NCBI GenBank assembly: GCA_029851415.1 | Contig: CM056741.1 | Span: 87,372,282-87,436,281, forward strand | Source of the DNA: Eretmocerus hayati | Lineage: Eukaryota > Arthropoda > Insecta > Hymenoptera > Aphelinidae | DNA length: 64,000 nucleotides | Direction: 5' to 3' | Shown here: piece by piece, positions 1 through 64,000 of the stretch | Layout: each line of letters begins with the position of its first letter | Position numbering within the stretch: the first letter of the stretch is position 1 | Made by a program: the position numbers and the translations under genes | The notes under the pieces: model-generated | Database searches by the model: none | Seen by the model: the letters and a program-made list of their open reading frames with translations, nothing else | What the model was told of the DNA's origin: nothing

Positions 1-3000
1 AACCGATAGATTCATTCTAGTAATATTTAATTCCCGCACGAGCGATGAATGCAAAAACGATCGATTCCTACTATGTCGATCAAACTTTGATAAATTGACA
101 ACGCTTTGAGTACAATAGAAGCCATGAGTGCGGTCGGAGTTGGGATTAATCCTCCCAGGTGTGCTCCTCCCCGCCACCTCGGGTTGCTCAGTGGACAGAG
201 CACTTTCCCGGTGTGAAAGAGGTCGTGGGATCGAGACCCTCCTCGGGTGGATTTCTTCCATCTCTGATCTTTCTCTTAAAGAATGCTCCAAGTAGTGGAC
301 GTAAAATAACGTTTCTTGGAGCGCCGAAAATTTGTCGGCTCCAATCGAATTTTCGAGAGGGCTGTTATAATACAGCTTGAATATCATTGTCAATTCTTAC
401 CTGGCAATGATAGATGGATAAGGCTCGTATAACCGATAGATTCATTCTAGGGATATTGAATTTCCGCACGAGCAATGAATACAAAAATGATCGATTCCTA
501 CTATATCGTTCAAAACTTTGATAAATTGACAAGGCTTTAGGAACTATAGAAGCCATAAATACGATCAGAGATGAGATCAATCCTCCCAGGGATACTCCTT
601 CCCGCCAGCTCGGGTAGCTCAGTGAACAGATCACTTTCCCGGTGTGAAAGAGGTTGTGGGATCGAGACCCACCTCGGATGGATTCTTTTCATCTCTGATC
701 TCTCTCTTAGAGAATGATCCAAGTAGTTGACGTAAAATAACGTCCCTCGGAGAGCCGAAACTTGCTGTCTTCAATCGAATTTTCAAGAGCGCCGTTATAA
801 TACAGCTTGAATATCATTGTCAGTTCTTACCTGGCAATGATAGATGGATTAGGCTCGTATAACCGATAAATTCATTCTAGTAATATTTAATTCCCGCACG
901 AGCGATGAATGCAAAAACGATCGATTCCTACTATGTCGATCAAACTTTGATAAATTGACAACGCTTTGGGTACAATAGAAGCCATGAATGCGGTCGGAGA
1001 TGAGATCAATCCTCCCAGGTGTGCTCCTCCCCGCCACCTCGGGTAGCTCAGTAGACAGAGCACTTTCCCGGTGTGAAAGAGGTCGTGGGATCGAGACCCA
1101 ACTTGGATGGATTCTTTTCATCTCTGATCTCTCTCTTAAAGAATGCTCCAAGTAGTGGACGTAAAATAACGTTCCTTGGAGCGCCGAAAATTTGTCGGCT
1201 TCAATCGAATTTTCGAGAGGGCTGTTATAATACAGCTTGAATATCATTGTCAATTCTTACCTGGCAATGATAGATGGATAAGGCTCGTATAACCGATAGA
1301 TTCATTCTAGTAATATTTAATTCCCGCACGAGCGATGAATGCAAAAACGATCGATTCCTACTATGTCGATCAAACTTTGATAAATTGACAACGCTTTGAG
1401 TACAATAGAAGCCATGAGTGCGGTCGGAGTTGGGATTAATCCTCCCAGGTGTGCTCCTCCCCGCCACCTCGGGTTGCTCAGTGGACAGAGCACTTTCCCG
1501 GTGTGAAAGAGGTCGTGGGATCGAGACCCTCCTCGGGTGGATTTCTTCCATCTCTGATCTTTCTCTTAAAGAATGCTCCAAGTAGTGGACGTAAAATAAC
1601 GTTCCTTGGAGCGCCGAAAATTTGTCGGCTCCAATCGAATTTTCGAGAGGGCTGTTATAATACAGCTTGAATATCATTGTCAATTCTTACCTGGCAATGA
1701 TAGATGGATAAGGCTCGTATAACCGATAGATTCATTCTAGGGATATTGAATTTCCGCACGAGCAATGAAAACAAAAATGATCGATTCCTACTATATCGTT
1801 CAAAACTTTGATAAATTGACAAGGCTTTAGGAACTATAGAAGCCATAAATACGATCAGAGATGAGATCAATCCTCCCAGGGATACTCCTTCCCGCCAGCT
1901 CGGGTAGCTCAGTGAACAGATCACTTTCCCGGTGTGAAAGAGGTTGTGGGATCGAGACCCACCTCGGATGGATTCTTTTCATCTCTGATCTCTCTCTTAG
2001 AGAATGATCCAAGTAGTTGACGTAAAATAACGTCCCTCGGAGAGCCGAAACTTGCTGTCTTCAATCGAATTTTCAAGAGCGCCGTTATAATACAGCTTGA
2101 ATATCATTGTCAGTTCTTACCTGGCAATGATAGATGGATTAGGCTCGTATAACCGATAAATTCATTCTAGTAATATTTAATTCCCGCACGAGCGATGAAT
2201 GCAAAAACGATCGATTCCTACTATGTCGATCAAACTTTGATAAATTGACAACGCTTTGGGTACAATAGAAGCCATGAATGCGGTCGGAGATGAGATCAAT
2301 CCTCCCAGGTGTGCTCCTCCCCGCCACCTCGGGTTGCTCAGTGGACAGAGCACTTTCCCGGTGTGAAAGAGGTCGTGGAATCGAGACCCTCCTCGGGTGG
2401 ATTTCTTCCATCTCTGATCTTTCTCTTAAAGAATGCTCCAAGTAGTGGACGTAAAATAACGTTCCTTGGAGCGCCGAAAATTTGTCGGCTCCAATCGAAT
2501 TTTCGAGAGGGCTGTTATAATACAGCTTGAATATCATTGTCAATTCTTACCTGGCAATGATAGATGGATAAGGCTCGTATAACCGATAGATTCATTCTAG
2601 GGATATTGAATTTCCGCACGAGCAATGAATACAAAAATGATCGATTCCTACTATATCGTTCAAAACTTTGATAAATTGACAAGGCTTTAGGAACTATAGA
2701 AGCCATAAATACGATCAGAGATGAGATCAATCCTCCCAGGGATACTCCTTCCCGCCAGCTCGGGTAGCTCAGTGAACAGATCACTTTCCCGGTGTGAAAG
2801 AGGTTGTGGGATCGAGACCCACCTCGGATGGATTCTTTTCATCTCTGATCTCTCTCTTAGAGAATGATCCAAGTAGTTGACGTAAAATAACGTCCCTCGG
2901 AGAGCCGAAAATTTGTCGGCTTCAATCGAATTTTCGAGAGGGCTGTTATAATACAGCTTGAATATCATTGTCAATTCTTACCTGGCAATGATAGATGGAT

Positions 3001-6000
3001 AAGGCTCGTATAACCGATAGATTCATTCTAGTAATATTTAATTCCCGCACGAGCGATGAATGCAAAAACGATCGATTCCTACTATGTCGATCAATCTTTG
3101 ATAAATTGACAACGCTTTGAGTACAATAGAAGCCATGAGTGCGGTCGGAGTTGGGATTAATCCTCCCAGGTGTGCTCCTCCCCGCCACCTCGGGTTGCTC
3201 AGTGGACAGAGCACTTTCCCGGTGTGAAAGAGGTCGTGGGATCGAGACCCTCCTCGGGTGGATTTCTTCCATCTCTGATCTTTCTCTTAAAGAATGCTCC
3301 AAGTAGTGGACGTAAAATAACGTTCCTTGGAGCGCCGAAAATTTGTCGGCTCCAATCGAATTTTCGAGAGGGCTGTTATAATACAGCTTGAATATCATTG
3401 TCAATTCTTACCTGGCAATGATAGATGGATAAGGCTCGTATAACCGATAGATTCATTCTAGGGATATTGAATTTCCGCACGAGCAATGAATACAAAAATG
3501 ATCGATTCCTACTATATCGTTCAAAACTTTGATAAATTGACAAGGCTTTAGGAACTATAGAAGCCATAAATACGATCAGAGATGAGATCAATCCTCCCAG
3601 GGATACTCCTTCCCGCCAGCTCGGGTAGCTCAGTGAACAGATCACTTTCCCGGTGTGAAAGAGGTTGTGGGATCGAGACCCACCTCGGATGGATTCTTTT
3701 CATCTCTGATCTCTCTCTTAGAGAATGATCCAAGTAGTTGACGTAAAATAACGTCCCTCGGAGAGCCGAAACTTGCTGTCTTCAATCGAATTTTCAAGAG
3801 CGCCGTTATAATACAGCTTGAATATCATTGTCAGTTCTTACCTGGCAATGATAGATGGATTAGGCTCGTATAACCGATAAATTCATTCTAGTAATATTTA
3901 ATTCCCGCACGAGCGATGAATGCAAAAACGATCGATTCCTACTATGTCGATCAAACTTTGATAAATTGACAACGCTTTGGGTACAATAGAAGCCATGAAT
4001 GCGGTCGGAGATGAGATCAATCCTCCCAGGTGTGCTCCTCCCCGCCACCTCGGGTTGCTCAGTGGACAGAGCACTTTCCCGGTGTGAAAGAGGTCGTGGA
4101 ATCGAGACCCTCCTCGGGTGGATTTCTTCCATCTCTGATCTTTCTCTTAAAGAATGCTCCAAGTAGTGGACGTAAAATAACGTTCCTTGGAGCGCCGAAA
4201 ATTTGTCGGCTTCAATCGAATTTTCGAGAGGGCTGTTATAATACAGCTTGAATATCATTGTCAATTCTTACCTGGCAATGATAGATGGATAAGGCTCGTA
4301 TAACCGATAGATTCATTCTAGGGATATTGGATTTCCGCACGAGCAATGAATACAAAAACGATCGATTCCTACTATATCGATCAAAACTTTGATAAATTGA
4401 CAAGGCTTTAGGAACTATAGAAGCCATAAATACGATCAGAGATGAGATCAATCCTCCCAGGGATACTCCTTCCCGCCAGCTCGGGTAGCTCAGTGAACAG
4501 ATCACTTTCCCGGTGTGAAAGAGGTTGTGGGATCGAGACCCACCTCGGATGGATTCTTTTCATCTCTGATCTCTCTCTTAGAGAATGATCCAAGTAGTGG
4601 ACGTAAAATAACGTCCCTCGGAGAGCCGAAACTTGCTGTCTTCAATCGAATTTTCAAGAGCGCTGTTATAATACAGCTCGAATATTATTGTCAGTTCTTA
4701 CCTGGCAATGATAGATGGATTAGGCTCGTATAACCGATAAATTCATTCCAGTAATATTTAATTTCCGCACGAGCGATAAATGCAAAAACGATCGATTCCT
4801 ACTATGTCGATCAAACTTTGATAAATTGACAACGCTTTGGGTACAATAGAAGCCATGAATGCGATCGGAGATGAGATCAATCCTCCCAGGTGTGCTCCTC
4901 CCCGCCACCTCGGGTTGCTCAGTGGACAGAGCACTTTCCCGGTGTGAAAGAGGTCGTGGGATCGAGACCCACCTCGGGTGGATTTCTTCCATCTCTGACC
5001 TTTCTCTTAAAGAATGCTCCAAGTAGTGGACGTAAAATAACGTTCCTTGGAGCGCCGAAAATTTGTCGGCTTCAATCGAATTTTCAAGAGGGCTGTTATG
5101 ATACAGCTTGAATATCATTGTCAATTCTTACCTGGCAATGATAGATGGATAAGGCTCGTATAACCGATAGATTCATTCTAGTGATATTGAATTTCCGCAC
5201 GAGCAATGAATACAAAAACGATCGATTCCTACTATATCGATCAAAACTTTGATAAATTGACAAGGCTTTGGGTACTATAGAAGCCATGAATACGATCAGA
5301 GATGAGATCAATCCTCCCAGGTGTGCTCCTCCCCGCCACCTCGGGAACCCGGTGGACACAGCACTTTCCCGGTGTGAAAGAGGTCGTGGGATCGAGACCC
5401 ACCTCGGGTGGATTTCTTCCATCTCTGATCTTCTCTTAAAGAATGCTCCAAGTAGTGGACGTGAAATAACGTTCCTCGGAGCGCCGAAAATTTGATGGCT
5501 TCAATCGAATTTTCAAGAAAGCTGTTATAATACAGCTTGAATATCATTGTCAGTTCTTACCTGGCAATGATAGATGGATTAGGCTCGTATAACCGATAAA
5601 TTCATCCTAGTAATATTGAATTTCCGCACGAGCGATAAATGCAAAAACTATCGTTTCCTACTATATCGATCAAAACTTTGATAAATTGACAAGGCTTCGG
5701 ATACAATAGAAGCCATAAGTGCGATCAGAGATGAGATCAATCAACCCAAGTGTGCTCCTTCCCGCCACCACGGGTAGCTCAGCGTACAGAGCACTTTCCC
5801 GGTGTGAAAGAGGTCGTGGAATCGAGACCCACCTCGGGTGGATTTCTTCCATCTCTGATCTTTCTCTTAAAGAATGCTCCAAGTAGTGGACGTAAAATAA
5901 CGTTCCTTGGAGCGCTGAAAATTTGATGGCTTCAATCGACTTTTCAAGAGGGCTGTTATAATACAGCTTGAATATCATTGTCAGTTCTTACCTGGCAATG

Positions 6001-7442
6001 ATAGATGGATTAGGCTCGTATAACCGATAAATTCATTCTAGTAATATTGAATTTCCGCACGAGCGATAAATGCAAAAACGATCGATTCCTACTATGTCGA
6101 TCAAACTTTGATGAATTGACAAGGCTTTGGGTACTATAGAGGCCATGAATACGATCAAAGATGAGATCAATCCTCCCAGGTGTGCTCCTCCCCGCCACCT
6201 CGGGTAGCTCAGTGGACAGAGCACATACCCGGTGTGAAAGAGGTCGTGGGATCGAGACCCACCTCGGGTGGATTTTTTCCATCTCTGATCTTTCTCTTAA
6301 AGAATGCTCTAAGTAGTGGACGTGAAATAACGTTCCTCGGAGCGCCGAAAATTTGATGGCTTCATTCGAATTTTCAAGAGGGCTGTTATAACACAGCTTG
6401 AATATCATTGTCAGTTCTTAGATGGCAATGATAGATGGATTAGGCTCGTATAACCGATAAATTCATCCTAGTAATATTGAATTTCCGCACGAGCGATAAA
6501 TGCAAAAACGATCGATTCCTACTATATCGATCAAACTTTGATAAATTGACAAGGCTTTGGGTACAATAGAAGCCATAAATACGATCAGAGATGAGATCAA
6601 TCCTCTCAGGTGTGCTCCTCCCCGCCACCTCGGGTAGCTCAGTGGACAGAGCACTCTACCGGTGTGGAAGAGGTCGTGGGATCGAATCCCACCTGGGGTG
6701 GATTTCTTCCATCTCTGATCTTCCTCTCTAAGAATGCTGCAAGTAGTGAATAACGTTCCTTGGAGCGCCGAGAATTTGTCGGCTTCAATCAAATTTTCAA
6801 GAGGTATCTTATAATACAGCTTAAATATCATTGTCAGTTCTTACCTGGCAATGATAGATGGATTAGGCTCGGATAACCGATAAATTCATTCTAGCAATAT
6901 TGAATTTCCGCACGAGCGATGAATGCAAAAACGATCGATTCCTACTATATCGATCAAACTTTGATGAATTGACAAGGCTTTGGGTACAATAGGAGCCATA
7001 AATACGATCAGAGATGAGATCAAGCCTCCCAGGTGTGCTCCTCCCCCCCACCTCAGGTAGCTCAGTGGACAGAGCACTATCCCAGTGTGAAAGAGGTCGT
7101 GGGAACGAGACCCACCTTGGGTGGATTTCTTCCATCTCTGATCTTTCTCCTAAAGAATGCTCCAAGTAGTGGACGTAAAATAACGTTCCTTGGAGCGCCG
7201 AAAATTTGATGTCTTCAATCGAGTTTTCGAGAGGGCTGTTATAATACAGCTCGAATATCATTGTCAGTTCTTACGTGGAAATGATAGATGGATTTGGCTC
7301 GTATAACCGATAAATTCATTCTAGTAATATTGAATTCCCGCACGAGCGATAAATTGCAAAAACGATCGATTCCTACTATATCAATGAAAAACTTTGATAA
7401 ATTGACAAGGCTTTGGGCACTATAGAGGCCACTAATACGATC
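1..7442. repeat. 430-bp satellite array with tRNA-like module
   Basis: About 17 head-to-tail units of roughly 430 bp; the start motif AACCGATARATTCATTC recurs near 1, 431, 861, 1291, 1721, 2151 and so on. Units fall into types that differ around the tRNA-like part (for example gggttgctcagtggac versus gggtagctcagtgaac). In the left part the types repeat as a three-unit higher-order block of about 1290 bp: 1-1290 and 1291-2580 are nearly identical. Divergence rises toward the right edge (after about 5160), the usual pattern at the border of a satellite. The last unit breaks off at about 7442, exactly against an SLC17 exon. Open frames inside it recur once per unit and are not genes. Confidence 0.95.
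6625..6701 (+). pseudogene. tRNA-like module (best copy in the array)
   Basis: It has pol III box A (TAGCTCAGTGG) and box B (GGATCGAATCC), a D arm closed by GCTC/GAGC, and a T arm closed by GTGGG/CCCAC. CCACCTC can pair with GGGGTGG as an acceptor stem, but with three extra bases before the TA at positions 8-9 and two after the T arm. In sister units the anticodon stem is CTTTC/GAAAG with a seven-base loop CCGGTGT (GGT at the anticodon position, but C instead of U at position 33). It is a degenerate tRNA or SINE-head relic; one copy sits in every 430-bp unit. I do not think it is a working tRNA gene. Confidence 0.6.
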
Positions 7443-7481
7443 AGGATGCCACCAGCAGGATCAGGAGCAATGATCAGCTAG

Positions 7482-7614
7482 GAGAGCTATTTCATCATCA
7501 GCTCCTTTGATATCTATATTTCTGGCTGGTTGGGGGATGGCCTGTGGCACCTTCATTTTTCTCACGCAGTTGCCAGCGTACATGAGCTACGTCTTGAAGT
7601 TCAATATATCGCAG
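7482..7614 (+). CDS. SLC17-like transporter copy A, exon (5' end damaged)
   Basis: Reads RAISSSAPLISIFLAGWGMA and on to PAYMSYVLKFNISQ, then a GT donor. It matches the fifth exon of copy B (28705-28854) closely. The exon should begin with a codon series like the EPPIPW of copy B. Here the corresponding stretch 7447-7481 starts similarly (GATGCCACCA against GAGCCACCA) but carries a frameshift and an insertion, with an in-frame TGA before the usable part. An alternative acceptor (CTAG at 7478-7481) would change the intron phase. SLC17 proteins are 12-helix anion transporters; this exon covers membrane segment 7 and its surroundings. The earlier exons of copy A are not in the window; the satellite lies where they would be. 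Confidence 0.75.
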
Positions 7615-7686
7615 GTTGGTGACTGAATGGTTATGATAGAAATCCCATTTAAATGTCGAATTCTTATATAACTTCTATCAATTTAG

Positions 7687-8067
7687 AGTGGCATGCTTTC
7701 GGCGTGGCCTTACCTTGCGAAATGGCTCCTCTGTTTTCCAATGAGTTATTTGGCCGATTTTGCAATTCGCAAGGGTGTTCCAACAGTGGTTGTGCGGAAA
7801 ATTATTAGCTGTATGAGTTCCTGGATCCCAGCGTTCGCTTTACTTGCACTTTGCGTAAGCAAGACTGATAATACAACTATCATCTTGGCCATTATCATTG
7901 TGGCGGTCGGATTTACTGGTGCACATGAATGTGGACTTTCTATCAACTGCATGGACCTCACAAATAACGCAAATTTCGTCGGCCCAATAATGGCCTTCGG
8001 TAATTGTGTGGCAAATTGCTTGGGCTTCATAGCGCCGTACGTTTGTAGTAATATTATTACAGATGAG
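7687..8067 (+). CDS. SLC17-like transporter copy A, penultimate exon
   Basis: Open throughout, acceptor TTTAG, donor GAG|GTATGA, phase 0 at both ends. Begins SGMLSAWPYLAKWLLCFPMS and contains several strongly hydrophobic stretches (SWIPAFALLALCV, TIILAIIIVAVGF, NCLGFIAPYVC) that fit helices 8 to 11 of the SLC17 family. The SGALSAxPY...WL...AD pattern is typical of this family. About 80% similar to exon 6 of copy B. No damage is visible in this exon. Confidence 0.88.
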
Positions 8068-8161
8068 GTATGACATCCTACGCAAGATGATACAGTATTT
8101 GGTAAAGATTATAGTTTCAATGTCATTCAAATATCATTGATGGTGGATGTATATATTTCAG

Positions 8162-8314
8162 AGTGACCGGAGTCAGTGGTTTGTCATCTTCTACATCACG
8201 GCGGGGCTTCGTTTCTTTTCTGCCTTGATACTCGTGATATTTGGGAAAGCTCAACTCCAATCTTGGAACAATCATGTGACAGATCAGAAGGAGACACCTG
8301 GCGGCAAAGCATAG
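8162..8314 (+). CDS. SLC17-like transporter copy A, last exon
   Basis: Acceptor ATTTCAG; reads SDRSQWFVIFYITAG, then the last hydrophobic helix, then a polar tail with KAQLQSWNN, ending ETPGGKA and TAG at 8312-8314. W-x2-I/V-F-Y-I-x-A is the normal start of the final SLC17 helix, and the E/Q-LQ-W motif right after it is a family mark. Same length (51 codons) and phase as the last exon of copy B. Confidence 0.88.
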   Translation, partial: SDRSQWFVIFYITAGLRFFSALILVIFGKAQLQSWNNHVTDQKETPGGKA

Positions 8315-10646
8315 TACCGTGGTTAAGATGTGAAAGATATCACAAGTAGACCTTCAAGATCATGTTGAATGAGACAGGTCCATTTGAAATAAGAAAGATA
8401 GAAATATTTCATCCACTGTGTCATTTCGAGTGCATGCCAAAGGAGAAAGTCACCTAGGAAAAAGAAAAATATCGACATGCAGACTCTCTAAATCTGTTCG
8501 ACTGACTTTCTTTGTCGAAGCTTCGACTGACAGCTCGAGCCACTCTAATGTCACTGAATTTTAGGGCAATTCTATCGATCTCAACTAATTTTAGCTCTCC
8601 GGATGATATGATCGGTGACAACGGTGAGAATTAGTCGAAGGTCCACTGAATCGGCATCAGTCGAAGCTCGATTCGAGACTCCCAAACATGTACCATTATA
8701 GTCAAATGTTTATGATGAATCTTAGCGATCTAACAATAATCCTGGATCAACAAAAATGAGAGGTTCTACAGAACTTTTAACATTTGGGTTGCTGAAAAGT
8801 GAACTTTTTTTCTTATGGCACGCGTCTGCAACCAATTTCGCCGGTTAGTAGGACCTCCTAAATAAGTGGAAGAATACGTGCCCACTGGTTTGGAAGGATG
8901 TTATTTCTGTAATTAATGAAGACCACAATTGGCCGTCTGATTTCCATTAGGTGCGCCCGATTCTACGCACACGCAATAAGCAAAAGCTACTTTAAATTAT
9001 AGATACACACTGCATTTCACTAGTTTTCTGTTTTCTGACCACGTTGGACAAGTAGGAGTACTCGAGTTCCACCTATTTGCGTTTTGGCGCCCCCATCCGT
9101 GTTTTCACAGAATTCACTATAGAATTCCTAAATCGAGTCTGTAGCGACACTTATGAGGAAGGAATGGGTCCCTCAGTGTATTATAACTTTTTTCGAGTTT
9201 TATATGAACGATTGCAATGTTATAGAAGCGCCCACATGATTTCGATCACATATGTTTTCATCGATAAAATTGTTGTAATGCTTGATTTTTGAATGTTACT
9301 CGAATGAGAATTCGAATGAAGAGATAGTGCAAGATAAGAGACTCTTATAAGGCTTTTTACATATATTTTTGTTTCAAACTTCAAGTTTCTTGTCCGGACT
9401 GAAATTATCAACTCTCGGTATGTGCCAGATTTTTTTTCGTATTTATTTGTGGATCGTGGATGCAAAGGTTTTCCCACCCCAAACATGTTGAAATTCAAAA
9501 AAATCCGTTTCGGGCCCAGCTTCAAAACACTACTAAAATAAGATCAATAGAATAAAGTGCCTGTCACAGTTAACAGTATAGTTAACTGTGACATGCATGA
9601 GTGCGCCTTTAACTTTTCTGTCATGAAGGTACAAGTTTACCTCTAAAAGAGGAGCACTGAACTGGAGAAAGAAATAAAAATTCAAAGATAAATAATTTTC
9701 ACGGTGCCTACATTAATCCTCTGAAGAGGGGGGGGGGGGGGTCATACAAAAATCTCTCACTGCCCCTTTGAAAAAGGATGATCCTTCAATTTGCCAAAGA
9801 CCTGGAGGCAGAATATCCCAAAAACGAGCGCGTTGACTCTGATGGGAAGATCCGAATCCACAGAGTCTAAGGCGCATCCCTGGAATTTTGAGTTCTTGGC
9901 TCCTGCCTTACCTCGCCGAGGTCGATCCGATTGACACCTGGCTAAACATTTCAGCTCGCATCTCGGCTAGATAGTCAGGTCCTCCCACATGCATAATCTT
10001 ATCGTGCATCAAGAGAGCTGCGAAGTACATTTTCCACGAATCGGTGTAAGTACATAACCGATCCAAACGTTCTCAGTTTGATCGCACTTCCAACACCGAA
10101 AATGTATCTCACACATAAGTATAGTAGTTTCTGTTCCCTCGTTCTCAGTTCGTCAGTTAGCGTCGATGTATACGGCTGTGCAGTGGTCCAGATGTGGTTG
10201 TATAAGAGTCACGACTAGTCGAATTCATCACGTGAAATTTATCCTCAGTTACCGAAAAATCCGAGACACCAAGGTATAACTCCTCGCCATAACAAAAATA
10301 ATAATGATACATACAAAAACCCAGTCCATTCGCTATTATATCGTTTGATTTGTGTGCTTAACCACACTGATCACAGTAGCCTTTGAAGTCAAAAATGTAT
10401 CTTCAAGAAAGAACAAGGCATAAGAAATAAATATTGACTTTTTTTTGTGTACATTTCAGGGGACAGACATTACTGGCTCGCGATATCTTCACAGGCGTCC
10501 GATCGAAATCTCTTGATTCCAATTTAACCTCAGATTCTCAATTGAAGAATTAAAAATGAGGTAACATTCTTATAAGCTCACAAGCGATCGAGACAATTTT
10601 TGTGATCTCCGTCCATGAAAGTAATAATTTAAGGACTACAGACGCA
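8315..10646. other. intergenic spacer between SLC17 copies A and B
   Basis: I see no gene here. It holds a G homopolymer at about 9728-9741, and a short perfect hairpin at about 9565-9597 (TGTCACAGTTAAC and its complement around a six-base loop). Short open frames near 9077-9525 look random. Confidence 0.6.
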
Positions 10647-10704
10647 ATGACGTATAATAACAACAACGAGTATCAACTAGCACCTAGCAGTACTTCACCA
10701 AAAA
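10647..10704 (+). CDS. SLC17 copy B exon 1 (start codon)
   Basis: ATG in the context GACGCAATGA, reads MTYNNNNEYQLAPSSTSPK plus one base, donor A|GTAACT. Chosen because it is the only upstream exon whose phase (1) fits the next exon (A plus AT makes an Asn codon). The copy C start exon is similar in character (MSSNKETYQPPSSTAPQ). Hydrophilic cytoplasmic N-terminus. Confidence 0.7.
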
Positions 10705-11245
10705 GTAACTACTCGTTGATTTTTTATAATCTATTCATTAATTTTCTGAAATGATGAATTGCTTTTTATAACATACTTTAGCGGACTCTAGCACTATCGG
10801 CTTGTTGGATATTTTGGAGCAATAGAGATAGCAACTCAAACTTTAATTCGGGCACAATCGTTAAATTGGGCGACAATGTTAGAGGAGACAAAAAGTAGTG
10901 TGATAATTCTAGTATTCATAAAATTCAAACTGACGTGGGAATTTCCGTTGGATTCAAGACCATTACGTTGAAATGCATTGTGGACAAAACTGCCTAATAC
11001 GAAATTCTTGCGTATTATCTCAGCTTTCCTAGAAAATATAGTTCATAAGAGTTAGACAGACTGATGAGACCCAGTCATATGAAATGAGCTTTTTAACGAT
11101 TTCACTGTAATCCAGACCCGAAGAAGAACTTTTTCATTCATATCTCAGTAAATTACTACGGTGATAATAAATTCTGCGAGTCCATTCGAGGACAATTTCG
11201 CACTTTAGGTAGCTCTCTGAACTCACTGTTTGTTTCGACTTTCAG

Positions 11246-11379
11246 ATAAAATAGGATGGAGGCCTATGCAAGTTCTTTTAATGTTTGTGGGAACAACAAT
11301 AGCTAATGTACTTCGGATCAGCATGTCAGTGGCTATTGTCTCGATGCGAAAAAGTGGTTCAACCGATTACAATTTCCCG
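11246..11379 (+). CDS. SLC17 copy B exon 2 (first membrane helix)
   Basis: Acceptor TTTCAG, donor CCG|GTATGT. Contains WRPMQVLLMFVGTTIANVLR followed by ISMSVAIVSM, the diagnostic first-helix motif of SLC17 (aromatic-R..Q, helix, LR-x-x-x-SVAIVxM). The usual Asn-Leu after LR-x is replaced by Ser-Met. Confidence 0.85.
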
Positions 11380-13658
11380 GTATGTATGAGGGATAAGCTT
11401 TGAGAAAGTATTCCAACACTGTAAAAACTTGGTTGAATTTTCAGCCAACATTTCAAACAGCTGGTTGAATTTTTCTTCCACCCAGGTGGCCGAACTCTTT
11501 TTTCACCCGGGGGGGGGGGGGGGGGGTTGAAATTTTAACCGGTTGGTTGAGTTCTCAACTAAGTGATTGATCCCGGATGGGTAATCACCGGTGTAGATCT
11601 GCCACATTCAGGTCGCGTGAAAAATTCACCGACTCTATTATTATGGGTATATTATACGGAACCCATGAGATTCGTAAACGGCAATCTCTAGGTGCCATTT
11701 TTGGATCAGAATAACAGTTCCTCGTGTTTTTTTGTGAACAAACATGAAAAAAAGCACCGGCGCGCACAGCGAGAAATCAAAACAAAGTCTTATTGGTCAC
11801 TAGCAGCCATCTAAAAGTATAGGCGCTAATGGCAAGAATTTGCCTCGATTTCTCGCTGTGGAATTTTCATGTGGAATTTCGGATTTTTTTCGAAAAGTTT
11901 CGGCCACCGGCACGCTATTTCGGATGAAATCCGGGTTAACCAACGTTTTCACGATTCAGTATCCGGATTGGTTACCGTTCGGCTAGAGGCTGACACGGCT
12001 CGCGTGGCTGCCGCTGATTTATTTTCTGTTTGTTTTTGTAAAAACATGATGAAACATGTTTATCTGACTCAAAAATGTCGTCCGGGCTCGACCATTGACG
12101 GGTTTCATGGCCTCGTATTACACCCATAAATAAAATGTCGGAGAATTTTTTGCACGAGCTTAGCGTGGCAGCCCCAGCCGAGCGGCCGATACTGAATCGC
12201 GAAAACGTTGTTTAACCTGGATTTCTTCCGAAAAAAACTCGCGTGGCCACCGCTGATGTTTTACTGTATCTGTTCATGAATCAAGATGATAAAACTTATG
12301 TTTTTCTGACCTTATGACAGTGAAGTCTTGAGTTCGATATACCTGCCGTCAACTTGAGCAGCGTAAAGTTTTGGCAAAAACATTATTTATCAAATGCATT
12401 TTCGGGGTGCCATTCGATCAGGTGCTGCCGTCAAATTGGGTAAATACGGCCGTATTACGGTATATAGTGGGTGCAACTTTGGTACATCCTCGAAAAATGA
12501 TTTTCAAAGCTGCGGTCGACAAGGCAAATAATTCTATTTCTCTGAAATCTGCTCCCTTCACTTATTGGGATATGCATGAAGAAATATCTTGAGCGTCTAC
12601 AGATCTCGTGCTAATGTTTTTTGTTGTTATTGAAGCTTCTTCCAAAAGAGCTGGTTTCGCAGCAATAAGGGTGTGCGTGGTTCAGTAATTTGATCTGGTA
12701 AGAGTTATTCCAGAGCGAACCGCGCGGGTAAAAGTAACGCTCCATTTTGAACACTTTAATGTAACTTTGGTTGGGGTGTTGACAAAATTGGCATTCTGAG
12801 GATGAAATTACATTGCGAAAAAAACATTGAAAATGTACCAAAGTTACTCAATTTTAGATAGAAAGCTTTATGGTAGGGATAAATTTGGCACACATTTGTA
12901 TTACAGCTCTTTCCTGACTTATCTTGAACCGAGTGATGGTCCACGAGGTGATGTAATATTTCGGATTCGCCTAACATGGTGTTGGCTAGAACCTAAATAT
13001 TTTGTTAGTGTACCAAAGTTACCCGGCCGAGGTCTAACTTTGGTACACTTACTCAACTGATGACAGCTCTAGCTATAGAGACATGAAATTGAAGTTCGTT
13101 GAGACTGTAAGCTCTCAATTAGCCCCTGGTTGTCAATGTAGGTTGAAGTTCAAACTAAATTAAAAGTACAATAACCGTTCCATAATTATCTAACTTGGAG
13201 ATGGTGTAGTCGTGCGCCTCAATCACCACTTGTAAAATAGACCTTCTGTAAATAGTCCTCCAAACATCTGATGGCGATGAACAGATGATGATTTTGATGA
13301 AGTTTAGACCAATAACGTAAAAATCTAGCAGTACTCATCATCCGAATGGTATGAAATTTTGATTTGTTTGAGAAAAGAATCGTATTTGAGAAATTTTTTT
13401 TGTCCGCTTGATATCCACCAATTTTACAAGCTGTGACAAGCGCGTGATGAGACTCTACTGGTCCCGAATCCAGTAGAGAGTACCTCATCAAAAAAATTTA
13501 TCGTAAAAGTATCACTAACGCTGAAGGCTGCGACTCACGCTGGATAAGTTTGAAATCACGAAAAAGTAATCGTAAACTAACAAGCTAATGGACGCACGAT
13601 GAATAGAAATATGATGATCTAGTTGGGCAAGTATTTTGTGACATTTTCTCTTTCCCAG
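11380..13658. other. intron 2 of copy B with foldback repeats
   Basis: Non-coding. Holds a G run at about 11509-11527 flanked by TTGAA/TTCAA-rich sequence, an imperfect inverted repeat between about 11915-12000 and 12150-12232 (key string AACGTTTTCRCGATTCAGTA and its complement), and several copies of TAACTTTGGTACA near 12470, 12760-12850 and 13015-13045. These look like remains of small DNA elements. The open frames here have no recognisable product. Confidence 0.6.
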
Positions 13659-13956
13659 GAGTACGGTTGGGACAATCGAACAAGTAATTTGATTCTGAGT
13701 TCATTTCCTTGGGGCTATGTGATAACGCAAATACCAGGTGAATATTTGTCCAGAAGATCGAGTGCCGGAAAAATTGTATCCGTAGGGATGCTTGTGAGCT
13801 CGGTAACCAATCTGTTGATTCCCATATTGTCGGAATACGGGCCAGTGTCTGTCATGTGTTGCAAAATGGTGATGGGCCTTTGCCAAGGACCACTGATGCC
13901 GTGCAATTATGTCATGTTGTCGCGATGGGCACCACCGGCAGAAAAAATACGTCTAA
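13659..13956 (+). CDS. SLC17 copy B exon 3
   Basis: Acceptor TTTCCCAG; reads EYGWDNRTSNLILSSFPWGY, then VITQIPGEYLSRR, and ends ...NYVMLSRWAPPAEKIRL with donor A|GTAATC (phase 1). WGY-x3-QIPG and the W-x-PP-x-E-x-x-R loop are SLC17/MFS signatures between helices 2 and 4; the second Gly of the common PGG is Glu here. Open frame continues past the donor into the Polinton repeat, which is not coding. Confidence 0.88.
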
Positions 13957-14008
13957 GTAATCATTGGATCTCTAATATTACTTTGATAATCAGATGGTTT
14001 CTCGTAGA

Positions 14009-14014
14009 TGCGGG
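14009..14014. other. left target-site duplication TGCGGG
   Basis: TGCGGG directly precedes the left end AGTAGTGG; the same six bases follow the right end at 20633-20638. Six-base duplications are the rule for Polintons. Confidence 0.85.
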
Positions 14015-14040
14015 AGTAGTGGAACTGTGGGGGTACGAGC

Positions 14041-14152
14041 GCACCCGGTACGAGCGCAGGGCGGTACGAGCGCAGTGTCCGGTACGAGCGCAGTGTCCGG
14101 TACGAGCGCAGTATCCGGTACGAGCGCAGTGGACGGTACGAGCGCAGTGGCA
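14041..14152 (+). repeat. 18-bp tandem repeat near the left end
   Basis: About five copies of GGTACGAGCGCAGTGTCC, with variants, inside the terminal repeat. The right arm has about one more copy (20478-20600), so the number changes between arms. Confidence 0.9.
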
Positions 14153-14178
14153 CCCCCCTTTCGTCCAAATATACAATT

Positions 14179-14212
14179 GTGTGTGTGTGTATGTGTGTGT
14201 GTGTGTGTGTGT
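14179..14212 (+). repeat. GT microsatellite in the left arm
   Basis: (GT)n with one AT interruption; mirrored as (CA)n at 20420-20452. Confidence 0.95.
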
Positions 14213-14214
14213 CA

Positions 14215-14286
14215 GCCGGAATAGCTCAGTGGGAGAGCGTCATGTCAGCAAACCATGAGGTCCTCGGTTCGATCCCGGGTTTCGGC
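14215..14286 (+). tRNA. tRNA-like gene in the left terminal repeat
   Basis: 72 nt. Acceptor GCCGGAA pairs with TTTCGGC, D arm GCTC/GAGC, box A TAGCTCAGTGG, T arm CTCGG/CCGGG around TTCGATC, box B GGTTCGATCCC, then eight T at 14287-14294, a pol III terminator. The anticodon arm is odd: six-base stem TCATGT/CCATGA with a mismatch next to the loop, or five pairs with a nine-base loop TCAGCAAAC, and there is no U at position 33. GCA would lie at the anticodon place. Transcription by pol III looks possible; decoding is doubtful. Confidence 0.55.
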
Positions 14287-14296
14287 TTTTTTTTGT

Positions 14297-14749
14297 TCAA
14301 TCTTCTTCCACGATGTCTATGCCCAGCGCTTGGATACGGACATGATCATCCATTTTGATGCCACTGCTCAGAATTGTTTCCACATATTTCCTTAACCTGA
14401 GCAGATACAGTTTTGTGCTCCCACAATCATCTCTCAAATATCGATCGATATCTTCGATGATAGATAGTGAGGGATAGTCCTGGTATTTGCCAATTTTGAA
14501 GTTATAGAAGATGACGTCAGCAATCCATAGCGAGTTATCTAGTATATTGTAGTCTATGGGTGCGGTCTCAACGCATTTCTTGCATGCATCATCCTCGCGA
14601 TGGAAATTGACACTGATGGCTGTTTCACCAGGCATCATCTTCCAATCTTTTGATTCCGGATAGCCTCCATAGGATACCACTCTCTCTTCTCTCTTTGAAT
14701 TCCCATCCTCATCGAGGAAATGAACGCAGACGAAGAAACAGAATACCAT
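14297..14749 (-). CDS. 150-aa protein of the Polinton-type element, left copy
   Basis: I do not recognise the family. Starts MVFCFFVCVHFLDEDGNSKR in a strong context (ACCATGG) and ends ALGIDIVEED before TGA. A longer frame upstream (start at 15037) is open but would have to begin before the TATA box at 14794-14800, so the shorter start is chosen. It has a CKKC pair near residue 61, an acidic C-terminus and no signal peptide or clear membrane helix beyond the short hydrophobic start. It lies within the terminal inverted repeat, so each element carries two copies facing outward toward the ends; the copy at 19884-20336 is the same protein. The tRNA-like gene lies just beyond its 3' end, convergent. 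Confidence 0.65.
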   Translation of the reverse strand: MVFCFFVCVHFLDEDGNSKREERVVSYGGYPESKDWKMMPGETAISVNFHREDDACKKCVETAPIDYNILDNSLWIADVIFYNFKIGKYQDYPSLSIIEDIDRYLRDDCGSTKLYLLRLRKYVETILSSGIKMDDHVRIQALGIDIVEED

Positions 14750-14793
14750 GGTTGACTTCTTGTTGAATGATCCAGCCACACTGTGTTCGCCTG

Positions 14794-14800
14794 CTTTATA
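14794..14800 (-). promoter_or_regulatory. TATA box of the left 150-aa gene
   Basis: TATAAAG on the minus strand, 51 nt upstream of the ATG at 14749; upstream lie GC-rich CCGCCGACGCCGC repeats. Confidence 0.6.
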
Positions 14801-15059
14801 CCCTGAGAATCCGAGCCGCCGACGCCGCAACTCGAGCCGCCGACGCCGCAGCTGAGCGCTCATTGGCCAGCATCTCAAAGTCTGCTGCTCATTGGTTGTT
14901 GCAGGACTCAACCTGCAGAGGTCGGATTGGTGGGGACCCCAGCCACGCCCACACCTGTGGAGTACAGCCAATATTTCTACTCCTCCAATACTATCACGCC
15001 TGCTTAACGATCTTCTGTTTCTGATGAGAGTCATCATTTTTCAATTTCTTATACTCACT

Positions 15060-16058
15060 ATACGGCTCTACCCCGCGCGGTATTCGTGCGGTATACATGT
15101 ACCCCGCGCGGTATACGTCTACCCCGCGCGGTATTCGAGCGGTATACGTCTACCCCGCGCGGTATTCGTGCGGTATACGTCTATTCCGCGCGGTATTCGA
15201 GCGGTATACGTCTACCCCGCGCGGTATTAGTGCGGTATACGTGTACCCCGCGCGGTATACAGTTCTACCCCGCGCGGTATTCGTGCGGTATACGTGTACC
15301 CCGCGCGGTATTCGTGCGGTATACGTTTATCCCACGCGGTATTCATACGGTATTCGTGCGGTGTACGTCTACCCCGCGCGGTATTCGTGCGGTGTACAGC
15401 TACCCCGTGCGGTATTCGTCCGGTATACGTCTACCCCGCGCGGTATTCGTGCGGTATACGTGTACCCCGCGCGGTATTCGTGCGGTATACGTTTATTCCG
15501 CGCGGTATTCGAGCGGTATACGTCTAACCCGCGCGGTATTAGTGCGGTATACGTGTACCCCGCGCGGTATTCGTGCGGTATACGTTTATCCCACGCGGTA
15601 TTCATACGGTATTCGTGCGGTGTACGTCTACCCCGCGCGGTATTCGTGCGGTGTACAGCTACCCCGTGCGGTATTCGTCCGGTATACGTCTACCCCGCGC
15701 GGTATTCGTGCGGTGTACGTCTACCCCGCGCTATACAGTTCTACCCCGCGCGGTATTCGTGCGGTATACGTGTACCCTGTGCGGTATTCGTGCGGTGTAC
15801 GTCTACCCCGCGCGGTATTCGTGCGGTATACGTCTGCCCCGCGCGGTATTCGTGTACCCCGCGCGGTATTCGTGCGGTATACGTGTACCCCGCGCGGTAT
15901 TCGTGCGGTATACGTGTACCCCGCGCGGTATTCGTGCGGTATACGTGTACCCCGCGCGGTATTCGTGTACTCCGCGCGGTATTCGTACGGTATACGTTTA
16001 TCCCACGTGGTATTCATGCGGTATTCGTGTACCCCGCAAGGTATTCGTGCGGTATACA
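15060..16058 (+). repeat. 31-bp GC-rich palindromic array, left arm
   Basis: About 30 irregular units built from CCGCGCGGTATTCGTGCGG and GTATACGTSTACC. Each unit holds self-complementary cores (CCGCGCGG, GTATAC). Because 31 is not a multiple of three and stops are rare, long frames open on both strands (up to 373 codons with a repeating YPARYSCGIR pattern); I regard these as by-products. The array is inverted at 18623-19572. Confidence 0.92.
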
Positions 16059-16172
16059 GAACCCCCTCCCCTTGTACAGCTCGTTTGATCACAGAATCGA
16101 TGGCAGAATGGATCTTGGTCGAGGTATGCACTAGTCTGGAGAACCACATCCATCCTATGGCTCATATCCAGT

Positions 16173-17474
16173 TCAGTAGTATTCCCCGTTATATCTCCTT
16201 TTCTTGATACCCTGCACATATTCGAAATTCTTGGGTAGAGTCTCGTAAGATGGCAATCCCAATCGTTTGAAAGTTCGACGTGCAACCTCATCCCATGAAT
16301 CTCTAGTCTCCTCCTTCGAATATCTCTTATCCGTATGATCATTGAGCCAAGTATCCCACGAGTGCAACTCCGGCAAACGAAAACCCAGAAGCGTAGAAGG
16401 GAACTGGAAGCTCCCACATTTTCTCCATTCGTAGTTGGTGGATGGCCATCTGTCAGAGCCCAGTGGTTCATCATTACTGACCTGTTCTGCCCATTCCTGA
16501 CCAGAATCATCATAATCCAACCTCCGTTTGCTCGACCTGCTGTCACACAGTTCCGAATCTTCATCCGGATCGAATGATGGATTGCTGTGATATGAGCCTG
16601 ATTCAAATGATGCATTGCTGTGGTCTGATCCCGACATATCATCTGATTCAGTTAGATTGCTATGATATGATCCCGAATAGAAAGATTGATTGCTATGATG
16701 CGATTCCGAATCAAAAGATCCATGGCTGTGACTCGATCCAGATTCGATATCAGCTCCTGGATCACTAAACGAGGTACTCGATGCATTACAACGAGAACTA
16801 CTAGAAGTCGGTTCCACATATCCACTAGATTTCTTATTTGGAATTGAGTCACGTCCAGGCCCACACTCTGGAAGAATAACATTGTTACCGCGAGCTCCAT
16901 AGTTACCCGAAAGTGCTCTGGAATGCTCTGAGTCATTATGGTTTTCCCGCACACTGCTATCGTATCCAAACGCTGCTGGATTACTATGGTTTCCACCCAA
17001 CAATCGGTGCCTCACATTAGAAGGTGGTACTGAATAAACTACAGGATGATTGTGATCGCTGACACTGACTAGATCCATTCCACGAGTCACTCCTATACTA
17101 GGGCATCGCTTAGTCCTATAATACTCAACGCATTTCCATCGAATTGTACCATTGCGATTGGTTTTTTCTCGGATAAAATGGCTGCCAGCTACTACAAGTT
17201 GTTCCTTACCAAGACGATTCTTGATGAATTTCATTGACCCATCCATTTTGCTGAGAGAGGAGATTCCTTCTTGAGGGTCCCCTAGATTCTCTCCTGATGC
17301 TGGACTCGATCCGTTGACCCCCAAGTTTCCTCCATCAAATGCCTCCCTGTTCCTTCCCGAGATTTGATTTGACTCTATATTCCTGCCATTGGCAGACCCC
17401 CCACGCAGAAGCTCAAATTTCTTCTTCACTGACACAGCAGCTCGCTCCAAGGCTTCTTCAAAGTTTTCACCCAT
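16173..17474 (-). CDS. FLYWCH-type zinc-finger protein of the Polinton-type element
   Basis: 433 aa if it starts at the ATG at 17474 (AAGATGG); a further in-frame ATG at 17519 lies only 4 nt from a TATAAATA box and would precede the transcription start. Around residues 85-150 is a FLYWCH zinc finger: KFIKNRLGKEQLVVAGSHF, then RWKC, a second Cys in KRCPS, and HNHP, giving the C-C-H-H set. FLYWCH fingers bind DNA and occur often in transposases and transposon-captured genes. The middle (about 200-310) is low-complexity Ser/His/Asp repeats of the SGSYHSNxSF type. The C-terminus (from about 330) is a folded-looking region rich in Trp (W-x2-W, WDEVARRTFKRLGLPSYETL) that I cannot assign. It follows the 280-aa gene on the same strand with 83 nt between stop and start, but has its own TATA box. 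Likely a DNA-binding regulator of the element; function is inference. Confidence 0.72.
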   Translation of the reverse strand: MGENFEEALERAAVSVKKKFELLRGGSANGRNIESNQISGRNREAFDGGNLGVNGSSPASGENLGDPQEGISSLSKMDGSMKFIKNRLGKEQLVVAGSHFIREKTNRNGTIRWKCVEYYRTKRCPSIGVTRGMDLVSVSDHNHPVVYSVPPSNVRHRLLGGNHSNPAAFGYDSSVRENHNDSEHSRALSGNYGARGNNVILPECGPGRDSIPNKKSSGYVEPTSSSSRCNASSTSFSDPGADIESGSSHSHGSFDSESHHSNQSFYSGSYHSNLTESDDMSGSDHSNASFESGSYHSNPSFDPDEDSELCDSRSSKRRLDYDDSGQEWAEQVSNDEPLGSDRWPSTNYEWRKCGSFQFPSTLLGFRLPELHSWDTWLNDHTDKRYSKEETRDSWDEVARRTFKRLGLPSYETLPKNFEYVQGIKKRRYNGEYY

Positions 17475-17522
17475 CTTGTTTGAATGTTGAAGGAGTAATG
17501 TCTTCGTGATCGTGTTCATCTG

Positions 17523-17530
17523 TATTTATA
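17523..17530 (-). promoter_or_regulatory. TATA box of the FLYWCH gene
   Basis: TATAAATA on the minus strand, 56 nt before the chosen ATG at 17474 and only 4 nt before the upstream ATG; this spacing decides the start. Confidence 0.6.
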
Positions 17531-17557
17531 GTCGATTCCCTTGACAAATTCTAAGGG

Positions 17558-18400
17558 TCAATAGATATAGCCCGCGATGTACAAAGATTCCAAGATAGCT
17601 CTTATCTCATCATCATTATTTCGATTCCCAGCAAACTTATCTTCCATTAGGATGTGAAGTCTGCCGACTATCTTGTTAGGATCGTCCCAGTATATCCTTT
17701 TCGTCTGATTTGTCAGTAATCCACCAATTTTCTCAGAACCAAAAAGGGGCGCGATGATATTCCTGAATTTCCGGCTCTTGCTTCTGCGGAGTTCTCCATC
17801 ACGAAGGAATCTTTTTCGATGAACTTGCGAGACGTCTAGAATCTTCCGATAGTTTGCCATGTCTTCTTCGCTTATCACATTTTGATTTGGAACTTTTTTA
17901 AAGATTAATTCAAGAAGACCATGGGTGGTTGGGAAGCGCTCATTATCAACCTCGATGAGATTGTTCGTTAGGTGTATCCGCGATTTACCAATGACCAAGG
18001 AATTCCCATTCTTCCTGACTCCATATATTTTATCCAGATTCTCGTCATCTCTCCGAAGAATTGCCAAGTAGTCGTCAGGCTCACTGACTTCATCATCAGC
18101 TGTCTCGAAGGAGGTAGCCGATTCACTCCTGTCATCCCCTGAGAGGGTGTTATTTATAATAGTCTTATCGATTTCTTGCGAGTCTTCGACAGTATCGTCT
18201 GATATTCTCGGAGGAACTTGGATTCTCTCTTGCTGAGCTATGATTCTCTCGAGGGAATCTGTAATAGGTTCGAATGTGCCACTCATGTTCTTCTCAAACT
18301 CGGCTTGTTGGCGTTTTATCAACGCATACTCCCGTTTAAGCGCTCTTTTCATTCGTATGAGCTTGACTAATGTATCTCTTTGATTGAAGTAGTCCTCCAT
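17558..18400 (-). CDS. 280-aa coiled-coil protein with DUF8207-like C-terminal domain
   Basis: Residues 1-55 are a charged helical stretch (LVKLIRMKRALKREYALIKR) likely to form a coiled coil; 60-115 is an acidic linker. From about 120 on, the pattern YGVRKNG...LVIGKSRI, then RFPTTHGLLELIFKK, SEEDMANYRKIL, a basic patch RRSKSRKFRNIIAPLF and the final WDDPNKIVGRLHIL...EIRAILESLYIAGYI matches, from memory, a domain of unknown function (I believe DUF8207) common in insect and cnidarian genomes in mobile-element settings. The closing D-P-N...L...E-x2-I-x-E-L/S-x2-A-G-Y-I block is the clearest mark. I infer a structural or nucleic-acid-binding role in the element; no enzyme motif is seen. Confidence 0.68.
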   Translation of the reverse strand: MEDYFNQRDTLVKLIRMKRALKREYALIKRQQAEFEKNMSGTFEPITDSLERIIAQQERIQVPPRISDDTVEDSQEIDKTIINNTLSGDDRSESATSFETADDEVSEPDDYLAILRRDDENLDKIYGVRKNGNSLVIGKSRIHLTNNLIEVDNERFPTTHGLLELIFKKVPNQNVISEEDMANYRKILDVSQVHRKRFLRDGELRRSKSRKFRNIIAPLFGSEKIGGLLTNQTKRIYWDDPNKIVGRLHILMEDKFAGNRNNDDEIRAILESLYIAGYIY

Positions 18401-18454
18401 ACCGACAGTTCAATGTGGAGTGTTGGACTGAGAAGATCTCATGGGGAGGGAACA

Positions 18455-18461
18455 TTTTATG
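18455..18461 (-). promoter_or_regulatory. TATA-like box of the 280-aa gene
   Basis: CATAAAA on the minus strand, about 60 nt upstream of the ATG at 18400; weaker than the other two TATA boxes in the element but at a similar distance. Confidence 0.4.
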
Positions 18462-18622
18462 ACAGAGCACGGACGGCGCAGAGAGACTGTGGAATGGGGA
18501 ATATCATATGGAAACTTTGCAGGATGGATGGATGGTCGTAGGTTCTCCAAAAGTGCATACCGGGACCAAGATCCATTCTGCCATCCATTCTTTGATCAGA
18601 CCAGCTATACATGGGAATAGAG

Positions 18623-19572
18623 CTGTATACCACGCGGGGTACACGCATACTGCACGAACACCGCGCGAGATAGACGTATACCGCTCGAAGACCGCGCGGA
18701 ATAGACGTATACCGCACGAATACCGCGCGGGGTACACGTATACCGCACGAATACCGCGCGGGGTACACGTATACCGCACGAATACCGCGCGGGGTACACG
18801 AATACCGCGCGGGGCAGACGTATACCGCACGAATACCGCGCGGGGTAGACGTACACCGCACGAATACCGCACAGGGTACACGTATACCGCACGAATACCG
18901 CGCGGGGTAGAACTGTATACCGCGCGGGGTAGACGTACACCGCACGAATACCGCACAGGGTACACGTATACCGCACGAATACCGCGCGGGGTAGAACTGT
19001 ATACCGCGTGGGGTAGACGTACACCGCACGAATACCGCACAGGGTACACGTATACCACACGAGTACCGCGCGGGGTAGAACTGTATACCGCGCGGGGTAG
19101 ACGTACACCGCACGAATACCGCGCGGGGTAGACGTATACCGGACGAATACCGCACGGGGTAGCTGTACACCGCACGAATACCGCGCGGGGTAGACGTCCA
19201 CCGCACGAATACCGTATGAATACCGCGTGGGATAAACGTATACCGCACGAATACCGCGCGGGGTACACGTATACCGCACGAATACCGCGCGGGGTAGAAC
19301 TGCATACCGCGCGGGGTACACGTATACCGCACTAATACCGCGCGGGGTAGACGTATACCGCTCGAATACCGCGCGGAATAGACGTATACCGCACGAATAC
19401 CGCGCGGGGTACACGTATACCGCACTAATACCGCGCGGGGTAGACGTATACCGCACGAATACCGCGCGGGGTAGACGTATACCGCGCGGGGTACATGTAT
19501 ACCGCACGAATACCGCGCGGGGTACACGAATACCGCGCGGGGTACACGAATACCGCGCGGGGTAGAGCCGTA
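18623..19572 (-). repeat. 31-bp GC-rich palindromic array, right arm
   Basis: Inverted counterpart of 15060-16058. The same core words occur, but unit order and number differ. A longer-period block (about 130 bp, containing ATACCGCGYGGGGTAGAACT) is repeated about three times at 18900-19100, which is not seen in the left arm. Confidence 0.92.
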
Positions 19573-19832
19573 TAGTGAGTATAAGAAATTGAAAAATGAT
19601 GACTCTCATCAGAAACAGAAGATCGTTAAGCAGGCGTGATAGTATTGGAGGAGTAGAAATATTGGCTGTACTCCACAGGTGTGGGCGTGTCTGGGGCCCC
19701 CACCAATCCGACCTCTGCAGGTTGAGTCCTGCAACAACCAATGAGCAGCAGACTTTGAGATGCTGGCCAATGAGCGCTCAGCTGCGGCGTCGGCGGCTCG
19801 AGTTGCGGCGTCGGCGGCTCGGATTCTCAGGG

Positions 19833-19839
19833 TATAAAG
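19833..19839 (+). promoter_or_regulatory. TATA box of the right 150-aa gene
   Basis: TATAAAG, 51 nt upstream of the ATG at 19884; same spacing as in the left arm. Confidence 0.6.
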
Positions 19840-19883
19840 CAGGCGAACACAGTGTGGCTGGATCATTCAACAAGAAGTCAACC

Positions 19884-20336
19884 ATGGTATTCTGTTTCTT
19901 CGTCTGCGTTCATTTCCTCGATGAGGATGGGAATTCAAAGAGAGAAGAGAGAGTGGTATCCTATGGAGGCTATCCGGAATCAAAAGATTGGAAGATGATG
20001 CCTGGTGAAACAGCCATCAGTGTCAATTTCCATCGCGAGGATGATGCATGCAAGAAATGCGTTGAGACCGCACCCATAGACTACAATATACTAGATAACT
20101 CGCTATGGATTGCTGACGTCATCTTCTATAACTTCAAAATTGGCAAATACCAGGACTATCCCTCACTATCTATCATCGAAGATATCGATCGATATTTGAG
20201 AGATGATTGTGGGAGCACAAAACTGTATCTGCTCAGGTTAAGGAAATATGTGGAAACAATTCTGAGCAGTGGCATCAAAATGGATGATCATGTCCGTATC
20301 CAAGCGCTGGGCATAGACATCGTGGAAGAAGATTGA
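19884..20336 (+). CDS. 150-aa protein of the Polinton-type element, right copy
   Basis: Same protein as at 14297-14749 with no amino-acid change that I can see in the 150 residues (the one difference between arms, Gly to Val, lies in the upstream frame). Two intact copies in opposite directions suggest that the arms are kept alike by recombination or by copying during replication, or that the insertion is recent. Unknown function. Confidence 0.65.
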   Translation: MVFCFFVCVHFLDEDGNSKREERVVSYGGYPESKDWKMMPGETAISVNFHREDDACKKCVETAPIDYNILDNSLWIADVIFYNFKIGKYQDYPSLSIIEDIDRYLRDDCGSTKLYLLRLRKYVETILSSGIKMDDHVRIQALGIDIVEED

Positions 20337-20346
20337 ACAAAAAAAA

Positions 20347-20418
20347 GCCGAAACCCGGGATCGAACCGAGGACCTCATGGTTTGCTGACATGACGCTCTC
20401 CCACTGAGCTATTCCGGC
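20347..20418 (-). tRNA. tRNA-like gene in the right terminal repeat
   Basis: Inverted copy of 14215-14286, same boxes A and B, followed on its strand by a T run shared with the end of the 150-aa gene. Confidence 0.55.
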
Positions 20419-20477
20419 TGACACACACACACACACACATACACACACACAATTGTATATTTGGACGAAAGGGGGGT

Positions 20478-20600
20478 GCCACTGCGCTCGTACCGTCCAC
20501 TGCGCTCGTACCGGACACTGCGCTCGTACCGGACACTGCGCTCGTACCGGACACTGCGCTCGTACCGGACACTGCGCTCGTACCGCCCTGCGCTCGTGCC
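20478..20600 (-). repeat. 18-bp tandem repeat near the right end
   Basis: About six copies of the complement of GGTACGAGCGCAGTGTCC, one or more beyond the left arm. Confidence 0.9.
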
Positions 20601-20632
20601 GGGTGCGCTCGTACCCCCACAGTTCCACTACT

Positions 20633-20638
20633 TGCGGG
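20633..20638. other. right target-site duplication TGCGGG
   Basis: Matches 14009-14014 exactly. Confidence 0.85.
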
Positions 20639-21579
20639 GTCATTGAGAAGCTTATTAATACACTAAAGCAGGCTGACTTTGATCACTTTGGAGGTTCTGA
20701 TCAAATTTTCATTGCGATTTTCCAACCAAACCTATATCTATCTGTAGTCACTCGACACGTCGTGACTTTTTTGTCAAAATGCTGTGCTCAGAATTCAATT
20801 TCACTCATTCAATATAAACACTTAAGTATTGTAAAAACCAGGGTGGCCAAAGCCACCCCGGCATCCGGCGTGACTTTGGCCACCTTCGTTGAACACAGCG
20901 AATTTTTTGTACTTTTCAACTTGAAACCGGGTATTTTCTCTTCGGATCACATTTTCTGATTAGGAATAAGCCTAGAGACAGAACATATAAGTGTTATAGA
21001 ATTATGTCCATGAACTTGTAACTTGCCGCCATAGTTTGAACTACGAAATTCAGTCAACTACTCTGGGTTGCCACTCGTCCAGATTATCAAGGCCAATCTG
21101 GACGAGTGGCCAAAGTCACCCCGGACAAACGGACGACCCAAGGAACGAGAGTCAAATTTTAGATTCAATCGGCGATAGTTCAAAATGTAGAGGACGTCAT
21201 TACCTATCAAGAAAAAATCAAGGAGAAGAGATGGGAGCTGATCTAGTGGGTTGTTGAGATAGATTTTCGCGACATGAATATTTCACTCAACAATTTTTAC
21301 TTCCTTCCAACTATGAAAAGTCAATAGTGTCCATCTGACCACGAATGAGCTGGCATATTATGGAAGTAGAGTTTCTATAGCTTCAAAATGAACTTCCGAA
21401 CGTCACCTTACGTGGTGTTACCATCGGAGCTACGACTTTTACAATATTTTTCCGGAAAAGTGGCCCAAGTCAACCCGATTTACGGTAACGCTTAGGATTT
21501 CATTTAGAAATTCGAGAAGATTCGTAAGTTTTGAGATGGTGTTGCAAATAGAGCATCCTCAGCACCCGCATAGTGCATG
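20639..21579. repeat. intron 3 remainder with repeated GTGGCCAAAG motifs
   Basis: No gene. Degenerate copies of a GTGGCCAAAGTCACCCCGG-like string, in both directions, occur near 20842, 20870, 21098 and 21460. One perfect hairpin at about 21070-21109 has arms GCCACTCGTCCAGATT. Confidence 0.6.
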
Positions 21580-21584
21580 GCACC
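21580..21584. other. left target-site duplication GCACC
   Basis: GCACC precedes the 5' LTR and follows the 3' LTR at 27088-27092. Confidence 0.85.
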
Positions 21585-21934
21585 TGTAGTGTATTGCGGA
21601 TAGTTACACGTCAGAGTAAAGATGACACGCAGTGAAAGGAATGCAAGAAAGATCTTCACAGTATATTAATAGCAAATACGCATCGAACCATATATGGTAG
21701 TTTGAAGTCTGGTGAAAGGAGCTTGTAACAAGCACGGACTGGTACAACCAGGTACAGCCAAGTACGAGCTGGTACAGCACAGAGTATAAAAGATGCACCC
21801 ACTGTATAGCCAGTCAGACGGCACACGACCGGCAAGCCATACATACGGCTCCGTGTCCCTTGTATATCAATACTTAATAAAGTAGTTAGACGCCGATCTC
21901 ATCAAGTGCTTTACACCTTCTCCACAATACCACA
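21585..21934 (+). repeat. 5' LTR of the Gypsy element
   Basis: Contains a TATA-like GAGTATAAAAGATG at about 21782 and AATAAA at about 21876, the expected LTR promoter and poly(A) signals. Confidence 0.93.
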
Positions 21935-21935
21935 T

Positions 21936-21953
21936 TGGCGACGAGGATAAAAG
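21936..21953 (+). promoter_or_regulatory. primer-binding site
   Basis: TGGCGACGAGGATAAAAG follows the LTR after one T; TGG pairs with the CCA end of a tRNA. The tRNA was not identified. Confidence 0.65.
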
Positions 21954-22122
21954 AAGGAATCCGACGAGGATAAAAGGAAGCAAATCCGACGAGGATAAGC
22001 AGTACAGACATCCGACGAGGATATATACAGCATATCAAAAGCATCAATCTATCTGACGAAGATAGTAGAAGAGAGATCCGACGAGGATATACAGAAAAAT
22101 TAAAAGCCATCCGACGAGGATA
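21936..22122 (+). repeat. PBS-like motif repeated through the leader
   Basis: YCGACGAGGATA and close variants occur about seven times between the LTR and 22122, at irregular 20-50 bp spacing, the first being the primer-binding site itself. One copy has two changes (CTGACGAAGATA). Confidence 0.85.
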
Positions 22123-22363
22123 ACACAACAGAGCGCAGCTGGAGTGAGGAGAAAGGTCCCCCGCAGCATACAGCCACTGAACGTGGATACAGAGAGAAGC
22201 TAGAGAGAAGAAAGGTCCCCGCAGCATATACATACAGGTCCCAAATCAACGCATAAGGTGAGCGCCTACAAACAGCTTGGTCCCATAAATATACATCAAA
22301 ACATCGAATCAAGGCAAGAGTGGTAAGAGAGCCAGCCATAAAGTTGGTCGTAATTTAGCATTT

Positions 22364-23629
22364 ATGACTACTGTGGAAATACCTCCAGGTGATCATCCAG
22401 ACTTTACAGATTTAACGATTCAAACATTTACTAAACAAGAATTGATCGAATTATTGGCAAAATTTCCGGTAAAACTCCATCTCAATTTGGTCTCATTAGA
22501 AATTCTGAGGTCAATAGCAAGAAAAATACGCAGCGTACAGTTCTCAGCAAAAACTAAAGAAGTCAATATTTCTAAAGAAGGATTACGGGTTGTAGTACCA
22601 GAAGAAACAGAATCGAGTGGACAAACTGAACAAGCTTTAACACCACTGGCTAAGGCACCCCAACAAAATAGCATATCTGCAGAAACTCAAACGGTACAAG
22701 AACAAGTTTCCAGCCCAAATACAGATATGATGGAATCAATGGAATTCCATAAAAACAAGCAATCCTGGGATGACTACATTGAACGCATGGAACTCTATTT
22801 TACGGCAAATGATATTACATCAGATGATAAACAGGTAGCAACTTTGTTAACGAAATGCGGATCAGAAACATACAAGCTGATCAAAGATTTAGCAGCACCG
22901 AACCTCCCAAAAACCAAGAAATTTGAGGAGATAAAACTTTTAATGTCAGCTCATTTATGCCCGAAAAAAAGCAAACGCATGGAACGGAGCAAATTTCGTC
23001 AAGCTCATCAAAATGCAGGCGAATCTATAGCAGAGTATATCGCACGGCTGAAAGAATTGGCCATAAACTGCGATTTTACGGACTTGAACGACGCGCTGTG
23101 TGACCAACTGGTCACAGGTCTCACGGATCGAGGTACCAGAGTCGCACTATTCAGCGATAAAGATCTCACTTACTCAAAAGCAGTAGAAATTGCTACCACT
23201 CGTGAAGCAGCAGCGAGAGATGCAGCAACCACTGAACGACATCGAAGCAACACTTCAATTCAACACGTCGCAGCACATCGATACAACAAGCCAACGAGTA
23301 AAGTTACTCAGACAGGTAAAAGCGAATTTAATAATAGATCGCGCACAAAATTTTGTTATTGTTGCGGAATAGGCAATAGCCACTACACAAACGACTGTCG
23401 TTACAGAGACAGAAAATGCACTTTTTGTCAGAATCAAGGGCATCTCGAAAAAGCATGTATCAAAAAACATGGAAAGAACAAAATTTTTGGTAAGTCCAGT
23501 AAAAATCGTTTTGAGAATAGAGACAATCGGGATGAACGTAATAGGCAAGTAAAAGTTCTACAAACTGAATCGGATGATGAAGATACGGTTTCAAACACAG
23601 ATTTTTTCCAAATATCAGAATGTTCTTGA
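22364..23629 (+). CDS. gag: gag polyprotein of the Gypsy element
   Basis: 421 aa. The central part (about 125-300) has the usual LTR-element capsid features: W-x-D-Y-x-x-R at about 137, an LLTKCG helix, then RSKFRQAHQNAGESIAEYIA. Two Cys-His knuckles lie at the C-terminus (about 345-380): C-x2-C-x5-H-x4-C (one residue longer than canonical) and CTFCQNQGHLEKAC, a canonical C-x2-C-x4-H-x4-C. Packages element RNA in cytoplasmic particles. ATG context TTTATGA; no earlier in-frame start downstream of the leader was seen. Ends TGA at 23627-23629; pol continues in the same frame. Confidence 0.9.
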   Translation: MTTVEIPPGDHPDFTDLTIQTFTKQELIELLAKFPVKLHLNLVSLEILRSIARKIRSVQFSAKTKEVNISKEGLRVVVPEETESSGQTEQALTPLAKAPQQNSISAETQTVQEQVSSPNTDMMESMEFHKNKQSWDDYIERMELYFTANDITSDDKQVATLLTKCGSETYKLIKDLAAPNLPKTKKFEEIKLLMSAHLCPKKSKRMERSKFRQAHQNAGESIAEYIARLKELAINCDFTDLNDALCDQLVTGLTDRGTRVALFSDKDLTYSKAVEIATTREAAARDAATTERHRSNTSIQHVAAHRYNKPTSKVTQTGKSEFNNRSRTKFCYCCGIGNSHYTNDCRYRDRKCTFCQNQGHLEKACIKKHGKNKIFGKSSKNRFENRDNRDERNRQVKVLQTESDDEDTVSNTDFFQISECS

Positions 23630-26600
23630 CAAAACATCAAAGCAGAACCATTATATTTTGACTTAACAATAGATAATATTCAAGTCAAAATGGAATTAGA
23701 TACAGGTACATATGTTTCAGTCATATCCGAAACCGATAAGAATAGAATCTTTCCAAAATTACCTCTGAGAGAATGTGATCTCAAACTCAAGAGTTACGGT
23801 GGAACACCACTTCATCCTATTGGAAAACTAGAATCATTAAAAATAGTATTGAATGGAATGAGTAAAATTTTGGACATCTACGTTATTAAAGGCAAAGGAC
23901 CAATTCTGTTGGGTAGACAATGGCTAGCAGCTTTTGGACTTTGGCCGTTAAAATTGTGGAAAAATACAAATTCCTCGAATATTCTACAAATACAGAGTGA
24001 GGACATCAGAAAGCAAATACTTGAAAAATTTCCAATCCTTTTTTCGAACACTCAAGGGTGTTACAAAGGTAGGAAGATACATTTGGTCTTTAAAGAAGAC
24101 GCAAAACCGATACAAATGAAGCCATATCACGCGCCATTCGCTTTAACAGAGAAAATCTCCAAAGAGTTAGACAGACTTGTGAAACTAGGCAATCTAGAAC
24201 CGGTTTCCTGTAGTAAATGGGCAACACCCATTATCCCAGTTCTGAAAAAGAATGGTGAGGTACGCATCTGTGGAAATTTCAAAATGACGGTTAATCCACA
24301 ATTAATAATCAGAAGACATCCCATTCCTCTGAAAGAGAAAATTTTTCATACGCTACGAATAGGGAATAGATGGTCTCAGATCGACCTGACACACGCATTT
24401 ATGCAATTTCAACTCGATGACGAATCGAAAGACGCCCTGACGATTATTTCACACGAAGGGTTACACAGATACACACGCTTAGGGGAAGGTATAGCCTCAA
24501 ATCCCGCAGAAGTACAGGATATTTTAGAAGACGTCCTGAAAGGTATAGATCATACAGAGATCTATATAGATAATATATATTGCACAGGAGAAACAGATTC
24601 TGAGCATTTACATATACTGACACAAATTTTTGAACGATTGCAAGACGCAGGCTTACGCGTAAACCTAGGAAAATGTGATTTTTTCAAAGATGAAATTGAA
24701 ATTCTAGGCTTTGTTATAGACAAAGAAGGGCTAAAGCCAAGTCATTCTAAGGTAGACGCAATTACGAAAGCGCCAACACCAAAAAATTCGAAGGAACTAG
24801 AAGCTTTTTTAGGTCTCGTAAACTTTTATGAAAGATTCTTAACAGATAGAGCGGAACACATTTATCCTCTCTATAATCAAATCAAACACAAAAATTGGAC
24901 TTGGACAAACGAATGTCAGAATGCATTTGATTGGATCAAGAAAGAAATTTCTTCAAATAAAGTTTTAGCAATCTACGATCCAAACGTAAAACTCGTCATG
25001 GCATGTGATGCTAGTGACGTCGGTGTTTCAGCAATTTTGTCGCACAGGTACGAAGACGGTTCTGAGAAACCTATAGCATTCGCATCCAAAATAATTCCAA
25101 AATCCGAGAAACATAGAGCAATAATCGATAAGGAAGCAGGAGCAATCATTTTCGGTTTCAAAAAATTTCATCAATACGTTTACGGGAATCACATTATTCT
25201 GAAAACTGACAATGAAGCTTTGAAATATATTTTTGGCAATAAAGATATGTCAAAAATGCTAAACAGCAGGCTATTACGCTGGGCATATTTTTTATCAGGC
25301 TACAGATATACCATCGAAGTAGTAAAATCAAAAGCTAACGGAAACTGCGATGCGCTTTCTAGGTTACCGATCGCAGACACAACACCGGTATTCGAAACAG
25401 AATACACAAACATCAATTGTATACAGAATGAATGCACAATTATTGATTTCCCAAAAGTTGTAAAAGCAACTTCACACGACAAGATATTGAGAAAGGTCAT
25501 ATCATACATACAGACGTCATGGCCTAAAATAGAAACATTGAATGACATAGAGAAAAGCATTCATCATAGAAGACACGAAGTGAGCTTTGAACAAGGATGT
25601 TTGTCTTGGGGTTACAGAATAATAATTCCAGAAACTTTACAGAGAAACATACTCGATGAACTTCATTCTTCACATCTTGGTATAGTAAAGATGAAGCAAA
25701 TAGCACGCAATTATTTTTGGTGGCCACATATTGATAAAGATATTGAACGAATTGCGAATTCGTGTAGAATCTGCCTATCAACACGAGCAGAACCACGAAA
25801 AGTACCACTTACACCGTGGCAATGGCCTAGTCAACCTTGGTCACGTATTCACATTGACTTTATGGGTCCATTTTACAATTTCATGTTTTTGATCATCGTG
25901 GACGCACATTCCAAATGGCCAGAAGTGATTAACATGAAAAAGGACACAACTTCTTACAACCTGATACGGAAGCTAGACGAAATTTTTTCGCGTTATGGTC
26001 TCCCTCACCACATAGTGAGCGATAACGGTCCACAACTAACGAGCCACGAATTCGGAAAATATTTGAAGCAATACAAGATAAAACATACATTTTCAGCACC
26101 TTATCATCCTGCTACTAACGGAGCAGCAGAAAATTTTGTCAAAACGGTCAAACACAAAGTAGACAAAATGATTAAAGAAGGTCATTCACTAGAATTTTCG
26201 ATAAATAGATTTTTGAGTGATTATAGGAACACGGAACATTCGACAACAAACAGAACACCAGCAAATCTATTTCTCAAAAGAGATTTGCGCACAAGATTTG
26301 ATTTATTGATTCCTAATTCAATTAGCGATGTTGAAAAACACCAATTTGATCAAGCACGACACAAGCAGGGAAACAGACAAATACAATTTGTAGAGAATGA
26401 GATTGTTTTTGTGAACGATTATAGAACGCACTCTGAGAATAGGACGCAAGCGAAGATTGTAAGACAACTATCTCCTATAATGTATGAAATAAAATTCAAT
26501 GACGGGTATATTACAAAACGACACGCAAATCAAATTGTCAGAACTCAACTAGAACCTACTTCAAGAGGAGGGGAGTTGATATGTGATGATAATTTTGAAA

Positions 26601-26725
26601 ATTCATATGTACACCCAAATGTTTCGAAAAAATGTAAGAACAAATTGTACCCTGGAAATGATCGAAATGTACCGAGACGTTCGTCTCGAATTGCTAAAAA
26701 AGCAGCGACCCGATCTCAAAAATAA
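23630..26725 (+). CDS. pol: pol polyprotein (protease, RT, RNase H, integrase)
   Basis: Read directly after the gag TGA in the same frame; the first Met (23690) is probably not the start. Protease: LDTG at 23696-23707. Reverse transcriptase: template block with RICGNFK, first Asp block SQIDLTHAFMQ; the Y-x-D-D box reads YIDN (24563-24574), losing the second Asp, and the block before it reads LGEGIASNPAEVQ, unlike the LPFG...F-Q pattern of the family. RNase H: ACDAS, DKEAG and KTDNE keep D-E-D. Integrase: zinc-binding H-H-C-C region ending SCRIC, then the Asp of HIDFMGPF, the Asp of VSDNGPQ and the Glu of NGAAENFVK (DDE intact). Without the second RT Asp, DNA synthesis is expected to fail, so this copy is likely immobile although young. 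Ends TAA at 26723. Confidence 0.9.
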   Translation, partial: QNIKAEPLYFDLTIDNIQVKMELDTGTYVSVISETDKNRIFPKLPLRECDLKLKSYGGTPLHPIGKLESLKIVLNGMSKILDIYVIKGKGPILLGRQWLAAFGLWPLKLWKNTNSSNILQIQSEDIRKQILEKFPILFSNTQGCYKGRKIHLVFKEDAKPIQMKPYHAPFALTEKISKELDRLVKLGNLEPVSCSKWATPIIPVLKKNGEVRICGNFKMTVNPQLIIRRHPIPLKEKIFHTLRIGNRWSQIDLTHAFMQFQLDDESKDALTIISHEGLHRYTRLGEGIASNPAEVQDILEDVLKGIDHTEIYIDNIYCTGETDSEHLHILTQIFERLQDAGLRVNLGKCDFFKDEIEILGFVIDKEGLKPSHSKVDAITKAPTPKNSKELEAFLGLVNFYERFLTDRAEHIYPLYNQIKHKNWTWTNECQNAFDWIKKEISSNKVLAIYDPNVKLVMACDASDVGVSAILSHRYEDGSEKPIAFASKIIPKSEKHRAIIDKEAGAIIFGFKKFHQYVYGNHIILKTDNEALKYIFGNKDMSKMLNSRLLRWAYFLSGYRYTIEVVKSKANGNCDALSRLPIADTTPVFETEYTNINCIQNECTIIDFPKVVKATSHDKILRKVISYIQTSWPKIETLNDIEKSIHHRRHEVSFEQGCLSWGYRIIIPETLQRNILDELHSSHLGIVKMKQIARNYFWWPHIDKDIERIANSCRICLSTRAEPRKVPLTPWQWPSQPWSRIHIDFMGPFYNFMFLIIVDAHSKWPEVINMKKDTTSYNLIRKLDEIFSRYGLPHHIVSDNGPQLTSHEFGKYLKQYKIKHTFSAPYHPATNGAAENFVKTVKHKVDKMIKEGHSLEFSINRFLSDYRNTEHSTTNRTPANLFLKRDLRTRFDLLIPNSISDVEKHQFDQARHKQGNRQIQFVENEIVFVNDYRTHSENRTQAKIVRQLSPIMYEIKFNDGYITKRHANQIVRTQLEPTSRGGELICDDNFENSYVHPNVSKKCKNKLYPGNDRNVPRRSSRIAKKAATRSQK
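26563..26578 (+). promoter_or_regulatory. internal polypurine-tract copy
   Basis: AAGAGGAGGGGAGTTG lies within the pol frame, about 160 bp before the real tract, which has the same sequence. Confidence 0.5.
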
Positions 26726-26737
26726 GAGGAGGGGAGT
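26725..26737 (+). promoter_or_regulatory. polypurine tract before the 3' LTR
   Basis: AGAGGAGGGGAGT directly precedes TGTAGTG; primer for plus-strand DNA. Confidence 0.75.
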
Positions 26738-27087
26738 TGTAGTGTATTGCGAATAGTTACACGTCAGAGTAAAGATGACACGCAGTGAAAGGAATGCAAG
26801 AAAGATCTTCACAGTATATTAATAGCAAATACGCATCGAACCATATATGGTAGTTTGAAGTCTGGTGAAAGGAGCTTGTAACAAGCACGGACTGGTACAA
26901 CCAGGTACAGCCAAGTACGAGCTGGTACAGCACAGAGTATAAAAGATGCACCCACTGTATAGCCAGTCAGACGGCACACGACCGGCAAGCCATACATACG
27001 GCTCCGTGTCCCTTGTATATCAATACTTAATAAAGTAGTTAGACGCCGATCTCATCAAGTGCTTTACACCTTCTCCACAATACCACA
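26738..27087 (+). repeat. 3' LTR of the Gypsy element
   Basis: 350 bp, one base different from the 5' LTR, followed by GCACC. Confidence 0.93.
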
Positions 27088-27324
27088 GCACCAATAATTC
27101 AGGGTATCCAGATTCTGGATAAACCTGGAAAACTGCAATATCTCAGAATATGGGAAATTGTCAGATTTGTATTGCAAGCCTCCAGGAGAGTTGGACTCTC
27201 CCAAATCTAATCTCTCCTTGAAAGCAAGCAACTTATGTAAAGAGATTTCTGTATATTGAGTTAACTGTACTGGTAAATCCCAAATTTCTAGGTTCTTAAA
27301 GAATCAGGATTCCCTGTAATTGCA

Positions 27325-27665
27325 CCCACAAGGAGAGTCCAAGGGGTTCGGGAGCTGGATTTGGCTGAAACTCTGGGAATCATCTCCTTTTGGCACCAAA
27401 AGATGATACCCAAAGCCGCAAAGTGTAACGCTCAAGCGTTTTCGAGCTACAGGCCACAACTCATGCATTACAGTATATCTATATATAACATTTTGACACA
27501 TATTATATAGATATACTGTGATGCATAGGATGTAGCCTGTAGCTCGAAAACGCTTGAGCGTTAGACTTTGCGGCTTTGGGTATCATCTTTTGGTGCCAAA
27601 AGGGGATGATTCCCAGAGTTTCAGCCAGATCCAGCTCCCGAACCCCCTGGACTCTCCTTGCCAGT
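27325..27665. mobile_element. foldback element in intron 3 of copy B
   Basis: Two arms of about 155 bp (GGAGAGTCCARGGGGTTCGG inward) face each other around an AT-rich centre at 27475-27510. About 95% alike. No coding capacity, no class-specific end recognised. Confidence 0.8.
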
Positions 27666-28134
27666 GGAGAGAGTTCGTTCTCTTTAGAGTGATACGAGGG
27701 TGAGAGCTTCGTGGCTTCTCGGAGAACGTCGAAACAAATCTTTGTAGGGTTTCCACAGTTGTTTAGTATCCGGTTGAAACTATTATCTATATATCCATAA
27801 AATTTCTTGGCTCCACGATGAATCGATTTGTGAAGATATAGACGGTGGAACGAATATCAGCTAAATTTGATACCACGAATATTTAAGAAACAGTGATATA
27901 TAAGGAAAGCTAACATCGGCCGAATTGAGAAAAAGAGATTATAGAATCCAAAGAACTCACCATGTTGTACATATGATAAAGATTGATCAATCTGTCAACA
28001 TTTTTCTTTCGCATATGAATATTTTGGTTACATCAGTAATGAAATTATTAATAAAAACTTAGTCATCACAGCGCTGTCATGTGGCTGAGATTCCATGTTG
28101 AATGTTTCGCTATAATGGAGACTATAATTCATAG

Positions 28135-28382
28135 GTTCTTTGGTGACAAATGCGACTTCGTTTGGAACTCTAATCTCACTTCTGATATCTGGATACCTCG
28201 CAGCAACGAGATTTGGATGGCCCAGTATCTTCAACGTATTTGGATTAGCTGGCATTGCTTGGAGTCTACTGTTCTACTGCACATGTGCCGATTAACCTTC
28301 TGAACATCCATTTATTAGTTCTGAGGAATTGAAATACATCACCGACGCTATTGGTAGACTAGACAGACATCAGAGTGAGAAG
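28135..28382 (+). pseudogene. SLC17 copy B exon 4 with in-frame TAA
   Basis: Acceptor TTCATAG, donor AAG|GTTCAT. In the phase dictated by exon 3 it reads SLVTNATSFGTLISLLISGY, then RFGWPSIFNVFGLAG, then YCTCAD, TAA at 28293-28295, and continues in the same frame with PSEHPFISSEELKYI to SEK. The same-frame continuation with clear family sequence shows that the TAA is a point change, not an exon end. GWPSxFYxFG and S-x-HP-x-IS-x-EE are SLC17 signatures. Confidence 0.85.
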
Positions 28383-28704
28383 GTTCATATAGAAAGAGGA
28401 AGAAATGATTCTTGATCCAGAATGAATGAATGGGCATTTTTTCCATTCATTCAGAATCGCGAGTTGCGTCAAACTTGACATTTAGAATTTATGTTGAAAA
28501 GCCCAAAATTTTGGAGAAATCCGTGCAGTCATCTTCAGAAATTCTGCTGGATAATCAGAGTCTTGAAATTAGACTTCATACTATTGGATAAGATTTCAGT
28601 AGATACTACGGATAGGAGTAATAAGAAATTACGCTCAGTTCATCGCAATTTCTGAATGATGAGCAACAGCTTGTATAATTATAGTCTATCTTTTCTCTGA
28701 TTAG

Positions 28705-28854
28705 GAGCCACCAATACCGTGGAGAGCTATTTTATCTTCAGCTCCTCTGATATCGTCGTTTTTGGCTGGTTGGGGAAACGCGTGGAGTTTCGATATTTTC
28801 CTTTCACAATTACCGGCATACATGAGCTACGTATTGAAATTTAACATAGCACAG
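28705..28854 (+). CDS. SLC17 copy B exon 5
   Basis: Acceptor TGATTAG, donor CAG|GTCAAG. EPPIPWRAILSSAPLISSFL through QLPAYMSYVLKFNIAQ; PxPW and T/SQLPxY are strong family marks. Confidence 0.88.
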
Positions 28855-28945
28855 GTCAAGAACTTGGAACAATCATGTATATCATAATGTGAATTTTTGT
28901 GATGAATGAGTTGACATTATTTCTCCATAATTTCCATTATTTCAG

Positions 28946-29323
28946 AGTGGCGCGCTATCGGCGTGGCCTTATCTGGTGAAATGGCTCCTCTGTTTCCCTT
29001 TAAGCTACTTGACCGATTTTGTTATTGGCAAAGGTGTCCCCACGGTGATTGTGCGCAAACTCAGTAGCTGTATGGGTTCCTGGATTCCAGCGGTTGCTCT
29101 TCTTGCACTTTGTGTAAGCAAGACTAACAATACAACTATCATCTTGGCAATTATCATTGTGGCGGTTGGAATATCTAGCGTAAATGAGTGCGGGCACTCT
29201 ATCAACTGTATGGACCTTCATATGGCAAATCTTCTTGGCCCTCTGATGTCAATCAACAATTGCGTGGGGAGTTGTTTGGGTTTCATAGTGCCGTGCATTT
29301 GCGGCATCATTATCACCGATGAG
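28946..29323 (+). pseudogene. SLC17 copy B exon 6, donor site lost
   Basis: Reads SGALSAWPYLVKWLLCFPLS through GSCLGFIVPCICGIIITDE. In copy A the homologous GATGAG is followed by GTATGA; here it is followed by AAACAC, the first bases of an inserted foldback element. Translation would run on for 28 codons to TGA at 29405-29407 unless another donor is used. Confidence 0.82.
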
Positions 29324-30256
29324 AAACACCTACTTTTGATCTCGGATTTTGAAAGAGCGTGGGGAAGCAGGCAACTTTTGCTCGAAACGTTATTTGATCC
29401 AACTTGACCTTGGTGAGATAAGTGGAGGTCAATACGGGTGGACGGCAATAACCGTAGCTCGGAGTAATAAAAAACATCTTATCGAAAGATATTTGGGACA
29501 AGAGTTGTTCATGATCACCACTAGAATGAACTAGTGACCTTAGTCTTGATCTTGGAGGGCATTCTCAAGGTCATATAGAAGTCAACACGATTTTTCCAAA
29601 TAGCAACAGCTAATTTTAACCTCGGATCCCGAATGAGCGTGAAAAATGTTGGAAATCTTGTCTGAATCACTTTTTGATCAAATTTGACCTTGGTGAGGTC
29701 GATGGAGGTCCCTCGGATCTCGTCATGGTCAAGTCGAATCAATCAATGTTTCGGATGAGATCTTTGTAATTTGTACTCTCTCTTTCATCCGAGGTCAAAA
29801 TGAGCTGTTTTTATTTTTAAAAAATCGAATAGACCCCCAGTTGACCTTGAAAATGACCTTGAAGGCCAAGACTAAGTGCACTAACTTATTTTGGTTGTGA
29901 TCGGGAAGAACTTTTATCCCAAGCATTTTTCGATAAGATGCCTTCTCTTCGAACTACGGTGGTTACCGTCCACCCGTATTGACCTCTATTGATCTCGCCA
30001 GGGTCAAGTCGGACCAAAAAATGTTTCGTACAAAAGTTTCAGAATCTCCCACGCTCTCTCAAAACCCGAGGTCAAAAGTAGGTATTTCCATTGAAAAAAA
30101 ATCGGGTTGACCTCCAAATGACCTTGAAAATGATCTCCAAGGTCAAAACCAATGTCCTCCCGTGAATAGAAAGACAAATGTTTCGGGATTTTTTGCGATT
30201 GCCAACCGTTTCCGAGAAAACAAGGGGGGACTTACTTTTCGGACACCCTGTATGAA
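29324..30256. mobile_element. foldback/MITE insertion at the exon 6 donor
   Basis: Imperfect inverted arms: about 29324-29518 against 29905-30091 (key words GAAAGAGCGTGGG, GGTCAATACGGGTGGACGG, CATCTTATCGAAA and their complements). The right part ends TTTTCGGACACCCTGTA, the terminal type of mariner-like MITEs in insects, but I do not see its partner on the left. Contains several ACCTTGGTGAG/GACCTTGAAAATGACC repeats, also found at 31040-31320. No coding capacity. Confidence 0.7.
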
Positions 30257-30286
30257 AATAATGCACTGACGAGTTTGATATTTCAG

Positions 30287-30439
30287 GATGACCAGACCCA
30301 GTGGTTCATTATTTTCTACATCACGGCTGGGCTCTGCTTTTTCTGTGTCTTGATATTCGTGATATTGGGGAAAGCTGAACTCCAACCTTGGAATAATTTG
30401 GTCCTGGATCAAAAGCAAACGTTTGATGGTTGCTCTTGA
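30287..30439 (+). CDS. SLC17 copy B exon 7 (last)
   Basis: Acceptor ATTTCAG; DDQTQWFIIFYITAGLCFF, then GKAELQPWNN, ending TGA at 30437-30439 with TAG right behind. Same length as in copy A. The AELQPW motif is characteristic of SLC17 C-termini. Confidence 0.88.
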   Translation, partial: DDQTQWFIIFYITAGLCFFCVLIFVILGKAELQPWNNLVLDQKQTFDGCS

Positions 30440-33104
30440 TAGCATAACGTGGCTGAGGATCAAGTAGATGTCACCACAAAAATATTATCTGTAATGATGT
30501 CAAACAACCAAAAACGGGAAACATGTACTTTCTCATACATCCATTCACTTATATCCACAAAGACTGTACCATAAAGTATAATTTAGCTCTATAGCGACAG
30601 CAACAATTCAATCGATGCATTTCCAAGGCCATTCGCTCAATAGCTCACCGACAGCTTGTGAGTGGCATCTCAAATCTCTGATCCACTCTAGTGAATTGAC
30701 AAGCTCTATAAAGAGGCTCCGGAGATCACAAAAATACGTTTTTAGATTTTTTGGGGAAAATTTCCAAAATTATGTTGAAGCTTTTTTAAAACTCTTTTCA
30801 AGCTCGTTTTAAGCTCGTAAATATATTGGAAATAGATGCCGAATCTTACCTTCACACCAGCTTGAAAAAAATCTTTAAAAATATATTAAAAATGTATACG
30901 ATTTTCACCTGGGTATGGAAACTTTACAAGGTGTCCCAGAAGTCAGCCCCTCCCCCCTAAAGACTCGAAAATGGCTTCAAATAAAAAGTTCCGAAACATT
31001 CGTCTCCTGTGAACAAGGGGGATCTCAAAAATTGACTCAGACTTGACCTTGGATGTGACCTTGATGCTTCATGGAAGTCAAATCAAATTTTTTAGGTGGA
31101 TATCCCTATTTGGACTCCGGGAAATGAAAGAGCACGAAATTTTACATCCAACTATGACTTTTAGTCTATTTTTTAGATGACCACTGGTAGTCATTTGAGG
31201 GTCGAAAAATAACTGTACAGTGGTGAAACGGACTAGAGTCAGAGCGATTCCTCTAATAAAGGTTTCTCAGACTCAATCCAACCATGGTCCTGTGATCTTG
31301 AGTATAACCTTGACTCTCGCATTAGGAGACTCTTTGCCCCACTAACGACCCTCACAGATCATCTGGAAAATTGGCTTTTCGTTATATTTGGGTGGAAAAT
31401 TTTGTGCTCTTCAAGTATCCGGTATCAAAGATAGGGGTTTCTCGTTAGAATAATTCGATTCGACCAACAAATAATCATCAAGGTCACATTCAAGGTCAAA
31501 CGTTTGTCTATTTTTTAGCCTTTCCCCGATTTCAGGACATACATGTTTCGGTGTTTTGATACCCGGAGCCAACTTTGAGTTTTGGGAATGTTACTTTACA
31601 CGTCGGGTTTTCCGTTTTTTCTTCCTCAAGCCTGAAGAGCTTGCACTCATCCCCAGCTTCGGGGAAGAACGTCTCGGCGGATCCGCGTTATGTATCCAGG
31701 TTGCTGGCATGGGTATGGCACTGGAGTTATCATCACTCTCTGTGCATGTCCCCATGCCCATCACTCCCTCGCATGAATTACCTGAGTTAGGATTAGAAAA
31801 TTAGAATAGAAAAAAAGTGCGGGAGATTAGAGAGAGAGGGCGCGTCATCAGAGCGAGAGAGAGCGTGAATTGAAGTCAAAAAAAGGCAACGGAGTGTGCT
31901 AATAAACGAGTTCTGGTGTGGCGTGGAGGAAGAGGAAAGCTACCCATCACCCGGAGCCTTCGGGGTTTCCTCGTGACCGCACGCTTGCTCTCTTACCCGC
32001 CAGCCCTCAACCAGTCACCAGCTCTTCCGGCGAGCGCCAGGGCACTGCCTCTTGCGGATCTGGAGCCGGTTTTCATCGTTTTCATCGTGAAGCGTCATGG
32101 AGTACGCCCGTGAGTGTCTGACCTTGGTATATCGGACGGAAGCCCACAGACGGTCGGCGATCGAACGGCCTGGTCGAGACCGAGGGTATTCCAAGGTGAT
32201 GTAGTGATTTCATAAATCAAATATTGTTTCTAAAACCAAGAAGCTCGATGACGAGTACTTTGCATTTTCTCTCTCCTTATTCAGTCACGAGTGATAACAA
32301 TACCGAATAGTTAAAGAAGAATTCATTTCATAGTCCAATGTAATATCACTCACATTCTTGGCTTGGGACATTAAATTTAATCCTCATTAATGAATGAACA
32401 TTCATTTCGAAACTCCTGTATGGGAGAACCCGTAACAGTTCATCCTCTGGGATTATAGCTATTTAGGCCCAGCATAAACACCATTACGAATAGGTATACA
32501 TCATAAGAAACTCATCTTCGTGGTCTTTGGCTTGCGCGGGCGAGGATTGGCTGAGACAGAAATTCAATTAGACCTTCCGGATTGGTTTGTAATGTTGGAC
32601 TCACTCTTGTAAGGGAAAGAATTCTTGCGTTTACGCAAAAATGATTTTAACATCGAGAATGAAAAAAGAGCTGGCTCGCCATCGTTCGTTTCCGCGAGAG
32701 GAAATTTTCTTGCAGCAATCCTGTGTCATCTCCTCGGAGAAAGCCTGAGAGTCAGTAAGTTCGAGGGCCCGGCCAGTGTTGAACGAGAAATGACTTATAT
32801 TCAAACAAATCCTTTGTGTACGCGAGTCTGGTCGCATAGAGTATCATCAGTTCGAAAAAACTCAGATTGATGTGACACAAGATGTGTCCACCTATCTTTC
32901 ACAAATTGCGAGTAATTTTGGAACAGAATGAGAGTTGTTGCGTCGGAGAAACGAACAAATGTGCCCATTTTTATAGCTGCTAATTAGCGCTTTAACGATA
33001 GCGTAAAATGTTTATCGCCTTGCGATATCGTTATCCAAAGCAGATCAAAACTGAACGTTTACTCGTGAACTGGACTTCTCCCGAGTCTTGCTTGCATTCG
33101 CCAC
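30440..33104. other. spacer between SLC17 copy B and the 33-kb LTR element
   Basis: No supportable gene. AGGTGTCCCAGAAGT at about 30930 resembles a mariner-like MITE end, and 31040-31320 shares the ACCTTGA/GGTCAA words of the 29.3-kb insertion. 31560-32210 is GC-richer with short open frames on the plus strand and GAGAGAGAG runs at about 31820-31870; I see no domain. Confidence 0.5.
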
Positions 33105-33455
33105 TGTTACGTGGGAAGGAGGGGTGATTCGAATGAATCACGGCTGAGTGATGTGAATATATAGGTTTAATGGCAGCTGAAATATACTCGAGAGAGAGAT
33201 ATGATTCTGAAGGTTGATACGAGCGGTCTGGCTGCCGCACGGCTCATCGTAGACGACGATGGTCCGCGCTGCAGCGTAGACCGATGCAGTGGGGATGTAC
33301 TTCGCTCCGTCGAAGTGCTGACGGTGCATCCGCGATGGCCGGCGAACCGCGAAAATACGTTGCGCGGCCGCGTAGCCGTCGCGGTTGCGATGTCATCGTG
33401 GCACGCAGGGAAGAGGTGAGATCAGGCACTGATCTCCGCCTCTACCCACGTGACA
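33105..33455 (-). repeat. LTR (3' in element orientation)
   Basis: 351 bp; about 14 differences from the other LTR. TG...CA ends with an ACGTGGG/CCCACGT terminal inverted repeat. Confidence 0.85.
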
Positions 33456-33701
33456 CGAATCGTCCGTAGCTGGGTCATCCGCGTCTCCTGATGCGGTATA
33501 TTATAATGTATAATTGCTGTGGCCTCTTGAATGGCCTTTAAATCATATGGTTGAGATCATATGTTATACTATGGTGCTTGCGTATGACTGTATGCATAGG
33601 ATGTCTGTCGCCGATTTCTTTCTCGTACATTTTCTGCTGACCACGGAGCAAAAGAGTATTCTTACTGCTTCTCTCTGACGTACTGATTCCTGAGAATGGA
33701 A

Positions 33702-34346
33702 TCATGCACAGAACATCGATACGATTTCCCGACTCAAATTCTCATCGATCTCATGGTTTTGGATTTCAAAAATTTGGAATTCATCTTCTTTGTCTACTCG
33801 AACTTGATAATCGTCAACGAATTTCGAGCAATAACTGTCACATGAATTTTGCGTTACAATATCAAAACTGCAATCTCCCGGTATCTCATGAATGACTTTA
33901 TTGCAAGTAAAAATTTCCTCACTTCTGATATGCCCTGTTTCTCGAATTTTCTGGAATACTTCAACTATGACATTCTTTTCGGGCTCACTAATTTGCAAAT
34001 TTCTAGCCTCTTTATGGTGCTGGGATTGAAATTTGAGAGATTTTTCAAGTGAAAAGTGGTGGCTCTTTGGAACCGAAACGTTATTTTCTAACTGCTTTGA
34101 ATTGAAAGTTCTTTGACGGTCTAATTCGACTATAAAATGCTGAATATTCTTTGCGACTCGATGAGCTTTCTCTAATGTGCCGGGTAACTCTCTTGGCAAC
34201 AACTCTTTCGTCCGAGGCCCAAGACTATTCCAAAAGTTTTCAATCAATTGTTTCTGAATCAAATTAAATTCAGATATAGGACTTATTTCCTCCAATGTAC
34301 ATTCATCTTCTCGGCTTCTCATATTTCGTACTTGCCAGATCCACAT
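33702..34346 (-). pseudogene. gag remnant, C-terminal part
   Basis: 214 codons. IQKQLIENFWNSLGPRTKEL and LPGTLEKAHRVAKNIQ look like the last helices of an LTR-element capsid (an F-W-x-S-L...R and an ALEKAHxVE-like helix). The rest is polar with scattered Cys but no proper zinc knuckle. Overlaps the next remnant in another frame, so it is frameshifted. Confidence 0.5.
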
Positions 34347-34582
34347 GGATGAAATCTTGAAAATCGCATGCTCTTAATTTTTGACTGGAATTTTTCAACA
34401 TGATTTGGCGATTTTGTACTCGATAGTTTATCAAGTTGTGCAAGGAATTCACGTTTAGAAGCGATTCGATAATATTTTTTCAAATAGATCGCTTTGGCAA
34501 AGTCATATTCTTTCATCTCACCTTCCACAGTTTCAGCGATTCTAATTGTTGCTTCAAGTGTCTTTAGAGGTCGTTCTACCAT
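34319..34582 (-). pseudogene. gag remnant, capsid N-terminal part
   Basis: 87 codons upstream of and overlapping 33702-34346 in a different frame: YYRIASKREFLAQLDKLSST, a helix pattern consistent with gag. Supports one broken reading frame on the minus strand. Confidence 0.4.
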
Positions 34583-35304
34583 ATTGACGCTAACTTTTGA
34601 TAACTCATTTCGTATGAAGGTTGTAAATCTGCTAAAAAATTCTCGATCAAGTTCTGCTCATACAACCATTTCCCCAATTCTTTATCATTCTCCGACATTT
34701 CAAGGTTGCGATCGATATTTTCGTTATACAGATATTTCAGTCAAAGCGACGTTCCTCCAAGTTCAGATACCGATTGCGAATTTGTATCCATTTTCAACAG
34801 TTTACTAAGTCTCAATAATGAATGCAGTCTAATCTGTATGGGAGTCCATGAATTATTAACTAGCTCGCAGGATTTGAAATAGCAATCAGGCGCTCATTGT
34901 TCCGCGTATTCCTCAATAATTATCAAACCCATCAATTCACTTGGTCACAGCCGGAATCATTACATCGGTTCTGCGCCTTTCTTATCAATAATATTAATTT
35001 AGGAATACGCATATACATATGATGCCTTGCAGCAACTTTGCAATATACTTCCAAATCAATGCAATAATTCATAAAAATCGGGCTTTCCTAATGTAGTAAA
35101 CAAAATCCATCATTTTCACTGATGCATTTCAAGTAGACTTTAGTAAATCTATCATTCGCAATCGAAATCTTTGCTTCATAATTTGAGAAATATGGCAAAT
35201 TATGAACTTTTAGCGTGCATAAAACTGACTTGTAACATTTTGAAGGCGAAAATACAATACTTGATGATATGGTTGGAGCTGCTGGCGGGCTGCGATGCGT
35301 TGAA

Positions 35305-35655
35305 TTAGATGCTGGAGAAGTCCATCGAAGTTCGTCTTTTTCCTTTGTACCACGATGTTGATGATGAGAAGTTGTCGTATTTATGCTTCTTGGAGAATGC
35401 AGTAACCCACGATGATGATGCCCAGTGCTTCTGATTGCATCTTCTGGCACAGTTTATCGGGCAGGATTTGGAATGATTTAGGTCTTCTCTCAAGCGATGT
35501 CTCTGAGTCCATGACTGCTGCCACTGAGTTTTGATGTCAGAATTCTTCAGTTGCTGGTGCCACTCGTCACTTGTACAATTTTCCCATGGTGTTTTATTTT
35601 TTGTTTTCGCGAAAAAAATTTCCCTGTACAGGTTTTTCGCGTCCGCACCTAGCAC
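35305..35655 (-). pseudogene. possible gag start directly after the LTR
   Basis: 116-codon open frame that begins 10 bp inside the element-5' LTR. Contains W-x-N-C-T-S-D-E-W and a Trp/Gln-rich stretch. The assignment rests on position and strand; no domain is recognised. Confidence 0.3.
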
Positions 35656-35664
35656 CAGAAAGCG

Positions 35665-36015
35665 TGTTACGTGGGAAGGAGGGATGATTCGAATGAATCA
35701 CGGCTGAGTGATGTGAATATATAGGTTTAATGGCAGCTGAAATATACTCGAGAGAGAGATATGATTCTGAAGGTTAATACGAGCGGTCTGGCTGCCGCAC
35801 GGCTCATCGTAGAGGACGATGGTCCGCGCCGCAGCGTAGAACGATGCAGTGGGGATGTACTTCGCTCCGTCGAAGTGCTGACGGTGCATCCGTGATAGCC
35901 GGCGAACCGCGAACATACGTTGCGCGGCCGCGTAGCCGTCGCGGTTGCAACGTCATCGTGGCACGAAAGTGAGAGGTGAGATCAGGCACTGATCTCCACC
36001 TCTACCCACGTGACA
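35665..36015 (-). repeat. LTR (5' in element orientation)
   Basis: 351 bp; partner of 33105-33455. Confidence 0.85.
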
Positions 36016-36109
36016 CCACCATCCACAGTTCAGACTTAATCAAGTTTGTGTATGAATGAGATTTGCTAAATGGATATTGAACGAGTATTAGAATGAAAAA
36101 TCCACAAAG

Positions 36110-36160
36110 ATGTCCAGTAATAAAGAAACATATCAGCCTCCATCAAGCACAGCTCCACAA
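36110..36160 (+). CDS. SLC17 copy C, candidate start exon
   Basis: Reads MSSNKETYQPPSSTAPQ, then CAA|GTAAAG as donor. It resembles the copy B start exon in composition (YQ..PSST.P). The exon ends in phase 0 whereas the next exon needs phase 1, so either the true donor differs or the copy is damaged. Confidence 0.4.
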
Positions 36161-36407
36161 GTAAAGAACAAATAGTATTTTCCTTTTCTCTTAATTTATG
36201 TGCTCGATACAGTTTGGAAAGTACCCTAATGGCCAAAAAAGGAGTTGTTGCGGTTGATCACTTTATGAAATTATTCCGAAAGGTTACAGTAAGAATGAAA
36301 TTCACAACTGACTTTATCCTCTTGGAAAGCTATAGAATTTTAACGATTTTTTCAAATACGCCTCCAATAAACCGCGCCATTTTATTCAATGCATTTTATA
36401 GTTACAG

Positions 36408-36483
36408 ATGCTTGGGGCTGGAGACACGTGCAAGCTTTTCTCATGTTTATGGGTATTATGGTGGCTTATGGATTGCGAATAAG
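36408..36483 (+). CDS. SLC17 copy C, first-helix exon (short)
   Basis: Acceptor TTACAG; AWGWRHVQAFLMFMGIMVAY and GLRI, the same first-helix motif as copy B exon 2 (WR..Q...LMF.G...A..LRI). It stops at ATAAG|GTAATT, in the codon after LRI, whereas copy B continues for another 20 residues. Either a new intron or a truncation. I could not find the following SVAIVAM part in the next kilobase. Confidence 0.65.
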
Positions 36484-38540
36484 GTAATTCCACGTCCATC
36501 TTCAGAAAATATCTCCTAATAATTTTTTCACGTTGTAGAAAGTAGTGCATCTTGTGTTATGAAAATTGACATTTCAATTTCCCCTCCTCGGAAGATTATA
36601 CCTGAGGGTAAAATAACAACTTATTCTGATCATGCCTCGCACAACGAGGGGGTTCTTTTATTCCTGGTCACATGAATTAATACTAATTATCATTTTCTGA
36701 ATACGTTTCAATGCAATTCTTCAATGTTTGGGTGCCTACAAAGTTGCATAAGATAAACTCTGCGCCTTATTCGCGAGGTTCCCGCTTCTAAGCGATTTTT
36801 TCGGAAATCCAACCTCTCGGAAAGTGACGCACAACCCACAATATCGGTGCGGAATGTACTAATATTTTTGCGGCTCAACACTCTCCGAAAAGTTGGCAGA
36901 GTATTCTTACCCGTGAGCTCACTATATGGCCCCAAATTCTCAATTCCAAAATGAAATTCGTCAATGTCAAGACTGATCTCCATAGATCTCATGATATAAA
37001 CAAGATCCTCGAATCGAATTCTACTTCACGCCAATCAAAAGCTAAGATCCCAAGCTTTCGATTGGTTATTCGTTGACTCCCAATCCCCGATTGTGAGTTA
37101 TCCTCGTGCTCTGCTCAAGAGCCGTTCACGACTTTGCGGTCGTATTGTCTTATAACGATGACGAGATGCATAATATATTGTTCTACACTCAACTGAAATA
37201 CCTATGTTAGTCGTAGAGTTCAAGCTCACCATCATGGCAGCATTATACGTTTGGGCTCCTGGGGCGAAAATCGATTAGATACACTTTCTCACATCATTTG
37301 ATATGATCTTCCACGGAGTTCTCCAGGAGGAAAAGAGAGATACCATTCGATTTGTTGACGTGATTCAGATATTAGTGCTTTTGCAACCGGTTCTCACGAT
37401 AAAGTTCATCTCGTAATCGATTTATCATTTTAATCTCAAGCTTGGCACGCTCATTCGGGCCGTGGCATCTTTTTCGTGAGATTCGGATCGAATGTATATA
37501 TTTTTTGGATGGAAAAGTAAGTATGGGTATTTTCGGTATTACGGCATTTATAGGCAAACAGAAAAATTTGTTGAATCCGAGCATCTACTTTTGTAGTTGT
37601 TCATACTTTCACCCATCGACAAGCACGCGTCTACAAGGATGAAACTATGATAGTATACGTCTGGATGAATATATTTGCATGCCTTAGAACATCTTTAGAG
37701 GTGGGGTCTTTTGGGAGTGAAGGTGGGAAAGCCAAAATCACGCGACGCTCCCCCCACGCAAATGATGAGAATCGGGTATTATGAATTTTTTCCGTCCCGA
37801 TACCGCCGTACCTAGCGCCGAATACCACTTGTTCTAGGTTATACCTATTGAGAACTATTCCCGGGGATGTTTTTTGAGGTACTATTGCGAGAAACGCGCC
37901 TAGGCCCGGGTACCCAGAATGTTAAGGAGTCGTAAGAATTACCCATACGCAACTCGGGAGTAAGGTGGGCCTCAGACTCCCGGGTGTTTCAGGGCCATGC
38001 GCGATCATGAAAGAAAGGTCCACTCAGCGTGCTCACTGCGGACTCGACTCACGGGTGACGAGTGGAGATACTTCCACGCTATGCTCTCGGAATCCAATAT
38101 GGCGGGCCCGGTGGGCGCATGCTGATTGGTCGATCGCTCATGCCACTGTTGCTGCAGCTCCAACGTGAACACTGCAGCAGAGTTAGAGTTCGCTTAATAT
38201 CATTAGGCTGGGATGATACTAATGTGTTCACGATTGATCTCAATCATATCTCAACTGTCCTGTCCCCACTATTGTTTCTCGTAGAGCTCAGTTGTACATC
38301 CCAAATCCTTCAGGGACCGCGGCTGGAGAATCCAAGTTGTACATGAATTGTAGCAATTCTGAGGATCTCATCATGCAACAGATTCACGACGCTTGAGATA
38401 GAAAGTCCAATACCCGGAAAATGAAAGGGATTGACACGATGTAGTCAAGAAATGTTTCAGGACAGTTGTAAGATCTACATAATAGCCATGCGTTTGTAAT
38501 GTATGATTATATGAGACAAGGTACTATTGAAAGCCGAATT
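36484..38540. other. non-coding stretch downstream of SLC17 copy C exon
   Basis: I found no further SLC17 exon and no repeat with clear ends. Short open frames only. Confidence 0.5.
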
Positions 38541-38599
38541 CAATCTCCTGACGGGAATTCACCCGAAAGGCCTCGCAATACATCTAACAAAGGCTGTAC

Positions 38600-39095
38600 A
38601 GCCGTCGGAGCAAATTCTTTGATGAATTTAACCGAACAAAGATATTTCTGCTTGGTTTAGTTCAATGACAATTCATTTACGTTTAGTTTCGTTTACTCTC
38701 AACACGAACATACAGACTTTTATTTGGTTACATTTATCGCAACATAATCATGAATGATTCTGTTCATGTTTTGTTTCTAAGAAACAAAACGAAACACATT
38801 TATCAGGGAATAGTTTCGTTCAATTTCGTTCATCCACAAAACTGAACAAAATCATTAAAATTCGTTTATATAGTGAATAAACGGAACTAAACGAAACATA
38901 TATGCTAAAAAACAATATCCAACGAAACTAAATACCAATGATTTTGTTTAGTTTCGTTCATCAAAAGGAACACAAATTCGGTTTTCGTTTAGTTTTTCTT
39001 CAATACCATTGGGAATAATTTCGTTTCGTTTAGTTTTTGCTAAAATAAACGAAACAGAATTGAAAATCCGTTTTGTTTCGTTTCGTTAAGAACTC
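38600..39095. repeat. degenerate CGAAAC/GTTTCG low-complexity tract
   Basis: Words GTTTCGTTTAGTTT and AACGAAACAAAACGAA recur on both strands for about 500 bp at irregular spacing; self-complementary overall, likely expanded from a short motif. Confidence 0.8.
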
Positions 39096-40627
39096 TGCTC
39101 CAAAGGACGTTCTTGTCAAAGTCCTCCATATATCCGATCGGGCCCAAAGAAGTACAAACCATCTATGGGGAATTTTATTCTCAACATTCTGAAAACCCTC
39201 GGAAAAAGTGATACTGAACTTGATGAAAGAGAACTGACTTATTATTGGGGAAGATTGTAGATGTTCTCATCAAGATTTCGATTCGATAAATGTGCGAATT
39301 GAGAGACATATGAAGTTATCTTCATGACAATGAAAAATTATGATATTTCGGATTTCAGGTACTCGATAGATAAGATGTTGATTTCATAAAATTAGTTGGA
39401 AAAAGCATTATGCGAATCTCTTTCAGCAGCGTATTTTTTGACAAGAATCAAGATTGCGTTCTAGTCCGTTTTCGAATAAAGCCGGATCAAGGTGATTTTC
39501 TTACGCATTCCAATTGTAATTCTTCCATAACTGGGAAGGAACACGTTTCACCGAAAAATAAGTGGAGCTACTCATTACAGATTTTCAAGAAATCTACGAA
39601 CAGGTCCTCCTAGTTCTCCAGCTCTGTGAAATTTTTCATATGACAGTTGAGCCACTGGGAACCATTACTTTGAGTTGGAACTCATATCACTCGCAACATT
39701 GTGGGGGAGAGTGAAGCACAGTGGGCACCGTAATATTATGAGGCTTTTTGTAATTCTATTCGACTTTTTGAGGGATTCGAATGTGACCGATCAAATAATT
39801 GAAGCCTAGAGAATGTAATTGCGTGATCAAAAAATACTTCACAATGTGTATTCTTTACCAAATTTCAAAACGCTGAGGCTATGCGATTCTGCCTACTTTG
39901 ACCCACCGTGGGGTGCAGTGGGCAGCAGGTGGGGTACAGTGGGCATTTGAAAATCCTCTCCCCCCCCCCCCCCCAGTGTTGTTTTACGCCAATTTGAGTA
40001 TTTAGATGGATGCACGATCGAATTCTCCATCTATTCGACTACTCACATCAATACTAACGCGGAATTCAAACAAACAGAACGGTTCCGGAGAAGCTGCTGT
40101 TCGGAGTAAGTTCGAGTCGGTTGCACAACGCAGCTGTAAAAGCAAAAAGCAGGCAGAGCGGCGCGCCTGACGCGACTCCATGAGAAATATACAGGAAAAA
40201 TTCGAAGCTCACTTCACCTCACTCGAGGTGCCCACTTTGCTCCATTTCATACTGTTCCTGGGCCGATGATTATGATTAAGAGTGCATCAATCGAGGTTCT
40301 GCGGGTGGGAAGATGAAGATGAAGTCTGAACTTTTTGGTCAAATTATTCGTGGTATCAATCAGGTCTGAACCTTGTAAGTCGCAGCTCCCGAAAAGAGAG
40401 CAAGTCGGAATTCATAGGCCAGAATTACAATGTTTTTTTCTCAACAACGCCAAAAAATTCAGGCTTCTAACTTTCGTCAAAGGCAGAACGTATAACGAGC
40501 TTCCAATTCTGATTTGATTCCGATTTTTACTTTTCGCCAGATGTACACGAGGTAGTACCAGCGGTACTGATGAGTTCAAGTGCAGATTATACTCGCGCTT
40601 GACTCTTTTCCGCCCGCAATATAGGTA
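39096..40627. other. non-coding stretch with CAGTGGGCA motifs
   Basis: No gene. GGTGCAGTGGGCAGCAGGTGG at about 39912 and a C run at about 39960-39974 resemble one end of a DNA element; a related sequence in the opposite direction is at about 41680-41730. Confidence 0.4.
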
Positions 40628-40628
40628 T

Positions 40629-40872
40629 TAGGTTGTAATGGTCCGAAGCTCTAGTGCGGTGGCGCCACGGTCTGTAGCGTGAGTTTACGCACACACTCTC
40701 TCGTCCGTGAGCTCACGGACGCCAAACAGACGCAAACATGTGTGAGTCTCACTCACACATGCTTGTGCCCCAGAGTCATCGGTGAGCTCACGGACGAGAG
40801 AGTGTGTTCGTAAACTCACGTTACAGACCGTGGCGCCACCGCACTAGAGCTTCGGACCATTACAACCTAATA
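40629..40872. mobile_element. foldback MITE with about 100-bp arms
   Basis: TATTAGGTTGTAATGGTCCG at the left and its complement at the right; arms include GCTCTAGTGCGGTGGCGCCA and ACTCTCTCGTCCGTGAGCTC. Arms are nearly perfect apart from a few bases, the loop is short and holds the small hairpin GTGTGAGTCTCACTCACAC. Recent, non-coding. Confidence 0.85.
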
Positions 40873-41187
40873 GTCAAAGCACGCAGCAGACGACAACCTA
40901 ACCCCGATACGAGAGGAATGAGTGACACAAGTGCTTCGATCTCCTTTTGTGAGCTCTGAATCGTTAATTTGTTGGTTTCTATGTGATGTTTGTGCACTCT
41001 TCCTTTCGTGGACTGACTCCCTTGGAAATCTGTACGGTAGATATCACCCTGCTCATCATTTTTCATAAGACGCCGTGTTGAACGAATTTTACAAGAACGC
41101 TTAAAACTTCATTCCTCGACAAGGCATCCGAAATTCTAACTGGGGTGGTTCAAGACACTAATATACCACTGTGACGAATTTCGTAAT

Positions 41188-41276
41188 TTTCTGTACGGTC
41201 ATTCGAGGATCGCTAGTACTACCTTGAAGTAGTACTAGCGGTACTAGAATTGAAGTTCAGAAAATTACGAAAGTCG
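41188..41276. repeat. short foldback sequence
   Basis: TTTCGTAATTTTCTG at the left pairs with CAGAAAATTACGAAA at the right; inside, CTAGTACTAC/GTAGTACTAG. The word GGTAGTACYAGCGGT also occurs at about 40554 and, inverted, at about 41645, possibly marking a larger element around it. Confidence 0.65.
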
Positions 41277-41739
41277 GTACAGTAGTAGATTAGGGTCTCA
41301 AAGTGCTTCAGTTGAAATTTGAGAAGCCTTCAAAGTCGAGGAAAGAAGTTGAGCGTGTTTGTAAGAGCCACTCAACACGAAGTCTCATGGAAGATCACGA
41401 GTACAGTGATGTCTGACATTCAGATTCTCATGAGAACGGATACACAGAAGAGAGAATGCACGAAAATCACTTAGCACCAATCAGATTGATGATTCAGTGC
41501 CTATGGGGAGAGATCCAAAAACAAATGTAGCCTCTTTTTGCCGTTTTGGAGTTATGTTGTCATCTGCTGCTTGCATTCACTATATCTATGTCACGGGCAG
41601 AAGTGAATCAAGCGTAGGTATATTCAGCATTTGACTCATCCGTTACCGCTAGTACTACCGTAATCCAGATTGCCAACTCTACCCACACTGCCTACTTTAC
41701 TCCACCTCCCCTACTTGCTGCTTAACAGTTATCTTGAAA

Positions 41740-43261
41740 CTAACATGATTCAGTCTCTTCAGCTATTAAAACAAGCTTCATGGAACATCCAACAAAATAC
41801 ATTAAGGTCGACCACGGCATTTTGGGAATTATAAGATACTTGTTGCATATCTTGCAATAGTCTAAGCCATCTGCTTACCATGTGAGTTGCCTAAACGCTC
41901 CTTGGCCCCAAATGGGAGGAGCATTTTGGTATTAGTCTATCAATGAATGTTCCTTGTTTTTGCCCAGAGTCTGGACACCAACTTGGGGAAGAGGTCACAA
42001 TGCTCTATTATGCACCATTCATTCCATAAACGCTGTGTCAAATAGGACATTTCCATAACTTTTCTGTTTAAATCTGAGATGTTAGGGAGAGTTGAGATTT
42101 TAACTATGTATATGGGACAATGTTAACTACCCACAAAGAAATATTGTACTGAACAATCAGAAAACAATTCTACTTTAGTACTGCCTTAAGAGCATGCTGT
42201 GGCCATGCAAGCCAAATTTTTTTCCAACTATTCCGATTTCTCTCGCAATTTGGGCTAAAGTTACAAAAGAATTCGAGAGTAATTGGAACAAGAATGTGTG
42301 TATATTATAGATTAGGATGTACCAGACACCCAGTGGTTCCCACTTTTCTGTACTAATTTAATGATTTGGGCTGAATGTTGAGTTGTCCAGTGAGTTGGAC
42401 AATAACAATAACTAGACAACTCATCCCAAACTAGGTACCATTAAAATTTCCACATGAGTAGTGAACAGAACTTCACAGCCACGTTGTACGACTACTGCAT
42501 GCTCTCAAATGTCAAAGTAACGATTGGTGACAATTATCGCCTAAGTCAATCATCAACTTACAATTAGTTGTAGAAATCATCAACAGTGGAATCTTTGAGA
42601 GCAATTAAAAGATTGCAAGCCAAACACTACAACCTGATGGAGAGCATTGAATGCAAAGTACCAGAGTATCAACCAAATCAAATTGGATGCCAGGAAGAGA
42701 CCTAAAGTCACCATAGTCAACGACTGGGAGATAGGGAGGAGAGAAATTTAGAGAGCAACAAGTTCACACTGCAAACTTGTCAGGGTGCTTTGAAACATGC
42801 CTGACTACTATACAAATGCAATCTTCATGTTAATTTCAAGTCCCCATAATATCAAAACAACAATGTACAGAGTCATCCATTAATACATATTCCACATTAG
42901 GAGGTTTGGTCCTTAACAATGTACATATGTTCATACCAACAAATTTTGGATGTACAGTGCATTGATAATTTTTAGGGCATTCACATGACCGACTTGAGCA
43001 CTAACACGCAGAAGTATATCTTTATCTTACAAACTTTCAAAATCATGCTAAAATCTCCAGTCTCTGAAAGGTGAAAAGGCTACAATGAAGAACGATCCAC
43101 TGGAAAATATCATACTCACTTGATCACACTCAAGAACAGTTCTAGGTTTGTCGAAAGAGAAAGACGAAACACTTACTTTCGAAGTAGAGTGCTGACGTTG
43201 AGTTGGACCTCTAGTCTAGGGTATAGATCAGTCTAGATTTCGAATGACTTGTGAGATGTTC
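41740..43261. other. non-coding stretch
   Basis: I see no gene, no long repeat and no RNA gene here; moderately AT-rich. Confidence 0.5.
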
Positions 43262-43762
43262 ACTGTAGGGTTCACTTAGGGAGGGTAGAGAGAAGGAGAG
43301 TAAACTCGGTCCGAAAGCCAGAGCTAGCCAGGATACTCCTTCTTCTCTGCGTTAGTGGCCTCGGACCCCAGTCCAGTCCGCCATTCCCTAGTTTGAACTA
43401 GCCAGGATACAGTAACGACATATTTTCCACGAGAGGCGCTACTAAGCTCTGGGCTAAGCCCAGCTAGCATTCAGATGTACGAATAACGTCCTGAAGACGT
43501 ACTCAATTTTGGCCTAGTGACGTTCAAAAAAACGTCCAAATTACGTCCAAAGGGACATCCAGAGGTCGTCCGACGGACGTCATTAGGACATCCAGAACTC
43601 CGATTATAAAATACATGAAAAACTGCAAAAAAATTCAGATCACATGGTGGACTTCCATTTCCAGTCTTTTTTATTGAGATATTATCTAATTTAATTTAAT
43701 CAAGACATATATGACAAAAAAATGCTGGAAAAATTTTTCAAATATTAAACTGCCGTCGCTGG

Positions 43763-46700
43763 CCCAGCAAACATTGAGATGTCCTATAGATGTCCGTAGG
43801 ACATTCCGACGTTTATAAGACATCTTCCCAGGACATCCTATTGCCGTCTGTAAGACGTCTTATGAACGTCCTGGGACGTCCTAATACCGTCCTCGGGACG
43901 TCCCGTAGACGTAAAATGTCAAATGTCCGAAAAAAGTCGAGAAATGCCGAAAATCGATATATGCTCTTCTGGTTATTGAATTATCATGGAAATTTAGAGA
44001 TTTCATTCCCAAAATTTGTGTAACAGTGGTTGAAATTCCATAATTGTGCAGAATAATATAACTTGTTGGAATTATATATATTATACACATTCTTGATGTA
44101 TATAGAAGTAGATATTGTTTTGCTTTTTTATATATATCTATCAACCGCTCTTACACAGATATATTTTGGATTCCTTATTTCACGTCTAAACTATGATTTT
44201 ATTGATATAATATTGATGAATTATAATCGAACCTCATCTACAAAAATATAGTGGAACCGAAGATATAATAGCGTTCTATAAAGCCTGCTTGTTCATCATG
44301 CATTTGACGCAATACATTAAAACTTTATTTGGGAACATAATAGCAAAATCCAAAGAATGTGTTCGTTTGAACAAAACTTGACTTCTTGCAGAGAACCTTT
44401 TGAGGAACATCAAGTGCAAAAGTCACTCTTAACCCTTATCTAATACTGAACATATATATGACATAGAGATAATAACGTGGTTAAAATAATAAGTCTTAAT
44501 TCCTAGAACATCATTCAAGGCTATGCAGTTCCAGCTGTACGTAAAACGATCTACGTAAAAATTCAAAGAATACTTCACAAGTTATTATAAAGATCGGCAA
44601 TCAAAAGATTCTCAAAAAAAAGCGTAGTATCCTTCTAAGAAATGGATATGACATACCACAAGTCTTTAGAACTAAATTTCAAACAAATTGCTCCAGCGAT
44701 GGAGATGTCTCGATGTACATCTTTCGTGAAAATTGAGAAATTCTAATTAGAGAAAAGAGAGATAACAAATTCTCCTGGAAAAAACGGAGAGAAAATATAG
44801 TCAAACTTGCAAAATGATGAATGATTCGATGAGTTACATTCCCTCGCATATGTATAAGGAAAAATATGTAGCTCATCAGCCTCAAAGTCTGTCTGAAGAT
44901 TTGCGTAGCCAGTTCTTCATCTCTTTTTCTATCTCGTAGTACGTATTACTTTTGAGATTTTCCATGTCTGAAACTACAGCTGAAATAATACATAAAATCG
45001 TATCATGCGGAATTGCGAGTTATTGGAGATATGAATGTTCGGTCAAGATTCACGATGTCAACTAACCTTTGACACATCTCCATGTGAACATGCCGCCAAT
45101 GATGGCTTTATCGGGTTTTTGGTTCTGCCAAGTACACTTATTTGCCAATTCATTGTCTATAACCATAGCCATCATATCTCCTACCGCAATCCTTGTTGTG
45201 TCTCCACCGGACTTGCGGAATTGTGCCATCTGAAAAGTATAAAAATTACAGATTGCAACTTTGGCACAGAAATTTTGCAATACATGATCATTCATCACTG
45301 ATTCAATCATTCAAAAAGCCTGATTGACTCAGAGAAATTCTATTCAGAAACACTACTCTACAATGTGATAAGTTATAGTAAGTTATATAGTTGTATCAGT
45401 GGCAGAAATTTTTCAGAGCAATGTATTTCAATTGATAACATTTAACCAGAGGAATTGACTAACTATTCGATGGCAGTGAATGCCTGGATGAAATGCAAAA
45501 CTCTCATGCGAAGGTCTCAAGCGATTGGGCAAGAATGGCTTGAGGTAATTATGTATATATATGAGATTATCAGTAGCTGGCAAACAAGTTTTGTCCAATG
45601 ACAGAAAATACATGATCATTCACCACTGATTCAATCATTCAAAGAGCTTGATTGACTCAAATAACAGGTTAATCAACTTGTTGGGAGCCAGAGACAAGGA
45701 ATGAACTTTTGCTGAAGTATGCGTTGCTTGAAAATTTTCAATTGCCCTTATTATTTGTATAGGATATTATGCAATTGAGAATAGAACGTCGATAAAATAT
45801 GAGAATTTCCCTGTATCATACATCTATTCAAGCAATATGGAGTGAATTTTACTTTGAAACCATATGCATTTCTGGGTAGACGGAGGCAGTCAGAGGATGA
45901 ACTTCCTTGGAATACGCTCCATGCACAGGCACTTCATTCTCGTGAGGCTTAAAATTGAGTCATAATTAATGAATGTACTCACCAAATTACTGATGTACTA
46001 GTTATATAACTAACTCATCAAAGCACATAAGAATGAACTTGGATGTGGAGCGTATACCAGGGAAATTCATCCTCTGGCTGCCTCCGTTGACCAAGAGATG
46101 AATAATGTTATCAAATGAAATTCAGTCTATACTTGAAAGCATTATATGGCGAAGGCGAAATATCATTCTGATTCATATTTCAATCTTAATTTCAACATCC
46201 TATTGGGGGCAATGAGGAAGGATAAGAATTTTGAAGCAATGCATCCTTTATCAGAAATCCATTCTATGGCTCCGCTCTCAACAAGCAGATGGATCTGTGT
46301 CCTAAATTAATAAGGCTTTTGAATGATTGATGTACTGATTGGTTTTTTTTCTCTAAATGATATTAAAAATTACACAAAAGGAGCTCGAGTGCGCTAACGA
46401 AATGGCAATGCACGGTGAGGTTAGGTACCGATTTCCGAGGCTCATCAGTGGTATCTAATACTTACTTGTAATTATTGACTGCGCGTTTTCTTTGATGCGC
46501 AAGGGCTGATAAATATTATTTATTAATTGCAGGGAAGCAAAGCGAAATGTAGCCTCTGTGATCCGTGTATGCACTTTATTTTTCAAAACACTGTCGTTCC
46601 AATAACCAGAAAAAAGGCGGAATAATCTGGAATAATCCGGTGGCGGTCGCGTCGAGGCGCGGCCCGTGCGCACGGCGCATGATCGCGGATTTGTGGCAAG

Positions 46701-46806
46701 AATGTCTTGGAGATAATGTCTTTAGGACGTCTTACGGACATTTGTCGAAGATATCCTAAAGAGGACATCCTGTGGACACAAGACATCCTCGGCAATGTTT
46801 GCTGGG
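43763..46806. mobile_element. related TIR element nested inside (inner)
   Basis: Ends CCCAGCAAACATTGAGATG and GGCAATGTTTGCTGGG, the same subterminal GACGTCC/GACATCC words (43780-43915, 46705-46800), different terminal bases from the outer element. The 3-kb interior is AT-rich and non-coding, with a direct repeat of about 55 bp at 45285 and 45612 (CATGATCATTCAYCACTGAT). Confidence 0.75.
45877..46093. mobile_element. small foldback MITE
   Basis: GACGGAGGCAGTCAGAGGAT at the left, its near-complement CCTCTGGCTGCCTCCGTTGA at the right, arms about 50-60 bp. Confidence 0.7.
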
Positions 46807-48434
46807 GGATTGAACTGGGACCTTTGGGTTATGAGACTGCGATCTTGTCCACTCGGCCAGAAGCTCGTGCTACGCGGGGTGGCTTAATATGCCTTCCTGA
46901 CCCTCGACTATGGAGAGATATAAGTTCTATCTATAGTTCCGTCTTATATTTGTTGAAAATAGGAATAAGTATAATAATTTGAGAAGCTGTGATTTGGCTG
47001 TGCAATAAATAATTGACCAGGATGTGCGTGCACCGCATTGCACGGACTTTGCATTCCAAAATTCAAAAATCTATAGATAATAACGATGGTTATTAAAAGA
47101 GGCTGTCTTTCAAAAACGAAAATTCGTGTGAGCAAGAAATTAGAATTTCGATTTCTCCCATTAATATTTATCGAACATTTTTCGTGTTCACGGTTGTTCT
47201 CAGTCAACAGACTGGTATCAACCAGGGTGGATCTCGTAATTTAGCATTCTGTGTATATTGATTTATCGTAAATTACGAGCATATATTACTCGCTTGTCAA
47301 TTTGAAATTTAAGATTTATGATTCAATCAAATGTCCATTATGATCAGGAATTATAATATCCAAAAAAGATCAGGAGTATGGGGATCGTCATTTATATTGT
47401 ATATTCCATCGCAAAATCATCTTGGAAAAACATTCATGTGGAAGCAAAACCTACGTCTTACTGAAATGAGATCAATGTTTCATTTGAGTATTCGTGACAA
47501 GAAGTCTTAGAAAGATATTATTAATAACATGCCATTTACTTGCGGGACTAAATTATTCTAAAATGTCCACTGAAAGACGTAGAAAAAACGTCCTACAGAC
47601 TTGAAAATGAGACGCTTTTGAGACGTTAGTAACGCGATGTCCAAAGAACGTCAGTATCGTGTCTTTTATAAGACATCGAACCGATGACTGAAACCAAACG
47701 TTCAAAGGACGTTCTTTGGAAGACATAATCTGAATGTCCGACTTCGGACATTTTTTGCTGGTGATTCGGACATCCATTTTGAGGTTATGAAATCATGTCC
47801 GGAAAAAATCATCATTTGAACATCCTGATTCCGGGCCTGTTCAGACACGAGAATCAGATGTCCAAAAGTCGTCCACTAGTCGACATTCGAACGTACAAAA
47901 GATGTCATGACATCGCACATAAAAATAATGTCCTCGGAACGTCCGATGTCCGGTGAATGCTAGCTGGGAGGCTTCACCGACACGAAACTGGGACGCTCGT
48001 GTGCGTAAGAGGCGTGGATCGCGTTGGCTTTACGGAGATTGAATGTGCCACGCACACTACTTTAACATTTTTCACATACTACGAGAGGGGATGAAGGAGG
48101 CGGAGTCAGTCCTCCTTCCTTTCAGAAGCTGTGAGCCAGCGTCGATCTAGCCGAGAACACCCCAGAGCCTCTAAGTGGCCAACTCTGGAAGTGTAGCTGT
48201 ATCCTGATAGAAACTAAATTCGGCAACGGCGAAAGCCCGGAGTTTACGCTCCTTCTCTCTACCCTCCCTAGGTTCACTGGTTTGCACCACATAACACCTA
48301 CCACGGAAGAAGCGCAAGCCCAATGCTATAGTGTGACAACAAGTGGTGTGGGGTACATAATACCTCACATGCGCAATAGATGGATGACAGATCCAGCTCC
48401 TTTCCCGCAATCGACGGCTCAAGACCTCAATTAG

Positions 48435-48442
48435 TATATAAG
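48435..48442 (+). promoter_or_regulatory. TATA box in the 5' LTR
   Basis: TATATAAG starts 37 nt before the ribozyme cleavage site (48471/48472), so the transcript would start at about the first base of the ribozyme. The same box is in the 3' LTR at about 49041-49048. Confidence 0.6.
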
Positions 48443-48466
48443 AGCGCATAAGTGCTTCATCGCCAA

Positions 48467-48549
48467 GCGTCCAGGGCACCACCTGCAACACCAGCCCTGC
48501 TGATGAGTCCGGTTACGATGAACCAGGTTGCAGGTGGGGGACGAAACGC
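48467..48549 (+). ncRNA. type III hammerhead ribozyme, copy 1
   Basis: Helix III GCG-U pairs with A-CGC at the ends; cleavage triplet GTC at 48469-48471; helix I CAGGGC (48472-48477) with GCCCTG (48494-48499); core CTGATGA 48500-48506; helix II GTCC (48507-48510) with GGAC (48539-48542); core GAAA 48543-48546. Every conserved core base is present. Loop 1 (48479-48489, CCACCTGCAAC) is fully complementary to part of loop 2 (48527-48537, GTTGCAGGTGG), far longer than usual loop contacts. Loop 2 also has a small hairpin GGTT-ACGATG-AACC. Self-cleavage releases element RNA monomers. Confidence 0.88.
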
Positions 48550-48621
48550 ATAAGAGCCTTCTGCTCAAAGCGTGTAGAGTCATTCATTAGTAGTGGATAA
48601 GCCATCAGCTTATTCTTACAT

Positions 48622-48638
48622 TGGTAACCCGCGACGTG
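48622..48638 (+). promoter_or_regulatory. primer-binding-site-like sequence
   Basis: TGGTAACCCGCGACGTG one base after the LTR end; TGG would pair with a tRNA CCA end. The tRNA is not identified. Confidence 0.55.
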
Positions 48639-48938
48639 ATTGAAACGCAACTTTCATGGAGTCAGATCAGTCTGAAGCATATACTCATTACGAGTACGCT
48701 CAGTAAAAGCCTTTCCTCATTTACATTTGATCACTTGCTAAGCGCCGTTGTACCGCGACACGCAGTAGTAACCTAGAGGCATTGCGACTTCGGTTCTGCT
48801 GCGGCGCGAGTCGCGGAATGCGATGTCACGGTGAATTCGCTCTCGGCATTCGCAGCTATAATGCGGTGTCATGTATATTGAGTGATAAGTGCAAAATTAA
48901 TAACTGTAAAATCATCCCTTGAACGCTATGGCTCTGAA

Positions 48939-48952
48939 GCGGGGGGAGTGGC
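48939..48952 (+). promoter_or_regulatory. polypurine tract
   Basis: GCGGGGGGAGTGGC directly before the 3' LTR; mostly purine. Confidence 0.5.
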
Positions 48953-49228
48953 TGTGGGGTACATAATACCTCACATGCGCAATAGATGAATGATAGATCC
49001 AGCTCCTTTCCCGCAATCGACGGCTCAAGACCTCGATTAGTATATAAGAGCGCATAAGTGCTTCATCGCCAAGCGTCCAGGGCACCACCTGCAACTCCAG
49101 CCCTGCTGATGAGTCCGGTTACGATGAACCAGGTTGCAGGTGGAGGACGAAACGCATAAGAGCCTTCTGCTCAAAGCGTGTAGAGTCATTTCATTTAGTA
49201 GTGGATAAGCCATCAGCTTATTCCTACA
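48953..49228 (+). repeat. 3' LTR of the retrozyme-like element
   Basis: 276 bp; a few substitutions and small indels against the 5' LTR. Confidence 0.8.
49073..49155 (+). ncRNA. type III hammerhead ribozyme, copy 2
   Basis: Same fold as copy 1: GTC cleavage after 49077, helix I CAGGGC/GCCCTG, CTGATGA 49106-49112, helix II GTCC/GGAC, GAAA at 49149-49152. Changes from copy 1 lie only in loops (ACACCA to ACTCCA; GGTGGGGG to GGTGGAGG), leaving the core and the 11-base loop match intact. Cleavage at both copies gives a 606-nt RNA (48472-49077). Confidence 0.88.
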
Positions 49229-49711
49229 ATGGAGCGCCGCCATTCATTCTGGCAACCCCCTCTCTGCGCTGAAAGCTAGAGGTAGTACAGATGGAGCAGA
49301 GCGTAATCTATATGTACAACCTCTATCATTTGTGCGACTCTGGAGCAGCTGAACCACGATTCTAAAAGAAAGGTCTGCCGACTCAGTGGCGTGGATAGGA
49401 AACATGGTTGATGCCTTCTCTCCCCTCCAGCTCCCCTTTCCTGAGCCAATATGGCAGCCGTACTGGGACAGCGGGATATACCTATATATAGGAGTCGTCT
49501 GCTCGCGCTCGTGTAAAGCCGCGAGCTCGCGCCAAAGAACATTCTATCCTATTTGCAGCGTGCAAAAATGATATTAATCACTCGCAGCATGTTAGCTGAT
49601 AACATGTCGCAAGTAATTACTTCTAAATACTGGGTTCCATTACCCAAATCTCAAGCCCCCCCCCCGGGGGGCCGCGATTTATATACGTCTTTTGATATGT
49701 ATTCAGTAAGT

Positions 49712-49782
49712 GCTGTGGTAGCCTAGTGGTTAGCGTACCCGTCTCTCATTTTGTCGGCCCAGGTTCGATCCCCGGACAGATT
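49712..49782 (+). pseudogene. tRNA-like module, left arm
   Basis: Box A TAGCCTAGTGG, box B GGTTCGATCCC, T run from 49784. Box A part resembles tRNA-Glu/Asp/Gly type heads. Acceptor pairing is poor beyond CTGT/ACAG and the anticodon arm is weak, so a relic or a SINE-type head. Confidence 0.5.
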
Positions 49783-50478
49783 GTTTTTTTTTCCATTAAA
49801 TCAAGTCATATCATTTTTTTCGCTAACAAACATAGTTGAACGAAGATTGATAACCAACCAAACACCCTACAAGTCATGATTCCTTCTTCAAGTCAGAATC
49901 GTCACGAGATATTTTAATACAATACATAAATTTGATGATCAAGATAAGGAACGATGGCTCTGAAACAGCTTTGAAAATTTCATTCCCATAACACCTTTTA
50001 GTTGTTATTATAATTATAAAAATGATGATAACTATAAAATTTACAAAATAAAATGATTTTGATATATCCTGTCATTCATCATAGACCTATTGGAAATATG
50101 ATTTATTTATACGCATTAGTGCTATTTTATTGATTTTTACTAAATTCATAGGTAAGAGTTACTTCCGATAGCGAGTCCGAGAGTCCCGGCAACGAGTACT
50201 TACCAAGTTGAGTTTCAAGTTCTTCAAATTTCCCTTAGCTCACCTCTACAGTCGATGTAGATGACTGGAAATGTATGATAATTATTTGAAGTTTTGTTAT
50301 CGATGAGTAACTCAATAAAAAATATCGAGATGATGTATTATTAAAATATCTCCGTGACGATTCTGACTTGAAGAAGGAATTATGACTTGTAGGGTGTTTG
50401 GTTGGTTATCAATCTTCGTTCAACTATGTTTGTTAGCGGAAAAAATGATAGGACTTGATTTAATGGAGAGAAAAAAAA

Positions 50479-50549
50479 TTTCTGTCCGGGGATCGAACCT
50501 GGGCCGACAAAATGAGAGGCGGGTACGCTAACCACTAGGCTACCACAGC
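50479..50549 (-). pseudogene. tRNA-like module, right arm
   Basis: Inverted copy of 49712-49782 with one or two substitutions (GCCTCTC against GTCTCTC). Confidence 0.5.
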
Positions 50550-50917
50550 ACTTACTGAATACATATCAAAAGACGTATATAAATCGCGGCCCCCCGGGGG
50601 GGGGGCTTGAGATTTGGGTAATGGAACCCAGTATTTAGAAGTAATTACTTGCGGCATGTTATCAGCTAACATGCTGCGAGCGATTAATATCATTTTTGCA
50701 CGCTGCAAAAAGTATAGAATGTTTTTTAGCGCGGGCTCGCGGCTTTACCCGAGCGCGAGCAGACGACTCCTATATATTAGGTATATCCCGCTGTCCCAGT
50801 ACGGCTGCCATATTGGCTCGGGAGAGGGGAGCTGTAGGGGAGAGAAGGCATCAACCATGTTTCCTATCCGCGCCACTGAGTCGGCAGACCTTCTTATAGG
50901 ATCGTGGGCTGAACTGT

Positions 50918-52440
50918 AACGGCAGGCAAAAGGCAAATTTGGTGATGCGATATATATGTGCTTCGGGCAGCTCGTATAACGTTGGTTGTATTAGATGAGT
51001 ATGCTGCCTCACGCATACGTCGCTCGCATATTATATATATCTAAACTGAATATCGCGCGGGTTCGCACACTTACATGGTTATATCGCACTACTTACTGCC
51101 GGATTTGTTCATACGCAAAGAGGCGGACTCATTATCGCATGCTCGATATATGATGACTCTTTCGTTTCGGCGCTCTTATACAACATTTACCATAAGTAGT
51201 GTACATACCAATACCGGGTTCTTGGCTGAATTTTGTATATTCAGGAGGCGTTGTCGGGTTTTTTTGTAATTTCTACCCATTTTTGTAACTCTTTATCAAA
51301 AATGTCATTCTAAACATTACATCGGTTTGGAGCAACTTCACACGTGTAATGATTTTCTGGTAACCATTACACTATTTGTTGTGTAATGATCATAGCAGAA
51401 AGCTTTGCTATGAAGGTTAGGAAGTGAGTGCTGTGCTGCTATGGCTCACATTTTAGTATCCGATGATTTATCTAGAGAAATCATCTTCTTTTGTAGTGTG
51501 GTGTTTGGAAATTCTCAATTGTGTCATAAACTTCTGTCTTGTTTTCGCATACGTTAACGTTTGAATTTTCACGCGCGTGAGGATCGTATTTGTTTGATGT
51601 GGGAATCGTGCGCGCCGTCCGAGGTCAAGCCTGGCCGAGGTATTCGGTGCACGTGCGCAGCTTAGAGTTCATGCGGAGACGACGACGCGGCCCGCAATCC
51701 ACCTGCAGTTTGGTCTGGGTACTGTTGCCTGTTGCTGTCAGCAGTTGTCGAGTTCTTGAAGATGTCACCCGCAGTCCTGGAAAGTGGCATCCGCGGCGAG
51801 CTAGATCCGCTCAGTTGTGAAGCTCACAACTCCCCCGAGCACGAACTAGCCCCAGGTCATCGCACGCACTCTAACTCTCGCATGCTGACGGTTTCATCGA
51901 CGGCTACCGGTAGGGCGACAGTGCGCCCAGTCCTGAGTGCGCGTTGTTGTAGCGCCGTTTCGTCGTGATCGCATACGTGCCATAAGTCTGTTCAGTGCCC
52001 AGTGAAAGTTTTAAATTGTCTGACCTACTCTTTCTTTCATTCTCAATTACTTGCATTGTTGATTTTTTCAATTTGCTTCATGTTTCACCAGGCCTCTTCA
52101 GTTTATGCTTCTGCGTTGGTAGTTTTATTTTGTGAATTACTTAGGCTTGGAGGCGAAAAAATCATACAAAATCCCTTCAAGGCGAGGTTTGAGCTAATCA
52201 TCAATACTTCCTAATTTTATAGTTTTATGTCCCAAAGAGCTTGCAAGCATGATTATTCATGCTTGCAAGCTCTTCGCAACAATATCAAGTACCGTGTCCA
52301 TTATGTCCAAGTAATAGTAAAGCACTACAGCTGGTATAACTACATACTTTCAAGTCGACTGAAATGAAGATGATGCAAATCTTGTTGATGCAGAGATACT
52401 CCAATAGGTTCCACAGCAAGTACAAAGGTGAAGATGACTC
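50918..52440. other. non-coding stretch
   Basis: No gene supported. A GC-rich patch at 51600-51970 is open in several frames but shows no domain or splice pattern. A hairpin at 52225-52275 has arms AGAGCTTGCAAGCATGA. Confidence 0.45.
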
Positions 52441-52935
52441 GCTTGCGTGAGCTTTTCCAGCGCTTGATCAAGCCGAGATTGGCGTATGCCACGGCTAAGA
52501 TTCCGCGCACGCGAGAGTCTCTATCCGGCGGGTCTCTGATTCGCACAAGGGGTGCCTTGGGACAATTTCCACTATCCAACCATGATTCTTCTCGTAGTTC
52601 TCCACTAAAAACAAACTGAATTCCCCAAATTTACTCAATGTAGAAACTGAGGCATCTTGCATGAATTAATGAAAACTTTCAAATATTGGGACTTCAAGTG
52701 GTCTCGTATGCGTCAGAAATCAACTGTACCCGTTGCAAACAGTTTCGAAAAACGGAGCCAGCTCCAACCAAAATCAAGTCGGCATCTTCTCTGCGGAATT
52801 CGCTGTTATTCATTTCTGGACAATGATTATCATGAGAGCAGCCAAGTCGATTGATAAACCGGACTCTAAGATGTGGGACACTGGCTGTCACGTGACCCCC
52901 ACCACGTTCCGAGGCGGGCAAATACGGAGCCACCT
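52440..52935. repeat. old fragment of the 53-64 kb repeat's end
   Basis: 52570-52800 (TTCTTCTCGTAGTTCTCCACT, then CGTTGCAAACAGTTTCG) matches 63735-63900 in the same direction with many differences, and faces 52960-53215 as an inverted repeat. It looks like the end of a second, older copy of the same repeat family. Confidence 0.65.
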
Positions 52936-53699
52936 AAATAACCAGTATCTTATAATTTGGAGTCTGGCTCAGCCGGTGACCTAAGTGCTTTTGTAATAAT
53001 CATTTTTTAAGGATGAATTACAGCGAATTTCGCAGAAAAAAAGATGACAAAATTTTTAAGAACTGTTTGCAACGAGGTGCGGTTGATTTCTGATGCATAC
53101 AATCATTTCCGATATTTGGATTTTTAATAATTAATGCACAATGACTGAATTTCTGAATGAAGTGAAATTGGGATTCTCAGTTTGTGTTTAGTAGGAAATT
53201 ACGAGAAAAATCACGGTCCGGGGGGTCAGGGGTGGATGATGTACCAGAGCACCCGTGGTCTGATTAGCGTACGCGAATCCGAGGATGCCTCGCGTGAGCG
53301 ATCGCAAATGTGACCCGCGTGCGCGAGCGTTTCATATTCCCAAGAAATATGGAGCTCGCGTTAGCTGAGTTCGGATGACATCTGGTGCGCGATCGGAATC
53401 TCCTCCTCTTCAGCCTGAAATGTATCTCACCCGCGCGAGAATACTCATATGATGCGGTAGACCTCTCAATTGATTTGCGCACGTGAACAAAAAGATGCCT
53501 CGCGTGCGCGAGCAAGCCGAGACTCGCGTGCGCGAGCGACTCATAGCAGTAATTTGGAGCTCGCGTCCGCTAAGGTTGGATAACGTCTTGTGCGCGATCG
53601 GTATCTTCTCCTCTTAAGCCTCGTGGTCGCGAATATGTATCTCACTCGTGGCTGGAAGCCCATGTGATGCGATTGACACCTCAGTTGATTCGCGTCCGT

Positions 53700-54314
53700 A
53701 AACGTGAAGATACCTCCCGTGCGCGAGCAAGCTGAGACTCGCGTACGCGAATGTAAAGCCGATTCGCGTGTGCGAGCAAGCCGAAATTCGCGTACGCGAA
53801 TGTAGAGCTGATTCGCGTGTGCGAGCAAGCCGAGATTCGCATACGCGAATGTGAAGCTGATTCGCGTGTGCGAGCAAGCCAAAATTCGCGTACGCGAATG
53901 TACAGCTGATTCGCGTGTGCGAGCAAGCCGAGATTCGCGAACGCGAATGTGAAGCTGATCCGCAAGTGCGACCAAACCGAGATTTGCGTACGCGAATGTA
54001 AAGCTGATTCGCAAGTGCGAGCGAACCGAGATTCGCGTACGCGAATGTAAAGCTGATTCGCGTGCGCGAGCAAGCCAAGACTCGCGTACGAGAATGTAAA
54101 GCTGATTCGCATGTGCGAGCAAACCGAGATTCGCGTATGCGAATGTAAAGCTGATTAGCGTGTGTGAGCAAGCCGAGATTCGCGTGTGCGAGCAAGCCGA
54201 GATTCGCGTACGCGAATGTGAAGCTGATCCGCAAGTGCGACCAAACCGAGATTTGCGTACGCGAATGTAAAGCTGATTCGCAAGTGCGAGCGAACCGAGA
54301 TTCGCGTACGTACG
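53700..54314 (-). repeat. 49-bp satellite, part 1
   Basis: Units of 49 bp with AATGTAAAGCTGATTCGC and GTGCGAGCAAGCCGAG; the CGCGTACGCG core is palindromic. Long open frames (about 280 codons, repeating YANLGLLAHANQLYIRVRES) arise only because the repeat lacks stops. Confidence 0.92.
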
Positions 54315-55416
54315 GAAACGTGTAACCGCCCCGGCGATCCCGCAACCCGCATTTCGCACTCGCACACCGCTGCGGCATGCGGGGTCGATTCGCACACCGC
54401 TGCGGCATGCGGGTTTTTAAATCTATACATAAATAAGCTACGGAGCGGCTGTCGTTCAATGCCACAAATTTGTTTTAACACCCGTTTTTGCAATAATTTT
54501 TGCTGTGTTGAAATCACGATAAGAAAAATTTCTCCTTGTTGTTGGTTTTCAAACACGGTCTTCCAATGCAAGATGATCCTCTGAACACGGTACTGTGACC
54601 CATCCAGCCATCCGTAAAAACCATGACCCATCCCATCTAGCCGTAAAAACCTTGCTTTTTAAAAAAGTTTTCTTGATCTAGAAGAAAATCCTGCCATGGT
54701 AGCCCAAAACAGACCACGGGATCATGTTAAAACGGTCATTTTGTCTCGAAAAATCATGTCAGGATACCAGGTGCAAGGGAAAATTTTTTTTCTCGTGATT
54801 TTAACACAGCAACAATTTTTGATATGTGTTTAAAAAAAAACCCGTGGCATCAAACCACACTTTTTCCTCAATTTTTTTCTCAGATAGTACGTGGACTAAG
54901 TAGCTCACACGGCTCCACGATTAAATGTAGCGTCCTCACTACACCTTGGGCGATTACATCAACTTGGAAACCGAACTTGGTGATGCATCCGGTCCGCGAC
55001 CTTGACCCAGGTTCCTGGGCAGCGAAAGCTGGCGAAAGCCGACTGCGTGTGTACAGCTGCAGCTGTGCTGTGCAAGCAGACGACGTCGTTGTCTGCATCT
55101 GCACTCTGCGCATGCGTCAGCTGCTTGCTGTTGCTCTTTGCTCATCTTGCTCATGCCGGCTTATGCCACGTCACGCGATTTTTATATGCAGTAATTCTGA
55201 GGTGGATTTCAGAAGAGATCACTCTCGGAGTCATACCCTGGTATATAGGTGAACCGACGGAGACCAGGACGGGTTGTGGGAGCCGCTCCGTAGCTTATTT
55301 ATGTATAGATTTAAAAACCCGCATGCCGCAGCGGTGTGCGAATCGACCCCGCATGCCGCAGCGGTGTGCGAGTGCGAAATGCGGGTTGCGGGATCGCCGG
55401 GGCGGTTACACGTTTC
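54315..55416. mobile_element. TIR element inserted in the 49-bp satellite
   Basis: Ends GAAACGTGTAACCGCCCCGG and its complement; arms about 137 bp (54315-54451, 55280-55416), nearly perfect, each with a twice-repeated CACACCGCTGCGGCATGCGG. Flanked on both sides by CGTACGTACG, itself palindromic. The interior has a TAAAAACC / CATGACCCATCC stretch at about 54598-54660 and no gene. Confidence 0.85.
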
Positions 55417-55900
55417 CGTACGTACGCGAATGTAAAGCTGATTCGCGTGCGCGAGCAAGCCAAGACTCGCGTACGAGAATGTAAAGCTGATTCGCATGTG
55501 CGAGCAAACCGAGATTCGCGTATGCGAATGTAAAGCTGATTAGCGTGTGTGAGCAAGCCGAGATTCGCGTGTGCGAGCAAGCCGAGATTCGCGTACGCGA
55601 ATGTAAAGCTGATTCGCGAGTGCGAGCAAACCGAGATTCGCGTACGCGAATGTAAAGCTGATCATCGTGTGCGAGCAAGCCGACATTCGCGTGTGCGAGC
55701 AAGCCGAGATTTGCGTACGCGAATGTAAAGCTGATTCGCGTGTGCGAGTAAGCCGAGATTCGCGTACGCGAATGTAAAGCTGATTCGCGTGTGCGAGTAA
55801 GCCGAGATTCGCGTACGCGAATGTTAAGCTGATTTGCAAGTGCGAGCGAACCGAGATTCGCGTGTGCGAGCAAGCCGACATTTGCGTACGCGAATATGGA
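55417..55900 (-). repeat. 49-bp satellite, part 2
   Basis: Continues part 1 after the insertion, same orientation and unit; about nine units, some shortened. Confidence 0.92.
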
Positions 55901-56039
55901 TCTCACTCAAGCATGGAAGCCCATGTGATGCGATCGACACCTCAGTTGATTCGCGTACGTAAACGTGGAGATACTTCGCGTGCGGGAGCAAGCCGAGACT
56001 CGCGTACGCGAATGTCGAGCTGGGTTGCGTGCGCGAGCG

Positions 56040-59000
56040 AACTATTTTCCGAAGTCGATGGAGTCTTATTCCACGGTGATGTCGAAAAGTCAATGCCGAT
56101 CGATATCCAATGACCGAAATTCGTGAGGAGGTGAATCGATGCTCGAGCTGTAGTCGACGCTCGCTATGATTCAGAGCAGATGTAAGGAATTTGCCAATTT
56201 TAGTCAAACTACAGACCAATCGACAACTTGTTCCTCCCCATCACACGTTTTAGTCGCCGGAGATGTTGGGAAGTTAATGCTCATTGATATCCAGTGACAG
56301 AAATTCGCGAGAAGATGACCCGACGCTCGAGCCGTAGTTGAGGCTCGCTAAGATTCAGAGCAGATGTGAGGTATTTGCAGATTTTAATCAAATTACACAA
56401 TAATAAACCTTTTGTCTCTTTCGTTCACACGATTTTGTGGACGGGGATGTCGAGAAGTCAATGCCGATCGATATCCAATGAACGGAATTCGCTAGGAGAT
56501 GACTCGATGCTCAAGCTGTAGTCGACGCTCGCTATGATTCAGAGCAGATGTGAAGAATTTGCGGATTTTAATTAAACAACAGACTAATCAACAACTTGTT
56601 TCTCCCCATCACACGATTTTATCGCCGGAGATGTTGGGAAGTCAATGCTCATTGATATCCAGTGACAGAAATTCGCGAGAAAATGACCCGACGCTCGAGC
56701 CGTAGTCGCCGCTCGATAAGAATCAGAGCAGACGTAAGAGATTGCGGATTTTAATCAAACTACACACTGATTAACCTTTTGTCTCTTTCATTCACACGAT
56801 TTTGTTGACGGGGATGTCGAGAAGTCAATGCCGATCGATATCCGATGAACGAAATTCGCGAGAAGATGACTCGATGCTCGAGCTGTAGTCGACGCTCGCT
56901 GAGATCCAAAGCAGACGTAAGAAATTGCGGATTTTGCTCAAACTACAGACTCATCGATAACTCGTCTCTTCCATTCGCACGATTTTGTTGACGGAGATGT
57001 TGTAGAGTCAATGCTCATCGATATCTGATAATAGAGATTCGCGAGTAGATCACTCGATGCTCGAGCTGTAGTCGACGCTTGCTAAGATTCAGAGCAGATG
57101 TAAGGAATTTGTGGATATTAATCAAACAATAGACTAATCGACAACTTGTTTCTTTTATTCACACGAATTTGTCGACGGGGATGTCGAAAAGTCAATGCCA
57201 ATCGATATCCAATGACCGAAATTCGCGAGAAGATTGCTCGAGCTGTAGTCGACGCTCGCTAAGATCCAAAGCAGACGTAAGAAATTGCGGATTCTGATCA
57301 AACTGCAGACTAATTGACAATTTCTCTCGTTCATTCACACGATTTTGTTAAAGGGGATGTCGGAAAGTCAATGCCGATCGATATCCAATGACCGGAATTC
57401 GTGAGGAGATGACTCGATGCTCGAGCTGTAGTCGACGCTCGCTAAGATTCAGTGCAGATGTAAGGAATTTGCGGATTTTAGTCAAACTACAGACCAATCG
57501 ACAACCTGTTCCTTCACATCACACGATTTAGTCACCGGAGATGGTGGGATGTCAATGCTCATCGATATCTAGTGACAGAAATTCGCGAGAAGATGACCCG
57601 ACGCCCGAGCCGTAGTTGACGCTCGCTAAGGTTCAGAGCAAATGTGAGGAATTCGCGGATTTTAATCAAACTACACACTACTAAACCTTTTGTCTCTTCC
57701 ATTCACACGATTTTGTTGACGGGGATCTCGAGAAACCAATGCCGATCGATGAAAATGGACGAAATTCGCTAGAAGATGACTCGATGCTCAAGCTGTAGTC
57801 GACGCTCGCTATGATTCAGAGCAGATGTGAAGAATTTGCGGATTATTCAAACAACAGACTAATCGACAACTTGTTTCTTCCCATCACACGATTTCATCGC
57901 CGGAGATGTTGGGAAGTCAATGCTCATTGATATCCAGTGACAGAAATTCGCGAGAAGATGACCCGACGCTCGAGCCGTAGTCGCCGCTCGATGAGAATCA
58001 GAGCAGATGTGAGGTATTTGCAGATTTTAATCGAACTACACAATAATAAACCTTTTGTCTCTTTCGTTCACACGATTTTGTGGACGGGGATGTCGAGAAG
58101 TCAATGCCGATCGATATCCGATGAACGAAATTCACGAGAAATTGACTCGATGCTCGAGCTGTAGTCGACGCTCGCTGAGATCCAAAGCAGACGTAAGAAA
58201 TTGCGGATTTTGCTCAAACTACAGACTCATCGATAACTCGTCTCTACCATTCGCACGATTTTGTTGACGGAGATGTTGTAGAGTCAATGCTCATCGATAT
58301 CTGATAATAGAGATTCGCGAGTAGATCACTCGATGCTCGAGCTGTAGTCGACGCTTGCTAAGATTCAGAGCAGATGTAAGGAATTTGGGGATATTAATCA
58401 AACAATAAACTAATCGACAACTTGTTTCTTTTATTCACACGATTTTGTCGACGGGGATGTCGAAAAGTCAATGCCAATCGATATCCAATGACCGAAATTC
58501 GCGAGAAGATTGCTCGAGCTGTAGTCGACGCTCGCTAAGATCCAAAGCAGACGTGAGAAGTTGCGGATTCTGATCAAACTACAGACTTCTTGACAATTTG
58601 TCTCGCTCATTCACACGATTTTGTTAAAGGGGATGTCGAAAAGTCAGTGCTCATTGATATCCAGTGACCGTAATTCGCGAGACGAGGACCCGACGCTCGA
58701 CCCGTAATCGATGCTCGCTAAGGTTCAGAGCAGATCTAAGGAATTTGTGGATTTTAATCAAACAACAGACTTATCGACAACTTGTTCCTTCCAGTTACAC
58801 GATCTCGTTGACGGAGATGTCGGAAAGTCAATTTTCATCGATATCTTATAATAGAAATTCGCGAGACGAGGACCCGACGATCTAGCCGTAGTCGACGCTC
58901 GCTAAGATTCAAAGCAGACGTAAGAAATTGCGGATTTTGATCAAACTACAGACTAATTGACATTTTGTCTCTTACATTCACACGATTTTGTCGCCGGAGA

Positions 59001-59700
59001 TGTTGGGAAGTCAATGCTCATCGATATCTTATAATGGTGATTCGCGAGACGAGGACCCGACGCTCGAGCCGTAGTCGACAATCGCTAAGATTCAAAGCAG
59101 ACGTAAGAAATTGCGGATTCTGATCAAACTGCAGACTAATTGACAATTTGTCTCTTTCATTCGCACGATTCCGTTGACTGGGATGTCGAAAAGTCAATGC
59201 CGATCGATTTTCAATGACCGGAATTCGCGAGACGAGGACCCGACGCTCGAGCCGTAGTCGACGCTCGCTAAGATTCAAAGCAGACGTAAGAAATTGTGGA
59301 TTCTGATCAAATCACAGACTGATTGACAATTCATCCCTTTCATTCACACGATTTTGTTGCCGGAGATGTCGAAAAGTCAATGCCGATCGCTATCCAATGA
59401 TCGAAAATGGCGAGAAGATGACTCGATGCTCGAGCTGTAGTCGACGCTCGCTAAGATCCAAAGCAGACATAAGAAATTGCGGATTTTGATCAAACTACAG
59501 ACTAATTGACAACTTGTCTCTTCCATTCACACAATTATGTCGCCGGACATGTTGGGAAGACAATGCTCATTGATATCTGATAATACAGATTCGCGAGGAG
59601 AGCACTCGATGCTCGAGCTGTAGTCGACGCTTGCTGAGATTCAGAGCAGATGTAAGGAATTTGTGGATTTTAATCAAACTACAGACCAATTGGAAAACTT
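56040..59700 (+). repeat. 183-bp satellite, plus-oriented block
   Basis: About 20 units of roughly 183 bp with GCTCGAGCTGTAGTCGACGC as the fixed word and CACACGATTTTGT between. Two types alternate in places (GACGGGGATGTCGAAAAG...GCCGATCGATATCC versus GCCGGAGATGTTGGGAAG...GCTCATTGATATCC), giving a dimer of about 366 bp. Confidence 0.93.
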
Positions 59701-59950
59701 GTACCACAAAATCCTGCGGATGACAGGGAGAGGGTAATGAGGGCTCTGGCGTTCGATCACAATCCACTGACTCTATAATGCACCGAACGGCGGAGGGCGT
59801 CGACTACCTCTCGAGCATCGAGTCATCTTCTCGCAAAGCCTGGTCCTCCGGGATTGATCTTCAGCAACTTTGCGACATCACTGTCGACGAAATCGTGTAA
59901 ATAGAAGAGAGAAGCGGGAAATTATTTTGCAACCTATTGAAATCCGGGAA
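59700..59950. other. turning point between the two 183-bp blocks
   Basis: Orientation of the satellite flips here. Partly unique: CCTGCGGATGACAGGGAGAG at 59713 and TGGTCCTCCGGGATTGATCT at 59841 are not found in the units. Confidence 0.7.
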
Positions 59951-62900
59951 TTCTTAAATTTCCCTTGAATTTTAAGGAACGTCGATTACCGCTCGAGCGT
60001 CGGGTCCTCGTCTCGCGAATCTCTATTATTAGATATCGATCGGCATTGACTTTTTGACATCCCCGTCAACAAAATCGTATGAATGGAAGGAACAAGTGGT
60101 TAGATAGTCTGTATGTTTATCAAAATCCACAAATTCTTACGTCTGCTTTGAATCTTAGCAAGCGTTGACTACAGTTCGAGCATCGAGTCATCTTCTCGCA
60201 AATTTCTGTCACTGGATATCAATGAGCATTGACTCTTCAACATCCCCGTTAACAAAATCGTGTGAATGGAAGAGACAAGTTGTCAATTAGTCTGTAGTTT
60301 GATCAAAATCCGCAAAATCCTTACATCTGCTTTGGATCTTAGCGAGCGTCGACTACAGCTCGAGCATCGAGTCATCTTCTCGCGAATTTCGGTCATTGGA
60401 TATCGGTCGGCATTGACTTTCCGACATCCCCGTCGACAAAATCGTGTGAATGGAAAAGACAAAAAATTGATTAGTGTGTAGTTTCATTAAAATCCGGAAA
60501 TTTCACACATCTGATCTGAATCTTAGCGAGCGTCGACTACGGCACGAGCGTCGGGTCCTCGTCTCGCGAATTTCGGCCATTGGATATCGATCGGCATTGA
60601 CTTTCAAACATCCCCGTCGACAAAATCGTGTGAATGAGAGAGACAAGTGGTTAATTAGTCTGTAGATTGATTAAAATCCGCGAATTCCTCACATCTGCTC
60701 TGAATCTTAGCGAGCGTCGACAACAGCTCGAGCACCGAGTCATCTTCTTGCGGATTTCTGTCACTGGATATCAATGAGCATTGACTCCCTAACATCTCCG
60801 GCGACAAAATCGTGTGAATGAAAAAACAAAGTTGTCGATTAATCTGTCGTTTGATTAAATTCCGCAAATTCCTTACATCTGATCTGAATCTTAGCGAGCG
60901 TCGACTACAGCTTGAGGATCGAGTCATGTTCTCACGAATTTCGTTCATTGGATATCGATCGGCATTGACTTTTCGACATCCCCGGCGGAAAAATCGTGTG
61001 AATGAGAGAGGCAAGTGGTGAATTTGTCGGTAGATTGATCAAAATCCGCAAATTCCTTACATCTGCTCTGAATCTTAGCGAGCGTCGACTACAGCTTGAG
61101 CGTCAAGTGATCTTCTCGCGAATCTCTATTATCAGATATCGATGAGCATTGACTTTACAACATCTCCGTCAACTAAATCCTGTGAATGAAAGAGACAAGT
61201 TATCGAAGAGTCTGTAGTTTGATCAAGATCCGCGATTTCTTACGTCTGCTTTGATTCTTAGCGAGCGTCGACTACGGCTCGAGCGTCGAGTCCTCGTCCC
61301 GCGAATCTCTATTATAAGATATCGATGAGCATTGACTTTCCGCCATCTCCGTCTAGTAAATCGTGTGAATCAAAGAGACAGAATGTCGATTCGTCTGTAG
61401 TTTGATTAAGATCCGCAGATTCCTCACATCTGCTCTGAATCTTAGCGAGCGTTGACTACAGCTCGAGCGTCGGGTCATCTTCTCGCGAATCTCTATCATT
61501 AGATATCGATGAGCATTGACTTTACAACATCTCCGTCAACAAAATAGTGGGAATGGAAGAGACAAGTTATCGATGAGTCTGTAGTTCGATCGAAATCCGC
61601 AATATCTTATGTCTGCTCTGAATCTTAGCGAGCGTCGACTACAGCTCGAACATCGAGTCACCTCCTCGCGAATTTCTGTCACAAGATATCAATGAGCATT
61701 GACTTCCCACCATCTCCGGCGACAAAATCGTGTGGATGAAAGAGACAAGTTGTCGGTAAGTCTGTTAGTTGATTAAAATCCGCAAATTCCTCACATCTGC
61801 TGTGGATCTCAGCGAGCGTCGACTACGGCTCGAGCGTCAGGTCCTCATCTCGCTACTTTCGGTCATTGGATATCGATCGGCACTGACTTTTCGACATCCC
61901 CGTTGACAAAATCGTGTGAATGAGAGAGACAAGTGGTTAATTAGTCTGTAGATTGATTAAAATCCGCACATTCCAAACATCTGCTATGAATCTTAGCGAG
62001 CGTCGACTACAGCTCGAGCACCGAGTCATCTTCTTGCGAATTTCTATCACTGGATATCAATGAGCATTGACCTCCCAACATCTCCGGTGACAAAATCGTG
62101 TGAATGAAAGAAACAAGTTGTCGATTAGTCTGTCGTTTGATTACAATCCGCAGATTCCTTGCATCTGCTCTGAATCTTAGCGAGCGTCGACTACAGATTG
62201 AGCATTGAGCCATCTTCTCGCGAATTCCGTTCATTGGATAGCGATCGGCATTGACTCTTCGACATCCCCGGCGAAAAAATCGTGTGAATGAGAGACAAGT
62301 AGTTAATTAGTCGGTAGATTGATTACAATCCGCAAATTCCTTACATTTGCTCTGAATCTTAGCAAGCGCCGAGTACAGCTCGAGCATCGAGTGATCTTCT
62401 CGCGAATCTATATTATCAGATATCGATGAGCATTGACTTTACAACATCTCCGTCAACAAAATCGTGTGAATGAAAGAGACAAAATGTCGATTAGTCTGTA
62501 GTTTGATCAAAATCCGCAAATTCCTTACATCTGCTCTGAATCTTAGCGAGCGTCGACTACAGCTCGAGCATCGAGTCATCTTCTCGCGAATTTCTTTCTT
62601 CGGATATCAATGAGCATTGACTACCCAACATCTCCGGCGACAAAATCGTGTGAATGGAAGGAAAAAGTTGTCGATTAGTCTGTTGTTTGATTAAAATCCG
62701 CAAATTCCTTACATCTGCTCTGAATCTTAGCGAGCGTCGACTACAGCTCCAGCATCGAGTCACCTTCTCGCGAATTTCGTTCATTAGATATCGATCGGCA
62801 TTGACTTTTCGACATCCCCGTCAACGAAATCGTGTGAATGAAAGAGACAAAAGGTTGATTAGTGTATAGTTTGATTAAAATCCGCGAATCTCTCACATCT

Positions 62901-63240
62901 GCTCTGAATCTTAGCGAGCGTCGACTACGGCTCGAGCGTCGGGTCATCTTCTCGTGAATTTCTATCATCAGATATCGATGAGCATTGACTTTACAACATC
63001 TCCGTCAACAAAATAGTGTGAATGAAAGAGACAAGTTATCGAAGAGTCTGTAGTTTGATCAAAATCGGCAATTTCTTACGTCTGCTTTGAATCTTAGCGA
63101 GTGTCGACTACGGCTCGAGCGTCGGGTCCTCGTCCCGCGAATCTCTATTATTAGATATCGATGAACATTGACTTTACAACATCTCCGTCAACAAAATCGT
63201 GTGAATGAAAAAGACAAAATGTCGATTAGTCTGTAGTTTG
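59780..63240 (-). repeat. 183-bp satellite, minus-oriented block
   Basis: About 19 units, reverse orientation of the block at 56040-59700, with both unit types (GACATCCCCGTC and AACATCTCCGGCG). Confidence 0.93.
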
Positions 63241-63269
63241 ATTAAAATCCGCAAATTTCTTTTCCTTCT

Positions 63270-63480
63270 CGCATTTAATTTCCATTCCGCGTACGCGAAT
63301 CTCGGCTTGCTTGCACTTGCGAATCAGCTCTACATTCGCGTACTTGAATCTCGGCTTGTTCGCATACGCGAATCAGCTTTGAATTCGCGTCCGCAAATCT
63401 CGGTTCGCTCGCACTTGCGAATCAGCTTCACATCCGCGTAGGCGAGTCTCGGCTTGCTCGCGCACGCGAGGCATCTTTCC
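63270..63480 (+). repeat. 49-bp satellite remnant, mirrored
   Basis: Three to four degenerate units in opposite direction to 53700-54314 (CGCGTACGCGAATCTCGGCT, CTTGCGAATCAGCT). Confidence 0.85.
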
Positions 63481-64000
63481 GTTCACGTACGCAAATCAAT
63501 TGAGAGGTCTACCGCATCATATGGGTATTCTCACGCGGGTGAGATACATTTCAGGCTGAAGAGGAGGAGATTCCGATCGCGCACCAGATGTCATCCGAAC
63601 TCAGCTAACGCGAGCTCCATATTTCTTGGGAATATGAAACGCTCGCGCACGCGGGCATCCTCGGATTCGCGTACGCGAATCAGACCACGGGTACTCTGGT
63701 GCATCATCCATCCCTGACGCCCCCCCCCCAACCGTGATTTTTCTCGTAGTTTTCTACTAAACACAAACTGAGAATCGCAATTTCACTTCATTCAGAAACT
63801 CAGTCATTGTGCATTAACTATTAAAATTTCCAATTATCGGAAATGATCGTATGCATCAGAAATCAACCGCACCCCGTTGCAAACAGTTCCAAAAAATTGT
63901 GTCATCTTTTTTTCTGCGCAATTCGCTGTAATTCATTCTTAAAAAATGATTATTACAAAAGCACTCAGGTCACCCGCTGAGCCAGACTCCAAGTTATAGG

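Follow-up and report, generated by a model that had tools for sequence, protein, structure and literature searches.

A probable LTR retrozyme with type III hammerhead ribozymes in the genome of the insect Eretmocerus hayati

Introduction

A short repeat-bounded element of Eretmocerus hayati raises the question of whether an animal genome can harbor an LTR retrozyme. To our knowledge, the arrangement with a ribozyme in each LTR is found only in plants. The element lies in a 64,000-nt stretch of contig CM056741.1 (the window, to which all coordinates refer), and a preliminary description made from the sequence alone had read it as an insect LTR retrozyme carrying type III hammerheads, setting it against a division in which plant retrozymes combine LTRs with type III hammerheads and animal retrozymes combine a non-LTR layout with type I hammerheads. 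The same division is drawn in the literature (PMC7229834, PMC7761336, PMC11722881). Among the matches listed from open-access titles and abstract openings, no animal LTR retrozyme appeared, and LTR retrozymes were reported from plants only. A lead against novelty is that one of these papers refers to type III hammerhead elements of bacteria or insects, citing a reference and the words “in preparation” (PMC7761336).

Results

A short noncoding LTR element with a predicted hammerhead in each LTR

The element is 882 bp long (48347–49228), with a unit spacing of 606 nt in agreement with the preliminary description, and comprises the following features, all on the + strand.

48343..48346, +, left target-site flank GTGG (half of the target-site duplication, TSD; 3 of 4 positions match the right half)
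48347..48620, +, 5′ LTR, 274 bp, TGTGGGG...TTACA
48435..48442, +, TATATAAG in the 5′ LTR, TATA-box-like, with a putative function as such
48467..48549, +, type III hammerhead of the 5′ LTR, predicted cleavage after 48471
48479..48489, +, loop I pairing strand CCACCTGCAAC, complementary to 48527–48537
48527..48537, +, loop II pairing strand GTTGCAGGTGG
48621..48952, +, internal region, noncoding, 332 bp
48622..48641, +, primer binding site (PBS), variant of what we take to be the tRNA-Trp 3′ complement
48936..48952, +, polypurine-type tract (PPT), G-rich, GAAGCGGGGGGAGTGGC
48953..49228, +, 3′ LTR, 276 bp
49041..49048, +, TATATAAG in the 3′ LTR
49073..49155, +, type III hammerhead of the 3′ LTR, predicted cleavage after 49077
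49229..49232, +, right target-site flank ATGG

Alignment of the two LTRs gave 6 mismatches and 2 gap columns over 276 columns; both begin TGTGGGG and finish TACA, and the PBS-type sequence TTGGTAACCCGCGACGTGATTG follows LTR1. Lengths, TG...CA ends, and PBS-type site are thus as first described. The purine tract reported before LTR2 is indeed present just 5′ of it, as a G-rich and not purely purine sequence. ATG frames within the element reach 58 aa at most, below the average of 67 for the longest frame after shuffling, consistent with the earlier statement that there is no protein frame. With LTRs, a length under 1 kb, no coding capacity, a PBS, and a PPT, the window element has the makeup of a TRIM; a type III hammerhead in each LTR, a noncoding interior, PBS/PPT, and a 4-bp TSD (in the window copy GTGG/ATGG) are features that it has in common with LTR retrozymes as defined in plants.

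One complete hammerhead per LTR had been claimed and a search with a type III model proposed. RF00008 (type III hammerhead) matched both LTRs at all 54 model positions, each with 33.5 bits (E 3.7e-5 in the 1-kb stretch 48300–49300). Since this score is below the gathering cut-off of 48.5, no hammerhead appeared in the gathering-level Rfam scan of the window, which gave four tRNA-like matches; the large loops presumably cost score. A strict structural rule identified two hammerheads on the + strand of the window, none on the − strand, and none in 100 mononucleotide-shuffled windows. In the 5′-LTR hammerhead, stems III, I, and II comprise 4, 6, and 4 bp, and cleavage is predicted at GCGUC^CAGGGC, after 48471 as in the preliminary description. 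Cuts after 48471 and 49077 would release a 606-nt unit, 48472–49077. When the whole genome was searched with RF00008, 143314 first-look candidates were cut to 68 that were scored, yielding 12 hits with E no higher than 10, of which 8 had E below 0.01. All scored under the gathering cut-off, and 7 of 14 control genomes likewise produced a hit at this loose threshold. Scans for exact patterns in viral contigs and prokaryote genomes returned no matches.

Dispersed and young copies with target-site duplications

The proposed search for further LTR-structured copies showed that the element belongs to a family (family A) dispersed through the 692-Mb genome, with at least 26 loci spanning the whole element. 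This count is a lower bound, as 40 of 331 candidates were scored, giving 27 full-span rows that represent 26 loci (two rows are one trimer); it leaves out L005b (a family D copy with mis-set LTR ends), the L022 row that includes a third, partial LTR, and L041, a repeat of L005 that was skipped. Exact 4-bp TSDs, a feature that the preliminary description did not give, flank 19 of the 26 loci, 5 have 3 of 4 positions, and 2 have none. The probability of 19 or more exact TSDs by chance, at p 1/128, is about 6e-35. Of the two loci lacking a TSD, L022 has several LTRs, of which an inner one was scored; for L027 the right LTR end had been set 3 nt short, and the corrected flank, read by eye, is unmatched as well. 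Single-ribozyme loci include six full-length LTRs, three with exact TSDs. Seven loci (L003, L005, L006, L007, L009, L014, and L017) have outer LTR pairs with 0 substitutions, and several family A copies are young.

The preliminary description had named a lack of further LTR-structured copies and a chance local duplication among the findings that would undo its reading, and neither applies. That the repeats arose in this way and the hammerheads by coincidence has a negligible probability given the 26 dispersed full-span loci, 19 of them with exact TSDs, and the 325 genome occurrences of the 21-nt hammerhead core at up to 2 mismatches, against 0 for the reversed-pattern control.

Ribozyme conservation and related families

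At 18 of the 26 loci every LTR retains the strict fold; 6 loci retain it in a single LTR and 2 in none. Summed over per-locus rows, 43 LTRs have an intact ribozyme; the 127 ribozyme hits of another scan include duplicates from overlapping loci and were not used for counts, and the identity table covers 14 of the 26 loci. Two further families have the same layout as A, namely B with a 517-bp unit and D with one of 480 bp, and all five B and D elements with both ends read have 4-bp TSDs (L086 lacks one end). Family C consists of 511-bp tandem repeats with a type III hammerhead, an assignment that rests on structural reading of RF00008 hits and not on score.

These data bear on whether the element is an ordinary TRIM, mobilized through the linear-RNA LTR cycle of a Gypsy helper, with no circle and with the hammerhead as a passenger or transcript trimmer. 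We regard this as unlikely. All LTR hallmarks of the element are those of animal TRIMs, among which the TRIMs of ants also have 4-bp TSDs (PMC3532108), and there are reports of Helenus TRIMs in Hymenoptera and of a tRNA-Trp PBS in a Nasonia Gypsy (PMC10886601). An ordinary TRIM would nevertheless leave unexplained that 24 of 26 loci have an intact ribozyme in one LTR or more and that, by sequence identity, the ribozyme is the best conserved part of the LTR between A and B, which are far more alike there (73/83) than on its 5′ side (55/111) or 3′ side (33/53), against a mean of 42% and a maximum of 48% after shuffling. Between A and the closer family D, sequence identity in the ribozyme (75/83) is little above that of the 5′ side (101/120), though better than that of the 3′ side (42/69); divergence 5′ of the ribozyme is thus about as large as within it, as an ordinary TRIM would allow. 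Also against an ordinary TRIM, a ribozyme placed just past the predicted transcription start would destroy the R region that a linear cycle needs.

A multimeric copy is a further point against it: a family B array of composition (LTR-INT)x4-LTR has nearly identical units and its own perfect TSD (ATTT/ATTT). The family A trimer L017 has identical outer LTRs, a middle LTR that differs by 3 substitutions, and internal parts with 4 substitutions and 1 gap between them; given the divergence of middle LTR and internal parts, L017 was not taken to prove a circular template. LTR-LTR recombination is another possible source of multimers.

Loop complementarity and predicted folds

Loops I and II of the window ribozyme (16 and 28 nt) have an 11-nt Watson-Crick complementarity. 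Perfect 11-nt pairing is retained in 39 of the 43 intact ribozymes, and the loops are complementary over 9–12 nt in the commonest forms. One loop pair, A-U in family A, is G-C in the two rows of family B; family D rows have 6 strict loop pairs and a G-U; and the family C loops, unrelated in sequence, are also complementary, over 4 to 9 across rows. In a weak test on 18 close sequences, 2 pairs were changed on both sides, as reached in 128 of 500 shuffles; further pair types were reached in 463, the covariation score in 20, and the number of cells paired in 7 of 500 shuffles.

The complementarity would be compatible with a pseudoknot, or with a conserved off-switch helix that prevents recutting of the circle, the latter being rather improbable as the sole role. 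Folding without pseudoknots gave a blocked fold as the minimum (−33.4 kcal/mol versus −18.0 kcal/mol for the nested hammerhead), so that fast cleavage would not be assured, and the off-switch helix forms in the predicted minima of the 89-nt motif, the 606-nt monomer, and the circular fold. A ribozyme blocked in its most stable predicted nested fold would also suit an ordinary TRIM. Against a mere off-switch, none of the loop-pairing bases belongs to a hammerhead stem, so that on paper the two structures are compatible, and the stem lengths (I, 6 bp; II, 4 bp) agree with the difference of two base pairs linked by Perreault et al. to pseudoknots in type III hammerheads (PMC3088659). It is possible that the loop pairing takes pseudoknot and off-switch roles in turn.

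The PBS and a candidate Ty3/Gypsy helper

The PBS was assigned to tRNA-Trp on what we take to be the 3′ end of that tRNA, an assignment to which L104 lends partial support. The exact form TGGTGACCCCGACGTGATT occurs in 7 of the 26 family A loci; of the others, 17 have one departure from the tRNA-Trp complement in common and 2 show a different one. A tRNA-Trp isodecoder matching TGGTAACCCGCG, if present, would account for the variant.

A Ty3/Gypsy element with the same PBS, for which the preliminary description had suggested looking, is present. PBS and G-run PPT are common to the retrozyme and the genome's Ty3/Gypsy elements, the PBS being identical over 18 nt in exact-form copies, with 19 of 26 A loci carrying a PBS variant. 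Eighteen of 20 PBS sites taken for non-retrozyme have one LTR end in common, and in the 300 nt upstream of these 18 Ty3/Gypsy PBSs neither the CTGAYGA core nor GGACGAAAC was found. Retrozyme copy L121 lacks CTGAYGA and has GGACGAAAC, so the core test misses decayed ribozymes. The one Ty3/Gypsy copy examined in full encodes reverse transcriptase, RNase H, and integrase domains and has LTRs identical over 251 nt, a G-run PPT, a 4-bp TSD, and the LTR start TGTRGGG. It thus resembles the retrozyme in PBS, G-rich PPT, TSD, and LTR start and differs in being coding and in the missing ribozyme motifs. No long sequence is common to helper and retrozyme LTRs, and the helper PBS starts 3 nt past its LTR, that of the retrozyme 1 nt (by eye). 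Ty3/Gypsy with a tRNA-Trp-type PBS is the likely helper.

A Gypsy element in the window itself (LTRs 21585–21934 and 26738–27087, by eye) was rejected for this role, with PBS TTGGCGACGAGGAT and a 5-bp TSD, GCACC. Its pol is closest, among the matches listed, to a protein of the sawfly Diprion similis (68%); the 14 named proteins among the best 28 matches are hymenopteran.

Discussion

Comparison with known systems

Like the plant LTR retrozymes of Cervera, Urbina and de la Pena 2016, the insect element is noncoding and has LTRs whose two type III hammerheads delimit a unit of roughly 600–800 nt, together with 4-bp TSDs and a Ty3/Gypsy-like PBS and PPT (PMC4918200); plant elements, too, occur as tandem copies and single LTRs (PMC4918200, PMC11722881). 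Layout, TSDs, Ty3/Gypsy association, and similar size could suggest a plant retrozyme transferred horizontally into the insect. This is very improbable: the PBS is of tRNA-Trp type and not of the tRNA-Met type of plants, so the element is not filed in the plant lineage itself, and its large loops with long Watson-Crick pairing differ from the short loops and non-Watson-Crick contact described for plant type III hammerheads (PMC7936874). LTRs are 250–276 bp in the insect families and 300–400 bp in plants (PMC4918200).

With the metazoan non-LTR retrozymes of Cervera and de la Pena 2020, the element has in common an animal genome, a hammerhead-delimited unit, and a predicted small circular RNA; those have type I hammerheads in tandem 150–450-bp repeats without LTR, PBS, or PPT, a combination that the window element lacks (PMC7229834). 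Family C has a layout similar to theirs, with a hammerhead of type III instead. PbTRIM and Helenus are, like the window element, short noncoding LTR elements of animals with PBS, PPT, and 4-bp TSDs (PMC3532108, PMC10886601), and some hymenopteran Helenus also have a tRNA-Trp PBS (PMC10886601). The words hammerhead and ribozyme do not occur in the PbTRIM text (PMC3532108). Helenus LTRs carry a tRNA-like sequence (PMC10886601), whereas in 48300–49300 no tRNA family was matched at E up to 10 and ARAGORN found no tRNA. The pseudoknotted type III hammerheads described from HDV-like RNAs and from the genomes of termites and dipterans are likewise animal, in part insect, with Watson-Crick pairing between loops I and II, but lie in HDV-like RNAs or, in termites, are isolated motifs; a published search of some hymenopterans found none (PMC7936874, PMC3088659).

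A proposed cycle

The genome contains LTRs, TSDs, PBS, PPT, conserved ribozymes, young and multimeric copies, and a compatible Ty3/Gypsy element. The insect LTR retrozyme of the preliminary description is supported by the multi-copy family, its TSDs, the conserved hammerheads, and a plausible helper, and we put at roughly 70% the probability that the element is a nonautonomous LTR retrozyme of TRIM size, with a probably pseudoknotted type III hammerhead per LTR, mobilized by Gypsy via a circle. Transcription would start about 30 nt downstream of TATATAAG, which in the 5′ LTR begins 37 nt upstream of the first base past the cleavage site, and hence only a few nucleotides before the ribozyme cut. 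A host ligase, probably of RtcB type, would close the RNA into a circle with one LTR, PBS, and PPT, in which the 11-bp loop pairing may instead be a nested helix blocking the ribozyme. Primed by tRNA-Trp, the Ty3/Gypsy reverse transcriptase could pass around the circle more than once, which would rebuild two LTRs without a repeated R, and the resulting cDNA, bounded by LTRs and either single or multimeric, would be inserted by the Gypsy integrase with a TSD of 4 bp.

Implications

More tentatively, and at slightly less than even odds, we suggest that animal LTR retrozymes arose independently: several insect families would parasitize tRNA-Trp-primed Ty3/Gypsy via a ribozyme-made circular RNA whose cut site adjoins the transcription start, round-the-circle copying would lead to multimeric cDNAs and to persistence of tRNA-mismatched PBS variants in young copies, and pseudoknotted type III ribozymes of the same class would also be present in a 511-bp tandem family of this genome. 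If so, the rule that LTRs and type III hammerheads mark plant retrozymes, and a non-LTR layout and type I hammerheads those of animals, would fall. A natural hammerhead with unusually long loop complementarity would become available for study as a pseudoknot or switch, as would an animal system in which young copies exist. A second origin, probably an independent one, would allow testing of what retrozymes need: a circular template, a dispensable R, and a helper choice set by the PBS.

An LTR element with one type III hammerhead per LTR

The 882-bp LTR element of the preliminary description was borne out in its anatomy and its two LTRs, between which there are 6 substitutions and 2 gap columns, and it lies in the window among several other repeats.

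Features of the window (forward-strand coordinates)
1–7448: about 17 tandem copies of a 430-bp unit, several of them showing a tRNA-like stretch
14182–20451: palindromic element, 6.3 kb, with 907-nt inverted repeats (100% complementary)
21585–27087: Gypsy element with frames for gag and pol, its LTRs of about 350 bp being 98% alike over 300 nt
48347–48620: LTR1 of the 882-bp element
48953–49228: LTR2 of the 882-bp element
56073–63261: two inverted arrays of a 183–184-bp satellite (a period of 367 bp also seen)

Each inverted repeat of the palindrome contains a tRNA-Cys detected by ARAGORN, and between the repeats lies an ORF encoding a FLYWCH zinc finger. The 882-bp element is bordered by GTGG/ATGG, a target-site duplication (TSD) matching at three of four bases. 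The 332-bp internal region has no evident coding potential: the longest ATG frame of the 882-bp element reaches 58 aa, whereas the longest frames of 200 shuffles average 67 aa.

The one type III hammerhead described for each LTR was likewise recovered, RF00008 covering the full model in both, although at 33.5 bits (E 3.7e-5 in a 1-kb stretch), below the gathering score of 48.5. Each comprises stem III (GCGU/ACGC), predicted cleavage after C, stem I (CAGGGC/GCCCUG), the core CUGAUGA, stem II (GUCC/GGAC) and GAA. A strict structural rule for intact type III hammerheads selected exactly two sites in the window, both of them these hammerheads, and none in 100 shuffled windows.

A dispersed family with target-site duplications

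When the E. hayati assembly (692 Mb, 17 contigs, the window lying on contig C1) was searched with the element, at least 73 matches were obtained, at least 27 of them spanning positions 1–882 (40 of 331 candidates scored). These 27 rows represent 26 loci, one trimer giving two rows, so that further copies with LTR structure are present (at least 26 full-span loci, here family A). Read with their flanks, the TSDs are exact over 4 bp at 19 of the 26 loci, match at three of four bases at five (the window copy included) and are absent at two; chance local duplication, the alternative raised for the LTR-like repeats, is refuted by these loci and their 19 exact TSDs. The strict fold is kept by 43 of 53 LTRs, with perfect 11-nt loop pairing in 39 of the 43, and TATATAAG sits 37 nt ahead of the first post-cut base in nearly all intact ribozymes. 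Outer LTR pairs have no substitutions at seven loci and up to 28 elsewhere, which indicates that part of the insertions are recent. Among 14 loci compared, LTRs are 92–99% and internal regions 85–99% identical, which suggests recombination between subfamilies.

The 21-nt core CAGCCCTGCTGATGAGTCCGG occurs 325 times in the genome with up to two mismatches (reversed control pattern, 0). Fourteen single-ribozyme loci were sampled, all from the C1 part of the list; six have a full-length LTR, with an exact TSD in three and three of four bases in one. The remaining two are preceded by a polypurine-type tract (PPT), which marks them as 3′ LTRs of broken copies.

Further families, multimers and a tandem-repeat family

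Two further families share the anatomy of family A: family B (LTR 250, unit 517, entire element 767 bp) and family D (unit 479–480). Where both ends were read, TSDs are exact (GTGG, TTTG and ATTT in B; CCGC and ACGG in D); an A-type locus with a unit of 635 has the TSD ACAT. Family B carries TATATAAG 36 nt ahead of the first post-cut base (counted by eye). Identity between A and B is 73/83 in the ribozyme, 55/111 on its 5′ side and 33/53 on its 3′ side (A against shuffled B: mean 42%, maximum 48%). For the closer family D the values are 75/83, 101/120 and 42/69, the conservation of ribozyme over flank appearing only on the 3′ side.

At C4:92.85 Mb, a family B array of five LTRs and four internal regions is bordered as a whole by ATTT/ATTT. 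LTRs 1–4 are identical and LTR5 has two differences; internal regions 1–3 are identical, and the sole difference in the fourth is a length change of one base at its PPT end. Such an array would be the expected product of reverse transcription round a circle; later inter-LTR recombination would equally preserve the outer TSD. The family A trimer is less clean.

RF00008 matched the genome 12 times at E≤10 (best 40.5 bits, E 6.5e-5), all under gathering, and at this threshold also matched 7 of 14 control genomes. Read for their structure, the 12 matches constitute a third ribozyme family, C, which is unrelated to the others, has stem lengths as in A and shows loop complementarity of 9 nt in its commonest form (4–9 nt overall). 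At L045 it forms tandem arrays of a 511-bp repeat; no LTR, primer binding site (PBS) or TATA box was seen by eye at L045 and L050. Family C (L042–L053, e.g., L045 900–2100) is thus a satellite-like type III retrozyme candidate, apparently without an LTR.

Complementarity between loops I and II

In family A, loop I (CCACCTGCAAC) is complementary to loop II (GTTGCAGGTGG) over 11 nt. The complementarity extends to 12 nt in the commonest form of family B, and family D retains six strict pairs and one G-U; one pair, A-U in A, is G-C in both B rows of the alignment. Over 18 close sequences, 94.8% of cells pair (equalled by 7 of 500 shuffles; slid controls 34–44%), and only two pairs change on both sides, which 128 of 500 shuffles equal. 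Taken alone, this formal count is not decisive. Nested folding favours the loop pairing (−33.4 kcal/mol) over the hammerhead stems (−18.0 kcal/mol), as does folding of the 606-nt circle. Given this preference, the loop pairing may act as a pseudoknot within the active ribozyme, like those of Perreault et al. (PMC3088659), or as a helix that blocks the ribozyme in the mature RNA, or it may take the two roles in succession.

Comparison with known retrozymes

The contrast drawn in the preliminary description holds in a 2020 paper (PMC7229834), a 2020 review (PMC7761336) and a 2024 review (PMC11722881), which agree in describing plant retrozymes as LTR elements with type III hammerheads and animal retrozymes as non-LTR with type I. 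Pseudoknotted type III hammerheads are reported from termites and flies in PMC7936874, which gives them as absent from the hymenopterans it searched, and PMC7761336 hints at unpublished insect elements with type III hammerheads. Among the papers listed by full-text searches of the open-access literature, which takes in few subscription journals and preprints, none shows an animal LTR retrozyme in its title or abstract start.

Primer binding sites and a candidate Gypsy helper

Three PBS forms follow the 5′ LTR in family A. One, TGGTGACCCCGACGTGATT (7 of 26 loci), fits the 3′ end of tRNA-Trp; 17 begin TGGTAACCCGC and two have TGGTAACTTCC. Two forms depart from the tRNA-Trp complement, partly in young copies, and departing forms are present in the identical-LTR copies L006, L007, L009 and L014. 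In the textbook cycle, part of a new copy's PBS is copied from the tRNA, and departing forms should therefore fade; their persistence is a suggestive point, though it could also follow from an isodecoder tRNA or from simple tolerance.

The window Gypsy was rejected as helper, being a different element with another PBS (TTGGCGACGAGGAT) and a 5-bp TSD (GCACC). Its pol is closest, among the matches listed, to a Diprion similis protein (68% identity, 100% of query); the 14 named proteins in the best 28 matches, many rows of which are unnamed, are hymenopteran, which points to an animal, an insect and probably a hymenopteran as host.

The genome contains 47 exact matches to the 18-mer TTGGTGACCCCGACGTGA and none to its reversed control. 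By position, 22 sites were judged non-retrozyme, and 20 were examined with 1 kb each, plus L104 (C4:118323158 was left out). Eighteen of the 20 share the LTR end ...CCCACA followed by ACTTGGTGACC, or a near variant, and at these 18 neither a CTGAYGA core nor GGACGAAAC was found within 300 nt upstream of the PBS. The other two were set aside, L121 as a retrozyme copy and L125 as something else. In one copy, from C2:88461966 onward, the LTRs are identical across 251 aligned nt, the PPT contains GGGGGG and the TSD is ATCG/ATCG (boundary by eye). This copy has domains of reverse transcriptase, RNase H and integrase; its match to protease falls just under the Pfam cut-off, and its upstream frame, gag by position, has DUF7041. 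It was taken for a Ty3/Gypsy element, the kind of element with the retrozyme PBS that the preliminary description had proposed to look for.

At L104 (C3:114568061), the same Gypsy LTR end is followed by a stretch exceeding the PBS in length, resembling a primer tRNA copied into DNA. Since we read this stretch as the complement of the 3′ half of tRNA-Trp, it supports tRNA-Trp as primer of the L104 element.

From the PBS, G-rich PPT, 4-bp TSD and LTR start TGTRGGG common to both, we infer that the tRNA-Trp Gypsy may mobilise the retrozymes; beyond these features, BLAST detected no longer stretch of similarity between the two. In the proposed cycle, of which the DNA traces are seen here, transcription would start in the 5′ LTR, the transcript would cleave itself twice and be ligated into a 606-nt circle, and the Gypsy enzyme, primed by tRNA-Trp, would reverse-transcribe round this circle to yield cDNA for integration.
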